Assembly (NCBI GenBank): GCA_008729055.1
Contig: SDUX01000090.1
Location: 1 to 64,000 of the forward strand
Length of the DNA stretch: 64,000 nt
Origin: Pyropia haitanensis
Lineage: Eukaryota; Rhodophyta; Bangiophyceae; Bangiales; Bangiaceae
Reading direction: 5' to 3'
The notes beneath the pieces are model-generated. The model had not been told where the DNA came from. It saw only the letters and a program-made list of their open reading frames with translations, and did not search any database. A program made the translations under genes and the position numbers. Positions 1 through 64,000 of this stretch are shown piece after piece. Position 1 is the first letter of the stretch. Each line of letters starts with the position of its first letter.

Positions 1-3000
1 CCGCCCGGCGGCCGGAAAAAGAAAATGGGGCACATGAGTGCGCATCCGTGGGGAGGGTTTGGGTTGTGGCGAGCGGGGGGGGGAGGTGGGGAGGGGGGAG
101 GGCGACCCGTGATCCCCCACGGCGCACCGTCGCCCCGTCGAGTGTAGCCGTGCGAGTGCCTTGGCGTTGGACCGGTACTGTGGACGCAGAGCGGCAGCCG
201 TGAAAGGGGCACCAGTAGCGGGCCGCTAGCGGGTGGTGAGGCGGCGCACCTCGGTAGGGGCGGCGCCCGTCAGGGAGAGGAGGGGGGGGGGGGTGGCTGC
301 CGCTGGCAAAAGCGGCGGCGGCCGCCGCCGCGGTGGCGTCGCATCCCATCTCTGTAGCCGACAACACCCCCCCCCCCCCCCCCTGGGAGACGCGCCCCTG
401 TCCGGCTCGGCGCCCCACCTGGCGCGCGCACGTCCCCGCCGCGTAGGCCACGCCCGCAGCGAAAGGGGAGGCAGCTGCAGGGGAAGGACTGCCGGATTCG
501 CGGCTGACAGCGCCACGACTGTCGGCCGACGGGCGGAGGACGCGGAGGGGAAGCCGGCCGCTAGGCCGGCTCTGGCAAGGCTGCCGCCTGGCGCCAGCGG
601 CTGGCGCCGCCACACCCCCCGCCGAGCCCCTAGCTACCCCCTATCAGCACGCGGCGGCCCGGGCGGCGGCGGTGGCCAGCCTGCCTGCCCGCCCGACCGC
701 CCGCCGCGGTCGGCATTGGCCGTGGGCGGGCGGGGCGCACCACGGTCGGGCTCCCCCCCCCGCTCCCCAGCAGTGCCCCCCTACCCCGGCTCGGCGCTGG
801 GGCGGTCAGCGGAAGCAGCAGAAGCGCCCCCCCCTCCCCCGCAGGCTACCCCCCGCTCAAGGGCCGCCTGCCATCGGCGACGCTGTCGCCACGGCTGGTC
901 GCACGGCCGCTCCTCCACTGCGGAGCGCGGGCGGCGCGAGGGCGGGGGGGGCGGGAGGGTCGAAGGGGAGGGACCACCCGTCCACGGCCGACGCGCCGCC
1001 GCGAGGAGCGCCGCGGCCGCGTGCGCCGCGCGGCCGGCCGGCTGCCGCGGCCGCGGTGACGGCGGCGTTGTCGCCCCGCCCTAGGCGTTGGCGGCCACGC
1101 CGCCGGCGCTTGTCGAACCAGCCGCGCCGCCAGTGGACGCCGGCCGCGGCCTTGCCGTCTGCGGCGGCCGCTCCGGCTCCGCCCGCCTGCCCGCCCGCCC
1201 GCCCTCAGTCCTTTCTGCGCCCCCCCTCCACCCCCCCCCCCGCCGAACCCTCCCGCACCTCCCCCCCCCACCACAGTGGAAGCGGCATGCCCGCCACCGA
1301 CAATGGCGCCGTCGCCGTCCCCCCCCACCAACACGACGCCACCCCCCCGCCGCACGGCGGCGACCGGCGCGCGCCGTCGGGCCCCTGCTGCTACTCGCCG
1401 CCCCCGCCAGCGCGTTCAGCGCGGCGGGCGCGGCGCCGCGCGTCGCGCTGCCGCTTTGCTCGTTCCGGCCCATCCGGCCGGCGGGGATCATCCAGAGCAC
1501 CCGCGGCACGGCGGCCGAGACGGCCGCCGGCAGCGACCGCGGCGGCGGTGGTGCGAGTGGCAGCGGCCCCCCCCGTGGCGGCGGCGGCGGCAGCGTCGAC
1601 GGCTTTGACGGCGGCAGCGTGACGGACCGGCCGTCCCCCCCCCCGCGCCGCCGCCGCCTCAGACGCCGTCGCCGGTCGGCGCCGCGGGCGGGCGCCTGTT
1701 GCTGGGCGGCGGCTACGTTAGCGGCGGCGGCAGCGTGTTGACGCTCGGCTTGGCGCTGACTGCCAGCGGCAGCAGCGACCGCGTCAGGGGCGCCGCGACG
1801 GTGCCGGTCGAGCCGTGAGGGGCCGAGAGGGCGGGAAATGGGGGGGTCGGGGGGGGGGGTGGGGGAGTGTGGGCGGGGACCGCCGCTCCACCGTGGCGCC
1901 GTCACCTACCGCTGCCGCCACCGCCACCGCCGCAACCGCCGCCCCGCCAACGGCGAGGACCACCGGCGCGGCGGCTGAGCGGCTGCCGCGGCGGCTAGGC
2001 GGCTGCCGCGGCGGCTCGGCGGCGGCCGTGGCGGCTGGGCGGCGCCGGGGGAGAGGGTGGTTTTGGCCACCGCGGCCACGGCGGCGACGGAGGTGGTCGC
2101 GGGAGTGGCGGCGTCGGTGGGGTTAGGGGGGAGGCGGGGACGGGCGCCGCCTGGCCTCTGCCGTAGCGCTCGCCGATACCGCTGCTCGACTGGAACGCCG
2201 GAGGCCCTGCGCGGGGGGGTAGCGCCCGCCCGTCGGCCGAGCGGCCGCCAACGAGTCCGGCATCGCCGCCCAGCGGGCGGCAAGGGCGTGAGCTAGGGGG
2301 GGGGGGGGGGTGCGGCGGAGGTGAGTGGCGGCCGACGGGGGGGGGACGCGGATGGGGGGGCGGTGGCGGCCGTGGCCGCAGCCAGCCCGCCGCTGTCACC
2401 GAGAAACTTTCCGCGACGCGCCTTGTGGCCGCCGCCGCCGCTGACGCCGCTGCCGCTGGCGGCGCAGGCGGCCGCTGCCGCGGGCGGCGGGCCCGACGGT
2501 GGCGGCGGCGGCGACAGCGGCCGCCGCGCCGCCAGCGTCGTCAGCGGCGAGGCCGTGGTGCTCAAGTGCCGGCCGGTCGCCCCCCCCGGGTGGCCGGCAA
2601 GCGTGCCGAGCGCGCCGGCGAGGGGGGGGCGGGCCTGCCGCTAGTGCTCCGGCCCGTTGCGCGGCTGGCGGGGTTTTCGAGCAGCGCCGTGAGCGAGGGC
2701 GGCGGCGGCGGCGGCAGCAGCAGTGAGGGCGGCGGCGGGGCGTCGCCCGGCGGCTTCCACGCGAGGCAAGGCGGGGGCGGCGGCTCTCTGTGGCGGCCGC
2801 TGCCGCCGTCGGCCGCCGCGGCGGCCGCCGCGGGCGGCGGCCGGGCTTCTTTTGTGATGCCGGCCCATTCCCCACCGCCGCCGGGCGCCCGCGCCGCCGT
2901 TGTCCTCCGCCCGCAGCCGGTGCACGCTGGGACGACAACGACGCCGCCTTCTTCTGCCCTGTCCTCGGCCAACCCGCTCCTCGCGCCCGCCGCCACCCGA

Positions 3001-5337
3001 CTACCGGGCCGACGGGTCGACATCCCCTCCGCCGCGGCGACCGCCGTGGCGCGGCGGCCGCCAATTGCCGCAATGCGCCGGCGAGGCAGCGGCGGCGCTG
3101 CCCGCGCCCGCCACTGCGTGCGCTGTGACAGCGACCGCGACCGCCACGGCGGCCGCCGCCGTGGCGAGCGCGCGACCGGCGAGACCCCGCGGCGGCGCCG
3201 GCGGTGGCAGCAGCAGCAGCCGCGGCGCCGCCGCGGCCGCCGCCGCGTCGACCGCCGCGGCGGCGGACGTTGCCGCCCTCCCACGCTCCGTCCGCGTGCA
3301 GCTCGTCGTGGTTGTGGCCGCCGCCTCGCGGCCGCCGTCGCCAGGGCAGACGGCGGCGGCCGCGGCAGCCGCCGCGGCGGCGGCGGAAATGGGCGCGGGC
3401 GCGGGGATCGACGCGGCCGCGGCCGAGACGGCGGCCGCGGCGGCGGCCGCGGCGAGGCCGGGGCCGGGTGACTCGCTCAGCCGCCTCAGAGGAGGACGTG
3501 CCGACGCGTGGGCGGCGGCGGGGCTCGGTACGCCCCGTGTGGCTGGCGCCAGCGGCGGCGAAAAGGGCGCAGGCGACAGCGGCAGCACCCGCGCGGGGGT
3601 CGGTGGCGGGAGCAGCCGCGGCGGCCGCCGCCGCAACTGGCGGCTGGCTGCCCCCCCGGCCTCGGCTGCTTGGTGACTGCCGGCGACGGCGACGACGCGC
3701 CCGTCGGCGGCCGCGGCAGCCGCGGCGGCGACGCCGCCCGCGGAGACCGCGTGGGCGGCTACCCGCCGACGCACCAGTTTGGCACGCCGCCTGTGCCGGC
3801 GGGGTCCGCGATGGGTGCGGCGGCGGGGAGCCACGATATAGAGGCCGTCGCGGACGACGGCAGCGGCGGCGGCCGCCGCCGCGGCTGGGCGTGGCGGCCG
3901 CCGCTCCGTGCCGGCGGCGCCGGCAGCGTCTGGGACACGGACGACGACGATGACACCGCGTCGTCGGTTGCAGCGTCCCAGTCGACAGCCGCCGAGAGCG
4001 CGGCGGACGGCGGCGACGTGCCGCCGCGGGTGCCGCCGCGCCCGCACGAGTGGGGGCGGACCCTCTCCTCCCGCCTCTGCGCGCGGCCAACGGCGGCGGC
4101 GACGGCGGCGGAAGGGGGGAAAGCCGCCTCGCCGGGCGCCGTGCCCGTCGACAGCAGCCACCAGGCCGCGTCAAAAGGGGGGGGGCGAACAAAGGGGGGG
4201 AGGGCGACCGTCGCGCGCGACAGCAGCATCTGCAGCGGCGTTGGCGGCTGCGGCTGCGGCGGCAGGCGGCCGCAAGAATAGCGGCAGCGGCAGCCGCGTG
4301 CGCGGCGGGCGGCTGGTGTCGCTGCCGCCCGCACCGCCCGCGGCGGGCGCCCTCATCACGTCCATCTCGGCCGACGCGGTCGGCGTCGGTGGCAGGGACG
4401 TGCCGAGGAGGACGCGTTCCCGCCGGCGACGGGTGGCCCCGCCATGGTCGTCAACCTCTCGCCCCCCCCCCCCCCCTCCCGCGGCGGTATCGGCACCCGC
4501 CGCTGCCGCTTCCGCCCACCCACCTCCCCCCGCCGCCCCTCCCCCCGCCCCGCACCGCTTCCCCCCCCGCCCGCGACGCCGCTGTCCGCACCACCCGCAG
4601 CCGCCACCGATCCACCTCCCAGGCCCGCTACAGCCGGCCCCACCCCCGGCACCCGCGTGGCGGCCACCGCCGCTGCGGCGGCTCAGCCACCCACCCCCCC
4701 GCCGCCCCCCAACCGCGCCGCGCCGCCATCGCCGCCGTCCGGCCCTCCTGCCGCCCCTCCCAGTAGAGGCAGCGCAGCCGTCGCCAACGCGTCCTACAGC
4801 CCGTGCTCCACCGCGAGGCGCACCGCCTTGCGGTGTGGTGGTGCCCCCTCGCTTCGGCCCAGAAGCTTCTGCAGATGCTGGGCAGCCGCTGGCCAGCTGA
4901 CGCCTGAGCGTGGCGCAGCGTCCTGCCTGCTTGGTCGACGAGGCTTGCTCACAGTGGATGGAAAAACACGGACGAGTCTGTCTCAGCATCATCTTTGGAC
5001 TTTGGCCTCATCCTGATTCCGCGGAGCAGGTTGCAGACGGGAGAATGAGTTTTGTGGACAGCTGCAGTGAAAGGCTGACAAACGATGTCCTTTTCCGAGT
5101 GGCTTTGCGGACCAGATGAATCCGTCGTAGAAAAGAGGCGTTCTTCAAAAACATGAGGTCGCGCACTGTGGACTGTCTGAGAAACAGCTCCGCCCTGGAT
5201 GCACCGCAGTTTGGCAAACAGTCGTGCTGAACAGTGACACGTTCCCGTGCAGAGGGCAGCGCGCGCGCTGAAGGCAGCGCGGACCAGGTGCCCAGCTGGC
5301 TCCTCGTGCGTCCTCGGCCCGACCGCCAGGGGACAGC

Positions 5338-5626
5338 TTGAAGAGCGCACGCACGACTGCAACCACGGTCGACCCGCCCACCTCCACCGCTCACGCGTGC
5401 TGTGCTAGGCAGAGGGAGCGGCGCAGCATCAGACTGAGCCGCGCCGGCATGGGGGAGCGGCAGCGCGCGCACGCGACTTGCGGTCTGTGCGGTTTTGTGT
5501 CGCGTGACGCGGTGACGCCTGTGGACGCGGTGGCGGCGCTGGTGGCAGTGCTGGCGCTGCCGCCGCTCACGCCGCCGCCGGCGACGGTGGCGGGGGGGGC
5601 GGGGGGGGGGCGGCTTATTGGCGGGG

Positions 5627-5661
<35 letters not shown>

Positions 5662-6111
5662 TACGAGGCCGGCGGCTTCTTTGGTCGCCTGAAGGCGGCC
5701 GCCGCCACTGCCACCGCGTCGGTGGTGGCGTGGGCAACGGCGCCGGCGACGGCGCCCGGCGGCGGCGCCATCCACCCCCCTCCCGCCACGACGCCCGCCC
5801 CCGTCGGCGCCGACTGGTCCGCCGCTGCCGCGCACGGGGCGGAGCGCCTGGCGGGACGGCTGGTGCACCTAACCCCGAGGGGGGGGGTGGGTGCGTCCGT
5901 CGCGGGCTCGTGTGTAGCCGACGAGTGTGGGGCGGCGGTGGGGGGGGGCGGGGGGCTGCTGCTCGTGCTGGAAGGGGGGGGTGGGGGGGGGGGGAACGGC
6001 GCCCTGCCCGCCTGCGGCCGCGGCAGCTGCGGCGGCGGCGAGGGTGGTTGCGACGGAGGCGGTGGCAGGGCTGACCGCCTTCCCCCCCGACCGCTGGCGG
6101 CACTGTCGTAA
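5338..6111 (+). CDS. Possible Gly/Ala-rich protein, unidentified
   Basis: This plus-strand frame encodes 257 residues. A likelier start is the internal Met that opens the MGERQRAH stretch. It has a CGLCGF motif that could belong to a metal-binding site, then a hydrophobic Ala/Val/Leu-rich stretch, long Gly runs, and an Ala-rich segment with FFGRLK and WATAP words. The mixed residues between the Gly runs make it more protein-like than the overlapping frames. I do not recognise a family. It may be one exon or one frame fragment of a longer gene that continues to about 7,384, because the same type of composition resumes there in other frames. A shadow frame of a minus-strand gene is the main alternative. 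Confidence 0.22.
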
Positions 6112-6409
6112 GGGTGGAAGAGCTCGAGGTGCTGGCGGGGGCCATGGCGGCGGCCGACGCCGCCACCCCCCTTCGCCCCCCACCCCGTCCACCACCGCGA
6201 CCGCCGCGACGGTCGCCGCGGCGGTGGCCGCCGCCGCCCCCCCCGCCCTCCCCCCCCCCTTCCACTCGCCGATGTGGCGCGTGCTGCGGTGGCCGCCGCT
6301 GCCGCCGCCGCCACGCCCCTATCCCCGCCATACCTGCCGCCCGCCACCCTCTACTACCAGCCACCGACGGTGGGAGCGGCGGCGCCCGCCATAGGCCTAC
6401 CCCGCGCGT

Positions 6410-7384
6410 ATGGCGGCGCGGGTGGTGACGGCTATGGGGAGGGGGGGGGGCGGGTGGGTACGGGGGGGAGGGAGGGTGAATGAGGGGGGGGGGGGCGCCG
6501 CCGGGCGTCGCCGCCGCTGTGTACCCGCCGATGGTGGCCGCGGGCGGGGGCGGCTGGGGCGGCGGCGGCGGCGGCGGTCTCGCCGCCGCCAGCCAGCCGC
6601 CGGACGAGGCGGCCGCGGCGGCGGCGGGCCGCCCTCGGGCGCCCGGCCGGCGGCGGCCGCCGCCGCGGGCGACGGCCGCGGCCCGACCTTCCGCTGCCCG
6701 CTGTGTGGGGAGGCGGTGGACGCGGACGCGCCGGAGCTGCGGCAGCACCAGCGGGGGTTCCCGACGGCGGCGGCGGCGGCGGCGGCCGCGGCGGGGGGGG
6801 GGGGGGGGGGGGAGCGGCAGGGGGGTGCCCCTCGGCGGGCGCCGCGGCCACCCCGCAGGCGGCGGCGGCGGTGGCGACGCCGCAGCGGCATCGGCGGTGG
6901 TGCCGCCGCCGCCGTGGGGCGTCAAGGCCGACGCGTCCGCCGCGGCCGCAGCGGCGGTGGCCGCAGCGGCGACGGCGGCCGGTCGCAGCGGCGGCGGCTA
7001 CCCCCCGCCCGCCGCGTCGGCGGCGACCCCCCGCCCCTTCCCGCCCGTCCCCCCGATACCACCCTCCCCCTTGTCGCGCGTTGCCTACCACCCCTACCCC
7101 CCACCGCCGCCCCCCCCCACCCCCCATACCCTCCCCCGGCAGCACCACCCGCCGCCGCCTCCTCTTCTGCCATTCGCGACCATCGCGGCGGCGGCGGCGG
7201 CGGCGGCGACCGCGACCGTGACCACGGCGGCGCGGCGAGCAGCGTGGAGCGGCCGCCCGACGGTGGCGGCGGCGGTGGCGGCGGCGGCGACCGCGCCAAG
7301 CGCAGTGACAGGGCTCGTGAGAGCCGAGCACGCCTCTCGCTCTCCTCAGAGCAGGACTTTTGTCTCCAAGTCCTTGTGTCGTGA
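6410..7384 (+). CDS. Possible Gly-rich protein with a C-x2-C...H finger and Arg/Asp tail
   Basis: The frame runs for 324 residues. About a third of the way in it has the motif FRCPLCGEAVDADAPELRQH, which looks like the first three ligands of a C2H2 finger (Cys-x2-Cys-x13-His), although no clear fourth ligand follows. The C-terminal end alternates Asp and Arg and then becomes Arg/Ser-rich before a stop at 7,382-7,384, reminiscent of RNA-processing proteins. Pro/Tyr-rich segments in a second plus-strand frame (for example near 7,075-7,130) interleave with it, and long G runs sit between the segments. The true product may therefore be a spliced or frame-corrected mixture. The family is not identified. 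Confidence 0.25.
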   Translation: MAARVVTAMGRGGGGWVRGGGRVNEGGGGAAGRRRRCVPADGGRGRGRLGRRRRRRSRRRQPAAGRGGRGGGGPPSGARPAAAAAAGDGRGPTFRCPLCGEAVDADAPELRQHQRGFPTAAAAAAAAAGGGGGGERQGGAPRRAPRPPRRRRRRWRRRSGIGGGAAAAVGRQGRRVRRGRSGGGRSGDGGRSQRRRLPPARRVGGDPPPLPARPPDTTLPLVARCLPPLPPTAAPPHPPYPPPAAPPAAASSSAIRDHRGGGGGGGDRDRDHGGAASSVERPPDGGGGGGGGGDRAKRSDRARESRARLSLSSEQDFCLQVLVS

Positions 7385-7390
7385 CCGTTC

Positions 7391-7440
7391 ACACAGGTCA
7401 CAGCAGGTCACAGCAGGTCACAGCAGGTCACAGCAGGTCA
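7391..7440. repeat. 10-bp minisatellite, about five copies
   Basis: The unit CAGCAGGTCA repeats head to tail four times, preceded by a partial copy (ACACAGGTCA). It lies at the exact boundary where the GC-rich tract gives way to DNA of ordinary composition. Confidence 0.9.
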
Positions 7441-9221
7441 GAGCCGCTTTCCCCCCTCTCCCTCAGAAAGCCATGTGACCAATCAAAGTGCAGAGAACTC
7501 TTCGGGGGGCTCTGCTTGGGGGCGCTTTTGTTTTCACAGCACGTCTCAGCAGCCCACAACACCTGAGTCAGAACCCCAACTCTTGGTCCGTGTTGCGATC
7601 TGGTCACTCGTCGCACTCTGGACCTGCTCACCCAGCCGCAAGCCAATCGGCGTTGGTTTCGTTGCGGTGCTCAGAAAAGGGTCCATCTCTGTGACCAACC
7701 ACATTGCGCCCTAACTGCTGACAGAGCCGGAAATTCCGAGGAATTCTGTTGTGCCATGCTGAGAACTGCTGTGACCTCTTCTGGCGATCCCATCATTCTT
7801 CTGCAACCGGCCATATCCCCCCTCCTTTCACAGCCTTCATTTACACACACAGCAACTGCTTGCCGCCTCGCAAAGTGGCCGGCACATTTGCCAGGTTCTT
7901 ATCAAAGGGACTGTGGTCTACCTAGAGAAAGTTGTGAAATTTTAGAGGAGGCACTGGGCCTCGAGGCGTAGCGCCTGGCGAAAGCTATCCCAGACTCTGA
8001 AAAGCAGGGGTGAGCGCCCTCTCCTCCATGCGGGAGAATGGCACAGGAGCGGGGCCTGTCACCGAACACGGGCTTCTATCACAACGGGCAGCTATTGGGC
8101 TGGAAAGAAGGGGGGGTTCGTGAACATGTAGGCGGCGGGCGCGGGCAGGGAGTCGGGGACGGTCTGCACCGGCTCGTAGGTGCCGGATGGTAGCCCACGC
8201 TGAGAGCGCCTGCGTTCGAGGAATGAGTCAGTCGGTAGCCAGCAGTAGTGGCACCCGTAAAGACGCCAGTAACGCTGACAAAATGGGGGTGCTACTTTAT
8301 AAACTTGAGTGGATTTGATTGGTGCTCAACTGGATCCATGTGGGAGGAGTGGGCTGGAGCAGCGCTGCAGAGGACCAATCTCCGGGAGGTACTGTATGAA
8401 CGCGAGCACGAACACGTGCTCGTACGTATGATTCGTGCCAAGCGGAGCCGATCCCCCTCGACAACACGTTTGTGCTATGATACGTGCTGCCAGATAGAGT
8501 ACAGTATTTTGTGGATACAGTTCCCGTATGCGGCCGGCGCCGCTGCTGCGCTGTGTCAAATGCGCCTCGTGCCACCTTGTCCCCCTCGCCCTCCTCACGA
8601 GCTGCAATGGGGGCGTCCCGACCCTCTCGGGCAATGATACGCTTTGGCGCGTACCGTCCCTGACGCAAATGTGGATCAGCGACGCAAACATAGATCACCG
8701 GAATCGTCGATTCCAGCTCATTTGCCCGTTGTTCTCTGTGTTTTTGACCGGCTTTGATCGCTGCTGGACGTCCCGCCAGAAAAAAATAGATGGACATGGA
8801 GCTTGTAGGTAATAGGCGACCATCACTGTGTTTTTTTTTTTTCTTGGATCGAAGTAGAAGTACGGTGATCGCCTATGAGAATAATATAGGGCATCGCGCT
8901 GGAACAAAGTGCCGGGAACGTTCCACTCGTCGATCGATCGCTCTGTCAACTTGATTCAATTGCAATCCCCTTTGATCCATTCCACATGGGCCACTACGTC
9001 TGATGCGCGCGCTCTTGCGGCAGGTGCTCCGACGCGTCAGGCTTACCGCTGTGGGGGGACCGACCCCTTGGTAAAAACCCTCGCACTCGCAAAGATTCTC
9101 ACCCACAGTGATAATGAACATCCGACGATTGCCCGCGTTGCGGCTCGTCGGAGAGGGAGGGGCCGCTGCAACGGCCAGCCGCGTGGGGCGCCCCGCGTGA
9201 GTACCGCGGTGTTGAACCGTC
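7441..9221. other. Intergenic region, no gene recognised
   Basis: Composition is ordinary and no frame has convincing protein-like content. The part nearest 9,221 lies immediately downstream of the Fanzor gene on its own strand. In this family that is where the guide RNA would be expected, but no RNA could be defined by eye. A hairpin with a poly-T loop lies at 8,812-8,876. Confidence 0.6.
8812..8876. repeat. Short inverted repeat with poly-T loop
   Basis: ATAGGCGA at 8,812-8,819 pairs with TCGCCTAT at 8,869-8,876. The pairing can be extended imperfectly inward (CATCAC against GGTGAT). The loop holds an uninterrupted T run from 8,831. It could be a tiny inverted-repeat element remnant or an RNA hairpin. 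Confidence 0.45.
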
Positions 9222-12200
9222 TCACGCGTGGGGTGCCTCCCCGCCACCAGCCGCCGCCGCGCCGCCCCCCTCCCCGCTCGCCGCGACCAGCGGGTCCGCC
9301 GCTGCCCCGCCCGCGCCGCGCCCATCCGCCGCCCCGCCCGTGCGGCCGTTCCAGTCGATCCGCGGCCACCGTACGTGGGCCGCGGTCCGGAACGGGTGGC
9401 ACGGGCGCCCGCGTATCCACTGCCACGTGCGCCAGCCGAGGTTGGCCGCCGCCGTCACGTCGCGGTTCACCATCCCTCGGGCACACGTCGGCTCCACGCA
9501 AACCTTGACGCACCACACCACCGCCTTGCGGTCCGCCCGAAAGACCGGGCCCGCGTGCGGCCGCGGGTGTGCAGCCGCCCGTGCCGTCGCGGCGTTCTCC
9601 GCCTCGGCGCGGCACGCCGCCCGCCGGCGGGCGTACCGCACCGGCGCGCTGCGGTCCCACCACCCGCGCTGCACGCCGCTCGGCCGGCCGGTGCGGCCGC
9701 GCACGCCACGGCGCCGCCCGCACACGCGCGTGCCGCGGGGCATTTGCGGCGGAGACGCGGGCGTCGGGAACACCAGCGCCAGCCGCGTGTGGCAGCCGTC
9801 GCAAGCTGCACTCGTGTTGCGCTCGGGCACGTCCACCGTCCAGCACAGGTGGCGCAGGCGCCGCCACAGCTGCGTCGCCCCCCCGCGTGTCGCCGCGTCG
9901 CCCAGCGCCACCGCCACCACCGACCCGTTGACAACCCGCCGCAGACGTCCGCCCGTCAGCTCCCGCTCGACGCGCGCCGCAAACCGCCCGCGCTGCAGCA
10001 CCCCGTACAGCCGCGCCTCGCGCAGCCCGCGCGTCGCCGCCGACCCCCACACCGCCTCATACACGGGCTTGCAGCGGGCGGCCAGCCACTCGCGTGACGC
10101 GACTCGCACCGCTTCCGCGTCGCCCACGCACAACGTCGCGCGCTCCGTCACCTGCTCGGGTGTCCGCACGCCCGCGGCATCTCCCAGCTCGGCGATGCGT
10201 GCCACGGCCGCCGCGCGATGGTCGGCTACCGCCCGCGTCGTCATCCCATTCCCGCTCTCCTCGTGGTACCGCCCGCGCGACAGGCTGTAAACCGCCCCGG
10301 GGGGGGGGGGGCGCGCCACCCGCGGCTCGCGCGCGTCGCCGCACGCACTCGCGCCGCCAGTGCCCTAAGCGCACCGGCGTACGTACCCGCGGCCGCGCGG
10401 TCGGCCGTCACTGCTGCCGCGCGGTCCGTCAGATACGCCTCCGCCAGCGGACGCCCGTCGTCCACGTCTGCCACCGCCATGCCGCGCGTCGCGCGGGGCA
10501 GGCACGCCAGCGCAACTCGCACCGCCGCGTGGCGCGGCACCCGCCACCTCCCGCGCCCGGTTGCCGCCAGCAGCTCGCGTAGCGCCTTGCACAGGTCGAC
10601 GCGAGCCGTGCGTCGCAGGCGCCGCGCGGCGCCGCGCACGCGCCGCACGCACCGGCGACCTGAACGCGGCGGCATGACCGCGGCTGCAGCAGCGGGGGGG
10701 GGCAACGCGTCTGTGCTGCCGGCGGCCGCCGCTCCGCCGCGTGGCCGCTTCCTGTCCGCGCCAGACCCGGCACCCACGGCTTGGCGCTTGCCAGCGGCCG
10801 CCTTGGTGGCCACGGCGGGGGGCGTCCCAGCTGTCGCCGCGGCCGCCGCTTCAACCTCCGCCATCTGGCCCTCTGTCAGGCCGGCCGCAGCGGTGACTCC
10901 AGCCTCCACCGCCAGCGCAGCGCGCATCAGCGCCTCAACCGCGACCAGCCTCGCTCGCGCGCATCGGGTCGCCCACACGCGGCTGCGGGCCGCCCACTGA
11001 GCGGCCGTCGGGCCGCTTGACACGGCCGTCAGCACCGTGGCTACACCAGGGTCCGCCGACACCACAGTCAGCCGCGACACGCCAGCCACGGGGCAGCCTT
11101 GTTTTTCTAGCTGCGTGGTGGGTGACCCCGCGACCCGCCGCCGCACGCGCGCCCCATCGCGCCGCCGCTTCGCAGCAGCAATGTCCGCAGCCTCGGCTTC
11201 TGCAGGCGTCGCCGGCCGGGACACCGTAAAGGCCACCGCCACGCCGTTGGTAGTCAGGTTCGCCCCGACAGAACGCGTTCCGCTGCCGATCGGCCGGCCG
11301 GGCAGGCGCGCAGCGAACGCGGCCGCGCCACGGTCCCGCACCGCGGCGCGGAAAGCGACGTCACCAACGCGCAGGGAGTTTACCAAACGGGTCAGGCGCA
11401 GCCGCGTAAACGTGCCGTGCATGTGCAGCGGCGCGGACTTGGCGGGGACCAATGCGAACGGGCGGCGGATGCCCTCGCGTTGCACGGCCACGACAAAGGG
11501 GACGTATGCCCACCAACGCGCCACGACAGCGACGTGGCCGCCCGTCGGGAAGAGGCGCGTCGGCCGCTGCCTCACGGGCTGCACGCGCGCGCGTATCGCA
11601 GCGATCGACGCCAGTACCGCCGCGCGCGCCGCGGCGTCCGGCACGGCAGCGACGAACTTTCTTGCGGCTGCCCCGGTCGGCTCGTCGACGCCACGCGAAA
11701 AGCACCTCAGAGCTGCTGCAAACACTCCTCGGCGTCCGTCGCTGCCGCGTGCGCCCACGGCGGGGGGGGCCGCGTCAGTCACGGCGCCCGCCAGGCCGCG
11801 CAGCGCACGCGTCACGCGCTGCGCCGTCGTCTGCGCCAGCCGCGTTACGGTCTGCGTCCACCGCATGCGATCGTTATTGCCCGGAAGGTGCTCGTGGCAC
11901 GGAGAGACGAGGGCAGGTGATAAGTCCCTCAGCGCCATCTCCGCCGCAGCAAGAAGCGTGGGCGCCGCACCGCGCGGCGGCTTGGCGGGTGGTGGGGGGG
12001 GGGGTCAGCAGCCGTGTGTATGCAGGGCGACTGAGCCGGTGCTCGCGAGCCCGCCCACACGTTCCGCACACATCCTCCCCGGACAGGCTCCCGCCGAACG
12101 CGCCACGGCAGCTGACTGCGTTCGACGCCCAGCTCCAAAAGTCCGTCCACCCCTGCGTCGTTGCCGGCAGTGCCGCGTCCCACGCGTCCGCACCAGTCGC

Positions 12201-13227
12201 CGGCAGCAGTCGGTGAACCGTGTTGACCCACAACAGTCGCAGGCACAGGTCAAAGTGTGTGGCATGGCGCGCCACCGCCTCAAATGCCGCCGTCAGGCCC
12301 GACGCAGCGGCCGCGTCGCCAGGGGCAGGCGCCACCGCGCGCACAACAAACCCCAGCGGCACCGGCACGGTGTGCGTTACCGTCGCGCGGTTGGCGTACG
12401 GATCGGTTGCCGCCACGTCCTCGCCCCGATCGTGCACATGCGGGAGGGACGCGCCACCCCACGCCCTGGCCGGGCACACCGTGGACCGCCTCGGGTGCGT
12501 GCGGCCGCAGCAGTTCTGGCAGGGGGGGGGGGGTTGTGGGCCGGCCGGTGCCGCTGTGCGTCGCGGCTCCGCCTCGACCGAGCGGCGGGCGAGGCCGCGC
12601 GCCGTCGGGCCGACCAGCGCCGCCGCCCGCACCGCTCGGGCGGCCAGCCGTGACGCGTCGACGCCGTCCGGCGCGTGCGCGGCGACCCATTCGGCTGCAG
12701 TGGTCACCGCGGCGGTCACAGCTTCCTCGTCGCGGGTGGCCATGTCAACGACCGCCGTGCGATGCGCCACGTCCGTGGTGGCGTCGGGGGGGGGGGGGGG
12801 GGGGGGGGGCGTCCACCACCGCCGCGGCTGTGCGCAGAGCGGCGACGACCGTGTCGAGGGTGGCATCGCCTGGGGGGGGGGCGCGCGCCCGTGCCACAGC
12901 CTCGACGCGCGCCAGAAGCAGCCGCAGTCGCCAGCGTTTCACGCGCAGCGCGGCCAGCAGCGAGTCTCGCTCGTCGGGCGGCAGGGGGGGCGCTTCCTGC
13001 GCGTCGCCACCCGCCGCGTCCGAGCCCTCGTCGGTCCCAGCAGTTGACGCGTCCGACGCCTCGCTCCACGCAGCAGCATCCTCGTCGTCGTCGCCGACAC
13101 GGACGTCGTCCTCTGACGCCGTGGCCGACGCGTCGCCGCACGCATCGTCGGCGTCCAGGTCGGAGCCGTGCTTATCTGCGGCATCGTCGTCCTCCAGCGT
13201 CGCGCTCGACGCCTCTGTGCCGGGCAT
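9222..13227 (-). CDS. Fanzor (eukaryotic TnpB-like RuvC nuclease), frame broken at three poly-G runs
   Basis: Fanzors are RNA-guided RuvC DNA endonucleases related to bacterial TnpB. Reading leftwards from ATG at 13,227 there is an acidic Asp/Ser/Ala-rich N-terminus, then a C-x2-C...H...C knuckle (CQNCCGRTH). Next comes a sheet-rich stretch ending TTNGVAVAFTV, then RuvC-I SADPGV with Asp codon 11,053-11,051. Further on are YSLSRGRYHEESG, the GDA motif, VPERNTSAACDGCH (Glu codon 9,824-9,822; Cys-x2-Cys), CVEPTC, and RuvC-III VNRDVTAAANL with Asp codon 9,461-9,459. The glutamate placed just before the zinc finger is the rearranged arrangement described for Fanzors. The reading frame changes inside G runs at 12,786-12,809, 11,994-12,004 and 10,299-10,311 and is otherwise open. 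About 200 Ala-rich residues separate RuvC-I from the next motif. The whole is near 1,330 codons, long for the family. Homology is strong; activity is uncertain. Confidence 0.82.
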
Positions 13228-13512
13228 GGTGGTCCGAGCCGCGCACCGGCGACGCGGCTCGGCGGGCGGGGGGGGGGGGGGGTCGCGGCCGGTCGTCCCT
13301 GCCCACGCACGCCGCGTGCGCGCGGAGTGGGAGCAGGTGCAGCAAAGCGCGACGCGGCGAGGGCCAGCATGCACATCTGAGCATGTGCGGCACCCGCCAC
13401 GCCTGCCGCCAGCAGCCCCATCGCTGCCCCCGCGACATGCATGCGCGCTGGCAACGGCACGCATGCGTGTGCTGTGCATCCGCACAGCAGCAACAGCTTT
13501 TCTCGATGACTC

Positions 13513-13740
13513 GGGGGGGGGGGGTGACACAAGTTCCCGGGCTTGTGAGTGCATGTGACGATTAAGTCGTCATATTTTTGGCCCACGGGGTGTGCGCGCG
13601 AAACGTCCACCAATCGCGCACGCCTGTACGGGGGGGGGGGGGGGCACAAGTAGATGGGCTTGCGAGGGTATGTGACGAATAAGGCGCCATTTTTTTGGCC
13701 CGCGGCGTGGGCGCACGCCAGGAAAAAAACCCGGGGAAAA
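13513..13740. repeat. Tandem pair of diverged ~117-bp repeats upstream of the Fanzor gene
   Basis: Two units begin with a poly-G run (13,513-13,524 and 13,630-13,644), followed by CACAAG, GGGCTTG(T/C)GAG, TATGTGACGA-like and TTTTTGGCCC words in the same order, offset 117 bp. They lie just upstream of the Fanzor start on its strand, so a promoter or transposon-end role is possible. That role is inference. Confidence 0.7.
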
Positions 13741-14690
13741 AAAAACCTCTGGCAGTGGCCATCCGCGCGACAGGGCACCTCCTCCTGCATTTTTCTGATC
13801 GTGGGCGCGGCAATCCTCGTCCGAAAGGGCCGCCAGGGCATGGCGTCACGGCCCCCTCCAGGCATTTTTCGGGCCAGTGTCGGCCGTGCACCACGGGCCA
13901 GTCCCTGCCGCCGCACTCCCCCCCTCCGTTGAGGATGGAAGACCGCCCCCGAGCTTGCGCCGCGCAAACTCATTTACAGACATCGCGGCGTCACTCGGGG
14001 GCGGCCGTCGGGGCCAGCAGCGGCTCGTATTTGATGGGGCCCGCTCTTGACAGTAGCCACATTTTCGAATGTTGACAGGTGTCCATTCCGCGGCCCGTAG
14101 CCTTCTGGGCCTGGCCCCGGGATCCAGCACGCTGGCCTGGGCCGCTGGCCCGACACCGATCGCCGCAGATTGTGGGGGCGCACGGTGGCGCCGTCTGTGA
14201 ACCGATCGGTGTGTACCCTCGTGGACACGTATATCCAGATATGCGTCGGCAGCCGGCGCAGTCAACCAACCACATAGAGGCACTGCATGACAGTCGGGAG
14301 ATTTATTGCACTCTATTTTTTCATTCGCTGGTGGCACTCGTGACCTCCTGGGCGCGTCATTGCTCATCGCTACCCTCGTCGCCGCCCTGCTCGCCACCCT
14401 GCTCGCCACCCTGCTCGCTACCCCCCTCACCACCTTCTCTACCGCCGCTGCTTGCGGGCAGTGTGCCCTTGCCACGGGCGCCGCGCACGACTGCCGCACT
14501 CGTGGTCCGCATTCTTTGTCCCCACCGCCACCATCCCCCCCCCCACCTCCTGTGCCCTACTCCCAGGCGCGGCCGGATGCTCCCATTGGTGCCGCTTGTG
14601 CAGCCAACGACGTCTACGACCCGCCACAGCCGGTCGCGGCCGCGGAAGTTGCGGCCGTAGCCGCCACGTTGCAGGTGGGGACGGCTGGGG
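13741..14690. other. Intergenic region with short repeats
   Basis: No gene is recognised. A 21-bp imperfect palindrome built on TTGCGCCGCGCAA lies at about 13,951-13,971. A 12-bp repeat, CTGCTCGCCACC, is present about three times at 14,389-14,424. In one minus-strand frame it would encode Glu-Gln-Gly-Gly repeats. Confidence 0.5.
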
Positions 14691-15491
14691 CTACGGCGCG
14701 GGGGGCTGGGCGTCCGGGGCGGTTGCATCCGAGGCAGCGGCCGGACAAGTCGCCCGCAGCCTCCATCCGCCAGCCTTCACGACCCTCTCGGCGTTTTGCG
14801 TCCCCTTGACGGCGGCGGGGGGCTGTCCCGGCGCAAGAAACCAGATACGGCGACGGGCTCTAGACGCGTAGCGCGCCCCCTCGCTGGCAATGGTGTATTG
14901 GCTGACTGCCGCCGCAACTTTGCCGTGGTCCTTCGGAGTGACTTCCTCGATCTTCCGAGGGCAGGTGGGGCACTGGGCTGGGGGGGGCGCGGCCTGTTGA
15001 GGGGCTGCCGGCCGCGATGTCCTCTGAGAAGGAGCACTTTTGCAGCGACCGGGAGGCTTCTTATGAGGGCTCTGGAGGTGCGTGCTCGAGTCGTGTTGCC
15101 CCTTTTTTTGCGTCCCTGGCGGGCGAGGCCCTCGACTTCTACCTACCCCAAGATTTGTTGCAGGCGCTATTGCACCATCGTGGAGGTGAAACCGGCGTCG
15201 AAGCTGTGCCCATCGGCGCAAACCGTCAGGCGGCCCATCCGGGACCCGCCACCGAGGACCATCCCAACCTCGACGACCTGCCGCCCCACAGGAAGCTTCC
15301 ACGAGAAGGAGCGGCGAGGCAGCCACGGGCTGAGCGGCGGGGCGCGCCGCCGCGACCCGAAAGGCCGAAGACGACACTTGAGGCGGATGGAGGTGGGCTG
15401 TCTGGCGGAGCGTCGATTGCTGCTCTGGCTGGCAAGCTCCAGGACGCGGTGCTCGTCGGAATGGACCTGTTGCAGGAGGACTTCCGCGCAC
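14691..15491 (-). CDS. Possible protein of unknown function, antisense to the KDZ start
   Basis: A 266-codon minus-strand frame ends at 14,691. Its second half has an ordinary mixed composition, including the words KIEEVTPKDHGKVAAAVSQY and RRRIWFLAPGQ, and a CPTC pair. That is more protein-like than expected for a shadow. The first half is Pro/Arg-rich and overlaps the KDZ transposase start on the other strand, so only the part left of about 15,020 may be real. It could be a divergent passenger gene of the KDZ element or a host exon. No family recognised. Confidence 0.22.
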   Translation of the reverse strand: MRGSPPATGPFRRAPRPGACQPEQQSTLRQTAHLHPPQVSSSAFRVAAARPAAQPVAASPLLLVEASCGAAGRRGWDGPRWRVPDGPPDGLRRWAQLRRRFHLHDGAIAPATNLGVGRSRGPRPPGTQKKGQHDSSTHLQSPHKKPPGRCKSAPSQRTSRPAAPQQAAPPPAQCPTCPRKIEEVTPKDHGKVAAAVSQYTIASEGARYASRARRRIWFLAPGQPPAAVKGTQNAERVVKAGGWRLRATCPAAASDATAPDAQPPAP

Positions 15492-16959
15492 CCGGTGGTG
15501 CCGACGCGATCGTCCAACCTGGCCACGGTGGGCGAGCCATCTTTTTTTCGCATGCCCGCTCCTCGTTTGTCGTGTGGGCCGCTACCACCGTTGCTGGCGG
15601 CGTCGGCTTTTTTTGCTCCTGTGGCGGTGAAGGGATGGCAGACAACGTGACTGCCAGCGTGCGGTCTGGCGTGTCGTCCCGTTGTCGGCACGCGGCAGCG
15701 CACGCGCTTGCTTTGCGCGACGTCGCCCGGCACCAACTGTGCTCCTCTGTGCCCGATCTGCTTCAGCGCTTCCCTGCTCTGGATAACGCACGCGCTGGCG
15801 CGGACGACGTGGTGTCTGTGCCTGTTTTCGAGGAGGAGACGGGGCGGTCGGGCCACATTGTCGGGTTTAACCGCATCTGGTGCATCGTCATCACGCCACC
15901 TCGCTGGTCCCGTCAGTCCAGGCCTGTATGCTCCCACGTGCCCTGCCGTACGAGGAGCTCATACTGCATCCATTCGTGCGCCGTTCAGCCGCCGGCGGGC
16001 GGCTACGGTGGGTTTGAGATCGATAGCGATGGCGATGATGACATGCCGGACGCGGGCGACGAGGACGTGCAGCAGCAGCGGCTGGGCCCAGACGTCGAGG
16101 AGCAGCAACAGCGGCTTCGCCTGGACGACGAGGAGCAGCAGCAGGAGGACCGCGTCGGCGAGCGGACTCCGCGGCAAGACCATGGTGAAGACCGTGCCGA
16201 TGGGCGTGTACGCCCGGCCGGACGCAAGGCCCGCAAGAAGGGGCAGCCCCGGTTGTTTATCGACACCGACCGTCTGAGGAGGGCTCGCAACATGATGCCA
16301 TGCAAGCAGGAGACGGACGAGTGCGCGCTGTGGGACAAGGTTGGACGCGGAGAGGTGGTCGAGGGCGTGTCGCTGGAGGTGTTTGAATCGGACTGCCCCA
16401 GCTGCGGGTCGGCTGCTGGCGAGCTGGAGGCGGCCGTTGCGGCGGACCTGCACACACTCTCTGGTCGGGCACGTGTCCTTACGCGGCAGTGGGTGTGTAA
16501 GGGCGAGGAGGGGAGGCCGTGCGGCGTGACGGTGCCGTTTGACGGTGCCGCCCACGGGCTTTTTGCCTTTTCCGGGGCCACCGTGTACACGCGGACATTG
16601 CTGGACGTCATCTTGTTCACCATCATCTCAACCAAGAGCTCCATCTCTGCCGCCTCGGCGGTCCCGGCGTTCCAACTGCACTGCAGCGGCATGGTCTTTG
16701 ACGGCGACTCCGCGCAGTCGCGGCAGGCGCTTTCGTTGGCGACCGACGAGTATGCCCGCACCCTTCTCGTCCCCGAGGGCCTCTACAAGTGCGCCACGTG
16801 CTACCACTGCAGCGAGACGCCGTATCAAGCCGTGGTTGCGGATGGTCAGACCATCGGCATCTTTCGGGATGCTTCATTCCCGTTTGAGCGGGACACCTCC
16901 AACGTGCCCACCATCCCGATCTCTGTCGACAACGCCTGCACGGTGCCGATGGCTAAGGT
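15017..16959 (+). CDS. KDZ-type transposase, 5' part (interrupted by gypsy element)
   Basis: This is the N-terminal part of a DNA-transposon transposase of the Kyakuja-Dileera-Zisupton group. A SWIM zinc finger is visible at residues 200-225 (FCSC...SRCRH, the Cys-x-Cys...Cys-x-His pattern). It is followed by a Gln/Asp/Glu-rich linker, a basic stretch, and Cys pairs (CPSCG, CKGEEGRPCG, CATCYHC). The word VADGQTIG fits the first catalytic Asp region of the RNase-H-like core. The frame ends in the target duplication AAGGT, where the gypsy LTR starts, and the codon split there is completed by the sequence at 24,334. The first ATG is used; later Met residues are possible because the N-terminus is low-complexity. 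Confidence 0.8.
16955..16959. other. Target-site duplication AAGGT, left copy
   Basis: These five bases sit directly left of the gypsy LTR and recur at 24,329-24,333 directly right of the other LTR. That is the usual duplication length for Ty3/gypsy integration. Confidence 0.95.
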
Positions 16960-17820
16960 TGTGAGGCACCACCCACACACGGGCAGCCCTCAACGTACTG
17001 GCGCCGGTGTCAGCAACCCGTGCACCAATGAGGATGCCGGGCGCGGGGAAGGTGACGGGTGGGATGACGGTGATGGGGGTGGGGAAGAGGATGGGCGTGA
17101 CGTCGGTGAGGGTCGAGGGGGTCGAAGGTAAAGGAGGTCTTTGTGTCTCTGTCTGTCGTTCCTCCCCCGAGGTCTCTCCCGGTGGCGCCCACACTCACGC
17201 ATTATATACCCCCAGGGGGGCACCCAGGGTGCCCCAAAGCATGCGATTGCCCGTCGTGCCGGTGGACGGCACCAAAGCTCTCAAAACAAAGCATGGGCTC
17301 TCAGAACAAAGCAAGGGTGGGCGTGTGCGCCCCAAGGCGCCCCACCAGAAAGCCCCAAACGGGGGGGGGACGGTGTGCGGCGCTCGTAGCGCCGCGCGGC
17401 TGGCCCCACGCGCCATTCGACCCGAAAAGCCTCAGAGGCGTGTAAGCAGACGCCAGTCTTCGGGTCGAATATCTCCCGTGGGTCAGCAAGTCTTGTCGCT
17501 CCCATTGGTCCACGGGGAGATTGTTCCGGCTTGCTGACGCGTCAGAGATGTGGCTCGTCTTTTGGTCCGTTAGTCCGTTGATCCGTTGGAGACTGTACCC
17601 GTCGGCAGATGAGTCAGGGTAGTGTCGGTTAGCCAATCCGCGGCTCCCGTGCTGACCGTCCGTTAGTAGTAGATTATCGGACGGACACCGCGGCATGCCC
17701 CAGATTACTTTGGAGTTGATGCGTCTTGGAAGGAGTTGGCTGAGAAGGACAGGGAAGGAGAGGCCCCAGTCCTTATCCCCTAGGCTCCAGTCTTGGGGAT
17801 TTAAGGGGCATATCCTTTCA
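16960..17820 (-). repeat. 3' LTR of the gypsy element
   Basis: The 861-bp LTR is nearly identical to the copy at 23,466-24,328. It starts TGTGAGGCACC and ends CTTTCA on the plus strand. A TATATA box lies at 17,203-17,208. Confidence 0.95.
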
Positions 17821-17833
17821 CCTCCCCCCCCTT
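17821..17833 (-). other. Polypurine tract of the gypsy element
   Basis: On the minus strand the sequence is AAGGGGGGGGAGG, directly abutting the 3' LTR, where plus-strand DNA synthesis is primed. It overlaps the pol stop codon (17,832-17,834). Confidence 0.85.
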
Positions 17834-20800
17834 AGGACGCGCGGCGCAGGAAAGCGTCCAACACCTCAGGTGCGTTCGCAAGGTCTTGCTTGGTCAGCCA
17901 GGAGTTCTCGCTGACGTCACAGCCTTTCCACTTGACCAGGTACTGTAGTCGTCCACGGCGCTTTCGTGACCTTATGATGGAGTCGACTTCGTACTCGACA
18001 GAACCGTCCGGAAATGCCACCGGAGGCGGAACGGGAGGAAGTCGGCCATAAGGATCAGCGCGGTACGGCTTCAGCAAGCTCGCATGAAAGGCGTTGTGAA
18101 CCTTGCGATCGAGCACCGCTTGGGGAAGATCCAGGCGGAACGTCACATCGTTGATACTCTCAGTGACGCGGTACGGTCCTGAGTACTTGGGCATCAGCTT
18201 GCGAGCGCCTTGGAAAGCATCTGGCATAAGGTGTTTGGTACTTAGTAGCACCAGATCGTCCACGGCGATCTTGCAAGGTCGGCGATGGCGATTTGCGTAC
18301 GCCGAGCGCGCCTCATTTGCACTCTTGATGGCTGAGATGGCAGTCTCTTGAGCATGTTGGAGACCGCTTAGCCAGTCAGACACTGCAGGCATGCTTGACT
18401 CTGAGTTTTCGAGGATGTCCATTGGTACCGTCTTAGGTTCGAATCCGTAGTTCAGGAAGAAAGGGGAGTACGTTGTAACAGCACTTGGCGACCGGTTGTA
18501 GGCTACTTCGGCAGCAACCAGAAAGAGGTCCCAATCGCCTTGGTGATGGTTGACAAAGTTTCGCAGGATTTCTTCGATCTTCTTGTTCATGATCTCAGTT
18601 TGTCCGTCGGTTTGCGGGTGGTACGCTGAAGAGGCCTTGATCTTGACCTTGAGAATCTCCGTGAGCGACTGCCAGAAGTTGGAGAAGAAAATGCGGTCCC
18701 TATCGCAGACAAAATCAGCTGGGAGTCCGTGGTGTCGATAGACGTGATCATGGTAGAGCTGAGCTGCGACTGGCGCCGTGCAGTCTGGCTTCATAGGGGC
18801 GAGGCGAATCATCTTGGAGAGGCGGTCGACAACGACGTAAATCCCGTTGTGGCCTCTTGGAGTCAGAGGAAGAGGCGTGATAAAGTCCATGGAGACACTT
18901 GCCCATCGTTGGCTCGGGGGGTCCAAGGGTTTGAGGTGACCCAGAGGTGAATGGGTGCTAGCCTTGTTCCGCTGGCACAAATCACATGTTTGTACGTATC
19001 TTTGGATGTCTTTCCGCATTGTCTTCCAGTAGTACTTGGAAGAGATAACCTTGGTTGTTTTCTTGACTCCCATGTGCCCTTGGCACGGGAAATCATGGTA
19101 GTCATGGAGTAGTCTTTGGCGTAGAGTACCGACGGGGATACACGTACGGTCACCTCGTTTCAACAACCTCATGTGTAGCCGGTAGGGAGATACCGGGTCT
19201 TTGACTAGGTCGGCAAACTCGGGGTCCGCGTCGTACTCTTGTCTTAAGGTGGCAAGGTCTTGATCACTTTGGTTGATGGTCATGAGGTTGTTGATTTCAG
19301 TTTTCTTGGGGAGTTCTTCAATGGTCTTGGTCAGCACGCGACTAAGAAGGTCTTGATTGGGGGCGTGCTTGTCGGGAGCATCTTGTGGCTGCCTGGAAAG
19401 GGCATCAGCCACGGGGTTCGAAGTGCCCTTGATTGGGACAATCTTGAACTGGAACTGGTCCAGAAACTCCAGCCACTTGACTTGGCGATCGTTCAGCTTC
19501 TCTTGGGTGCTTAGGTATCTCAGGGACTCATGGTCGGTGTGGACCTCAAAGGGTCTTCCGTAGAGGTAGCAGCGCCAATGCCGGATAGCTTGTACGACTG
19601 CAAGCAGTTCTCTTTCACGAATGCTGTAGCGCTGCTCGTGGATGTTGAGGGTTAACGAGAAGTACGCCACTGGACGCCGTCCGCGTCCATCATCTTGCTC
19701 AAGGACTGCGCCCACAGCATACCCGCTGGCATCTGTAGACACGTAGATTGGGTATCTCTTGTCGAAAGGCCTTAGCACCGGTGCGCTTGTCGTTAGGTCC
19801 TGCAGCTGCTCAAAGGCTTTCTGGGCGTCGGGTGTCCACTCGAAGTCGACATTCCCAGTCAGCCTCGTTAGCGGCGTAGCTACGGCAGCCATTCCCTTGA
19901 TGAATCTTCGATAGAAGTTGACCATACCGAGGAAAGATTGTACATCCTTTTTGCTCCTCGGTGTTGCCCACGTACGGATGGCTTGGACCTTGTAGTCTTC
20001 CATAGAGAAGCCTTTCTCGGAGATGACGTGGCCAAGGTAGTCCACAGTAGTTCGAGCGAACTGGCACTTGCTCAGCTTGGCGTAGAGCTTGTGTTCTCGT
20101 AATTTCTCGAGTGCTAATCGTAGGTGCTTGAGGTGATCGTCGTAAGTTTCGCTGTAGACTAGGATGTCGTCGAGGTAGACACAGATGAAGTCGTACAGAT
20201 AGGGTCGGAAGACATCGTTCATTAGGTTCATGAAGACCGCGGGTGCATTTGTCAGACCAAAGGGTACGACGGTGAATTCATAGAATCCGTACTTGGTTCG
20301 AAACGCCGTCAAAGGTATTGTTTCTGGGTCAAGGCGAATCTGGTGATAGCCAGAGCGGAGGTCGATCTTTGTATAGTACTTGGCCTTTCGCAGTTGGTCA
20401 AAGATGTCGTCGATGCGTGGTAGTGGGTACGCGTTCTTGATAGTAGCCTTGTTCAGGGCCCTGTAGTCGATGCACATTCGCCAGCCACCGTCCTTCTTCG
20501 CCGCAAAGAGGACGGAAGAGCCCCACGGTGAGGTGCTTGGTTGGATGAATCCCTTCCTTATGAGGCCGGCCAGTTGAGTCTTGAGTTCTTCGAGCTCCCA
20601 TTCGGCTAGTCGGTAAATTCCGCTACGACGCGGTTGGGCGTCATCGGTCAGCTTGATGCTAAATTTGTGACTGCGCTCAGGAGGGAGTCCGTCGGGGAGC
20701 TCGTCTGGGAAGACGTCAGCGTACTCTTTGAGAATCTCTTGAACTTCTTTCTTGTCTTCGCCTTGTCCCATCGTAATGGCGTTAATGTCGAAGGTGCTAG

Positions 20801-21323
20801 AGGGATCTTCCGACTGCAGGTAGATGGCAAAAACAGGGCACCTTTGAACGAGGTCCCGAGCAAGGCGTTGCCGACTGATCAGAGCTTCGGGCTTCTTAAG
20901 GGAGGCAGTGATAAAAATGTTCTTGTGGTTGAACTTGAAGGAGATCTTGTTTTTCTTGTTGTTGATTTTGGCGTCCTTGTCATCGCGCCACTTCTTTCCC
21001 AGGATGAGGTCGTACGCGCTCAATTCACAAACAGCAAACCGAAGTCGCTCTTGGTACGGTCCGATGTGAATCTCAAGAGGGTCAACGGTTTCAGCGAGGA
21101 CATGGGAGCGGCCATCGGGCATGCTTGCCGCGAAGTCCGTTCCTTTCGTTTTCACATGCAAGGAGGTAACGAGGCGCCTTGAGACGACGTTGATGGGAGA
21201 TCCGTCGTCGAACAGCACCTTAACAACTTTTCCATTGACAGAAGCAGTAGAAAGCAGAAGCCCGAGTCGCGGGCCTTCAAATGGTGACGACATATTTTCA
21301 GGAACCGAAGGAGCGTCTTTCAC
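17832..21323 (-). CDS. pol: Gypsy Pol polyprotein: protease, RT, RNase H, integrase, chromodomain
   Basis: The frame is intact over 1,163 codons. In order it has an aspartic protease (LFDDGSPIN, residues 38-45) and a reverse transcriptase with YLDD at 383-386. RNase H follows ([10 protein letters not shown], Asp531). The integrase has a His-His-Cys-Cys finger (H743, H750, C780, C783) and a core triad Asp813, Asp874, Glu910. A chromodomain (residues 1109-1163, with YLVKWKG and NSW) ends the protein and in this clade directs integration to chromatin. Pol lies in a different frame from gag; the gag stop is at 21,347-21,349, just upstream of the first pol ATG. Frameshifting or an upstream non-ATG junction would therefore be needed for a Gag-Pol fusion. 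Codon use is much less GC-rich than the neighbouring genes. All key residues are present. Confidence 0.97.
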
Positions 21324-21346
21324 AGATGTTGAGGATTGTTGCTGCT

Positions 21347-22225
21347 TCAGTTCCGCTGGCCTTTTGGGCAGTCCTTAGCCATGTGTCCTTTCTCGCGACA
21401 GCGAAGGCAGAGACCCTCGCGCATGCAGCGCTGGCGTTCGTCTGGCGTCAGCTTTTCGATCTTGATGCTGGAAATGTCCATCGGGACAACGCCCATCGTC
21501 GGTGGCTTGCCAGAAGTGCTGTTAACATTGCTGGTGATACGGGACTCTCCAGCCTTGCCCGCTTCCACGCGCAGGGCGTCCGTCATCAGTGATTCAAGAT
21601 CGGTGTACGTCTTGAGGCACAGTGCCTGCCAGATGTCGCGCTTCAGGCCTCGGCTACAGCGGTCGATCTTTTCCGCTTCGGTGTTGTCCGGGATGTCCAA
21701 GAGGACGCTCAGGAAAGTCCTGTTGAACGTCCCGACGTCCTTGATTTGGCGCCATGAGTGCAGCTTGTCCCGCGCCGCCTGCGTCTTGTTCAGAGGGCTG
21801 AAGCGACGGATGAGCGCAGCCCGAAAGGTAGCCCAGTCGGGGACCGCCGTCGTCCGACTGTAGGTATGCCACCAGGTGAACGCTTCACCGTCCAGGTAGG
21901 TGCAGGCGATCCGACACGCTTCGTCAGGGTCAGTCAGTCGCACATATGAGTCCATGTGCGAGCACCATGCTTCAATTGTCCCGGGCTTGCCAGAGAACAG
22001 CGCGGGCTTATTCGGCCTCGCAGTCGTCGCGCCTCCACTCGAGGCCTTAGCCTTGGCGTCGGACAGCTGTTTCTTGGCGTCCGCCAATTCAACCTTATGA
22101 GCCTCGAGCTCGGCGCTCATCTGCGAGACGAACGCTGTAAGTTGATTCCATGACTCCGCGCAGGGTGCGGTTGAGGCCGTTCCCGGATTAATCGGGCTTA
22201 CAGTCGCAGGATTCGGGGGGTCCAT
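21347..22225 (-). CDS. gag: Gypsy Gag with CCHC zinc knuckle
   Basis: Gag forms the particle that packages the element RNA. The frame is open from 22,366, but the ATG at 22,225 (MDPPNPATV) is the likelier start because the 47 residues before it are Cys-rich and unlike Gag. It contains a coiled-coil-like segment, then the retrotransposon Gag core ([33 protein letters not shown] words), and ends with [14 protein letters not shown], a Cys-x2-Cys-x4-His-x4-Cys nucleic-acid-binding knuckle. It precedes pol on the same strand with the usual order and spacing. Confidence 0.93.
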
Positions 22226-22589
22226 TGCGTCCTGGGTGAGGTCCGCAACAATCAAATTAACCCAACAGATCCGGTTTGACTTACTCCGGCAGAGCACGGG
22301 GCAAGTCTTACAAGATGTGCAAGTTAATTTGACCAAGCAAAATAGTGCTGCACTAGCTCTGGACAAGCGTGGCCGTCGTGGCTACCACGTTCCCAAAGAT
22401 GGACAACACTATTTGATGGGTCACAAGCGATGCGATGAAGCAGAATTCGAAGACTCAAATCACGCAATCGGATTTTCCCTCCGGCCGCCGCGCACGGGCC
22501 CGAGTCGGGTCGTGCCGGATTTCCACGCGGGGGGATCAAAGGGGGAAAATCGCGTCTCTTGCACAGATCCTGGGGGGTGTTGCGAGGTG

Positions 22590-23228
22590 TCAGTCGGTGC
22601 GGCGCGCCAGCGTGCGGTGGTGATCCTTGCCACGCTGGTGGCGTTCGAAGTGCTCGACCGTCTCAAATTCGCGATCGCACACGTCGCAACGAGGGCGGGT
22701 CGCTGGACGGTTGACCGTATTGCGGTGGCGCCGCGACCAGCGATGGTCGCGCAGCACTGTCAGGCTGTTGCAACGCACACCGCACGGCTCGCAAACGTAT
22801 TTGCCCTTGGGGATGGTCTTGGCGATCCGGCGCTGCTCTCGCTGCTCAGCTGCGCGCGCGGTCGTCGGTCGGATGTGGCCGATTCGTGGGGCCGGCGGCG
22901 CGATGTAGCGCCGGGCCGGATCCTGCGCGGGCAGCAGCAGGCGCCAGTTGGCTGGGACCGCCGGTCCTGACGTAGCCGGGCCCTTACCCTTGCGCGAGAG
23001 GGGGGGCTTGGATGCGGCTGGCGCCGCCGATGCGGCCGTCGCCGCCACAGAGGATGACGTGGATGCGCCCGCCGGGGTGCCACGTGCCGCCGCGGTGTCG
23101 CGCGCCGCCGCGGTGCCGCGCGCCGCCGGGGTGCCGCGCGCCGTCGGGGGGCGCGCCGTCGCCGCCGAGGAAGTCGGGGCGTCCGCCAACGCCGAGGAAG
23201 AAAATTCCGAACCTGATTTGGCACTCAC
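22590..23228 (-). CDS. Extra ORF of the gypsy element with two C2H2 fingers of the long-spacer type
   Basis: This 212-codon frame lies between the 5' LTR and gag, on the gag-pol strand. The N-terminal half is low-complexity with a 6-residue repeat (ARGTPA-like, 18-bp units near 23,085-23,160). The C-terminal half has two fingers, CEPCGVRCNSLTVLRDH...H and CDVCDREFETVEHFERH...H. Both have Cys-x2-Cys-x12-His-x5-His spacing, as in U1-type/matrin RNA- or dsRNA-binding fingers. Such a gene is not part of a standard gypsy element. Its codons are much more GC-rich than gag-pol, suggesting capture of a host exon. The function is unknown; binding of element RNA or chromatin is speculation. Confidence 0.7.
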   Translation of the reverse strand: MSAKSGSEFSSSALADAPTSSAATARPPTARGTPAARGTAAARDTAAARGTPAGASTSSSVAATAASAAPAASKPPLSRKGKGPATSGPAVPANWRLLLPAQDPARRYIAPPAPRIGHIRPTTARAAEQREQRRIAKTIPKGKYVCEPCGVRCNSLTVLRDHRWSRRHRNTVNRPATRPRCDVCDREFETVEHFERHQRGKDHHRTLARRTD

Positions 23229-23443
23229 TGGGTTTCGACAATCAGTCGACCAAAAGAAAAAAAACCGTGACAGGGGCCACCAGGGCAGTGTCAGGGCAGT
23301 GTTCTTTCGGTGTGATTCGTGGAACCCGCTGCGTTCGTATTACAATGCCCGAGGCACGCCGAACACAGGGGGCAGCACGAGTGCACAAACACAGGGAGGG
23401 CCAAATCCAGGACGGAATCGCAACGTCACCGCCAAGAGGAAGT

Positions 23444-23463
23444 CAAACTATCTGAAGCTACCA
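23444..23463 (-). other. Candidate primer-binding region of the gypsy element
   Basis: On the minus strand, two bases after the 5' LTR, the sequence starts TGGTAGCTTC. A TGG start is expected for pairing with a tRNA CCA end. The matching tRNA is not identified; the last seven bases (GCTACCA on the plus strand) would fit several tRNAs. Confidence 0.4.
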
Positions 23464-23465
23464 CA

Positions 23466-24328
23466 TGTGAGGCACCACCCACACACGGGCAGCCCTCAAC
23501 GTACTGGTGCCGGTGTCAGCAACCCGTGCAAGCCAATGAGGATGCCGGGCGCGGGGATGGTGACGGGTGGGATGACGGTGATGGGGGTGGGGAAGAGGAT
23601 GGGCGTGACGTCGGTGAGGGTCGAGGGGGTCGAAGGTACAGGAGGTCTTTGTGTCTCTGTCTGTGGTTGTTCCCCCGAGGTCTCTCCCGGTGGCGCCCAC
23701 ACTCACGCATTATATACCCCCAGGGGGGCACCCAGGGTGCCCCAAAGCATGCAATTGCCCGTCGTGCCGGTGGACGGCACCAAAGCTCTCAAAACAAAGC
23801 ATGGGCTCTCAGAACAAAGCAAGGGTGGGCGTGTGCGCCCCAAGGCGCCCCACCAGAAAGCCCCAAACGGGGGGGGGACGGTGTGCGGCGCTCGTAGCGC
23901 CGCGCGGCTGGCCCCACGCGCCATTCGACCCGAAAAGCCTCAGAGGCGTGTAAGCAGACGCCAGTCTTCGGGTCGAATATCTCCCGTGGGTCAGCAAGTC
24001 TTGTCGCTCCCATTGGTCCACGGGGAGATTGTTCCGGCTTGCTGACGCGTCAGAGATGTGGCTCGTCTTTTGGTCCGTTAGTCCGTTGATCCGTTGGAGA
24101 CTGTACCCGTCGGCAGATGAGTCAGGGTAGTGTCGGTTAGCCAATCCGCGGCTCCCGTGCTGACCGTCCGTTAGTAGTAGATTATCGGACGGACACCGCG
24201 GCATGCCCCAGATTACTTTGGAGTTGATGCGTCTTGGAAGGAGTTGGCTGAGAAGGACAGGGAAGGAGAGGCCCCAGTCCTTATCCCCTAGGCTCCAGTC
24301 TTGGGGATTTAAGGGGCATATCCTTACA
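23466..24328 (-). repeat. 5' LTR of the gypsy element
   Basis: The 863-bp LTR starts TGTGAGGCACC and ends CTTACA. It differs from the 3' LTR by roughly eight substitutions and a 2-bp indel near 23,532. Confidence 0.95.
23711..23717 (-). promoter_or_regulatory. TATA box in the gypsy 5' LTR
   Basis: On the minus strand the LTR contains GGGGTATATAATG, a good TATA box directing transcription toward gag and pol. It would place the RNA start roughly 650 bp into the LTR. Confidence 0.55.
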
Positions 24329-24333
24329 AAGGT
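24329..24333. other. Target-site duplication AAGGT, right copy
   Basis: It repeats 16,955-16,959. One copy plus the flanking bases restores a continuous codon series in the KDZ gene. Confidence 0.95.
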
Positions 24334-26053
24334 GCGCAAGTGCATCCGGCAACGGCTGGAAGCGTCGTATGATGTGGAGGTGGGCTTCACCAAGCCTGAC
24401 CAATTGGCCATGTCCAAGTTTGTGGCGCTTGGGACCGTGGCCCCCCCACTGGGGGATCACTCGGACGCGTCCCACAGAGCTGAGTGCGCTGTCTGGGCGG
24501 CAAGCTGCGTCTTGTTTTCCTTTTTTGCGCTGTCAGCAGTGCCTCGGCAGGAGCGGGTCGACCGCACCGGGTCATCGTCCGACTCCGCGCCCGTCCCCGC
24601 GTCGTCACCCATGGACAACCCCGCTGAGGAGCTGACGACGGCGTCCTCCACAACCTCCTCCTCTACCATTCTCGACGACGGGTCCGTAGCACTGACGGGC
24701 AACGGAGAGCGGCATACTCTCAGCGGTGGCGGCGAGCCACTGGGCAACGCGCCTGCCAAGCCCATCCAGGCTGTTAAGCAGTTTAAGTACTGCAACGTCA
24801 ACCCCGCATCTGCAGGAGGAAGGGCTCTGCTGCCGGTGGTGAGGAGGGAGAGGTGGAGTATCCTGTTCAACTTTTTCAGGACTTTTGTGGCGGAGCCTGT
24901 CCTGGGCGTCTTCGCGGGCTGCGTCGTCGCCGACGTGTCGGCCCTGGCGGACGCTCTCATTGCGGGCAAAACTCAGGTGGAGTGGCTGCCGCTTTCGACG
25001 TGCATCCAGTCTATACATGTTGTTTGGCCGGTGCTCGACATGCTGGCGGATGACTTGGACTCGGACCCGGAGCTGCGCCGCGCGTTTGGGGAGCTGCTGA
25101 TGTTCTCCCTTCACGCAGATCTGCACATGGAGGAGCTCTGGCGGGCGCAGATGAACGCAGACTCGCTGAGGTATGAGGCCCAGTGGACCAACACGGACGC
25201 CGCCAAGTTCAAGACGTGGAAGCGGGAGCAGCCCATGCCGGCAAGACCGCAGCTGCCGACCGGACTAAGGGCGCAGGCGGAGTCACGCGGACGTGTGCTG
25301 AACCAGGCGGATGAGGTGCGGTCTGGCCTGGTCTTCCCGTCACTCGACCAAGTACGCACGCATCCTCGGGACGACGCTGCGGCGGCGGCGGCCCAAGCGG
25401 GGAGGGAGAAGGCCAAGACCAAGAGGGCGGCCAAGCGCAAACGGGCGGAGATGATTGCGGCAGGGCTGGGCGATGATGACTGCCGCCACAAGTTCCTGTC
25501 TCATGCGGAGTTCACCCCTGGTGTGGTCTCGTACCTCTGCATGTGTGGTGTGCTTATTGGTTTTGAGGTACTGGAGAGCGCCGAGAGTCCAGCAGGCATT
25601 GTTGCTACCCTCGCCGCTCGCTTTCCCCGCCTGCCCACGACCGTGTACTTTGACACTGCTTGTCAGGCGTCTAGGAACGCGACGCGCCGCGTGCCTTGGC
25701 TGGTGCGTCTGTCCAAGACGGCGTGGGCCCTGGACCGTTTCCACGCCCCAGGTCACAAGTGCTCCCCCCTCTTTGACGCAAACAACTACCCCGCGCGGTC
25801 AGGTCTGCACAAGACCTCTGCTGCGGAGAACAGGCACTCACTCAACAAGCCACTGAAGAGCCACCTCACGTACCTGGCACAAGATCGTTTCGTGGTGCAG
25901 ATGAGAATGATCGGGGCCGTGAACAACATGTTGATCATGTACCGCCGCGCGCTTGGCAAGACGGACGTACGCCACCGCCCGTTGCCCTCTTTCTTCCAAG
26001 AGCGCATTGCAACTCGTTGCGAGCGAGTTGGCTGCCTGTGTCGCCGAGGATAA
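24334..26053 (+). CDS. KDZ-type transposase, 3' part (catalytic core)
   Basis: This continues the gene broken at 16,959. The summed length without the insertion is 1,220 residues, close to the 1,194 of the second KDZ gene in the window. Conserved core words are VYFDTACQ, LDRFHAPGHKC, SAAENRH and MRMIGAVNNMLIMYRRA. They match the family pattern Y-D-x-A-C, D-x-FH...H...C and a late Glu, the residues expected to form the RNase-H-like active site. A basic Ala/Lys/Arg segment (KTKRAAKRKRAE) may be a nuclear localisation signal. The stop is at 26,051-26,053. No further lesion is seen, so the gene was apparently intact until the retrotransposon landed. Confidence 0.85.
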
Positions 26054-29000
26054 AGAACAGCGCGTTTATGCTTCTCGTCTGCAGTCTATTCTGGAGTTCT
26101 TTGCTCGTCCGCACCAACACGACTGTAACAAGGAAGAGCACGAGGAGTATATAAAGAAGAGTGGGGATGCAAAGCATGGCAAGGCAGGAGCATGGTGAGA
26201 AGATGGGGATGGCAAACATAAAATAGAGAAGCACGGGGAAGAGAGCGCAGGGAGTTGGAACATGAGGAGAACCATCGGCAGACGAATGCGGGAGCTGCAC
26301 CGCGAAGAAAGTGCGCCTGACATTGTCGGCACCCCTCGTCACAGTTTCTGGGCACCGAGGACAGGCGTCGAAAGAGAGCTACACACTTCTCAGCAGCCGG
26401 GTGGCGGGGAGGACGCGGTTCCGTCGAGGGGGACGTCGGGGTCCGTCACGTCTCCCGACGGCCAATGCAGTCGGGGTCAACTTCCCCCGCGGCAAGAGGT
26501 TGAAGAGTGCAGGTTCACAAACTCGCCAGGCAGTCACGGCACATCCAGGCGCGTCCAAGTCTTCTGCTGCCAGATAGCAGGTACCACCTCAAAACGTCAT
26601 TTCAGCGCCGAGCAGCAGTGTTGTGCGGCGTTGGAGTCTTGACAGGGCACCACGGGTGCGCCATACCCCCGCGGAGAGCCCAGCTCAAAGCTGGGAGCTG
26701 CTCTCGGAAAGAGAGACAACAACAGACATCGGCACGGGCTCTTGACCGTGTGTAAAGGAACTGCTTCTCCAAGTCGATCAGGGGGGCTACTGAAAACAGA
26801 ACTTTCATTCACGGACTCACATGCTGGACAGAAGCAATTGAAACCTCAGGCGGTCATCACAATGAACGCCTCCTGTTGCACTTACGTCTACTGCAGCGCC
26901 CCATTGACGTACCGAACATGGCTGGGCTACGGACGAACAAGGCCACCGCAACGCCATAGTGCCAAGTTACAGCCAGGCTGGTCACCCTCAGGTTCACTCT
27001 CTCCGCCTCCCTTTGACTTACCACTATGAATTCCAAAGATGGGAGCAGGATGAGAGTTGTGTCGTACCCGCCGCGGCCATTGAAGTGCGAGCGCTATACT
27101 GCAGCCCATACGATAGCAGCGGCAGAGATACGCAGAGCTGCTATAGCGGTCCGTTTCACGCCCGTCGCCAACGACTCGTCTAGTGTCCTGAAAACTGTAT
27201 CCTGTGTGAGTCGCAATCACTCCCGGTCCGTGACTCCCACAATCATGCCCAGGTCGATCGGGGTCACACAGGCCACATCTTTAGCATGTGAGTAGAGTCT
27301 GCTCGCGATACTGTCCTTGAGTTCAATCTCGGATGCCCTGACACCGTCCAGCTTCCAACCTTGCCTATCACGACCAGCACGTGAACACAACGGGTGACAG
27401 ACTGGGTCTTTAGCATTCGGAAAGATGTCTCGGATGTGTTTCTGTGTGCTTTCACGGCGGCTGTGGCCGTCTTTACTGCCATGCTGTCACCGAGTATCAT
27501 CTTGCATACCCCGACACCGTCCAGCTGCCATGCCAGCCAACCACAGCCAGCACGTAATCACACAAGGTAACAGACTGAGTGTATAGCGTTCTGGGCAAAG
27601 GTCGCGGAGAAGCGGCTGTATGCTTTCAGCACAGCCGCCGTGGCAGTGGCAATCACGGTTGTCCCCCTTTGACTGCAGACCTTCAGTCTGCAACAGCCGT
27701 TTCAGCCGTTCGCAGCCAGTGTCTTTCACGCAGACTTTCCTGACAGGCAGGCACCCTGTCCAACTGAAAGGTCCTCTTGGAGCCGTCGGTACCGCAGTGG
27801 GGACCAGCAGAAATGGGTCGCAGACCTGTTGGGTAGCGGTCGGTATTGTGACGTGAACGGGCCGACGCTGCCGCCCACCCACCCGCCCCCCTAGCCCCAG
27901 CCCGTGCCCACAGTCAGGGAGGCCATACGGCCTCCCTGGATTCTTTCGCCATTGGTATCCACGTCCACCCTGCCAACACCGAGTACTCAGCGTATGAGCT
28001 GTTGTGCTAGGGGACCCACGGGGGGTAGTGTGTGGGGCCAGGTTCCGGGCTTTCTGGCGCACTCATGCACAGCCGAAATGGATGCGCGCCCTGTTGTCAG
28101 CAACGAAACGAAGTACCATGGTTTGCATTTGTCTGCAGCATGTAGCCCCCCCACTGCAAAGATCGCGATCAGATGGCATCACCCGTTACCAGGAAAAGGC
28201 GCGCGCTCAGATGCGTCAATGCCTTGCTGTGCTTCCACTATGTTCACGTGTCCACACTGCTGTCCGCCCTGTCAGAAGCCAATGAGATTGCGATCAATGT
28301 AGGCACAGTCCAGTCCTTGCAGGCCAGGGTGTGCCGGTCTTCGCCCGGATCCGCCTGGAGGCGTCCCGAGAGCACGCTGGGCGGCTTGTTGCGCCATTTG
28401 TCGCCGCTTGGCGCCATCTGCCACACGACCTCTCAGCCAGAGTTGTCCGCCGGCAAGCCCCTTTGGCCCTGTGGGTCATTGCGTCGTGGGTCGTCCCGTC
28501 CTCCTCTTTGCTTCTGCACCGTTATTCCTTCTTCTCTTTGTCAGCCACCCACACCCTTCACCGTGACCCGGTTCCCTCCACCGTTTGGTTGCTTCCTTCC
28601 ACCCGCTAGGTATTGCCGACGCTGACTGTACTCGTCCGCGAGGGTCTCGCATGGGCTTGAGAGGTGGGCCCTCTTACTTCTGCGATACGTCCCCCTCTCA
28701 GAAACCAACGATGTGGTGCTGGCTTGAGGACACCACTCCACCAGCTCTCGTTGCTCGTGTGCGGGACAACGCCCGTGGCCGGCCCCACACACCGCACAGC
28801 CGAGCTGTTTTGTGTATGGGCGTGCTGGTTTTACGTCACACAGGCTTGCTTTGCGTGTGCGCTCTTTCTGCGGTGGGGCTGTATCATGAGGGCTGAGAAA
28901 TTGCGGTGGCGGGAGCGGTAACCGCGCCCGCCGCTGTCAAGTGTCCTGCCCGAGTGGAGAGACGGCCCCCGCTCTGGCGGCGGCCACCATAGAGGATTTG

Positions 29001-29247
29001 TTTTGTTGATAAAGGGACGGCAACTGGCGGCCGCGTGCTGCCGCTGGTCACTACTAGCGCCTGCCCTGTGCTCTGCTGCGTGTTGCTGCGGTTAGTTTAG
29101 CCTTTTTTCTACATCTTCGGCCAGACGCACTGAGGCCTCCGCGCTTCTATCGTGGCCAGGGTGTCAGGGGTAGCACACACTCCAGTGGGACGTTTGTTTC
29201 TTGGGGTACGATCCCTGACTCCATGTTGCTGGCTTATCAGTTAGCGT
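26054..29247. other. Intergenic region between convergent KDZ and Ulp1 genes
   Basis: No protein-like frame is seen. A diverged direct duplication, offset 173 bp, is visible: GACACCGTCCAGCT at 27,340 and 27,513, followed in both by CCAGCACGT, CACA and ACAGACTG words. The region probably holds the 3' ends of both genes and possibly internal transposon sequence. Confidence 0.55.
27340..27685. repeat. Diverged tandem duplication, 173-bp offset
   Basis: Two units share GACACCGTCCAGCT, CAGCACGT, GGTAACAGACTG or GGTGACAGACTG, and GGCTGT...GCTTTCA words in the same order with many substitutions, indicating an old duplication. Confidence 0.6.
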
Positions 29248-32200
29248 TTACAGCTCTACTTGTGAACTTGCAGCTGCTGCCTGTGCGGTTGTTCCTCTCA
29301 TAGATAAAGCATGATCTTGCTCGATCCCATCTCTGACCACCGCCGCCACCATCTCCAATCTCAGCGCATGACCATCAGACGTGAGAACTGTGCACGGCTG
29401 CCCACGAGCAACGTTCCAAACAAAGCTGAAAGAAAAAGGTCCACAGCTGCAGGTGTCGTTTTGTGCTGGTGTCTTGATGAGTCGAGGGCTCCACGCCTTG
29501 GACTTCTGGCCGACACCCTGGACGCCATCTGTTGAGGCCACCTCCTCGCCGTCCACCTTCTCCATGTGCTGCCGCATCTCCTTGCCAAACTGCATGAACC
29601 GCTTCCGCGCGACGCGCACGGCGTCCTTAAGGGACACAAAGTGCGTGCCCGAGTCATAGGTAGTCACCGTCTTGGAAGCAAGGTCCACAGAGAAGGCAAT
29701 CCAGTGGGAGCGGCTGATGTTGCACACACCCGCAAAGGCTGTCGAGGCCCCCATCAGTATACGTACCTCGTCCACCAAAGCCCCGAGGTCGGAGTCTTGT
29801 GCTGCCAGGATGCGCGACATGAGCGAGCACTGCACCACACACACACGGGAGCCCGCTGTTTGGCAATGCCGCTGGAGGATGAGTGTGTTGACCGTGATGA
29901 TGTCGTCGGCCATCCATGTTGCCTGCAGAGTGGACACAATCAGATGGGCGGGCACCACCACATCCTCATCCATCGCGCCAGTCGCCGGCGTGCCGAGGCG
30001 CCAAACAGTGGTGGTGGGGTTGCACGCCAGAAGACGCTGCATGACCTCCGTCGCCATGACACCCATGCTCTTGCGCTCGTCCCCAACGTAGGAGGGCACG
30101 CGGGAGTTGGGCAGACTGACGACCTCCAGGAGCCAGGACACGGTCGCCCGCAAGTGCTCTAGCCGGTCAGCTGCCACGAGCAGCTGGTCCATCGCCTGCA
30201 GGGTGGGCAACGTCAACTGCACCTGACGCACCGGCTTGTCGGGCCGAGACACGTGCTGCTGGTCCGTCTCCTCCCCCGACGCCTTCTTGAGCTGCTCCTC
30301 AGACTCGTCCCGTGCCACTGCGTTGGCGTAAACCGGGCACTCGTGGTCCGCATCAATCTCGTTTCTTGCGCGCATGTCCTCGGCCTTGACCATGAGCTCC
30401 TTCCGCACCTTCCTTAAGGACCCAACGTCCAATATGCAGTTGACGTCGCGCTGGCCGGCCACAATGGCAGGCCACTCCGCTTGAGTGGCCTCCAGCACCT
30501 CAGTCAACGGGTTGCGCGTGTCCACCACCGGGAAGTGCCAGTTGGTTGCCAGCGTGAGGTAGGTGTGGGTCTCAATCATGGCCGCCTCCTCCAGCAACGG
30601 CAAGACTATCACCTCCATGGCAGGCTGCAAGTCAGGAATGACAAAATCGGCCGCGCGCGCCGCTTCGTGCCCGTCGTGCTCGGCGCCTACGCGCTGCCGC
30701 TTCTTGCCTGCCGGGGTGTTCGCAGCACTGCCCCGCTTCCTTGGCAGCTGCGTGGACAGCTGCGCCTTCTTGGACGCGGCCGTCAACTTGGCAGCAGCAG
30801 CTTCTAGAAGACCAGCGGCGCCCGCCGCCTGGCGAGCTGCCAGCCGGGCCGCGACTGCATTAGGAGCACCGTTGTTTTGGATGCCTTGTTGCGCGCTTGG
30901 GGGACCGGTGCCAGTCGGAGGCAATGGAGAGGAAGAACCAGCGGGTGAAGGACGTCGCGAAGAGGACAAGAAGCCGTCAGTAAGGCGGTCATCGTTGCGG
31001 TCCACCTCATCCAAAGCATCTTCCCCAGCATCTTGACCGGACGCGCATGGCACAATTCCGTACTCGGCAAGCTTCCTCACTAAGAGGTCGGACACACACT
31101 GCTCCTTGTCGATGAGGAGGAGGAGCGCGGCCACAACCTCATGCAGTACTGAAGATCGGGGAGGATTGACGCCACTCACCATGATCACCATCGTCTCCAT
31201 GTTCTCGATCTCGCGGGACCGCTGCACCTCGGGCAGGTGCCGCTTCTGGACGGCCACGAGGAACGAGAAGTTGATGCACTGCTTGGCCGGCTTGCCCCTC
31301 CGCCCTCTCTTGTCCGGTGAGGTGTCGCCAACAGCCACATCCACGGGTGCGCTGTCAAGGTCAATGGGCCACCAGGCCAGCATGCCCTGGACTTTGGGCT
31401 TGTTGGCAATGTTGTACCGTGCGCATAGGACGGAGCGCGCCTCCGCCATGGTGGCGCGGATCAGCCCAGCCCAGCCCTTCTTCATGGCAGAGAAGAGAGC
31501 CTCAACGCACGCTGCAGCCCACGCACTCGGCACATGAACCTGGGGCTTTTCAAAGCGAGAGGTGAGCACCCCAAGCTCTGTCAGTCCGCCAAAGCCATGA
31601 GACGTGGCCGATGAAGGAGCAGAGGATGCACTACCGAGCTGCAAAGCAGCACCCGTCGCCACGCCGCCACGCGCTGCCACTCCTTTGGGCGCGTCATCAC
31701 GCCCCGCTCCGCCGTCAAGCACGCCGCCAAGCCCGGATCCGCCAGTGGGTGCGCCGTCAAGCCCTGATGCGCCGTCGCGCCAGCTATCCAGCTCCTGTGG
31801 CCCATTTGCCGCGCCTGGAGGTCTCGCTGCGTCGTCGGACGCGCCTCTCAGAACTGAACCGCCGTCTGGGTCGTGTGCCAGCGCGTCCTTGGCAGCTTGG
31901 AGCGCTGCAGGCGCCACATCCGCAGACAGATGGACAAGCGCCCTACGACCAGCGGCAGGCGCTCCACTTGCCAAGGCGGGCGTCCCACCTGAAGTCCTGG
32001 CAGGTGAGGCGGGCCCGCCCGCGTCGCCTTGAGTACGGAATACATCGGGCTCTGTTGCTGCAACGGGCTGGGCGCCGGCGACAGCGTATGCCACGGGTGC
32101 GGCGGGCGGCCGGGCCAAGGACTGCCGCCACAAAGCCGCCGTCATGGCCATGGACCTGTCACTGAGCAGGTGCGTGTAGACAGACTTGATCACCCGCTTG

Positions 32201-32451
32201 GCCCCCTCATTGACGGTCAACGCCGCATCGTACAACACAATAAAAAACGACCGGCCCGTCGTCTGGGACACGCCCGAGACGTGCAAATGGCACGACAGCT
32301 TGGGGCACCGCCTCTCAATCTCGTGCAGGTTCGAAAACAGCTTGGACACGAGGTCAGCGAGGTCCGCCGGGATGGCCGACACACCAAGAAGCGCCTTGAT
32401 GAGCTCCCGCAGCTTCTCCATCTGCTGCGCGTCTGTGACGCTGGGCGCCAT
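29248..32451 (-). CDS. Ulp1-like (C48) cysteine protease, probable partner gene of the KDZ element
   Basis: Ulp1 proteases cleave SUMO and related modifiers. The frame is open from 32,631. The ATG at 32,451 (MAPSVTDAQQMEKL) is preferred because the 60 residues before it are Pro/Arg-rich. Counted from the first ATG, the catalytic residues are His976 (SRSHWIAF), Asp993 (TTYDSG), Gln1057 and Cys1063 (QNDTCSCGPFSF), in the order and spacing of the C48 family at the C-terminus. The long N-terminal part has a helical opening, an Ala/Gly/Pro-rich variable region and basic words (KRGSAANTPAGKKRQR) resembling a nuclear signal. It runs toward the KDZ transposase gene. Ulp1-like genes are known passengers of several large eukaryotic DNA transposons. 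The frame has no stop or frameshift. Confidence 0.85.
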   Translation of the reverse strand: MAPSVTDAQQMEKLRELIKALLGVSAIPADLADLVSKLFSNLHEIERRCPKLSCHLHVSGVSQTTGRSFFIVLYDAALTVNEGAKRVIKSVYTHLLSDRSMAMTAALWRQSLARPPAAPVAYAVAGAQPVAATEPDVFRTQGDAGGPASPARTSGGTPALASGAPAAGRRALVHLSADVAPAALQAAKDALAHDPDGGSVLRGASDDAARPPGAANGPQELDSWRDGASGLDGAPTGGSGLGGVLDGGAGRDDAPKGVAARGGVATGAALQLGSASSAPSSATSHGFGGLTELGVLTSRFEKPQVHVPSAWAAACVEALFSAMKKGWAGLIRATMAEARSVLCARYNIANKPKVQGMLAWWPIDLDSAPVDVAVGDTSPDKRGRRGKPAKQCINFSFLVAVQKRHLPEVQRSREIENMETMVIMVSGVNPPRSSVLHEVVAALLLLIDKEQCVSDLLVRKLAEYGIVPCASGQDAGEDALDEVDRNDDRLTDGFLSSSRRPSPAGSSSPLPPTGTGPPSAQQGIQNNGAPNAVAARLAARQAAGAAGLLEAAAAKLTAASKKAQLSTQLPRKRGSAANTPAGKKRQRVGAEHDGHEAARAADFVIPDLQPAMEVIVLPLLEEAAMIETHTYLTLATNWHFPVVDTRNPLTEVLEATQAEWPAIVAGQRDVNCILDVGSLRKVRKELMVKAEDMRARNEIDADHECPVYANAVARDESEEQLKKASGEETDQQHVSRPDKPVRQVQLTLPTLQAMDQLLVAADRLEHLRATVSWLLEVVSLPNSRVPSYVGDERKSMGVMATEVMQRLLACNPTTTVWRLGTPATGAMDEDVVVPAHLIVSTLQATWMADDIITVNTLILQRHCQTAGSRVCVVQCSLMSRILAAQDSDLGALVDEVRILMGASTAFAGVCNISRSHWIAFSVDLASKTVTTYDSGTHFVSLKDAVRVARKRFMQFGKEMRQHMEKVDGEEVASTDGVQGVGQKSKAWSPRLIKTPAQNDTCSCGPFSFSFVWNVARGQPCTVLTSDGHALRLEMVAAVVRDGIEQDHALSMRGTTAQAAAASSQVEL

Positions 32452-32631
32452 AGCAACGACAGCCACTGAGCCACCTCGTTCCAATAAAGATGGCGGCGGC
32501 CGACGCAATGAAAGAGCTTCGGCGATGGTGGTGCCGCCGGACCGGCGACAATGCAGCCCAGATGTGCCGACGTCGGTAGTGTTGAGCAGCTGCAGCGGCG
32601 GCGGCCGTCGAGACGGATGCGGTGGTTGCAA

Positions 32632-33893
32632 GCGCTAGCTGCGTCAGTGGCAGCGTCGGTGCTGACCAGCAGCTCCGGCGGCGACGGCCGCCGGTGCCCA
32701 GGCGGATGGGCAGGCAACGCGTCGGGACGCACCACCGCCGCAGCAGAAATCGGGCTGCCACAGACGGCCGCGCCAACCGCTACGTGGAAGGGGGGGGTAG
32801 CCGCGATGCGAGGAAGGTGGCGACGCAGCTGCCATGCGGCGCGGAAGGCGGGAGCGTGGAGGGGTGGCAGTGAGGGCGGGGAGGTGGAGGGGTGGGCAGG
32901 GGGGGCGGGGAACCGGTCGACAGCGGCGCCCCAGCGACGGCAGCCGATCGGCTGCCAGGACCCATTATCGCGCTACGTGCGGAGGCGCGAGATTGATCAG
33001 GAAGCGTACCCTGGCTACCCCGGTCGTGAGGATGGGACCCTGGACCCCACTGGAAGGTCCATTACACAAGCCACGTCCGGGCAAAACGGGGGGTGGCCAG
33101 GCCCGACCCGGGCCCAGCAGGAATTGCCCAGGCCCGTCCCGAACCAAATGTTCAGTGGCCGGGCCCCGGCAGCCTGCCGGGCCGCAGGGCCTGGCCCCAA
33201 CTTGTGCTTGCGCGGCGCAAACTCGACGGTGGTCTTCCTGCACGCCTCCGTTTGGCGCCAGCCCCCATCCACCCGTCCGTGTGCTTCTTGCGCGCCCCCG
33301 CCCGGATGCGCCCGCCATCGTCACCCTCGGTCGGGAGCGGGCGCCGCGCGGGCGGCGCCGCCGCTGGCGGTGGCGGAGGCGCCCCCATACTCCACTACCG
33401 TCGCCGCCCACAGCGACCGCCCGGCGGCGTCCGCGGTGGCGGGCGTCCTCCTCGCCCCCCCCCCCCCCCCGCGCCCGGCACGCCCGCCCGCACCGCCCGC
33501 ACTGCCGTGGCGCCGGCGCGGGGGCGGCGGGCGGCGCCGCCCGCCGCCGCCGCCGCAGCGGCGCCCGCGCCACGGGCCGCGTCGGGTGGCGACGCGGCCG
33601 CGCGGCTGCCCGCGACGCTGCGTCGGCCCCCGACGGTGCGCCAGCCGACCGGCAGGTGGGCGGTGGCGGCGCTCGCCGCACGCCTGCGAAGGCGCACGCG
33701 GAGGCGCCTCCACCCGCCCGCTTTCGTCATCCCACCGCCGCCCCCGCCGCGCACGTCGCGGCCGCTCACCCCCGCCACGCCCGTCGCCGCGGCTGCCCGC
33801 GTGGCCCGTTGCGAGGCGCCGTCGCCGCTGCCCCGCGCCTTCGGGCGACGCGAGTGCGGGCGGCGACGTCCCGCCTGCCACGGTGGCCGCGCC
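32632..33893. other. GC-rich intergenic region
   Basis: No recognisable gene. It becomes progressively GC-rich and open in several frames after about 33,250. A perfect 14-bp palindrome (CAGCCGATCGGCTG) lies near 32,941-32,954. Confidence 0.5.
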
Positions 33894-34519
33894 ATGCACC
33901 CGCCGCCGCCGCCGCCGCCGGGCGCGCAGTGCTGCCCACCGGCCGCCCCCCCGGCAGTGTCGGGGACCGCTGCGGCAGCGGCGGCGGAGTTTGCGGGGGT
34001 GGCAGCGCACTTCCACGCGCGCGTCGCCCGCGCGCACGCCGCGCGGTCGGCGGGGGCGGGCGGGGGCCGCCCGCAGCGGGGCCGGCGAGGGGCGGCGGCG
34101 AGAGCGGGGGGCGACCCCGCCTCGGCGGCGCCCCCGGCCCGCCCGCCGCCGCCGACGCCGCGGCCTCCGGCGCGCCGGCCAGCCTGGACGCCGCGTCTCG
34201 GCGGCTGCGCCGCTGGCACCCAGACGTGCGGCGGTCGTTGGGCACCCCGTGGGGGCGGCTCTTCTCGGCAGAGGAGGCGCCGGGGTCGGAGAGGGGAGGT
34301 GGGGGGGCTGCTGCCGGCGCGCGCGGCGGGCGACGTCGCACCGCCGCCTCGATGGCGCTTTGTGTGGCTGTGTTCCGGGGGAGCCCTTTCTTTTTTGTCT
34401 GTTGCGCCTCTGATTATGCCGTTGGGGCGGTAGTGTTTCGAGGTTGGGGAGTGAGCCTGGTCTGGAAGTCGCGCACGTGGCGGCCGGCCGGCCCAGCAGC
34501 GGGAGGCGCAGCGGGATGA
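33894..34519 (+). CDS. Possible protein with an HPD-containing helix (J-domain-like), frame uncertain
   Basis: From ATG 33,894 one plus-strand frame gives a Pro run and then EFAGVAAHFHARVARAH, which looks helical. After a G-rich stretch a second plus-strand frame gives SLDAASRRLRRWHPDVRRSL, then GRLFSAEEA. The helix ending in RRWHPD resembles J-domain-like proteins such as the NFKBIL1 group, where an RWHPD motif follows a basic helix. The two segments are in different frames, so splicing or a homopolymer error must be invoked. The overlapping minus-strand frames are Arg/Pro-rich and look like shadows. Weak call. Confidence 0.2.
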
Positions 34520-36102
34520 GGGCCAGGTCCAGGGCGAGCCCCGGGTCCAGCGCGTGGCCGCCGTCGACCGCGGCAGCGGGGGGGGGGGAGAGAGAGCGCC
34601 GCCCCCGTCGCCGCCGCCGCCGCCGCCGCCGTCACGCGGGCCGCCCCGACGCGGGCCGCGGTGCCGCGGGCGGGGCGGCACCGCCGCGAGCGGGCGACCG
34701 GGCGGCCGCGAGGCGGTCGGCGTGCGCGGCCGCGGCGCGCGGCGCGCGGCGCCGCCCGCCACGGCGCGCCGCCCGCGGGCGGCGGGCGGGCACCGCCGCG
34801 GGCGCCGCCCGCAGATCCGCGCGCGGCCGCCGGCCGCACCCCCCAGCGCGCCGGCGGCGCCACGCGCCCGCACGGGGCGCGCACACGCACGCCGCCGCGG
34901 GCGCCTCCAACCCCCCCGCCCCCCCCGCCCGGTGGCGTCCCCTCGCCCGCCGCCCCCAGCGCCGCCGCCACCCGCCCGACCACCGGCGGCACGTCGGCGG
35001 CGGGGGCCTCCCCCCCACCCGCGGCCGCCGCGGCGGCGCCCCCGCCGGCGGCGGCCGCCGCGTCGGCCAGGGTGGCCACCCCCCGCGCGACGGCGCGCCA
35101 CCCGTCGGCGGGGCCCGCCCCCCCCCCGCCCGCGCGCCCGGCGCCACCCCCGCCTCCAGCGCCGCGAGGCCGGCGGCGGCCAGCGGGCGCCCGCCGACGG
35201 CCACCCCCGCCAGCACGTCCGCGGCGGCCGCCACCGCCACGCCACCGCCGCCCCGGCCGCCGCCACCGCCGCCGACGCCGCCGCCGCGGGCTGCGACGGC
35301 CGCCAGGGCGGCCACCGCCGCGGCGGCGGCGGCCACCGCGTACGCCCCGTCCGCGGAACCCGCCGCCACCACCGCCGCGACAGCGCGCAGCGACGCCGCC
35401 ACCGCCGCGGGCGGCGGTGGGGGCGCCCCCCCCGCCGCCGCCGCCGACCGCGCCACCGCCGCCGGCAGCCGCAGGTCCGCCCCCGCGTAGTACACCACCG
35501 GCGCGAGGGCGTCGGCCCAGGTGGCGGCGGCCGCCGCCGCCGCCGTCGCGCCCTCCCCCCCCCCCCCTTCCCCGCCGCCGCCGCCGCCGCCGCGCGGCGG
35601 ACCAGCGCAGGCAGCGCGGCGGCGTCGGCGGCGGCGGTGGCGGCGGCGGCGGCGCCCCCCCGGGGCGCTCGCGCCAGCACCGCGGCGGCGAGCGCCGCCC
35701 ACGCGGCCTCGTCGGGGGTGGCGGCGGCGACCGCCACGCGCGGCACCACCGCCGCCACCCGCACGGCGGCGGCGGGCGGCAGCGCCGCCGCCACCGCCGC
35801 CGCCGCGGGGGCGGCGTCGCTTCCACCGCCGCCGCCGCCGCCGACGCCGCCGTCGACGCCGCCACCGCCCGCCGCCGCCCCCGCCGCCCCCGCCCCCGCC
35901 CCCGCCGGCAGCAGCAGCGCCGCGACGAGGCGGCGGCAGGCGGCGCCGCCGGCGGCGGCGGGCGGGGCGGCCGCCCAGGCGGCCGCCCAGGACGCCACCG
36001 GCGCCGCGCTCACGAGCGGCGACAGGTGCGCCGCCGCCGCCACGAGCAGCGCCGCCGCGCGCGCAAGCGGCGGCTCCCCCGCGCCCGCCGCTACCGCCGG
36101 TC

Positions 36103-36141
<39 letters not shown>

Positions 36142-36880
36142 TGGGGGTGCGCAGCGCGCGCCCCCCCACCGCCGCCATCACCGACGCGTCCAGCACCGCC
36201 ACCGCCGACGCGGCCACGACCGCCCATGCCGATGGGGCGCGCGCCACCCCCCCGCCCACCCCCGCCGCCGCCGCCACCACCGCCGCCCCCGCCCGCCCCC
36301 CCCCCCCTGGCCCCACCGGCGGCCGCCGCCGCGGGCGCTCCCCCCCCCCCGCCCCCCCCCCCCCCCCCCGCCCCGGGGGGCACCGCCCGCAGCCACGCGG
36401 CCAGCCCCAGCGCGACCGCCCCGTCGGCGGCGCGGCGGAGGGCGGGCACCCCCCCCCCCCCCCCCCCCCCCGCCCCCCCCCCCCCGGCGGCGCCCCCCGC
36501 CAGCGGCGCCGCCGCGACCACCGCCGGCAGCAGGGCGGCGCCGACCGCCGCGGCGGCGCCGGGCGGCGCCGCGACCAGCAGCCGCGGCAGCGCCGCAAAC
36601 GCGTCGGCGGCGGCGGCGAGGGCGCGCGCGCGGGGGAGGGCGTCGGCGGGGTCCCCGGCGGGCGTCGCCTCCCCCCACACCGTGCGGAGGGTGGCCGCCA
36701 GGCCCGCCGCGTCCGCGACGGACAGGGCGGCGGCGGCGGGCGGGAGGGCGCCCCCGCCCCCGTCGCCGCCCCCGCCGCCGCCGCACCTACCACCACCACC
36801 GCCGCCGCCACCGCCGTAGCCGCCGCCGCCGCCTCCGTGCCACCGCGCGGCGGCCGTGCGCAGCGTGTACACCACGCGGG
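34414..36880 (-). CDS. Ala/Gly-rich helical protein of unknown function, frame switching at poly-C runs
   Basis: On the minus strand a consistent style of sequence (Ala/Leu/Val-rich helices with occasional Trp, Tyr, Asp) can be followed through three frames. From about 36,870 to 36,350 it includes VVYTLRTAAARWH and LAATLRTVWGEA. From 36,300 to 35,570 it includes APSAWAVVAASAVAVLDAS and ATPDEAAWAALAAAVLA. From 35,550 to 35,130 it includes TWADALAPVVYYAGADLRL. From 35,120 to 34,810 it includes DGWRAVARGVATLADA. The changes fall at C runs (on the plus strand) near 36,340-36,369, 35,553-35,568 and 35,110-35,120. The helix pattern suggests an alpha-solenoid-like protein, but no family is recognised. 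The start is not defined and upstream exons are possible. Confidence 0.4.
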
Positions 36881-38400
36881 ATGACGGAGGGTGAGGCAGG
36901 CAGGGGGGGCAGCGGGCGGCAGTGGCGGCGGTGGCGGGGGCCACGCCTGTGAGTCCCGGGGCGCGGTGGGGAGTGGCATGGTGGTGCACGCCAGGGGAGG
37001 GTGGGGGGCCGCTAAGCAGGGGGCAATGGGGGGAGACGCCCCCGCGCTCCGCCCCGCCGCCGCCGCATGCCAGTGGTGATGCCGGCTGCGGCGGCGGCGG
37101 CGCGGCGCGAGGTCGTTCGCGGCGCGGCGTGCGTCGCCGGCTGGGTGGCGGCGCCTGTGGCTGGCGGTGGGGGCGCAGCCGCCGCCGTGAAAGCTCGCGC
37201 GGTTGTACGTCTTGCCGACCACCACGAAAGCCACGGACCGCACCCGCAGCACGTCTCCCACCTTTCTTCCCCAGCCCCCGCCCCCCCCCCTGCGCGGTTT
37301 GCCCCATCCCACTGGCCGCCAAATCCAGGCCGCCCAAATACCGCTAAAACGGGGCAGGAGAGAGGGCCGTTCCAAGACTCTGATTGGTCGAAGCCTCGGC
37401 ACGGACGCAGAGCTGCATGTGCGTGCCGTGCCGAGCCTTGAATACGGGCTGGGAACGGGTCGAATGGAGCCCGCATGCGATGGTGGCAGGACCGTGCCGC
37501 GATACATCAGGTATTCCTGGGCCGTACTTGCGACCCCCCTCGCGGGTCAAACATATGACAGCTTAGAGCACATCCAGCAACGTCGGGACCAACGCTCAAA
37601 TGATTCATTTCAGCGAACACGTGCGCGCTTCTGGTTGGATGCCCATTTCTGTTGGGGCGTGCCCCAACCGGTCTTGCAGGACTTGTATAGAACGGGGCGC
37701 AGACTAGCCGAAAAGGCGGAAGGATGGGTTCACGCCGGTGGGAGAACAAAAACCCAACCCCATTCCTCGAATGTAGCTTCAAATCGGGATCAGAGAAGCA
37801 GCTGGGATGCGAGCCCGCGATCGTCCACAGCCACGTTTCAGTCATCCCATTGGTCCGATTTCGTTTCACAGGTCGCCAACAGGATGGGGACGGTCCCGCT
37901 CGCTCCCCATTCTCACACAGAATGGGGCGCAGGAGAGACCAACCCCATCCTGCGATCCGAATATGCAGAGTACTTACCAAGAATATATGAATCAGATTCG
38001 TCATATATGGCCTGCCGTTGGGGCGTCATGTGGCCGTTTGTATTGACTGCTGAGCGTTCGAACCCCATCCAGCAAATATGAGAGCCACGTGTACGTATTC
38101 GCGACCATCCTGGCATTGTTGGATGTGCTCTTATTCGTCACATGCCGTCACAAGCCTGGGTACTTGAAGACCCCCCCCCCGTGCCGGCCGTGGAGGGGGC
38201 ACTGTCTGCGTTGCTAGCGGTGCCCTGTGCTGTGGGGACGGGACGCTCGCCGCATCCGCCGCAGGCTAGGCGCGCGCGGTGGCGGAGACCGTTTGGAGCG
38301 CTGACTGAAGCGCGGACTGGGCACTCGCGCGGACGCACTCGCCAGCATATGTAACAGAGAATCCGCATTCGCGGGACTGGGATTATCGAATAGGGCCCTG
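36881..38400. other. Intergenic region with small hairpins
   Basis: The first 400 bp are GC-rich. One minus-strand stretch near 37,180-37,260 reads VGDVLRVRSVAFVVVGKTYN, which could be an exon but is isolated. After 37,330 composition is ordinary. Two perfect hairpins occur: GTTGGGGC-GT-GCCCCAAC at 37,651-37,668, and ATATATGA (37,983-37,990) with TCATATAT (38,001-38,008). No gene recognised. Confidence 0.5.
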
Positions 38401-39060
38401 GGGAAGGACCGCCCTGGCCGGGCTGAGCCGGTACGGAAGGGGAACGCCAAAACGGGGGGGGGGGGGGGCCGCCTGCCTGGTGCGGGGGGGGAGGGGGGCC
38501 GAGGGGCGCAGCGGCGCCAGCCGTGGCGGGGAGAGGGGCGGGAGGCCCCGTGCCGCCACCGCCATCGCCGCCGTCGCCGCCACCGCCGCCGCCGCGGCCG
38601 CCGCCGCTACCGCCGCCGCTTGAACTGCGGCACCGACGCCGGCCGCGCGCCCGCCCCCGCCCGGCGGCTCATCGCCACTCCACGGCGGCGACGGAGGCGG
38701 CGACGGCGGCGGCGGCGGTGGCTGCGGCAGCGGCTCGTGGTTGCGCCGCGGCAGCAGCATGCCGGGCGGGCACGCCTGGCGCCGCCGCCGCCGCCGCTGC
38801 GGCGCCTGCTGCAGGGGGGGACATTCCCCGGCCAGCGCCGCCCGCCGCCGCGGGCGCGTCGCCGGCCGCCGCCAGGTGTCTCCCGGCGGCGGCGTCCTCC
38901 CCCCCCCCCCAAGCGGGCTTTCGCCGCTTCCCCCCCCCCGTCCGCCCGAAGGACGGCAACGACGACGGGCACAAGCGACGGCACTACGTCGGAGCGGCAG
39001 CCGGCAGCCAGTCTCATCCGCACGGTGCACTTCGGAGGGAACAGCAGGCCGCAACTTGTT
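38401..39060. other. GC-rich low-complexity tract, frame unresolved
   Basis: Both strands are open with Ala, Pro or Arg-rich translations. A poly-G run starts near 38,455. No frame has a recognisable motif, so no gene is called. Confidence 0.5.
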
Positions 39061-39095
39061 CTCATAATTTCCGATGCGGCAGCCCGCGTTAGCTA

Positions 39096-39745
39096 TGGCA
39101 CGTCCGCTAAAAATGGGACACTCAGAGTTTCCTACGACAATCTTTGCCCCAGTGAACTCGCGACGTCAGGCACCCAATCAATTCTCTGAGGGACGAGCTG
39201 CGCTGATCTCCAGATCGAATGATCAGCGCCACGGGAACCTTGGGTGGTCCGATTTGGGACCGGTGTCGGTCCTTCGGACAATCGATCATCGAGACCAGTC
39301 AGATCAAGGTCGATTCCTGTTTGTCAAGCCAATGAGATGCGTCCACGCTGCGCTGTTAGCCTCGCTACTGATTCTGTGTTCAGAAACAGGCGCCACGTTG
39401 GCCACTCGACCGCAATAGTTTCTGAAAAGTATGGCCTCCAGAGCCCTCGATAATGAGCGAGAGTGTGGCGACCCGCCCCCACGGCCTCTATTCGGGCTCC
39501 CCTAGCTCGTCTAGCAAATGGTTTCTCAAAAGTTTGACTCAAAGACTGAAAGCACACCCGAGCCGACCCCTGAGAGGCACGTCAGGCGCCCTTTGGACGT
39601 CAAATTAGGGGCAGTCGGTGTCGTGATCGCACTCGAGTTGGCCGACCAGAGCAGAAGTTTGATTTCATGCATCGATTGCACCACTCAGATGGGATGGGAG
39701 TTTCCCAGACAAACACCGCGTGTCCCATTTTTGGCGGACGTGCCA
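39096..39745. mobile_element. Non-autonomous TIR element (MITE-like), 650 bp, TA-flanked
   Basis: A 26-bp terminal inverted repeat (TGGCACGTCCGC then AAAAATGGGACAC with one differing base between) lies at 39,096-39,121 and in reverse at 39,720-39,745, with a single mismatch. Both ends are flanked by TA (39,094-39,095 and 39,746-39,747), as for Tc1/mariner-type insertions. No transposase frame is inside, so it would need an enzyme in trans. Confidence 0.8.
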
Positions 39746-39747
39746 TA

Positions 39748-40261
39748 ATAAACTCTCACGGTCGTTTCGAAACTTTGTGGGGGGACCGGGCTAATCCTGG
39801 GGGGACCGGGGGGACCCCCCTCAAATGAGCATTCCAGAGGGGTGCCGGTCCCCCCACGTCGAATGAGTGTAGCTTCCTGTGGGGCCGCCGAGCGAGCAGA
39901 GGCGACTGTTTGGGCCCGCAGACGCCCCCGACTGGACAATGGCTGCGCCACTTTTGGCGGGCAATGACGCTGTGGCCCACCCGCGCTGAAAACGATCATC
40001 TGACTGGCCACCCAGCCGGATCAGGAACCTCACACCCCAGCCTGTTGCCCCCGAGCTTCCCCTGCATCGTCATCCCATCCCTGCCTACACCCCCCCGCGC
40101 CTGTTTCGTGCCGCATTACCCCCCTCCTTCGCCTATCCTTCCCCCTCTCCACGGCCGCCTTCCTCTGGTGTGCTGCGCGGCATGCGCGCGTCTAACAAGA
40201 AGGGCCGCCGCTCATGCGACCCCTAGCGAAAGCTGGGATGCTCGCAAGGGCGGGGCGCCAG
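39748..40261. other. Short intergenic region
   Basis: No gene seen. It contains a small direct repeat GGGGGGACCGGG near 39,778-39,812. Confidence 0.5.
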
Positions 40262-40633
40262 ACGGAGAGCACAAGGAAACACTCCGCTCCGACACGAGAC
40301 ATCTACGCTCCGCATCGAGTGTTTTGTACTCCGGGGGCGTCGGGGTGCGCAGTGAAGGCCTCCAGCCTGCGGCTGGGGCGGACCCTCTCCGCCTCGAGTC
40401 TTAACCGTGGACCTATAGGATGCGCGCAATCTACCCGGGACCACACGGTGGGGGTCGAATTTGAGGCTCTCATTCACTCTGTGCGACGACCTGAACCGCA
40501 GATTCACGCCAACGTCGCCCGCTGGCCTATATCTCGCGCGTCCCATTCTCGACAGGATCAAGCCGCACACATGCCACGTTGCGCGCTTTTCCAAAAGTCA
40601 TGCGTGCCGGATCTCGAAACCTTTCGTCTGAAA

Positions 40634-40918
40634 AACGCCGCCGCCCCGCGCCCCCGGGGCCCCCCGCGTCCCCGGGGCCCCCCGCGCCCCCGCGGGGCGC
40701 CCGCGCCGCCCGCGCCGCCCGCGCCGCCGCCCGCGCCGCCCGCGCCGCCCGCGCCGCCGCCCGCGCCGCCGCCCGCGCCGCCCGCGCCGCCGCCCGCGCC
40801 GCCCGCGCCGCCGCCCGCGCCGCCCGCGCCGCCCGCGCCGCCCGCGCCGCCCACGCGCCGCCCGCGCCGCCCGCGCCGCCCGCGCCGCCCGCGCCGCCCG
40901 CGCCGCCCGCGCCGCCGG
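40634..40918. repeat. GC-rich minisatellite of the left arm (CGCCGCCCG units)
   Basis: Nine-base CGCCGCCCG and twelve-base CGCCGCCGCCCG units alternate over about 220 bp after a CCCCGGGGCCCC-type start. The right arm has the same repeat inverted and longer (about 41,800-42,224). Confidence 0.85.
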
Positions 40919-41309
40919 GAAGCAAGAAAATCGGTGTGCAAAGGTCGGGGACGCCCGTTATGGCACCGTAAAGACGTGTACCCCCGATTTTGGCACCTGT
41001 ACGGGCCTTGCGTCGCCGCATGATGTCCGATGATAACCGGACCTGGCATGGAGGTCCGTCCGGCTCATGCGCAGAGGGTACAGGCATCAGATGCAGAAAC
41101 GGACACGATCCCGAGTCACTGTGGGTGGAGATGTCCCGCAAACGGGCCAAATCGACGCTTGCATGCCAAGTACTAGAGGTCATGATAACCGTTCGACACG
41201 AGAGTGCGTGCATCAGACGCGCCGTTGAACGAGGATAATTTAATGTCCAGAACATTTGACTTGGGACGTGTTTTTGAGCACTTTTAGAGCGACTTTTCCT
41301 CTTTTTTCC

Positions 41310-41706
41310 TGAAATTGAGGGTTATTAGGCCGTTTAGGGGGTGGTTAATGAATATTAGAAAGACGTTAAGGTTGCTAAGGCCACTTAGGGCCGTTGAGGG
41401 GGTGGTTAGGGCCACTTAGGGGTGGGTTAATGAAAAGTAGGGAGGGGTGAAGGTTGCTAAGGCCACTTAGGGCCGTTTAGGGGATGGTTAGGGCCACTTA
41501 AGGGTGGGTTCATGAAAATTAGTGGGGCGTTAAGGTTGCTAAGGCCACTTAGGGCGGTTTAGAGGGTGGTTAAGGCCACTTAGGGGTGGGTTAATGAAAA
41601 TTAGGGAGGGGTTAAAGTTGCAAAGGCCACTTAGGGCCGTTTAGGGGGTGGTTAGGGCCACGTAAGGGTGGGTTAATGAAAAATAGGGAGGGGTTAAGGT
41701 TGCCTG
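41310..41706. repeat. 82-bp satellite, about five units
   Basis: GTTGCTAAGG or its variants recur at 41,371, 41,453, 41,535, 41,617 and 41,699, exactly 82 bp apart. Within each unit CCACTTAGGG, GGTGGTTA and TTAATGAAAA words recur. The array is much more AT-rich than the flanking GC repeat. Confidence 0.95.
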
Positions 41707-42593
41707 TACTGGGTGAGAGCGTCCATGAAGAGTACTGTAACCGACGGAAGTGAAGAGAGAAGGGCCAGGTCCGCGAGGCCCGGATTTTTCGTAGCGACGC
41801 TCGTGGCGCGGCGCGGCGCGGGCGCCAGCGGCGCAGACGCGGACGGCGCGGGTGCGGACGGCGTGTGCGCGGACGCGCGCCCAGGCATTGCACGCGCAGG
41901 CGCGCGCGCACGGGCGTCGCTGGCGCGGCGCGGGCGGCGCTGGCGCGGCGCGGCCGCGCCCGGCGCGGGAGCGGCGCGGGGGCCGCGCGGGCGCGGCCGG
42001 CGCGGGCGCGACGCGGGCGCCGGCGGCGCCGGCGCGGCGCGGGCGGCGCGGGCGGCGGCGCGGGCGGCGCGGGCGGCGGCGCGGGCGGCGCGGGCGGCGG
42101 CGCGGGCGGCGCGGGCGGCGGCGCGGGCGGCGGCGCGGGCGGCGCGGGCGGCGCGGGCGCCCCGCGGGGGCGCGGGGGGCCCCGGGGGCGCGGGGGGCCC
42201 CGGGTGCGCGGGGCGGCGGCGTTTTTCAGACGAAAGGTTTCGAGATCCGGCACGCATGACTTTTGGAAAAGCGCGCAACGTGGCATGTGTGCGGCTTGAT
42301 CCTGTCGAGAATGGGACGCGCGAGATATAGGCCAGCGGGCGACGGTGGCGTGAATCTGCGGTTCAGGTCGTCGCAGCGGAGTGAATGAGAGCCTCAAATT
42401 CGACCCCCACCGTGTGGTCCCGGGTAGATTGCGCGCATCCTATAGGTCCACGGTTAAGACTCGAGGCGGAGAGGGTCCGCCCCAGCCGCAGGATGGAAGC
42501 CCTCACCGTGCCCCAGGACGGACCCGGAGCGTAAAGCTCTCGATGCGGAGCGTAAATGTCTCGAGTCGGAGCGGAGTGTTTCCCCGTGTTGAG

Positions 42594-42735
42594 ACGGAGC
42601 ACAAGGAAACACTCCACTCCGGCTCGAGACATTTCCACTCCGCATCGAGAGGGGTTCACTCCGGGTCCGGTCTCAGTTGCTTCAGGCGCACCCAGTCTGC
42701 GGCTGCCGTGGACTCACTCCGCCTCGAGTCAGGTG
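42594..42735. repeat. Third, direct-orientation partial copy of the palindrome repeat
   Basis: GACGGAGCACAAGGAAACAC, then ACTCCGCATCGAGAG and CTCCGCCTCGAGTC words repeat those at 40,261-40,403 in the same orientation, with substitutions and deletions. It abuts the right arm. Confidence 0.7.
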
Positions 42736-42967
42736 CGTGCACCAATCGGAAGCACGTATCCCATGACGGTCGGGTTGCCTGTTGGCATATTTGCGGTCAG
42801 CGATCTCCCCACGGCCCCGGTCTGCGCCCCAGATTCAGGCCTCAGACATGCCTCGAATGATATCTGGGGCGCCAGGACCCCGTCCAGATCGTTTCGAGAA
42901 TGTGCCACGTTCCACACGTTTTGAATGAGGAAGCTGGCTGGATTACGAAAGTTCGTCATGAAAATGT

Positions 42968-42993
42968 GCGGCGCGCCCCGCGGGGCGCGCCGC
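42968..42993. repeat. Perfect 26-bp GC palindrome
   Basis: The 26 bases are fully self-complementary (GCGGCGCGCCCC...GGGGCGCGCCGC). They open the GC minisatellite that follows. Confidence 0.9.
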
Positions 42994-43190
42994 GCCCCGC
43001 CCCCGCGCCCCGCGCCGCCCCCGCGCCCCGCCCCCGCGCCCCGCCCCCTCGCCCCGCCCCCGCGCCCCGCCCCCCCGCCCCGCCCCCGCGCCCCGCCCCC
43101 CCGCCCCGCCCCCGCGCCCTGTCCCCCCGCCCCGCCCCCGCGCCCCGCCCCCCCGCCCCGCCCCCGCGCCCCGCCCCCCCGCCACGCGCT
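42994..43190. repeat. 26-bp GC minisatellite
   Basis: Units with GCGCCCCG, a C7 run and GCCCCG repeat at 26-bp spacing (for example 43,062 and 43,088) for about 200 bp. Open frames across it encode only Pro/Arg/Ala repeats. Confidence 0.85.
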
Positions 43191-44092
43191 CCGCCGCGCC
43201 CCGCCGTGCGCCTCTCTGGGCGTCCCGCAACCTACCTCGCTGGGTGGCTGGTGTCTGTGGCACTTGAACCACGCCGGCGCCCGTCACCGCACGCCCGGAT
43301 TAAAACCGCGGGTAGCAGTGCAGCGCACGCTACGCGGCGCCGCGCTGTCCAGCGCGCCCCGCCGCATTGCCCGCCACGCGCCCGGGCGGATGACGAGTGT
43401 CCGCGGCGCTTGCATGACCGTACAGTCTTCATGACGTCCGCAGAGAAACACGTAGCACCAGCTACCTCTTAACGTCCACCATGGGACGTCAGGTGGACGA
43501 TCGCTTGCTTGACGTTCGCGCACAAATTGAAGAAAACTCCGGGGGGAATTTTAGCGACACTTGTTGACACGTTCTCGACACTTACGCATGTAAAGAATAT
43601 TTGACAATATATTTGAACGCCACATTTGAATATGCAAACAGCTTCATTACTCAACAATTGTACAGCGTCCATTCTGGCGAATCCAATTGTCCGGTCGATC
43701 ATTCACATGTTGGATATTTGTCTTCTGGAAATGGCGGTCTACTTTCCATATTGGACGGACTGCGTTGTCGAGATCTGGCGCTGGCAGCACCGCTTAGGAG
43801 CTCCCATGGATACCACATCATGCGGTGGCCACCCATCCTGACCTGCCTCCTGTACTGGATTCCTATATCTTCGATCTACGGTTCAGTCGACCTTCCGTAC
43901 CTATCCGCCATCGCGACGCAGTGGCCGCTCGTGCCACACCCATCCTTGCGGCGCGCGTGCGCCACGATCTGTGCGCCGTCCGTGCGCGCGTGGTGCCGCT
44001 GCCGTCTCGTTGCGTCCGTCCCCCCTGGTGGAAGCACGCCGCGACGTCCCTGTCGCTCGACGTGGATTGACCGCCGCTGTGTGCGCGCTACA
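43191..44092. other. Intergenic region upstream of the minisatellite
   Basis: No gene recognised. A hairpin with stem CGTCCACC (43,473-43,480) and GGTGGACG (43,492-43,499) is present, and composition drops to AT-rich around 43,540-43,640. Confidence 0.5.
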
Positions 44093-44755
44093 TCTCCGGC
44101 GCCGCAACGACGCTGCAACACTTGCCGGCCACTACCTACGTGCGCACCTGCCCTGGCCGGATCTCTGGCGTCGCCACGTCGCTGCGTTGCTTGACGGCCC
44201 CCTCCCTGCGTGCGCGCCTGCTGTTGCCGGGCGTCTGGCGTCGCCGCAACGCTGCATTGCTTGACGACCACTACCTACGTGCGCGCCTGCTGTTGGCGGG
44301 TGTCTGGCGTGGCCACGTCGCTGCATCGCTTGACGGCCCTCTCCCTACGTGCGCGCCTGCTGTTACCGGGCGTCTGGCGTCGCCGCAACGCTGCCACGCA
44401 TGACGGCCACTACCTACGTGCGCGCCTGCTGTTGGCGGGCGTCTGGCGTCGCCACGACGCTGCCACGCTTGACGGCCATTACCTACGTGCGAGCCTGCTG
44501 TTGCCGGGCGTCTGGCGTCGCCAAGACGCTGTATCGCTTGACGGCCACTACCTACGTGCGCGCCTGCTGTTGGCGAACGTCTGGCGTCGCCGCAACGCTG
44601 CATTGCTTGACGGCCACTACCTACGTGCGCGCCTGCTGTTGGCGGGTGACTGGCGTCGCCACGACGCTGCCACGCATGACGGCCCCCTCCTTACCTGCGC
44701 GGCTGATGTTGCCGGACCTCCGGTGTCGCCACGTCGCTGCGGCGCGTGACGGCTT
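44093..44755. repeat. 69-bp minisatellite, about nine units, upstream of the KDZ gene
   Basis: Units starting TACCTACGTGCG or a variant recur at 69-bp spacing (for example 44,411 and 44,480), with one 70-bp unit starting at 44,272. Since 69 is a multiple of three, a frame through it reads as 23-residue repeats. It ends about 50 bp before the transposase frame. Two more units lie at 50,901-51,040. Confidence 0.93.
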
Positions 44756-44803
44756 GTATCTTCGCGTGCCTCCATCCCGGCGGATGCGCCCCGCTTTCTG
44801 TGT

Positions 44804-47800
44804 TTGTTTTTGTGGGCGTCTGCGTTAACGGCTTGGTTGTGGAGAATGAAGCGGCCTCGTCCATTTCTGTTTGACTCCATCGTTCAGCGGGTCACCAGGG
44901 AGGACGGCATGAATGCTGTCTTGCATGCGCCGATGCGTCGCGGTCTTGCGCCACTGATGGAGAACCCATCGGTGGGCGATGACGAGGCTTTCCGTCCAGC
45001 TCCGGCGACACTGGCCGTGCAAGGTATCCGCTCTCGTCGCTTCCCTGTCGAAGCACTGCTGCATAACACTGCGGCAGTGATCAATGCTGGTCTCTCGACG
45101 AGTGACTCCATCGATTCAGGCGGTCCAGTTGTGGCTGGCGATGCAGCCGGTCTGGACGAACCATCTGAGCCTGACTGCGACTTCGACGACGTGCCCGATC
45201 CGCTCCCACCTGATGAGGAATGGGTCACCGCTGGCAAGCTCAAGGGATTTCAGCGGCCTGGAAGGGGGCGTGAGTTGGGTTCCGGTTTGGACGTACGGCG
45301 GTCGCTTCCTGATGTGTCCGCCGTGGTGTTTTGCAGAGACGTCCGGTCCGTCATCTTGTGTGACGGGATCGCTCCCGGCTTTCGTGTGGACGCGGTTGAG
45401 CGCATCAACAAACTCCGGGACAAGCTAGCTTTCTTCAGTGACAAGAAAATGAGTGGCCGTATTTTCTCCACTGTACCCGTCGGGCATGTGGGGCTGGTCG
45501 CCAAGTTCGGTCGCAACGGGCCACGCACAAAGGATGGATTGGACCAAGCAGCCGCTATCGAGTTGTCTCTCGTCGAGGACAACAACGCGGAAGTTGTTTG
45601 TGCTTGTAGCTGCGCCGAGCAGTGTCTGCGTGTCAAGTGCATGTTTGCGGACGACCTTCAACTCGGGTTTGGATTGGTCAGCAGCGCATGTGGTGTGGCG
45701 CCCGCGGAGCTGTTGAGGGCCTTCCGTTCGCGCCTCGGACCGCCAAGGACTGAAGGTGACGGGCAGCTGTTTGGGGATTCGCTATGTGGTGTACGCAGTG
45801 TCGGCGGCAACTGGCCATGGGCCTTGGTTCGAAAGTCGAGAGCCAACTTTTGGACCTGTATGTCATGTACAGAGCAAGGCCTTGCATGTACGCACGCCGA
45901 AGTTGCTCGACGGGTTGTGTCCGAAGCGGCAGAAGGGGATGCAGCTGACGCAGAAGCTGACGCTGAAGAGGAGCCTGTAGAGCGGATGACACCGCTGGAA
46001 CGAATCAAGTTCAAGTATCGAAGGTCACACCGGCCGCGCAGTGCCGTTCCGTCCACTGACGCGTTCAAGCATGATGCGGAGCTGCGGCGACATGCGTCTT
46101 TGCGGCAGGAGTACACGTACGCACCGGTAGACATGTGCCCTTCATGCTTGGGTGTGTTTCTGATGGGGGGGCACCGCGGCAAAGATGCCGTAAGGGTGGA
46201 GTTTGAGGATGGTGCTGCCGACTGTTGGCTCAAGTGGTGGCTTTGTACCGCTTGTGACCTTAAGGTCATGCCTGACGGGGCGGAGCAAGGCGTCATTTTC
46301 TCTTCGCCAAACACCGGTTTTACGGAGCCGTTCCTGTTCAACGTCGCCTACGGTCTTGTCGCGAATGGCTCCAGCTTGACGGGGTCATGTCAGATAAGGA
46401 CTCACTTGGTGGAGCTGTCCGGGGAGTGCCGATTTCCCCTGGCTGCCACCGACTTGAGAGTCCTGAAAGTGTTGCGCCAAGGCGTCATGTTGTACCTGGA
46501 GCTCGTTGTCGCCGGCATGCCGGCTGCTGTGCTGAGATGCAAGGTGTGCACTTTACCCAATGGTTCCTACAAGGTTTTATGTTTCGATGGTCTCTATCAG
46601 GGCATCCGAGCTAAGCACCGTCGGGACATGGAGCGCATTGACGTCCCACTGGACATTGTTTCTGGAGCTGTGGCTTCTTGCAGCCTGGTCTACGATAATC
46701 AAGTCGTGTTGGCTCTTTCGTGCGCCTTACGTCACGCTCAAGCAGACGGCAAGCGAAACTTGGAAGGTTTGCGTTTCAAGTCACTTGGTGCAGTTAAAGG
46801 CGCTGTCTACGCTGTTGTCGCCTTTCATCCGTCGCTGATGCACGATGGAGACGACGCGGCCGCGCACTCTAGCGACTCGACGGGCTCGGCTGACGAGGCG
46901 AACGGACCGGTTCTGTTTGACCCCGTGGCGGACCATAAGATTCACCCCGCTCTCGTTCATTTCATCCGGACGGTGCTCTACGGCAGGGACGCCGCAATGA
47001 TCTTGGCGCGCGCTGTCGTTGACTCCCCTCGTGACATTCGCGTCAAGCTTCCGGCAGCGGTCCTGTCTTCATTGACGCGGCTTGTTGCTTCTAGCTCGGA
47101 GGCTGACCAACAAGATCCTGCTCCACAATGCCCCGACCGGCGGCGAGCAGCGATTTTCGACGAGCCTGCACTGGCAGATACTGGCGGCCAGCGCGGTGCG
47201 ACGCGCGCTGCGCGAGCAAAAATCTCGCTCCATCCGTCATTTCCAAGAACGGTGAACGCAGCGCCCAAGGTCGTCTCCTTCGTGCGGGCGTTGTGCGCTG
47301 AGACTGTGTTCCCTTGGTGCAGCAAAGGGGATTGGGGCGCCGTGCGGCTGCTCCAGAGAACTCTGCATGACATGAACTGGTCGGAGGGCGCGCTGGAAAG
47401 TACTTTACGGGATCCACGAGTGCGCGAGCTTCGCATCTTGCGCGGGGCTGTCGCGTGCCTCGTCCCAGCTATGGTCGCTCTGCCGCACGTCCGAAGGTCG
47501 TTACGTGCTCTTCTTTGCGCGGTGGTCGACACTGCCGGTCGCTACGACCGGTTCATTGAAGCGGACGCCGCTGCTGTTGACGACGGTGAGCCCCCACCTA
47601 CCCGCAAAGACGTCGCCGATGGCGTCATCGGGCGGTCTATTGCACCGGGCGAGTACGACGAAATGTGGCTGCAGCAGCTCCTTCCGTCGTCACTGAGGGA
47701 CGCGTACGGCGACGAGCGCGTCAACGCTGTGAGTGACTACCATCGGTCCGGTATTTTTTGCCCTCTGCTGCCGCCGCTGCGGCCCGGCCTCGACTTCAAG

Positions 47801-48388
47801 AGTGGCGGGAGGCGAACGGAGGAAGACTCTACCTGTGAGAAGGACTACGGCTGCGCAGATGGTTGGACACCAGGTACATTTGGTGTTTTTTGTTGTTGCT
47901 CCCACCTCAAGTGCGTGGCGGTTGTCATGATGGATGGGCACGAAGGCCCTCGAATGCCGTTAGACTTCATTGTGTCTCGCCTTCCAACGCTTCCCGACAG
48001 CGTGATTTACGACTTCGCCTGTGGTACTCACAAAGCAGACGCCTGTCGCGTGCCGAGAGTCGCGAAGCTGGTCAACACTTGCGTAGACGCGTTTCACTTT
48101 CGTTCTAGCCACAAGACCTGCTCCTCGGCGCGTTGCCCAACATCATACGAGACACTCCTGGGATTCAATACGTCGTCGTCCGAGCAGAGAAATGCCTCGA
48201 CGAGGCGCTTGAAGCAGTTTATTACTTTGCTCAACCAGCGGAACTTCCTCACGTTCTCCGCGTTTCAGCAGTGCATCAGCAACATTACGGCGATGTACCG
48301 CGAGGCATGCGACGAGGTCGGCGCCACGCACCGCTTGAGAGCCATCGGGTGGCCTCTGTGGTACAGGGAAGAGCACTTAACTCGTTAG
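44804..48388 (+). CDS. KDZ-type transposase, second copy, intact
   Basis: The frame of 1,194 codons has no lesion. A second ATG at 44,846 (MKRPRPFLF) may be the true start. Cys-rich words CACSCAEQC (267-274) and WTCMSCTEQGLACTH (350-364, a SWIM-like Cys...Cys-x-His finger) precede CPSC (445-448) and CTAC (481-484). VLCFDGLYQG (591-600) fits the first catalytic Asp. The C-terminal core has VIYDFAC (1067-1073), DAFHFRSSHKTC (1095-1106) and SSSEQRN (1124-1130), the pattern shared with the gene at 15,017-26,053. Overall similarity between the two is low outside these motifs, so they are different families. From 46,601 on, this gene lies in the left arm of the large inverted repeat. Confidence 0.85.
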   Translation: MFLWASALTAWLWRMKRPRPFLFDSIVQRVTREDGMNAVLHAPMRRGLAPLMENPSVGDDEAFRPAPATLAVQGIRSRRFPVEALLHNTAAVINAGLSTSDSIDSGGPVVAGDAAGLDEPSEPDCDFDDVPDPLPPDEEWVTAGKLKGFQRPGRGRELGSGLDVRRSLPDVSAVVFCRDVRSVILCDGIAPGFRVDAVERINKLRDKLAFFSDKKMSGRIFSTVPVGHVGLVAKFGRNGPRTKDGLDQAAAIELSLVEDNNAEVVCACSCAEQCLRVKCMFADDLQLGFGLVSSACGVAPAELLRAFRSRLGPPRTEGDGQLFGDSLCGVRSVGGNWPWALVRKSRANFWTCMSCTEQGLACTHAEVARRVVSEAAEGDAADAEADAEEEPVERMTPLERIKFKYRRSHRPRSAVPSTDAFKHDAELRRHASLRQEYTYAPVDMCPSCLGVFLMGGHRGKDAVRVEFEDGAADCWLKWWLCTACDLKVMPDGAEQGVIFSSPNTGFTEPFLFNVAYGLVANGSSLTGSCQIRTHLVELSGECRFPLAATDLRVLKVLRQGVMLYLELVVAGMPAAVLRCKVCTLPNGSYKVLCFDGLYQGIRAKHRRDMERIDVPLDIVSGAVASCSLVYDNQVVLALSCALRHAQADGKRNLEGLRFKSLGAVKGAVYAVVAFHPSLMHDGDDAAAHSSDSTGSADEANGPVLFDPVADHKIHPALVHFIRTVLYGRDAAMILARAVVDSPRDIRVKLPAAVLSSLTRLVASSSEADQQDPAPQCPDRRRAAIFDEPALADTGGQRGATRAARAKISLHPSFPRTVNAAPKVVSFVRALCAETVFPWCSKGDWGAVRLLQRTLHDMNWSEGALESTLRDPRVRELRILRGAVACLVPAMVALPHVRRSLRALLCAVVDTAGRYDRFIEADAAAVDDGEPPPTRKDVADGVIGRSIAPGEYDEMWLQQLLPSSLRDAYGDERVNAVSDYHRSGIFCPLLPPLRPGLDFKSGGRRTEEDSTCEKDYGCADGWTPGTFGVFCCCSHLKCVAVVMMDGHEGPRMPLDFIVSRLPTLPDSVIYDFACGTHKADACRVPRVAKLVNTCVDAFHFRSSHKTCSSARCPTSYETLLGFNTSSSEQRNASTRRLKQFITLLNQRNFLTFSAFQQCISNITAMYREACDEVGATHRLRAIGWPLWYREEHLTR

Positions 48389-49895
48389 AGCGAGGGCTTA
48401 GCGGAGGAAACAAGGTGCATCGCACAATCAGATAATAAAGAAGCCGCTCCTCCAGCGGGAAGCAAACAGATCATGTCATAAAAAGACAAGCTGGCCAGCC
48501 AGCGCATGAGCTCTGCCGCGGCTCGCACGTATACTCGTCCCCCAGTACGGGTGGGAAATCGCGCAAGAATCATACGTCCAAACGGATCCCCAGGTGTGCA
48601 TCTGCATGCTGCACAAGCCAAGCGGCAGCACGGGACATTGAGGCCACCTACGCGTGCCGCAGTACGCGCCAAAGGCGCGCAACGGACCCGCCTGTCCAGT
48701 GTGCCGAACGGATGCGCTTGGATCCCGATAGAGCTATCGCGGCGAACGCATGACGCTTGGGCAAGGGACCGATTGAACCCGTGGGATCAGATCTGGCGGG
48801 CGGGGTGTACGCCGCACGTGATAGGGCTCTCGCGAGGCGTTACAGTGCACGCTCCACCAATACAAGGCCCGCTGTTGCCTGCGTCGGACAAGCTGAGACT
48901 AATTTACTTGAAACATTCAGTAAGTAGTTGATCTGCTCTGAGATCGATCACAAGTATGGCCGTGGTGGACTTGCCTCGACGATTAGGGTTAAGCCTAGGG
49001 TTAGGGTTAGGGTAACGATGAGGGCGAGCGTTGGTGCGTCCATGGGCCGTCGCGGTCGGCACTGCGTCGGAGACCATACGCGCTCAGTGGGACGCGCAAG
49101 GTCCTTGAGACAGTGATATGTGCGCTCGACTGACAGATGCATCTTTTTCCGCCCCTCTCTTGCGAGGCGGCTGCGGAAGGTCGTACCTATGATGAGGCCA
49201 CACAGGGCGCGTGAGGGTGAGACATCCAGTTGACCCAGATTCATCACCATCTCTACTGCTCGTGACGTCTCCCGACCGAATAACCTGCTCGAGCACGCAT
49301 TGAACAGCATGCAGGTCGTGAGCGTCGACTGCGGAGCTATGCGGCCGCAGGTGGGCCAGACCTTGAGGTGGCAACGCATCCACACATGTCACGAAACCAT
49401 GCTCCCGCACCGTATTAGATTGCGTTTGAAGAGCAGTCGACGCTCAGTTTTCATGACAACGTCATCACAATGACAGACCAGCAACTGCGTACCATGCGAG
49501 TGACCACCTGACCACCGATGCATGTGGTGCCTGGGACAGGCAGGCGGCGAGCGGCAACGCACCGTGCAGTGTCACCCGTGCATTGCTCGCAGCACCGCAC
49601 GGCAGACTTTTCCATTGCTTACGCACCAAAGGGTGACCGCCCAGGCGCAACGCACATGACACAGGCAGAGAGGAGCACACTGCCCAACTGGCTGTCGCAA
49701 TCTGGTTGCCTCACATGAGCTGCGTGTACTCCTGCGCTTCAGTGACGCGGGGCCGCGATTGTGTCTGGCGACATTGGTTTGGCCCCATCACCTGCTACGT
49801 CTCCAGCGGTGAGACATAACAGCACAAGTGGTCCGTCAGTCATAGCCTGCGCGAGACCACCGGAGACGTCTGAGAGGAGGCAACTGTGATGCACC
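48389..49895. other. Unrecognised region between KDZ gene and divergent ORF pair
   Basis: No known gene is seen. A minus-strand frame at 48,948-49,385 has some protein-like content (words REGRKKMHLSVERTYHCLKD) but ends in translated telomere-like repeat, so it is not called. The short TTAGGG array lies at 48,983-49,012. Confidence 0.5.
48983..49012 (+). repeat. Interstitial TTAGGG telomere-like repeat
   Basis: TTAGGG occurs four times in 30 bp, with one degenerate unit (AAGCCTAGGG). The inverted copy is at 61,589-61,618. Confidence 0.75.
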
Positions 49896-50273
49896 CTACA
49901 GCGAAACAGTGGTGTGAAGTTTCGCGTTCGTCCTGTTGCACTGAACGCCTCTCTGATTTCCTCGAGCGCGACTTAGTTTTGCTTGCCTACGGACGTCCTT
50001 TCCATACTTCGTGAATAGCAGTCGTAGTGGATCGCAGCGAGGAAGGTCCAAGTACCTGTACCTGCTCAGGGAGACGAGCGCAGAGGTGTAATGCGGAGTG
50101 CTGACCACGCTGACCCAATCTCTCCAACTGCGCTTCCGCTGCGAAAACACCCGCTCCATGGGCTCATCGATGCACGCGTCTGAATGCTCCGCATGAGTTT
50201 GGCTCTCGGACCCAGGGCACCTGCGTACGCAACGTCTACACACTTTCTGTCGACACGCGAACATCCAGGCCAT
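49896..50273 (-). CDS. Possible small protein, divergent from the gene at 50,272
   Basis: A 125-codon frame starts at the CAT of 50,271-50,273, one base offset from the ATG of the plus-strand gene. It is Cys-rich at first (CRQKVCRRCVRRC), then ERVFSQRKRSWRDWVSVVS and SRYRYLDLPRCDPLRLLF, a composition unlike a random shadow. No family is recognised. The same frame is present in the right arm at 60,328-60,705. Confidence 0.35.
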   Translation of the reverse strand: MAWMFACRQKVCRRCVRRCPGSESQTHAEHSDACIDEPMERVFSQRKRSWRDWVSVVSTPHYTSALVSLSRYRYLDLPRCDPLRLLFTKYGKDVRRQAKLSRARGNQRGVQCNRTNAKLHTTVSL

Positions 50274-51036
50274 GTCGGCGCCGTCCAGTGACCCTCCTGG
50301 GGCGCCGGCTGTTGCAGAACTTGCCCGACACCTCGTCTCAGTCGAGCGTCTGTGCGCCCGTGAGGTCGCGCTCAGAGTTGTTGCTGGGACCGACACTGTG
50401 CGGCGGCAGAACGCTGAGGCACGAGCGTTTTATGGGCTAGCCGCGCACATGGTCTCAGCTAAGTTGGAGGTTGACAAGTGGCAGCCGCTGTTTACTGCAA
50501 TGCAGCGTCACAACGTGGGAGGATTGGACGCTGTGAGTGAAACTGAGCGCGTGTGGACGCCGGTGTACAACGCGATGCTGGAGTACAAGGACGCCCGTTT
50601 TCACGCGCTGCAAGGCGGAAGGCATACGCAAGACGCGGGGGTACGCACAGCCGCCGATGAGCCCGCCACAACCACTGGATCCGGCAGTACGACCGGCACT
50701 CCGGGATCGGTAGCAGCCACGACTGGGTCGGCAGCAACGTTGGGCAGCCAAGCAAGATTCATCGGGCACGTGCCGACGACACTGGTCTTGCCACGTATGC
50801 AGTTCAAAGACGGCGAGCCGGTTTTCACTACCCTGCTGCAAAGTTTTGGCGCGTCTGCTTTGGGAGTGTGTCGTTCGAGCGTGCAGCTTCCGCCTCCTGC
50901 TGCGTGCGCGACTGCGGTTGCTGGTCCTCTGGTGTCGTCACGAGGCTTCAAAGCTCTACGGCCCCATCCCTACTTGCGAGCCTGCCCCGGCTGGACTTCT
51001 GGCGGCGCAACGACGCTGCGACACTTGACGGCCTGA
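50272..51036 (+). pseudogene. Truncated left copy of an unidentified transposon-associated gene
   Basis: The first 211 codons are identical to the right-arm gene at 59,256-60,329. At 50,905 the sequence leaves the repeat and enters two units of the 69-bp minisatellite, which add about 40 unrelated residues before a stop. The protein starts MSAPSSDPPGAP and has a helical N-terminal half followed by a Thr/Gly-rich linker. No known domain is seen. Confidence 0.7.
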
Positions 51037-51040
51037 ACTG
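50901..51040. repeat. Two units of the 69-bp minisatellite at the inverted-repeat breakpoint
   Basis: Starting TGCGTGCGCG at 50,901 and TACTTGCGAG at 50,971, the two units carry CTGG(T/C)...TCTGG and GCTGCGACACTTGACGGCC words of the array at 44,093-44,755. The inverted repeat ends at 50,905, inside the first unit. Confidence 0.75.
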
Positions 51041-51261
51041 TATCACTTGCTTTCTTTGTGTCTCATCCGGCGGCGTGACGGCGCTGCAACGCGTGTTGCC
51101 TTCTTCTCATGTGCGAGGTCATCTCGGAGGTGTTTGCTCGAGGTTGCTGCTGTTCTGTACGTGTGGTTTCCCGCTCCACCTGTCGCCATGAGTCAGTGCC
51201 ACCTGTTGGAACGTAGACGACTCAGTTCGCCGGGCGCCGACTCGGCCCAGATGCTCAACAT

Positions 51262-53511
51262 TTGGTACACCTCTGCTCCAGTTGCGTCCACATTGGCGGT
51301 CCCAATGCTCTTGTCGTGACGGACGCGTGCGCGCTTGCGTCTCCTGCTGTTCTTGAGACCATTGTCATGTCCGTCTCCCTTGACGCAGTAAACGCCCGGC
51401 ACTTGTGGCACATGCAGGACATCGGGCGTCTCTGGGAGCAACACGCTTTAAAGTGTGGCGCACCGGTGAGCGTTTCCATCCTTGTGGACGTGCCTTCGCA
51501 AGATGGTGTTCATGGTGGGTCTACCGTGCATGTCTTTCCTGTCGCCGCGGTCCGCGACGAGACCTTCTTGGGCAGAGCGCTGGAAGCGCACACATCGCGC
51601 AAGAGGTCTCAAGTTCTTGTGCAAGACAATGATGGTTTGTCGAACGTCGAAGGTGGCCGTTCTTCACCCAAGGGTCCAGACCTACCGCCGTCTGCAGTGC
51701 CACCCGGCGCACTACCTGTTGTGCCGCCGTTAGATGCGTCAACAGTGAACCCGTCGGACCTACTGTTCCGAAACTTATTCGATGGCGCTGGGCCGGCAGC
51801 GGTGCCGAATGACGAGTTTGGGTTAAAGAGGTTCGTGGCATCTTGGCGCCAAGACCGGCCCATTGCCTACGCGGATGTTGAGCACCTGTGCCCGCGTGTA
51901 CCTTTTTTGAACGACGGTGACCCTGTGGGCGGCGCTGAAAAGCCGGTCGTCCGGCTGGAGGACTCTGCCGTCAACGCGTTTCTTGACACTGTCGGCAAGG
52001 CAGGGTTGGAGAACGTGACTTGGGAGATTGTCAATGGCGTCACAAGCTGTGCTCGTTATTTCATCGACAAGGTATCCGTCAACAAGCCATGGTACAGCAT
52101 TGGGCCAGTTGAAGCACGAACTGTGTCTTACGTGTAGAACATTGCCGGCGTGGACCAGTTCTCCCTGCCGGTCGCCGCAGTAGCAAGTAAGGAAGGCGGT
52201 GTCACTCTTCACGAGCGCGCACTGACCGTGGCTGCCTTGAGCGCACGCTCCTCGTTTTGGCGCATGGTCATTGCTGCGTATTCCCTATTCAAGCCAGGCC
52301 GGCGGCAGCCGCGGCGCGTGAAGCAGACAGCTGAGGCCAAGAAGAAGAGGAACCAGAACGCGATGGGAACGGGTGGCGCTCCGGCCAAGAAGGCTCGCAA
52401 TGGCTCGGGAGCTGGTGGCGCCGGTGCCGCTGCGTCGGGTAACCGCTCGCGCTCGAGCCCATCTGGGTCGTCGGCCGTGCTTAGTGAAGACCAAGAACTG
52501 AGGTTATGGAACGACGCCCCAGGCCTGGATGTGGAGGATAGAATCGTTTCGCAGGCGGACCTTGCCGGCCGATGCAGCTGGTTTTGGAAGAACCGGCCGC
52601 AGCCCGGCGATCGATGCCTTTCTTTGATGTCTTACAAGACAATGGGAGATCTCTACCGACTCCGTGGCGGCCGCGTCACAGCAGCCGGGTCCTCCGGAAG
52701 TTTTGGGCGGCTCGTCAACGTTCCCTTCGATAACGATTGCTTTTATCACGTTATCGCCAGTGGTCTGTTTGACAGGCTCGCGGCTTTCCCTGGCCTACCC
52801 AAGAGCGATTTTTGGCAGGACGTCGGCGTGCATCCAGGTCTGTTGCGGTGGGGAGTTTCGGCTTACTAGCGGGCCATGTTGGGTGATGGCGCTTTGTCAT
52901 ATCTGTTTCCCGCTTGGCTCTCGTTGACTTGCCCAGGTCAGAGCTTCGCACAGGCTTCGGAGGGTCAGGCAGTGCTCAAGAAGGCCATCATGGAGTGCGA
53001 AGGGGAGCGGTCGTGGATGGGCGTGTACCACGGAGAGTACGCGGTTCTGGCCGACATCCTTGGTGCGGTTATCCGAGTATTCTCCCAAATTGGGTGCCAG
53101 CCGGACGGTGCCCCGGTGGACCCACCACATGATGCGAACTCCGTCCTGTTTTCTTTAGACGATGCTCGCGTGGATATTGTTGGCCAGGAAGGCCACTGAC
53201 GGTGCGTCCTGCGGCCCGGCAACGGCGTCGTCCCGATCAAGCCCTCCTGCGTGCATGTGCCTTTGCACTTTGTTTCGCAAGCCGCTAGGGAAGCGCTTGC
53301 GAGTGGATCTTCGGCTGACTCAGGAGTCATGGTCCATAACAGGGCAAAGGAGATTACAATGAGTCGACGTTGCATGGTGTTGGGCGTCATTCACGATGGC
53401 AGTGCTCACTTCATGTACCCGTTCATATACCCTCACATGCTAACTGACTACACTGGTGGGACGTTCCCGGCGTTCAACTTGACCGGTAGTGCGGGAGCGA
53501 ATACGCAATGA
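51262..53511 (+). pseudogene. OTU-like cysteine protease gene with three in-frame stops
   Basis: OTU proteases remove ubiquitin. One frame is open from 51,262 to 53,511 except for TAG at 52,135-52,137, TAG at 52,867-52,869 and TGA at 53,197-53,199; there is no frameshift. The first third has a mixed sequence without a known domain. A basic Lys/Arg/Ala linker follows (KKKRNQNAMG). Then VNVPFDNDCFYHVIASGLF fits the OTU Asp-x-x-Cys motif (Cys codon 52,738-52,740). Next comes SWMGVYHGEYAVLADILGA, matching the W-G...E...LA-x-x-L region, and later DGSAHFMYPF with the candidate catalytic His. Its start may lie upstream. It follows the minisatellite, as the KDZ gene does. Confidence 0.55.
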
Positions 53512-53633
53512 CCAACAAAAACTATTGCCGAAGAGAGTCAACGACCAGCATGAGAGTGAACTGAGTCTAAGAATACACCCTTCCAAACGCACTGACCCCA
53601 CGCATGTACGCCGCCCATTGCTCCTCCGCACCC

Positions 53634-53638
53634 AGCAG
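53634..53638. other. Target-site duplication AGCAG, left copy
   Basis: Five bases directly left of the copia LTR, repeated at 59,123-59,127. Confidence 0.95.
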
Positions 53639-54092
53639 TGTGAACAAAGCACGTTACTTTTACTCACGGGTGCGACCCGGGGTGCCCCGGGGCCGCCTCT
53701 TATGGGGGACCTCGGGAGCGACGCCCGGGGTGCGAGCTCACAGGCTGAATCTCCCGTAAGTCGAGCACTCACAATAATCCCACGCAATGCGATTTGGGAT
53801 TCGGCCCCAGGACCCGGGAAATTACCCGGTGCCCCTGGGGTCCGACAAGTCCCCTGATTTTCCCCTTTCACTGGGGTTCAAATCCCTCACAATCAAGTAC
53901 AAATTCGCAGTGCGACCGGCGCCGCGGACCCGCGCGCCACTCCATCGCACCTTGCTCGTCACCTCCTGCGCCTTCCCAACACCGCGCGCACACCACCAAA
54001 GACACCGTGCCGGCTTCCGCCGGCGCCCCCGTCGCCGCAGGTCGCTCCCCCGGTGCGGCGCCGACGTGGCCGCATCGCCCGTATTCCCCACA
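53639..54092 (-). repeat. 3' LTR of the copia element
   Basis: 454 bp, starting TGTGAACAAAGC and ending TTCCCCACA, apparently identical to 58,669-59,122. Confidence 0.95.
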
Positions 54093-54100
54093 CTCCCCCT
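54093..54100 (-). other. Polypurine tract of the copia element
   Basis: On the minus strand AGGGGGAG directly abuts the 3' LTR, the expected primer site for plus-strand synthesis. About 220 bp of non-coding sequence separate it from the end of the frame. Confidence 0.7.
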
Positions 54101-54317
54101 GCGGCCGCGGCGGCGCGAGACGTCAAGGGGAGCCGAGGGAGCGGCAAAAGTCTGCTGTAGCGGCCCCCGTCGCCCGTCTCCTCGAGCTGCCGCCTCCGTG
54201 CGTGGTCGGCTGCCGCCCAACAAGGGATGATTATTGCCGGGGGCAAGTCGCCAACATTGTAGGGTACCAAAGTTGTGGCGGCGTGAGGGTGGCGGAGCGG
54301 GGTGTCGCGCCATACAA

Positions 54318-57300
54318 CTAGACGACCGTAGGGGCCCCCATGCCCAACCGGGAAGTAAAGGATCGGTGAGCTGGTGCCGGGAGCGCCTTGGTGAAGCCGT
54401 CTGCGACCATCTCGGTGGTCGGGAGGTAGTCCATCACCACCTCCCCCGTCCCCACGCGGTCCCGTACCAGGTGGTACGCCACGTCAATATGCTTGGCGCG
54501 CCCAAGTCCGAGTGGGTCGCCCGCCATAGCCAGGCATGCCTGGTTGTCCTCGTAGAGCTGGACAGCGCCAGGGTCCTCCCCCATGCCCTTCAGTAGAGTG
54601 CGCAGCCACAGCCCCTCCTTGACCGCTTCGGCCGCGGCCATACACTCGGCCTCCGCCGTGGACGCCGCCACCGTCGACTGGCGCTTGCTGCGCCACGACA
54701 CGGGCCCACCGTGCAGCATGTAGACAAAGCCCGACGTGGACCGACGCGTGTCCCTGTCGCCGGCAAAGTCCGAGTCCGTGTAGCCCGAGAGCGGCTCCCC
54801 GCTCCCAAACGTGATGCCCTTGTCCCGTGCACCGACGAGGTAACGAAGGACGCCCTTAGCGGCCACCCAGTGCGGCTCCTCAGGCGCCGACATGAAGCGG
54901 GCCAGCACGCCCGCCGCAAAAGCGATGTCCGGTCTGGTCGTGGTCGCCAAGTACAGGAGGCTGCCCACCAGCTCCGCGTAGCGGTTGCCCGCTGGCAGCA
55001 GCTTCTCCCCCGTCCGCACCAATGAGGTGCCGGCAGCCAATGGGGTGACGTTTGGCTTAGCCGCAGCCATTCCGTACGCCTCCAGCAATGCCGCCACATG
55101 GCCAGGGCTCGATAGGGTGATCCGGCCGCCCGATTTGAGGTGGACGATTTTCATCCCGAGGAAGGTGCTCACGACGCCCAGGTCACGTGCGTCGAAGCGT
55201 GCCGCTATCAGCTGCTTGCCCGCCGCTACGGCGGCCTCACTGGCACTAGCGACGATGATGTCGTCCACCCACACAAGGAAGTGCACCGCGCCATGCTTGG
55301 GGTGCTTCCAGCGGTACAGACAGGGATCGGCTGGCGACTGGGTGGCACCCGCCTCCGACAGAACGGACGCCCACACCATCCGCCACAGGCGGCCCGCCTG
55401 CTTTGTCCCGTACAGCGCTAGCTGCAGCAACAGCGCCTTGCCTGCGTCGCCGAGCGGGTACCCCGCCGGCTGTGCAACGTACACAGGCTTGTCCATCCGC
55501 GCATTCAGGTATGCGTTCTTCACGTCGACGTGGTGCATATGCCACCCGCGGCTCGCCCCAACCGCGAAGAGCGCGCGCACGGTGGCTGCCGCTGGGACGG
55601 GCGCGGACGTCTCGTCGTAGTCTACGCCCGGCTTTTGGCTGCATCCCTTGGCCACAAACCGGGCCTTGTACCTGGTGACGGCTCCGTCCGCGTCGCGCTT
55701 GTAGTCGAACACGACCCGACTCCCCGTCAGCTTTGCGCCCGCTGGTAGATCCACCACCTGCCAGGCGCCCATCTCCTGCAAGGCCCCAAACTCCGCCCGT
55801 AGCGCCGCCTCCCAGAGCGGCCAGTCCGGGCGCTCTCGCGCCTCCTCGATCGTTGTTGGCGGAGGTAGCTCTTGCCCGTTGCTGTCCTTGGGGACCGTGT
55901 ACAACTTGGATGCCCCAACCGCCGCGCACTGGTCTGCCTTGACCACTCCCGCTTGCCCGTCCGACACGGGCCTCCACCATTCGCCCGGGGGCTTGCGCAC
56001 GCGACCGGGGTAGCGGCCTGCAATTGGCTGCACCACCGCGTGATCGTCGATTTCCTGCGTCTCACCCGAGCTGTCAGGGCCCGTTTCTACATCGCTTGAG
56101 GAGGTGGACGTAATTTCCGGGGAAGAAGGCGCCGAGCTGGTTGTCCCCGTCGTGGGCGCCTCAACAGATGGCGCCGATTCGTCGTCATGGGGGGCACCCC
56201 CGGCCTCCAACAAGCTGCCTGGCACGGCTGCCGGCGCTGCAGGTGCCGGGGGCGCCGTCTCCTCCACCAAGACGTCACGCCGCTCCACCACTCGGTCGGT
56301 GTCGTCCAGGAGCACGCGGTAAGCATTGCCGCTCACCGTGTAGCCGACGAACCGCCCGACCGCAGTGCGGCTCTCCAGCCTGCGTTGATGCTTGCCTGGC
56401 TTGAGCGCCCATGCACGGCCGCCCCAGACGCGCAGGTTGGACACGTTTGGGCGTCTCCCCGTGAACGCCTCCCACGGTGTGACCGTCGCCCCTTCCTTGG
56501 GCGATCGGTTCATGACGTAAACGGCCGCCGCCAATGCCTCCGCCCACAGCTCTTCCTCTGCACCTGCATCAAGCAGCGCCGCGCGGACGCGCTCTTTCAG
56601 CGTGCGGTTGACTCGCTCGGCCTTGCCATTCTGCTGCGGCGTGTATGGGGCGCTGTACTCGGCGCTGATTCCCTCCGCCTTGTAGAAGTCGTCCAGCTCG
56701 CGGCTGCGGTACTCCCCACCATAGTCGTGCCGGACGCGACGGGCACGCCGACCCGACAGTCGCTCCAGCTTTCGTACAGCCGGGATGAGCACGCCGGCGG
56801 CCTTTCCCTTGGTCTTGATTGGGATGGCCACGGTCAGCCCCGACGCGTCGTCCAGCAGCGTTGTAAAGTATCTGGCACCACCCAGCGACGTCTCCAAGGG
56901 GCCACAGATGTCGGTGTGCAGCAAATCCATCACAGACGTGCGGGCGGTCGATCTGGGGAAGGGGGCGCGCGCGAGCTTGCCGCCCGCGCACGGCGCGCAC
57001 ACGGAGCCCAGCACGCGACCAGCATCCGCTATCTCCCGTGGCATGCCTGTCACCATCTTGGCGGCCCGCTTGAGGTTGTCTAGACCCATATGGTGGTACC
57101 GACGGTGCCACAGCCGGGCCACCTCCGTTGACGCCAGGTTGGCCACGGCCGCCTGATCCACCTGCACCTCCGCGTCGATCACGTACTGCTCCTCGACGTT
57201 GACGCCCCCAACCACGTCTGCCTTGGTGACCACGTCGTTCCAGTCCACCGCAGACTTGTCCGCCAGCAAGTAGCAGTGCCCGTCCATGAACACCGATGCG

Positions 57301-58478
57301 CCGCCCGCCCGATCCACCGAGCGGACGGACAGCAGGTTGCCCTTCAACTCCGGCACGTGCAGGGTGTCCCGCAACTTCATTGGGCGTTGCGCCGCGCCTG
57401 TGCCGACGACAACGGCCGCCGTGCCGGTGCCCGTGATGGGGACGGACTTCCCGTCGGCGAGGATGACGTCGCGGCCCCCGCCCGCCGCGGTGTATTCCGA
57501 GTAGCATGCCATCGACTGCGACATGTGCTTCGTAGCCCCGGAATCGATCACCCAGGTACGTGAGCGGCCCGCGGCGGCCCTAGGGGCGACATTTGCCGTA
57601 AACGCCAGCGCGCCGGCGGCACCACCACCGTCACCGCGTCCGCCACCGGGGGGACCCCCACGCCAAGGGTTGTCGGGGTTACCCCCACGCGGGGGACCAT
57701 CTCCGCGGCCACCGCGCGGGGGGCGTGGCTGGTCCGCGATGGACTTGCGATAGAGGCCGCGCTTCTCGTCGGCCTTGCGCCGGTGGCACTCCCGGCGCAT
57801 GTGGCCGGCCTTGGTGCAGTAGTAGCACGTAAACGTGCGCCGCTGGCTCTTGATCTCGGCCGCCAGCGCCTGCGTCATGGCGGCAGGCCCGCCGGTCGCG
57901 GGCGCCGCCATCTTCGCGCGCTGCTCCTCCTGGATCATCTTGCCCGCCACGTCCTCCACCGTCCACTCGCCGCCCATATTCTCGAGCACGGTACGGAGCA
58001 TACGGTACTCCTCTGGCAGCCCCGCCAGCATGTGCATGACCACCGTCTTCTCTTCGATCTTGTGGTCCACGACCATCAGTTCTTGTCGGATCGCCTTCAC
58101 GCGTGCCACGTACGTGATGATCGCCTCGCCGGGCTTCAGACGCAGCATGGACAGATCGTGCAGCAGCGCCATCCTCCGCGCATTCGACTGCGCCTTGTAC
58201 GTGTTGGACAGCATGTCCCACGCCTCCTTGGCAGTTTTGCACGACACCACCATCGGCAGCAAGTGGGCCTTCACGCACAGCTGGACCTGCGCCAGGGCCA
58301 ACGCGTCCTTGCGATCCCACGCGTCCTGCTCCTCGCGCGGCTCCGGGCGGCTCGTCGCGATCGGCTGCCACAGCTCGCGGCTAATCAGGTACGCGCGGCA
58401 GTAGCACGACCACGTGGCGTAGTTCCCATCGTTCAGCTGCTCAAAGCGGGGGCCGCTGCCGGGCTCAGCGCCCGCCAT
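54318..58478 (-). CDS. Copia Gag-Pol polyprotein, intact
   Basis: A single frame of 1,386 codons encodes all functions in copia order. A UBN2-like Gag is followed by a CCHC knuckle (CYYCTKAGHMRREC, 218-231). The aspartic protease has VIDSGATKH (Asp312). The integrase has a His-His-Cys-Cys finger (H458, H462, C494, C497) and a triad Asp523, Asp585, Glu621. The reverse transcriptase has VKNAYLNARMDKPVYV and VWVDDIIVA, and RNase H has YTDSDFAGD and LYEDNQACLA. Integrase before RT is diagnostic of Ty1/copia. The frame has no lesion and its codon use is closer to the host-like genes than that of the gypsy element. With identical LTRs the element may be active. Confidence 0.97.
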   Translation of the reverse strand: MAGAEPGSGPRFEQLNDGNYATWSCYCRAYLISRELWQPIATSRPEPREEQDAWDRKDALALAQVQLCVKAHLLPMVVSCKTAKEAWDMLSNTYKAQSNARRMALLHDLSMLRLKPGEAIITYVARVKAIRQELMVVDHKIEEKTVVMHMLAGLPEEYRMLRTVLENMGGEWTVEDVAGKMIQEEQRAKMAAPATGGPAAMTQALAAEIKSQRRTFTCYYCTKAGHMRRECHRRKADEKRGLYRKSIADQPRPPRGGRGDGPPRGGNPDNPWRGGPPGGGRGDGGGAAGALAFTANVAPRAAAGRSRTWVIDSGATKHMSQSMACYSEYTAAGGGRDVILADGKSVPITGTGTAAVVVGTGAAQRPMKLRDTLHVPELKGNLLSVRSVDRAGGASVFMDGHCYLLADKSAVDWNDVVTKADVVGGVNVEEQYVIDAEVQVDQAAVANLASTEVARLWHRRYHHMGLDNLKRAAKMVTGMPREIADAGRVLGSVCAPCAGGKLARAPFPRSTARTSVMDLLHTDICGPLETSLGGARYFTTLLDDASGLTVAIPIKTKGKAAGVLIPAVRKLERLSGRRARRVRHDYGGEYRSRELDDFYKAEGISAEYSAPYTPQQNGKAERVNRTLKERVRAALLDAGAEEELWAEALAAAVYVMNRSPKEGATVTPWEAFTGRRPNVSNLRVWGGRAWALKPGKHQRRLESRTAVGRFVGYTVSGNAYRVLLDDTDRVVERRDVLVEETAPPAPAAPAAVPGSLLEAGGAPHDDESAPSVEAPTTGTTSSAPSSPEITSTSSSDVETGPDSSGETQEIDDHAVVQPIAGRYPGRVRKPPGEWWRPVSDGQAGVVKADQCAAVGASKLYTVPKDSNGQELPPPTTIEEARERPDWPLWEAALRAEFGALQEMGAWQVVDLPAGAKLTGSRVVFDYKRDADGAVTRYKARFVAKGCSQKPGVDYDETSAPVPAAATVRALFAVGASRGWHMHHVDVKNAYLNARMDKPVYVAQPAGYPLGDAGKALLLQLALYGTKQAGRLWRMVWASVLSEAGATQSPADPCLYRWKHPKHGAVHFLVWVDDIIVASASEAAVAAGKQLIAARFDARDLGVVSTFLGMKIVHLKSGGRITLSSPGHVAALLEAYGMAAAKPNVTPLAAGTSLVRTGEKLLPAGNRYAELVGSLLYLATTTRPDIAFAAGVLARFMSAPEEPHWVAAKGVLRYLVGARDKGITFGSGEPLSGYTDSDFAGDRDTRRSTSGFVYMLHGGPVSWRSKRQSTVAASTAEAECMAAAEAVKEGLWLRTLLKGMGEDPGAVQLYEDNQACLAMAGDPLGLGRAKHIDVAYHLVRDRVGTGEVVMDYLPTTEMVADGFTKALPAPAHRSFTSRLGMGAPTVV

Positions 58479-58654
58479 AGCCCGCCTCCGTCTCCCCCGA
58501 CGACACGCTCAGATGCGCCAGCGGGGCGGTACCAACACAGCAACCGTGTGTACTCTCGGCAGGGCGGGCAACACGTCACTGGCCCCCACCGGAACGTGAC
58601 GCGCCTTGGCCGTGCGTGCACCAGCACGAGCAAGACGGCGCAGGTCAGCACGAC

Positions 58655-58668
58655 CTGGGCCCATAACC
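58655..58668 (-). other. Primer-binding site matching the anticodon arm of initiator tRNA-Met
   Basis: The plus-strand bases next to the 5' LTR read CTGGGCCCATAACC, identical to the anticodon stem-loop of eukaryotic initiator tRNA-Met (anticodon CAT). The minus-strand RNA would therefore pair with an internal, half-tRNA primer, as known for Drosophila copia and yeast Ty5. Confidence 0.85.
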
Positions 58669-59122
58669 TGTGAACAAAGCACGTTACTTTTACTCACGGG
58701 TGCGACCCGGGGTGCCCCGGGGCCGCCTCTTATGGGGGACCTCGGGAGCGACGCCCGGGGTGCGAGCTCACAGGCTGAATCTCCCGTAAGTCGAGCACTC
58801 ACAATAATCCCACGCAATGCGATTTGGGATTCGGCCCCAGGACCCGGGAAATTACCCGGTGCCCCTGGGGTCCGACAAGTCCCCTGATTTTCCCCTTTCA
58901 CTGGGGTTCAAATCCCTCACAATCAAGTACAAATTCGCAGTGCGACCGGCGCCGCGGACCCGCGCGCCACTCCATCGCACCTTGCTCGTCACCTCCTGCG
59001 CCTTCCCAACACCGCGCGCACACCACCAAAGACACCGTGCCGGCTTCCGCCGGCGCCCCCGTCGCCGCAGGTCGCTCCCCCGGTGCGGCGCCGACGTGGC
59101 CGCATCGCCCGTATTCCCCACA
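58669..59122 (-). repeat. 5' LTR of the copia element
   Basis: 454 bp, no difference from the 3' LTR seen by eye. Confidence 0.95.
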
Positions 59123-59127
59123 AGCAG
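59123..59127. other. Target-site duplication AGCAG, right copy
   Basis: Repeats 53,634-53,638. Confidence 0.95.
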
Positions 59128-59255
59128 CCTCCTCATCCAGCCAGCATTGTCAACCACTGCGCCCTAGACAATCGTAGTCGTTGTAACGTCTTCCGGGAGC
59201 ACACGAGGCACCCTGGGTACCGTCGAGGCCAGTCAATGAAGTGAAAGGCCACGCG

Positions 59256-60329
59256 TCACTGCTGCGCAGACACGCCATCGTTACAGTCGTCGGGAGCCGC
59301 TGGCGTCGCCGCATCAGCGTGCGTGATGCCAATACGAAGCGTAGAGAATATATCCTCGTGCGGCTGGTCCACGGCGACAAGCTGCTTTCGGATTTCCGTA
59401 GCACAGTGGTCGAGCGCGCGGGAAGCATCTGCCGCGGATATGACGGTGCCAAAGGACGCGTTCGCGGCTTCCCGCGCATCAGGATCGAGCGCTGGTGCCG
59501 CCCACGCCGAGATGCGCTCGAAGACGATCACGTCCAAATCACTTCCAGCCTGTCGCAGAGTGGTAGCGGTGCGAGCCAGCAATGTCCTGTCGTACACAGG
59601 ATCTGTAGGATGCACATCGTCGGCCACGGATGCGTCAGACGCTGTTGCCGAAGCATCGCTCCGGATGACCGTGGATCCTGCAACGGCGTCGACTGACGCA
59701 GCAGGAGGCGGAAGCTGCACGCTCGAACGACACACTCCCAAAGCAGACGCGCCAAAACTTTGCAGCAGGGTAGTGAAAACCGGCTCGCCGTCTTTGAACT
59801 GCATACGTGGCAAGACCAGTGTCGTCGGCACGTGCCCGATGAATCTTGCTTGGCTGCCCAACGTTGCTGCCGACCCAGTCGTGGCTGCTACCGATCCCGG
59901 AGTGCCGGTCGTACTGCCGGATCCAGTGGTTGTGGCGGGCTCATCGGCGGCTGTGCGTACCCCCGCGTCTTGCGTATGCCTTCCGCCTTGCAGCGCGTGA
60001 AAACGGGCGTCCTTGTACTCCAGCATCGCGTTGTACACCGGCGTCCACACGCGCTCAGTTTCACTCACAGCGTCCAATCCTCCCACGTTGTGACGCTGCA
60101 TTGCAGTAAACAGCGGCTGCCACTTGTCAACCTCCAACTTAGCTGAGACCATGTGCGCGGCTAGCCCATAAAACGCTCGTGCCTCAGCGTTCTGCCGCCG
60201 CACAGTGTCGGTCCCAGCAACAACTCTGAGCGCGACCTCACGGGCGCACAGACGCTCGACTGAGACGAGGTGTCGGGCAAGTTCTGCAACAGCCGGCGCC
60301 CCAGGAGGGTCACTGGACGGCGCCGACAT
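59256..60329 (-). CDS. Unidentified transposon-associated gene, full-length right copy
   Basis: The frame encodes 357 residues starting MSAPSSDPPGAP. The N-terminal half is helical with few prolines (VSAKLEVDKWQPLFTAMQRH). A Thr/Ser/Gly linker follows. The C-terminal part is Ala/Asp-rich with a helical stretch (YDRTLLARTATTLRQAGSDL) and an acidic tail. No known domain is recognised. In the left arm the same gene is cut at codon 211. It lies downstream of the KDZ transposase in the same orientation within each arm, so it is probably a passenger gene of that transposon. The 5' ATG overlaps the start of the divergent frame at 60,328. Confidence 0.5.
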   Translation of the reverse strand: MSAPSSDPPGAPAVAELARHLVSVERLCAREVALRVVAGTDTVRRQNAEARAFYGLAAHMVSAKLEVDKWQPLFTAMQRHNVGGLDAVSETERVWTPVYNAMLEYKDARFHALQGGRHTQDAGVRTAADEPATTTGSGSTTGTPGSVAATTGSAATLGSQARFIGHVPTTLVLPRMQFKDGEPVFTTLLQSFGASALGVCRSSVQLPPPAASVDAVAGSTVIRSDASATASDASVADDVHPTDPVYDRTLLARTATTLRQAGSDLDVIVFERISAWAAPALDPDAREAANASFGTVISAADASRALDHCATEIRKQLVAVDQPHEDIFSTLRIGITHADAATPAAPDDCNDGVSAQQ

Positions 60330-60705
60330 GGCCTGGATGTTCGCGTGTCGACAGAAAGTGTGTAGACGTTGCGTACGCAGGTGCCCTGGGTCCGAGAGCC
60401 AAACTCATGCGGAGCATTCAGACGCGTGCATCGATGAGCCCATGGAGCGGGTGTTTTCGCAGCGGAAGCGCAGTTGGAGAGATTGGGTCAGCGTGGTCAG
60501 CACTCCGCATTACACCTCTGCGCTCGTCTCCCTGAGCAGGTACAGGTACTTGGACCTTCCTCGCTGCGATCCACTACGACTGCTATTCACGAAGTATGGA
60601 AAGGACGTCCGTAGGCAAGCAAAACTAAGTCGCGCTCGAGGAAATCAGAGAGGCGTTCAGTGCAACAGGACGAACGCGAAACTTCACACCACTGTTTCGC
60701 TGTAG
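60328..60705 (+). CDS. Possible small protein, right-arm copy of the divergent frame
   Basis: Identical in translation to the frame at 49,896-50,273, with the same Cys-rich start. See that entry for content; no family recognised. Confidence 0.35.
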   Translation: MAWMFACRQKVCRRCVRRCPGSESQTHAEHSDACIDEPMERVFSQRKRSWRDWVSVVSTPHYTSALVSLSRYRYLDLPRCDPLRLLFTKYGKDVRRQAKLSRARGNQRGVQCNRTNAKLHTTVSL

Positions 60706-62212
60706 GGTGCATCACAGTTGCCTCCTCTCAGACGTCTCCGGTGGTCTCGCGCAGGCTATGACTGACGGACCACTTGTGCTGTTATGTCTCACCGCTGGAG
60801 ACGTAGCAGGTGATGGGGCCAAACCAATGTCGCCAGACACAATCGCGGCCCCGCGTCACTGAAGCGCAGGAGTACACGCAGCTCATGTGAGGCAACCAGA
60901 TTGCGACAGCCAGTTGGGCAGTGTGCTCCTCTCTGCCTGTGTCATGTGCGTTGCGCCTGGGCGGTCACCCTTTGGTGCGTAAGCAATGGAAAAGTCTGCC
61001 GTGCGGTGCTGCGAGCAATGCACGGGTGACACTGCACGGTGCGTTGCCGCTCGCCGCCTGCCTGTCCCAGGCACCACATGCATCGGTGGTCAGGTGGTCA
61101 CTCGCATGGTACGCAGTTGCTGGTCTGTCATTGTGATGACGTTGTCATGAAAACTGAGCGTCGACTGCTCTTCAAACGCAATCTAATACGGTGCGGGAGC
61201 ATGGTTTCGTGACATGTGTGGATGCGTTGCCACCTCAAGGTCTGGCCCACCTGCGGCCGCATAGCTCCGCAGTCGACGCTCACGACCTGCATGCTGTTCA
61301 ATGCGTGCTCGAGCAGGTTATTCGGTCGGGAGACGTCACGAGCAGTAGAGATGGTGATGAATCTGGGTCAACTGGATGTCTCACCCTCACGCGCCCTGTG
61401 TGGCCTCATCATAGGTACGACCTTCCGCAGCCGCCTCGCAAGAGAGGGGCGGAAAAAGATGCATCTGTCAGTCGAGCGCACATATCACTGTCTCAAGGAC
61501 CTTGCGCGTCCCACTGAGCGCGTATGGTCTCCGACGCAGTGCCGACCGCGACGGCCCATGGACGCACCAACGCTCGCCCTCATCGTTACCCTAACCCTAA
61601 CCCTAGGCTTAACCCTAATCGTCGAGGCAAGTCCACCACGGCCATACTTGTGATCGATCTCAGAGCAGATCAACTACTTACTGAATGTTTCAAGTAAATT
61701 AGTCTCAGCTTGTCCGACGCAGGCAACAGCGGGCCTTGTATTGGTGGAGCGTGCACTGTAACGCCTCGCGAGAGCCCTATCACGTGCGGCGTACACCCCG
61801 CCCGCCAGATCTGATCCCACGGGTTCAATCGGTCCCTTGCCCAAGCGTCATGCGTTCGCCGCGATAGCTCTATCGGGATCCAAGCGCATCCGTTCGGCAC
61901 ACTGGACAGGCGGGTCCGTTGCGCGCCTTTGGCGCGTACTGCGGCACGCGTAGGTGGCCTCAATGTCCCGTGCTGCCGCTTGGCTTGTGCAGCATGCAGA
62001 TGCACACCTGGGGATCCGTTTGGACGTATGATTCTTGCGCGATTTCCCACCCGTACTGGGGGACGAGTATACGTGCGAGCCGCGGCAGAGCTCATGCGCT
62101 GGCTGGCCAGCTTGTCTTTTTATGACATGATCTGTTTGCTTCCCGCTGGAGGAGCGGCTTCTTTATTATCTGATTGTGCGATGCACCTTGTTTCCTCCGC
62201 TAAGCCCTCGCT
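60706..62212. other. Unrecognised region, right-arm counterpart of 48,389-49,895
   Basis: Exact inverted copy of the left-arm stretch, including the telomere-like array at 61,589-61,618. No gene recognised. Confidence 0.5.
61589..61618 (-). repeat. Interstitial telomere-like repeat, right arm
   Basis: CCCTAA units, the inverted copy of 48,983-49,012. Confidence 0.75.
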
Positions 62213-64000
62213 CTAACGAGTTAAGTGCTCTTCCCTGTACCACAGAGGCCACCCGATGGCTCTCAAGCGGTGCGTGGCGCCGACCTCGTCGCATGCCTCG
62301 CGGTACATCGCCGTAATGTTGCTGATGCACTGCTGAAACGCGGAGAACGTGAGGAAGTTCCGCTGGTTGAGCAAAGTAATAAACTGCTTCAAGCGCCTCG
62401 TCGAGGCATTTCTCTGCTCGGACGACGACGTATTGAATCCCAGGAGTGTCTCGTATGATGTTGGGCAACGCGCCGAGGAGCAGGTCTTGTGGCTAGAACG
62501 AAAGTGAAACGCGTCTACGCAAGTGTTGACCAGCTTCGCGACTCTCGGCACGCGACAGGCGTCTGCTTTGTGAGTACCACAGGCGAAGTCGTAAATCACG
62601 CTGTCGGGAAGCGTTGGAAGGCGAGACACAATGAAGTCTAACGGCATTCGAGGGCCTTCGTGCCCATCCATCATGACAACCGCCACGCACTTGAGGTGGG
62701 AGCAACAACAAAAAACACCAAATGTACCTGGTGTCCAACCATCTGCGCAGCCGTAGTCCTTCTCACAGGTAGAGTCTTCCTCCGTTCGCCTCCCGCCACT
62801 CTTGAAGTCGAGGCCGGGCCGCAGCGGCGGCAGCAGAGGGCAAAAAATACCGGACCGATGGTAGTCACTCACAGCGTTGACGCGCTCGTCGCCGTACGCG
62901 TCCCTCAGTGACGACGGAAGGAGCTGCTGCAGCCACATTTCGTCGTACTCGCCCGGTGCAATAGACCGCCCGATGACGCCATCGGCGACGTCTTTGCGGG
63001 TAGGTGGGGGCTCACCGTCGTCAACAGCAGCGGCGTCCGCTTCAATGAACCGGTCGTAGCGACCGGCAGTGTCGACCACCGCGCAAAGAAGAGCACGTAA
63101 CGACCTTCGGACGTGCGGCAGAGCGACCATAGCTGGGACGAGGCACGCGACAGCCCCGCGCAAGATGCGAAGCTCGCGCACTCGTGGATCCCGTAAAGTA
63201 CTTTCCAGCGCGCCCTCCGACCAGTTCATGTCATGCAGAGTTCTCTGGAGCAGCCGCACGGCGCCCCAATCCCCTTTGCTGCACCAAGGGAACACAGTCT
63301 CAGCGCACAACGCCCGCACGAAGGAGACGACCTTGGGCGCTGCGTTCACCGTTCTTGGAAATGACGGATGGAGCGAGATTTTTGCTCGCGCAGCGCGCGT
63401 CGCACCGCGCTGGCCGCCAGTATCTGCCAGTGCAGGCTCGTCGAAAATCGCTGCTCGCCGCCGGTCGGGGCATTGTGGAGCAGGATCTTGTTGGTCAGCC
63501 TCCGAGCTAGAAGCAACAAGCCGCGTCAATGAAGACAGGACCGCTGCCGGAAGCTTGACGCGAATGTCACGAGGGGAGTCAACGACAGCGCGCGCCAAGA
63601 TCATTGCGGCGTCCCTGCCGTAGAGCACCGTCCGGATGAAATGAACGAGAGCGGGGTGAATCTTATGGTCCGCCACGGGGTCAAACAGAACCGGTCCGTT
63701 CGCCTCGTCAGCCGAGCCCGTCGAGTCGCTAGAGTGCGCGGCCGCGTCGTCTCCATCGTGCATCAGCGACGGATGAAAGGCGACAACAGCGTAGACAGCG
63801 CCTTTAACTGCACCAAGTGACTTGAAACGCAAACCTTCCAAGTTTCGCTTGCCGTCTGCTTGAGCGTGACGTAAGGCGCACGAAAGAGCCAACACGACTT
63901 GATTATCGTAGACCAGGCTGCAAGAAGCCACAGCTCCAGAAACAATGTCCAGTGGGACGTCAATGCGCTCCATGTCCCGACGGTGCTTAGCTCGGATGCC
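62213..64000 (-). CDS. KDZ-type transposase, inverted copy, 5' end beyond the window
   Basis: The last 595 or so codons of the gene at 44,804-48,388 are present in inverted orientation with identical translation, including YDFAC, DAFHF and SSSEQRN core motifs and the same stop. The frame is open to the window edge. If the repeat continues, a second full transposase gene lies here. Confidence 0.9.
   Translation of the reverse strand, partial: GIRAKHRRDMERIDVPLDIVSGAVASCSLVYDNQVVLALSCALRHAQADGKRNLEGLRFKSLGAVKGAVYAVVAFHPSLMHDGDDAAAHSSDSTGSADEANGPVLFDPVADHKIHPALVHFIRTVLYGRDAAMILARAVVDSPRDIRVKLPAAVLSSLTRLVASSSEADQQDPAPQCPDRRRAAIFDEPALADTGGQRGATRAARAKISLHPSFPRTVNAAPKVVSFVRALCAETVFPWCSKGDWGAVRLLQRTLHDMNWSEGALESTLRDPRVRELRILRGAVACLVPAMVALPHVRRSLRALLCAVVDTAGRYDRFIEADAAAVDDGEPPPTRKDVADGVIGRSIAPGEYDEMWLQQLLPSSLRDAYGDERVNAVSDYHRSGIFCPLLPPLRPGLDFKSGGRRTEEDSTCEKDYGCADGWTPGTFGVFCCCSHLKCVAVVMMDGHEGPRMPLDFIVSRLPTLPDSVIYDFACGTHKADACRVPRVAKLVNTCVDAFHFRSSHKTCSSARCPTSYETLLGFNTSSSEQRNASTRRLKQFITLLNQRNFLTFSAFQQCISNITAMYREACDEVGATHRLRAIGWPLWYREEHLTR

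Follow-up and report, generated by a model that had tools for sequence, protein, structure and literature searches.

A broken mobile-element copy probably encoding a very large Fanzor nuclease and its right-end RNA in Pyropia haitanensis

A stretch of 64,000 nucleotides from the red alga Pyropia haitanensis (assembly GCA_008729055.1, contig SDUX01000090.1, positions 1 to 64,000 of the forward strand; G+C content 66.2%), hereafter termed the window, very probably harbors a mobile element, here in a broken copy, with a gene for a very large Fanzor nuclease and with a guide-RNA scaffold, the latter overlapping the stop codon of the gene and extending to the right end of the element. This copy belongs to a multicopy family with a conserved protein, a conserved right-end RNA, sharp ends, and single-frame relatives. 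The preliminary description of the locus had reported a Fanzor gene with a full set of RuvC motifs and three frame breaks, and had missed its multicopy status, the single-frame relatives, the right-end RNA, and the element ends.

The family adds an apparently recently mobile lineage of Fanzors, probably in a multicellular alga, which is too divergent for standard models. Its right-end RNA is now defined and ready for testing, experiments are within reach thanks to near-identical copies whose frames are intact, and the large insertions raise the question of what additional parts eukaryotic RNA-guided nucleases acquire. In one limited paper collection, no paper was found that links Fanzor with Porphyra, Pyropia, or Bangiales; Fanzor is mentioned together with Rhodophyta or red algae in passages of PMC3627910, PMC10820777, and PMC12451028, among others.

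The gene family and the structure of the element

The genome searched comprises 52.9 Mb in 136 contigs, in which the last coding piece of the window gene (piece 4) matches at least 40 places, the window included. Among the matches listed, three full-length sister copies at 99% and seven at 85-89% together constitute type A, some at 70-79% represent A2 and one shorter A copy, nine full-length loci at 55% plus fragments form type B, and five at 39-45% form type D, the remainder being partial or more distant. The near-identical copies point to a recent spread of the family. The features of the window are as follows.

9041..39876, minus strand: whole A-type element, left end at 39876 (GAAGCTACACTC...), right end at 9041 (...CAGCGGTAAGC), 30,836 bp with the later insertion counted
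9041..13930, minus strand: right part of the element (putative Fanzor gene and RNA), matched at 99% by copies on contigs 11 and 9
13931..33244, no strand assigned: later insertion of 19.3 kb, 8-bp duplication CCTCCGTT at 13923-13930 and 33245-33252, with a Ulp1-type peptidase ORF and a nested Gypsy element
33245..39876, minus strand: left part, of very high G+C content and without a recognised domain, with segments shared by copies c11a and c3a
12786..13227, minus strand: coding piece 1, the acidic N-terminal part, beginning with the ATG at 13227
11994..12809, minus strand: coding piece 2, cysteine motifs and beginning of the conserved part, aligned to intact copies
10301..12004, minus strand: coding piece 3, TNG (TDG-like) at 11243-11251 and RuvC-I DPG at 11045-11053, aligned to intact copies
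9222..10310, minus strand: coding piece 4, shifted E at 9822-9824, CxxC at 9792-9803, CVEPTC, NRD aspartate at 9459-9461, stop codon at 9222-9224
12786..12809, plus strand: G run of 24, frame break 1, length different in two of three sister copies
11994..12004, plus strand: G run of 11, frame break 2, length different in all three sister copies
10299..10311, plus strand: G run of 13, frame break 3, length equal in all four near-identical copies
9041..9225, minus strand: structured RNA, candidate omega-RNA scaffold, modelled core 9041-9157

The window gene thus runs on the minus strand from its ATG to its stop codon in four open pieces, each internally stop-free. The RuvC-I aspartate (11051-11053, context SADPGVATVL) is in frame within piece 3, while the shifted glutamate (PERNTSAACDGC, ERNTSAAC), six residues ahead of CxxC, and RuvC-III (MVNRDVTAAANLGW, with the NRD aspartate) are in frame within piece 4; the earlier claim that all these motifs and the cysteine pair share one strand is therefore borne out.

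Relatives with single frames are present elsewhere in the genome. Open frames span 1531-1556 codons in type A and 1380-1440 in six of the nine full B loci, the other three B frames having 426, 668, and 847. Counted from the first likely ATG, the proteins measure 1394 aa for type A (copy c2a, pieced from two adjacent stretches of one contig) and 1323 aa for type B. By base composition, 21 stops would be expected in the A frame and 15 in the B frame, and the chance of none is 1e-9 and 4e-7, respectively. The A and B proteins share 50% identity with a dN/dS of 0.45, and piece 4 of the window gives 0.25-0.28 against three A copies, which indicates that the A and B proteins were kept. Among three protein database matches, one had a named source, Pyropia yezoensis. 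Piece 4 had no match in phage records, and a search for viral relatives of the B protein yielded eight pattern-matching stretches in viral contigs, none of which was confirmed. Two further relatives (L041 and L042) are cut-off genes lacking the C-terminal part.

The ends of the element were delimited by comparison of copies. Copy c11a contains the insertion-free site and joins the sequence of 33245-34709 directly to the right part, on the 5' side of the gene; c3a shares 38548-39876 and ends at 39876 with a different flank. The left end recurs at 15 places (190 or more of 200 bases aligned at 99% or better, window and c3a included) and was read in nine A-type loci, all beginning GAAGCTACACTC, and in two B loci as TAATCTACCCTC, with the first base uncertain. 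The A ends have a common inverted GTGGGGGGACCG, but their outermost bases differ. No target duplication of the element was seen by eye in the eight loci with both flanks read, and A or G precedes the left end in 9 of 9 A-type loci, a sample too small for a TAM call. Ends paired by strand and nearness lie 3.8 kb apart in c3a, 9.7 and 18.3 kb in two B elements, and 14.7-31.1 kb in seven A elements. The shorter copies had been considered as insertions lacking a target duplication, either 5'-truncated, LINE-like, or one-ended; this reading was dropped for c3a and the window since, given the true left end at 39876, c3a is internally deleted and the window copy is split by an insertion. The preliminary description had regarded the frame breaks as the only lesions, which stands for the coding pieces and fails for the element, split at 13930 by the 19.3-kb insertion.

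Several other segments were noted. According to Pfam, the insertion at 13931-33244 harbors a Ulp1/C48 peptidase ORF (29251-32634, minus strand) and a Gypsy-type ORF (17835-21374, minus strand); two further ORFs in it had no Pfam match, and by eye we take them to resemble KDZ-type transposons. The stretch 33245-37500 of the left part reaches 87% G+C per 2 kb and contains long alanine/glycine/proline-rich frames, three ORFs of which were tried without a Pfam match; no transposase was recognised in the left part, nor by eye in the ORFs upstream of B. Except for a repeat at 37562-38131, no compared sister copy covers 34709-38548, which may hence hold other insertions. That repeat is 98% like the sequence just past the right end of c9a and is probably another inserted element, and about 660 bases with inverted ends at 39100-39760 look MITE-like by eye. 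In their upstream part, the B loci L031 and L032 contain 168-base direct repeats in a segment with 94-97% similarity to one lying upstream of A copies; with the A and B proteins only about 50% identical, it is probably a separate inserted element.

Frame breaks in the window copy

The three frame breaks were located exactly where the preliminary description had placed them, in the G runs of 24, 11, and 13 bases. The window was compared with the sister copies c11a, c9a, and c9b. At 12786, the run counts 29 in c11a and 24 in c9a, as in the window, and is an interrupted, shorter run in c9b; at 11994, it counts 13, 12, and 12 against 11 in the window; and a fourth run at 12522, within an open piece of the window gene, counts 12, 11, and 11 against 12. 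The run at 10299 has the window length in all three sisters. Apart from the ragged start, four of five indels in the sister alignment fall in C-runs, the remaining one being an insertion of 1.9 kb in c9b. The suggestion that the gene, if its breaks are real, decayed only by slippage consequently applies to the coding pieces of the window copy, and not to the element or to the sister copy with the insertion. In the sister copy at 4.36 Mb of contig 9 (L004/L047), the 1.9-kb insertion lies in the RuvC region and has imperfect inverted ends.

Among 39 coding substitutions over the four near-identical copies, 20 are silent and 19 are not, compared with 11.2 silent ones expected (20 being reached in 5 of 2000 simulations). 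The excess is distributed unevenly: constraint is absent from piece 1, with 1 of 6 silent, and slight in piece 2 (6 of 13 silent, P 0.08), while pieces 3 and 4 show more (P 0.03 and P 0.02, the latter with 7 of 11 silent versus 3.3 expected). Coding sequence diverges by 1.0% (40 of 3999) and 5' noncoding sequence by 2.5% (12 of 472; Fisher P 0.0096), and the four frames are free of stops in every copy. This constraint argues against long-dead genes: either the breaks are young or wrong counts, or the substitutions stem from functional parents.

That the window gene is intact, or was so until very recently, with some or all of the three runs miscounted in the assembly, is a possibility to be reckoned with, albeit the less probable one. 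It would account for the silent excess, which includes piece 4 behind the shared break, for the lower divergence of coding than of 5' noncoding sequence, and for the stop-free frames. However, the equal length of the run at 10299-10311 in all four copies argues against a random miscount there, the first two pieces are the ones with no or little constraint, divergence in the 3' noncoding stretch is no higher than in the coding sequence (2 of 181, although this stretch is the RNA), and the substitutions may date from functional parents. A broken copy remains the preferred reading, and a full protein is probably not produced from it.

Resemblance of the protein to Fanzors

The motif trio of DPG, E-x6-C, and NRD was found across the A, B, and D families, as in the Fanzor1 proteins SpuFz1, GtFz1, and PpFz1, which share the DPG, the glutamate six residues before CxxC, the [TS][TS]xxC, and the NRD. 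DPG at RuvC-I occurs in piece 3 of the window and in all three families, and the E-to-C gap is six in A and B, the window reading ERNTSAAC and the D family EFNTSQAC. The exception is a D-type relative (L037:3085-4950), in which K replaces the shifted E and which, judged from its sequence, is probably inactive. PMC10711439 names DPG, together with a glutamate placed six residues ahead of the finger, as Fanzor signatures and TDG as a mark of Fanzor1; ahead of RuvC-I, where Fanzor1 has this motif in WED, A and D have TDG, the window TNG, and B SNG, so that this Fanzor1-like motif is present in some members. Among 716,434 six-frame residues, 28 instances of the pattern E-x-N-[TS][TS]-x-x-C-x-x-C were counted, every one at a match of this Fanzor-like family, in a scan that excluded the TnpB loci L078-L086, covered DNA mostly gathered for the family itself, and counted some places twice owing to overlapping loci.

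Profile searches gave fainter signals. Searched singly against Pfam and NCBIfam, the four window pieces fell into no convincing family (best E 0.078), and pieces 3 and 4 had no convincing match among solved chains. The signals came from relatives: no family other than PF07282 (TnpB/TNB zinc ribbon) was matched by at least two of 17 members (three at E<=1 for PF07282), and at E<=10 it was matched by five of seven proteins, that is, by 5 of 6 relatives weakly (E 0.001 to 0.15) and by neither window piece 4 nor L008. The best match (P0002, 19.6 bits, E 0.001) consists of two short stretches and lies below the curated cut-off of 26.3. A PF07282 search of the whole genome returned no match; the same search was positive in 6 of 14 control genomes. 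Profile comparison with nine TnpBs aligned the shifted-E/CxxC site at a probability of just 8.5-8.7%, its score of 32.1 exceeding the maximum of 22.8 in 60 column shuffles.

The spacing of the motifs departs from that of described members. Against the pattern D-X(125,275)-[TS][TS]XX-C4 finger-X(5,50)-RD, the order matched, but the distance from D to [TS] is 418 and 451 residues, in contrast to the 125-275 residues given with the [TS][TS]xxC...RD order in PMC3627910. By hand count, the two cysteine pairs of the finger are about 97 residues apart, the second being C-x4-C, versus 12-18 residues in the finger pattern quoted from PMC10711439, and the seven residues from the last finger cysteine to the final D fall within the range of known members. 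The proteins of 1323-1394 aa also exceed the Fanzor1 lengths stated in PMC11423790 (mostly 600-700 aa) and PMC10711439 (up to about 800 aa). The family thus appears, from its sequences, to carry long insertions inside RuvC and inside the zinc finger, which would explain the split, below-cut-off PF07282 match and the absence of genome-wide matches.

Weak or missing profile matches are what would be expected of an unrelated cysteine-rich protein resembling RuvC-III and the zinc ribbon by convergence; this is very unlikely, because the order of DPG, E-x6-CxxC, and NRD, the PF07282 matches in several relatives, and the conserved right-end RNA would all have to coincide. The Fanzor identity proposed in the preliminary description is accordingly supported, as Fanzor-like, by the motif order, by the weak PF07282 matches of relatives, and above all by the structured RNA.

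Right-end RNA and proposed mechanism

The layout at the right end is that expected of an OMEGA system, with a structured RNA reaching from the gene end to the right end of the element, followed by a variable flank. The first hairpin of the RNA includes the stop codon of the gene, its 3' end coincides with the right end (9041), and its closing stem stops two bases short of that end. The last 70 bases to 9041 are alike in ten A copies, the final base differing in two, and the host flanks are all different; the B right ends (9-10 compared) are identical save one base in one, again with variable flanks. A 200-base right end matches 37 places, including copies without a gene match.

Folding was better than in all but one of 200 shuffles in two families (z of -3.5 and -2.8). 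An alignment of 15 distinct ends (14 of 28 extracted, with near-identical and cut-short ends omitted, and one B end) gave a consensus of 53 pairs, 18 of which showed changes on both sides versus 8.6 by shuffling. When the columns were slid by 1-3, 45-54% of cells remained paired versus 94.8% unslid, a control in which the structure is favoured by its derivation from the same alignment and the sequences are related. Moreover, a core model of 117 bases, built from 14 sequences and run over ten sources, matched two loci outside its building set, on the same strand downstream of the gene, both of the D family, which is about 32% identical in protein: L039 (E 8.2e-7, about 100 bases past the protein match) and L040 (E 3.0e-5, about 1.2 kb past it). 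In both, the closing stem is present along with the first hairpin of the core, and the inner hairpins are absent. The other matches were the window and three loci used in building the model or repeating those, and nothing was found in L037, L038, L041, or L042. Run unfiltered on L037-L040 and L044, the model gave 34 matches at E<=10, only those in L039 and L040 being better than E 0.09. Rfam had no match for 8900-14000.

By analogy with studied Fanzors, the right-end RNA is read as the guide-RNA scaffold and the adjoining host DNA as the guide, which would begin where the closing stem ends. The Fanzor protein would bind this RNA, the guide RNA would comprise it plus the first bases of the flank, and the nuclease would cut matching DNA, thereby helping the element to persist. 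The RNA region of the window copy is intact, and this copy could ride along as a passenger; since the right ends of the copies are nearly identical, it is conceivable that proteins of other copies serve it.

Fanzor1 elements are among the closest known systems: they are mobile and multicopy, have a conserved RNA that begins at the stop codon and reaches the right end, and leave gene-less ghost right ends. For GtFz1, PMC10432273 describes an RNA that likewise overlaps the coding end, and for SpuFz1 ghost elements with an RNA-bearing right end and no nuclease gene, in contrast to which some ghosts here are cut-down pieces. The asymmetric ends, with no target duplication seen, are unlike Fanzor1. 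Fanzor2 and IS607 TnpB share the RuvC motifs and a right-end RNA but are much smaller, and no serine recombinase was recognised in the sequence read here. Cyanidioschyzon merolae, the single rhodophyte entry in PMC3627910, has a Fanzor1 as well, a likeness by description. More tentatively, and with the odds against it, the family might represent its own branch of giant Fanzors, roughly double the normal size, with long RuvC and zinc-finger insertions and elements of about 10 kb and more without a recognised transposase, in which nuclease and guide RNA would be the main visible machinery of persistence, perhaps of copying.

It is highly improbable that programmed or transcriptional slippage in the C-runs reads the broken frames or switches the gene on and off, as might be suggested by seven C-runs of at least 8 in the window gene versus a single such run per gene in two intact A copies, by run lengths varying among copies, and by constraint continuing behind the shared break, for C or G runs of at least 9 are common in the genome (0.73-0.78 per kb of DNA counted) and intact A and B copies manage without. 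Runs of at least 9 hold one strand over kilobases, all nine in 10299-13644 being G on the plus strand and nine consecutive ones in 35118-38171 being C.
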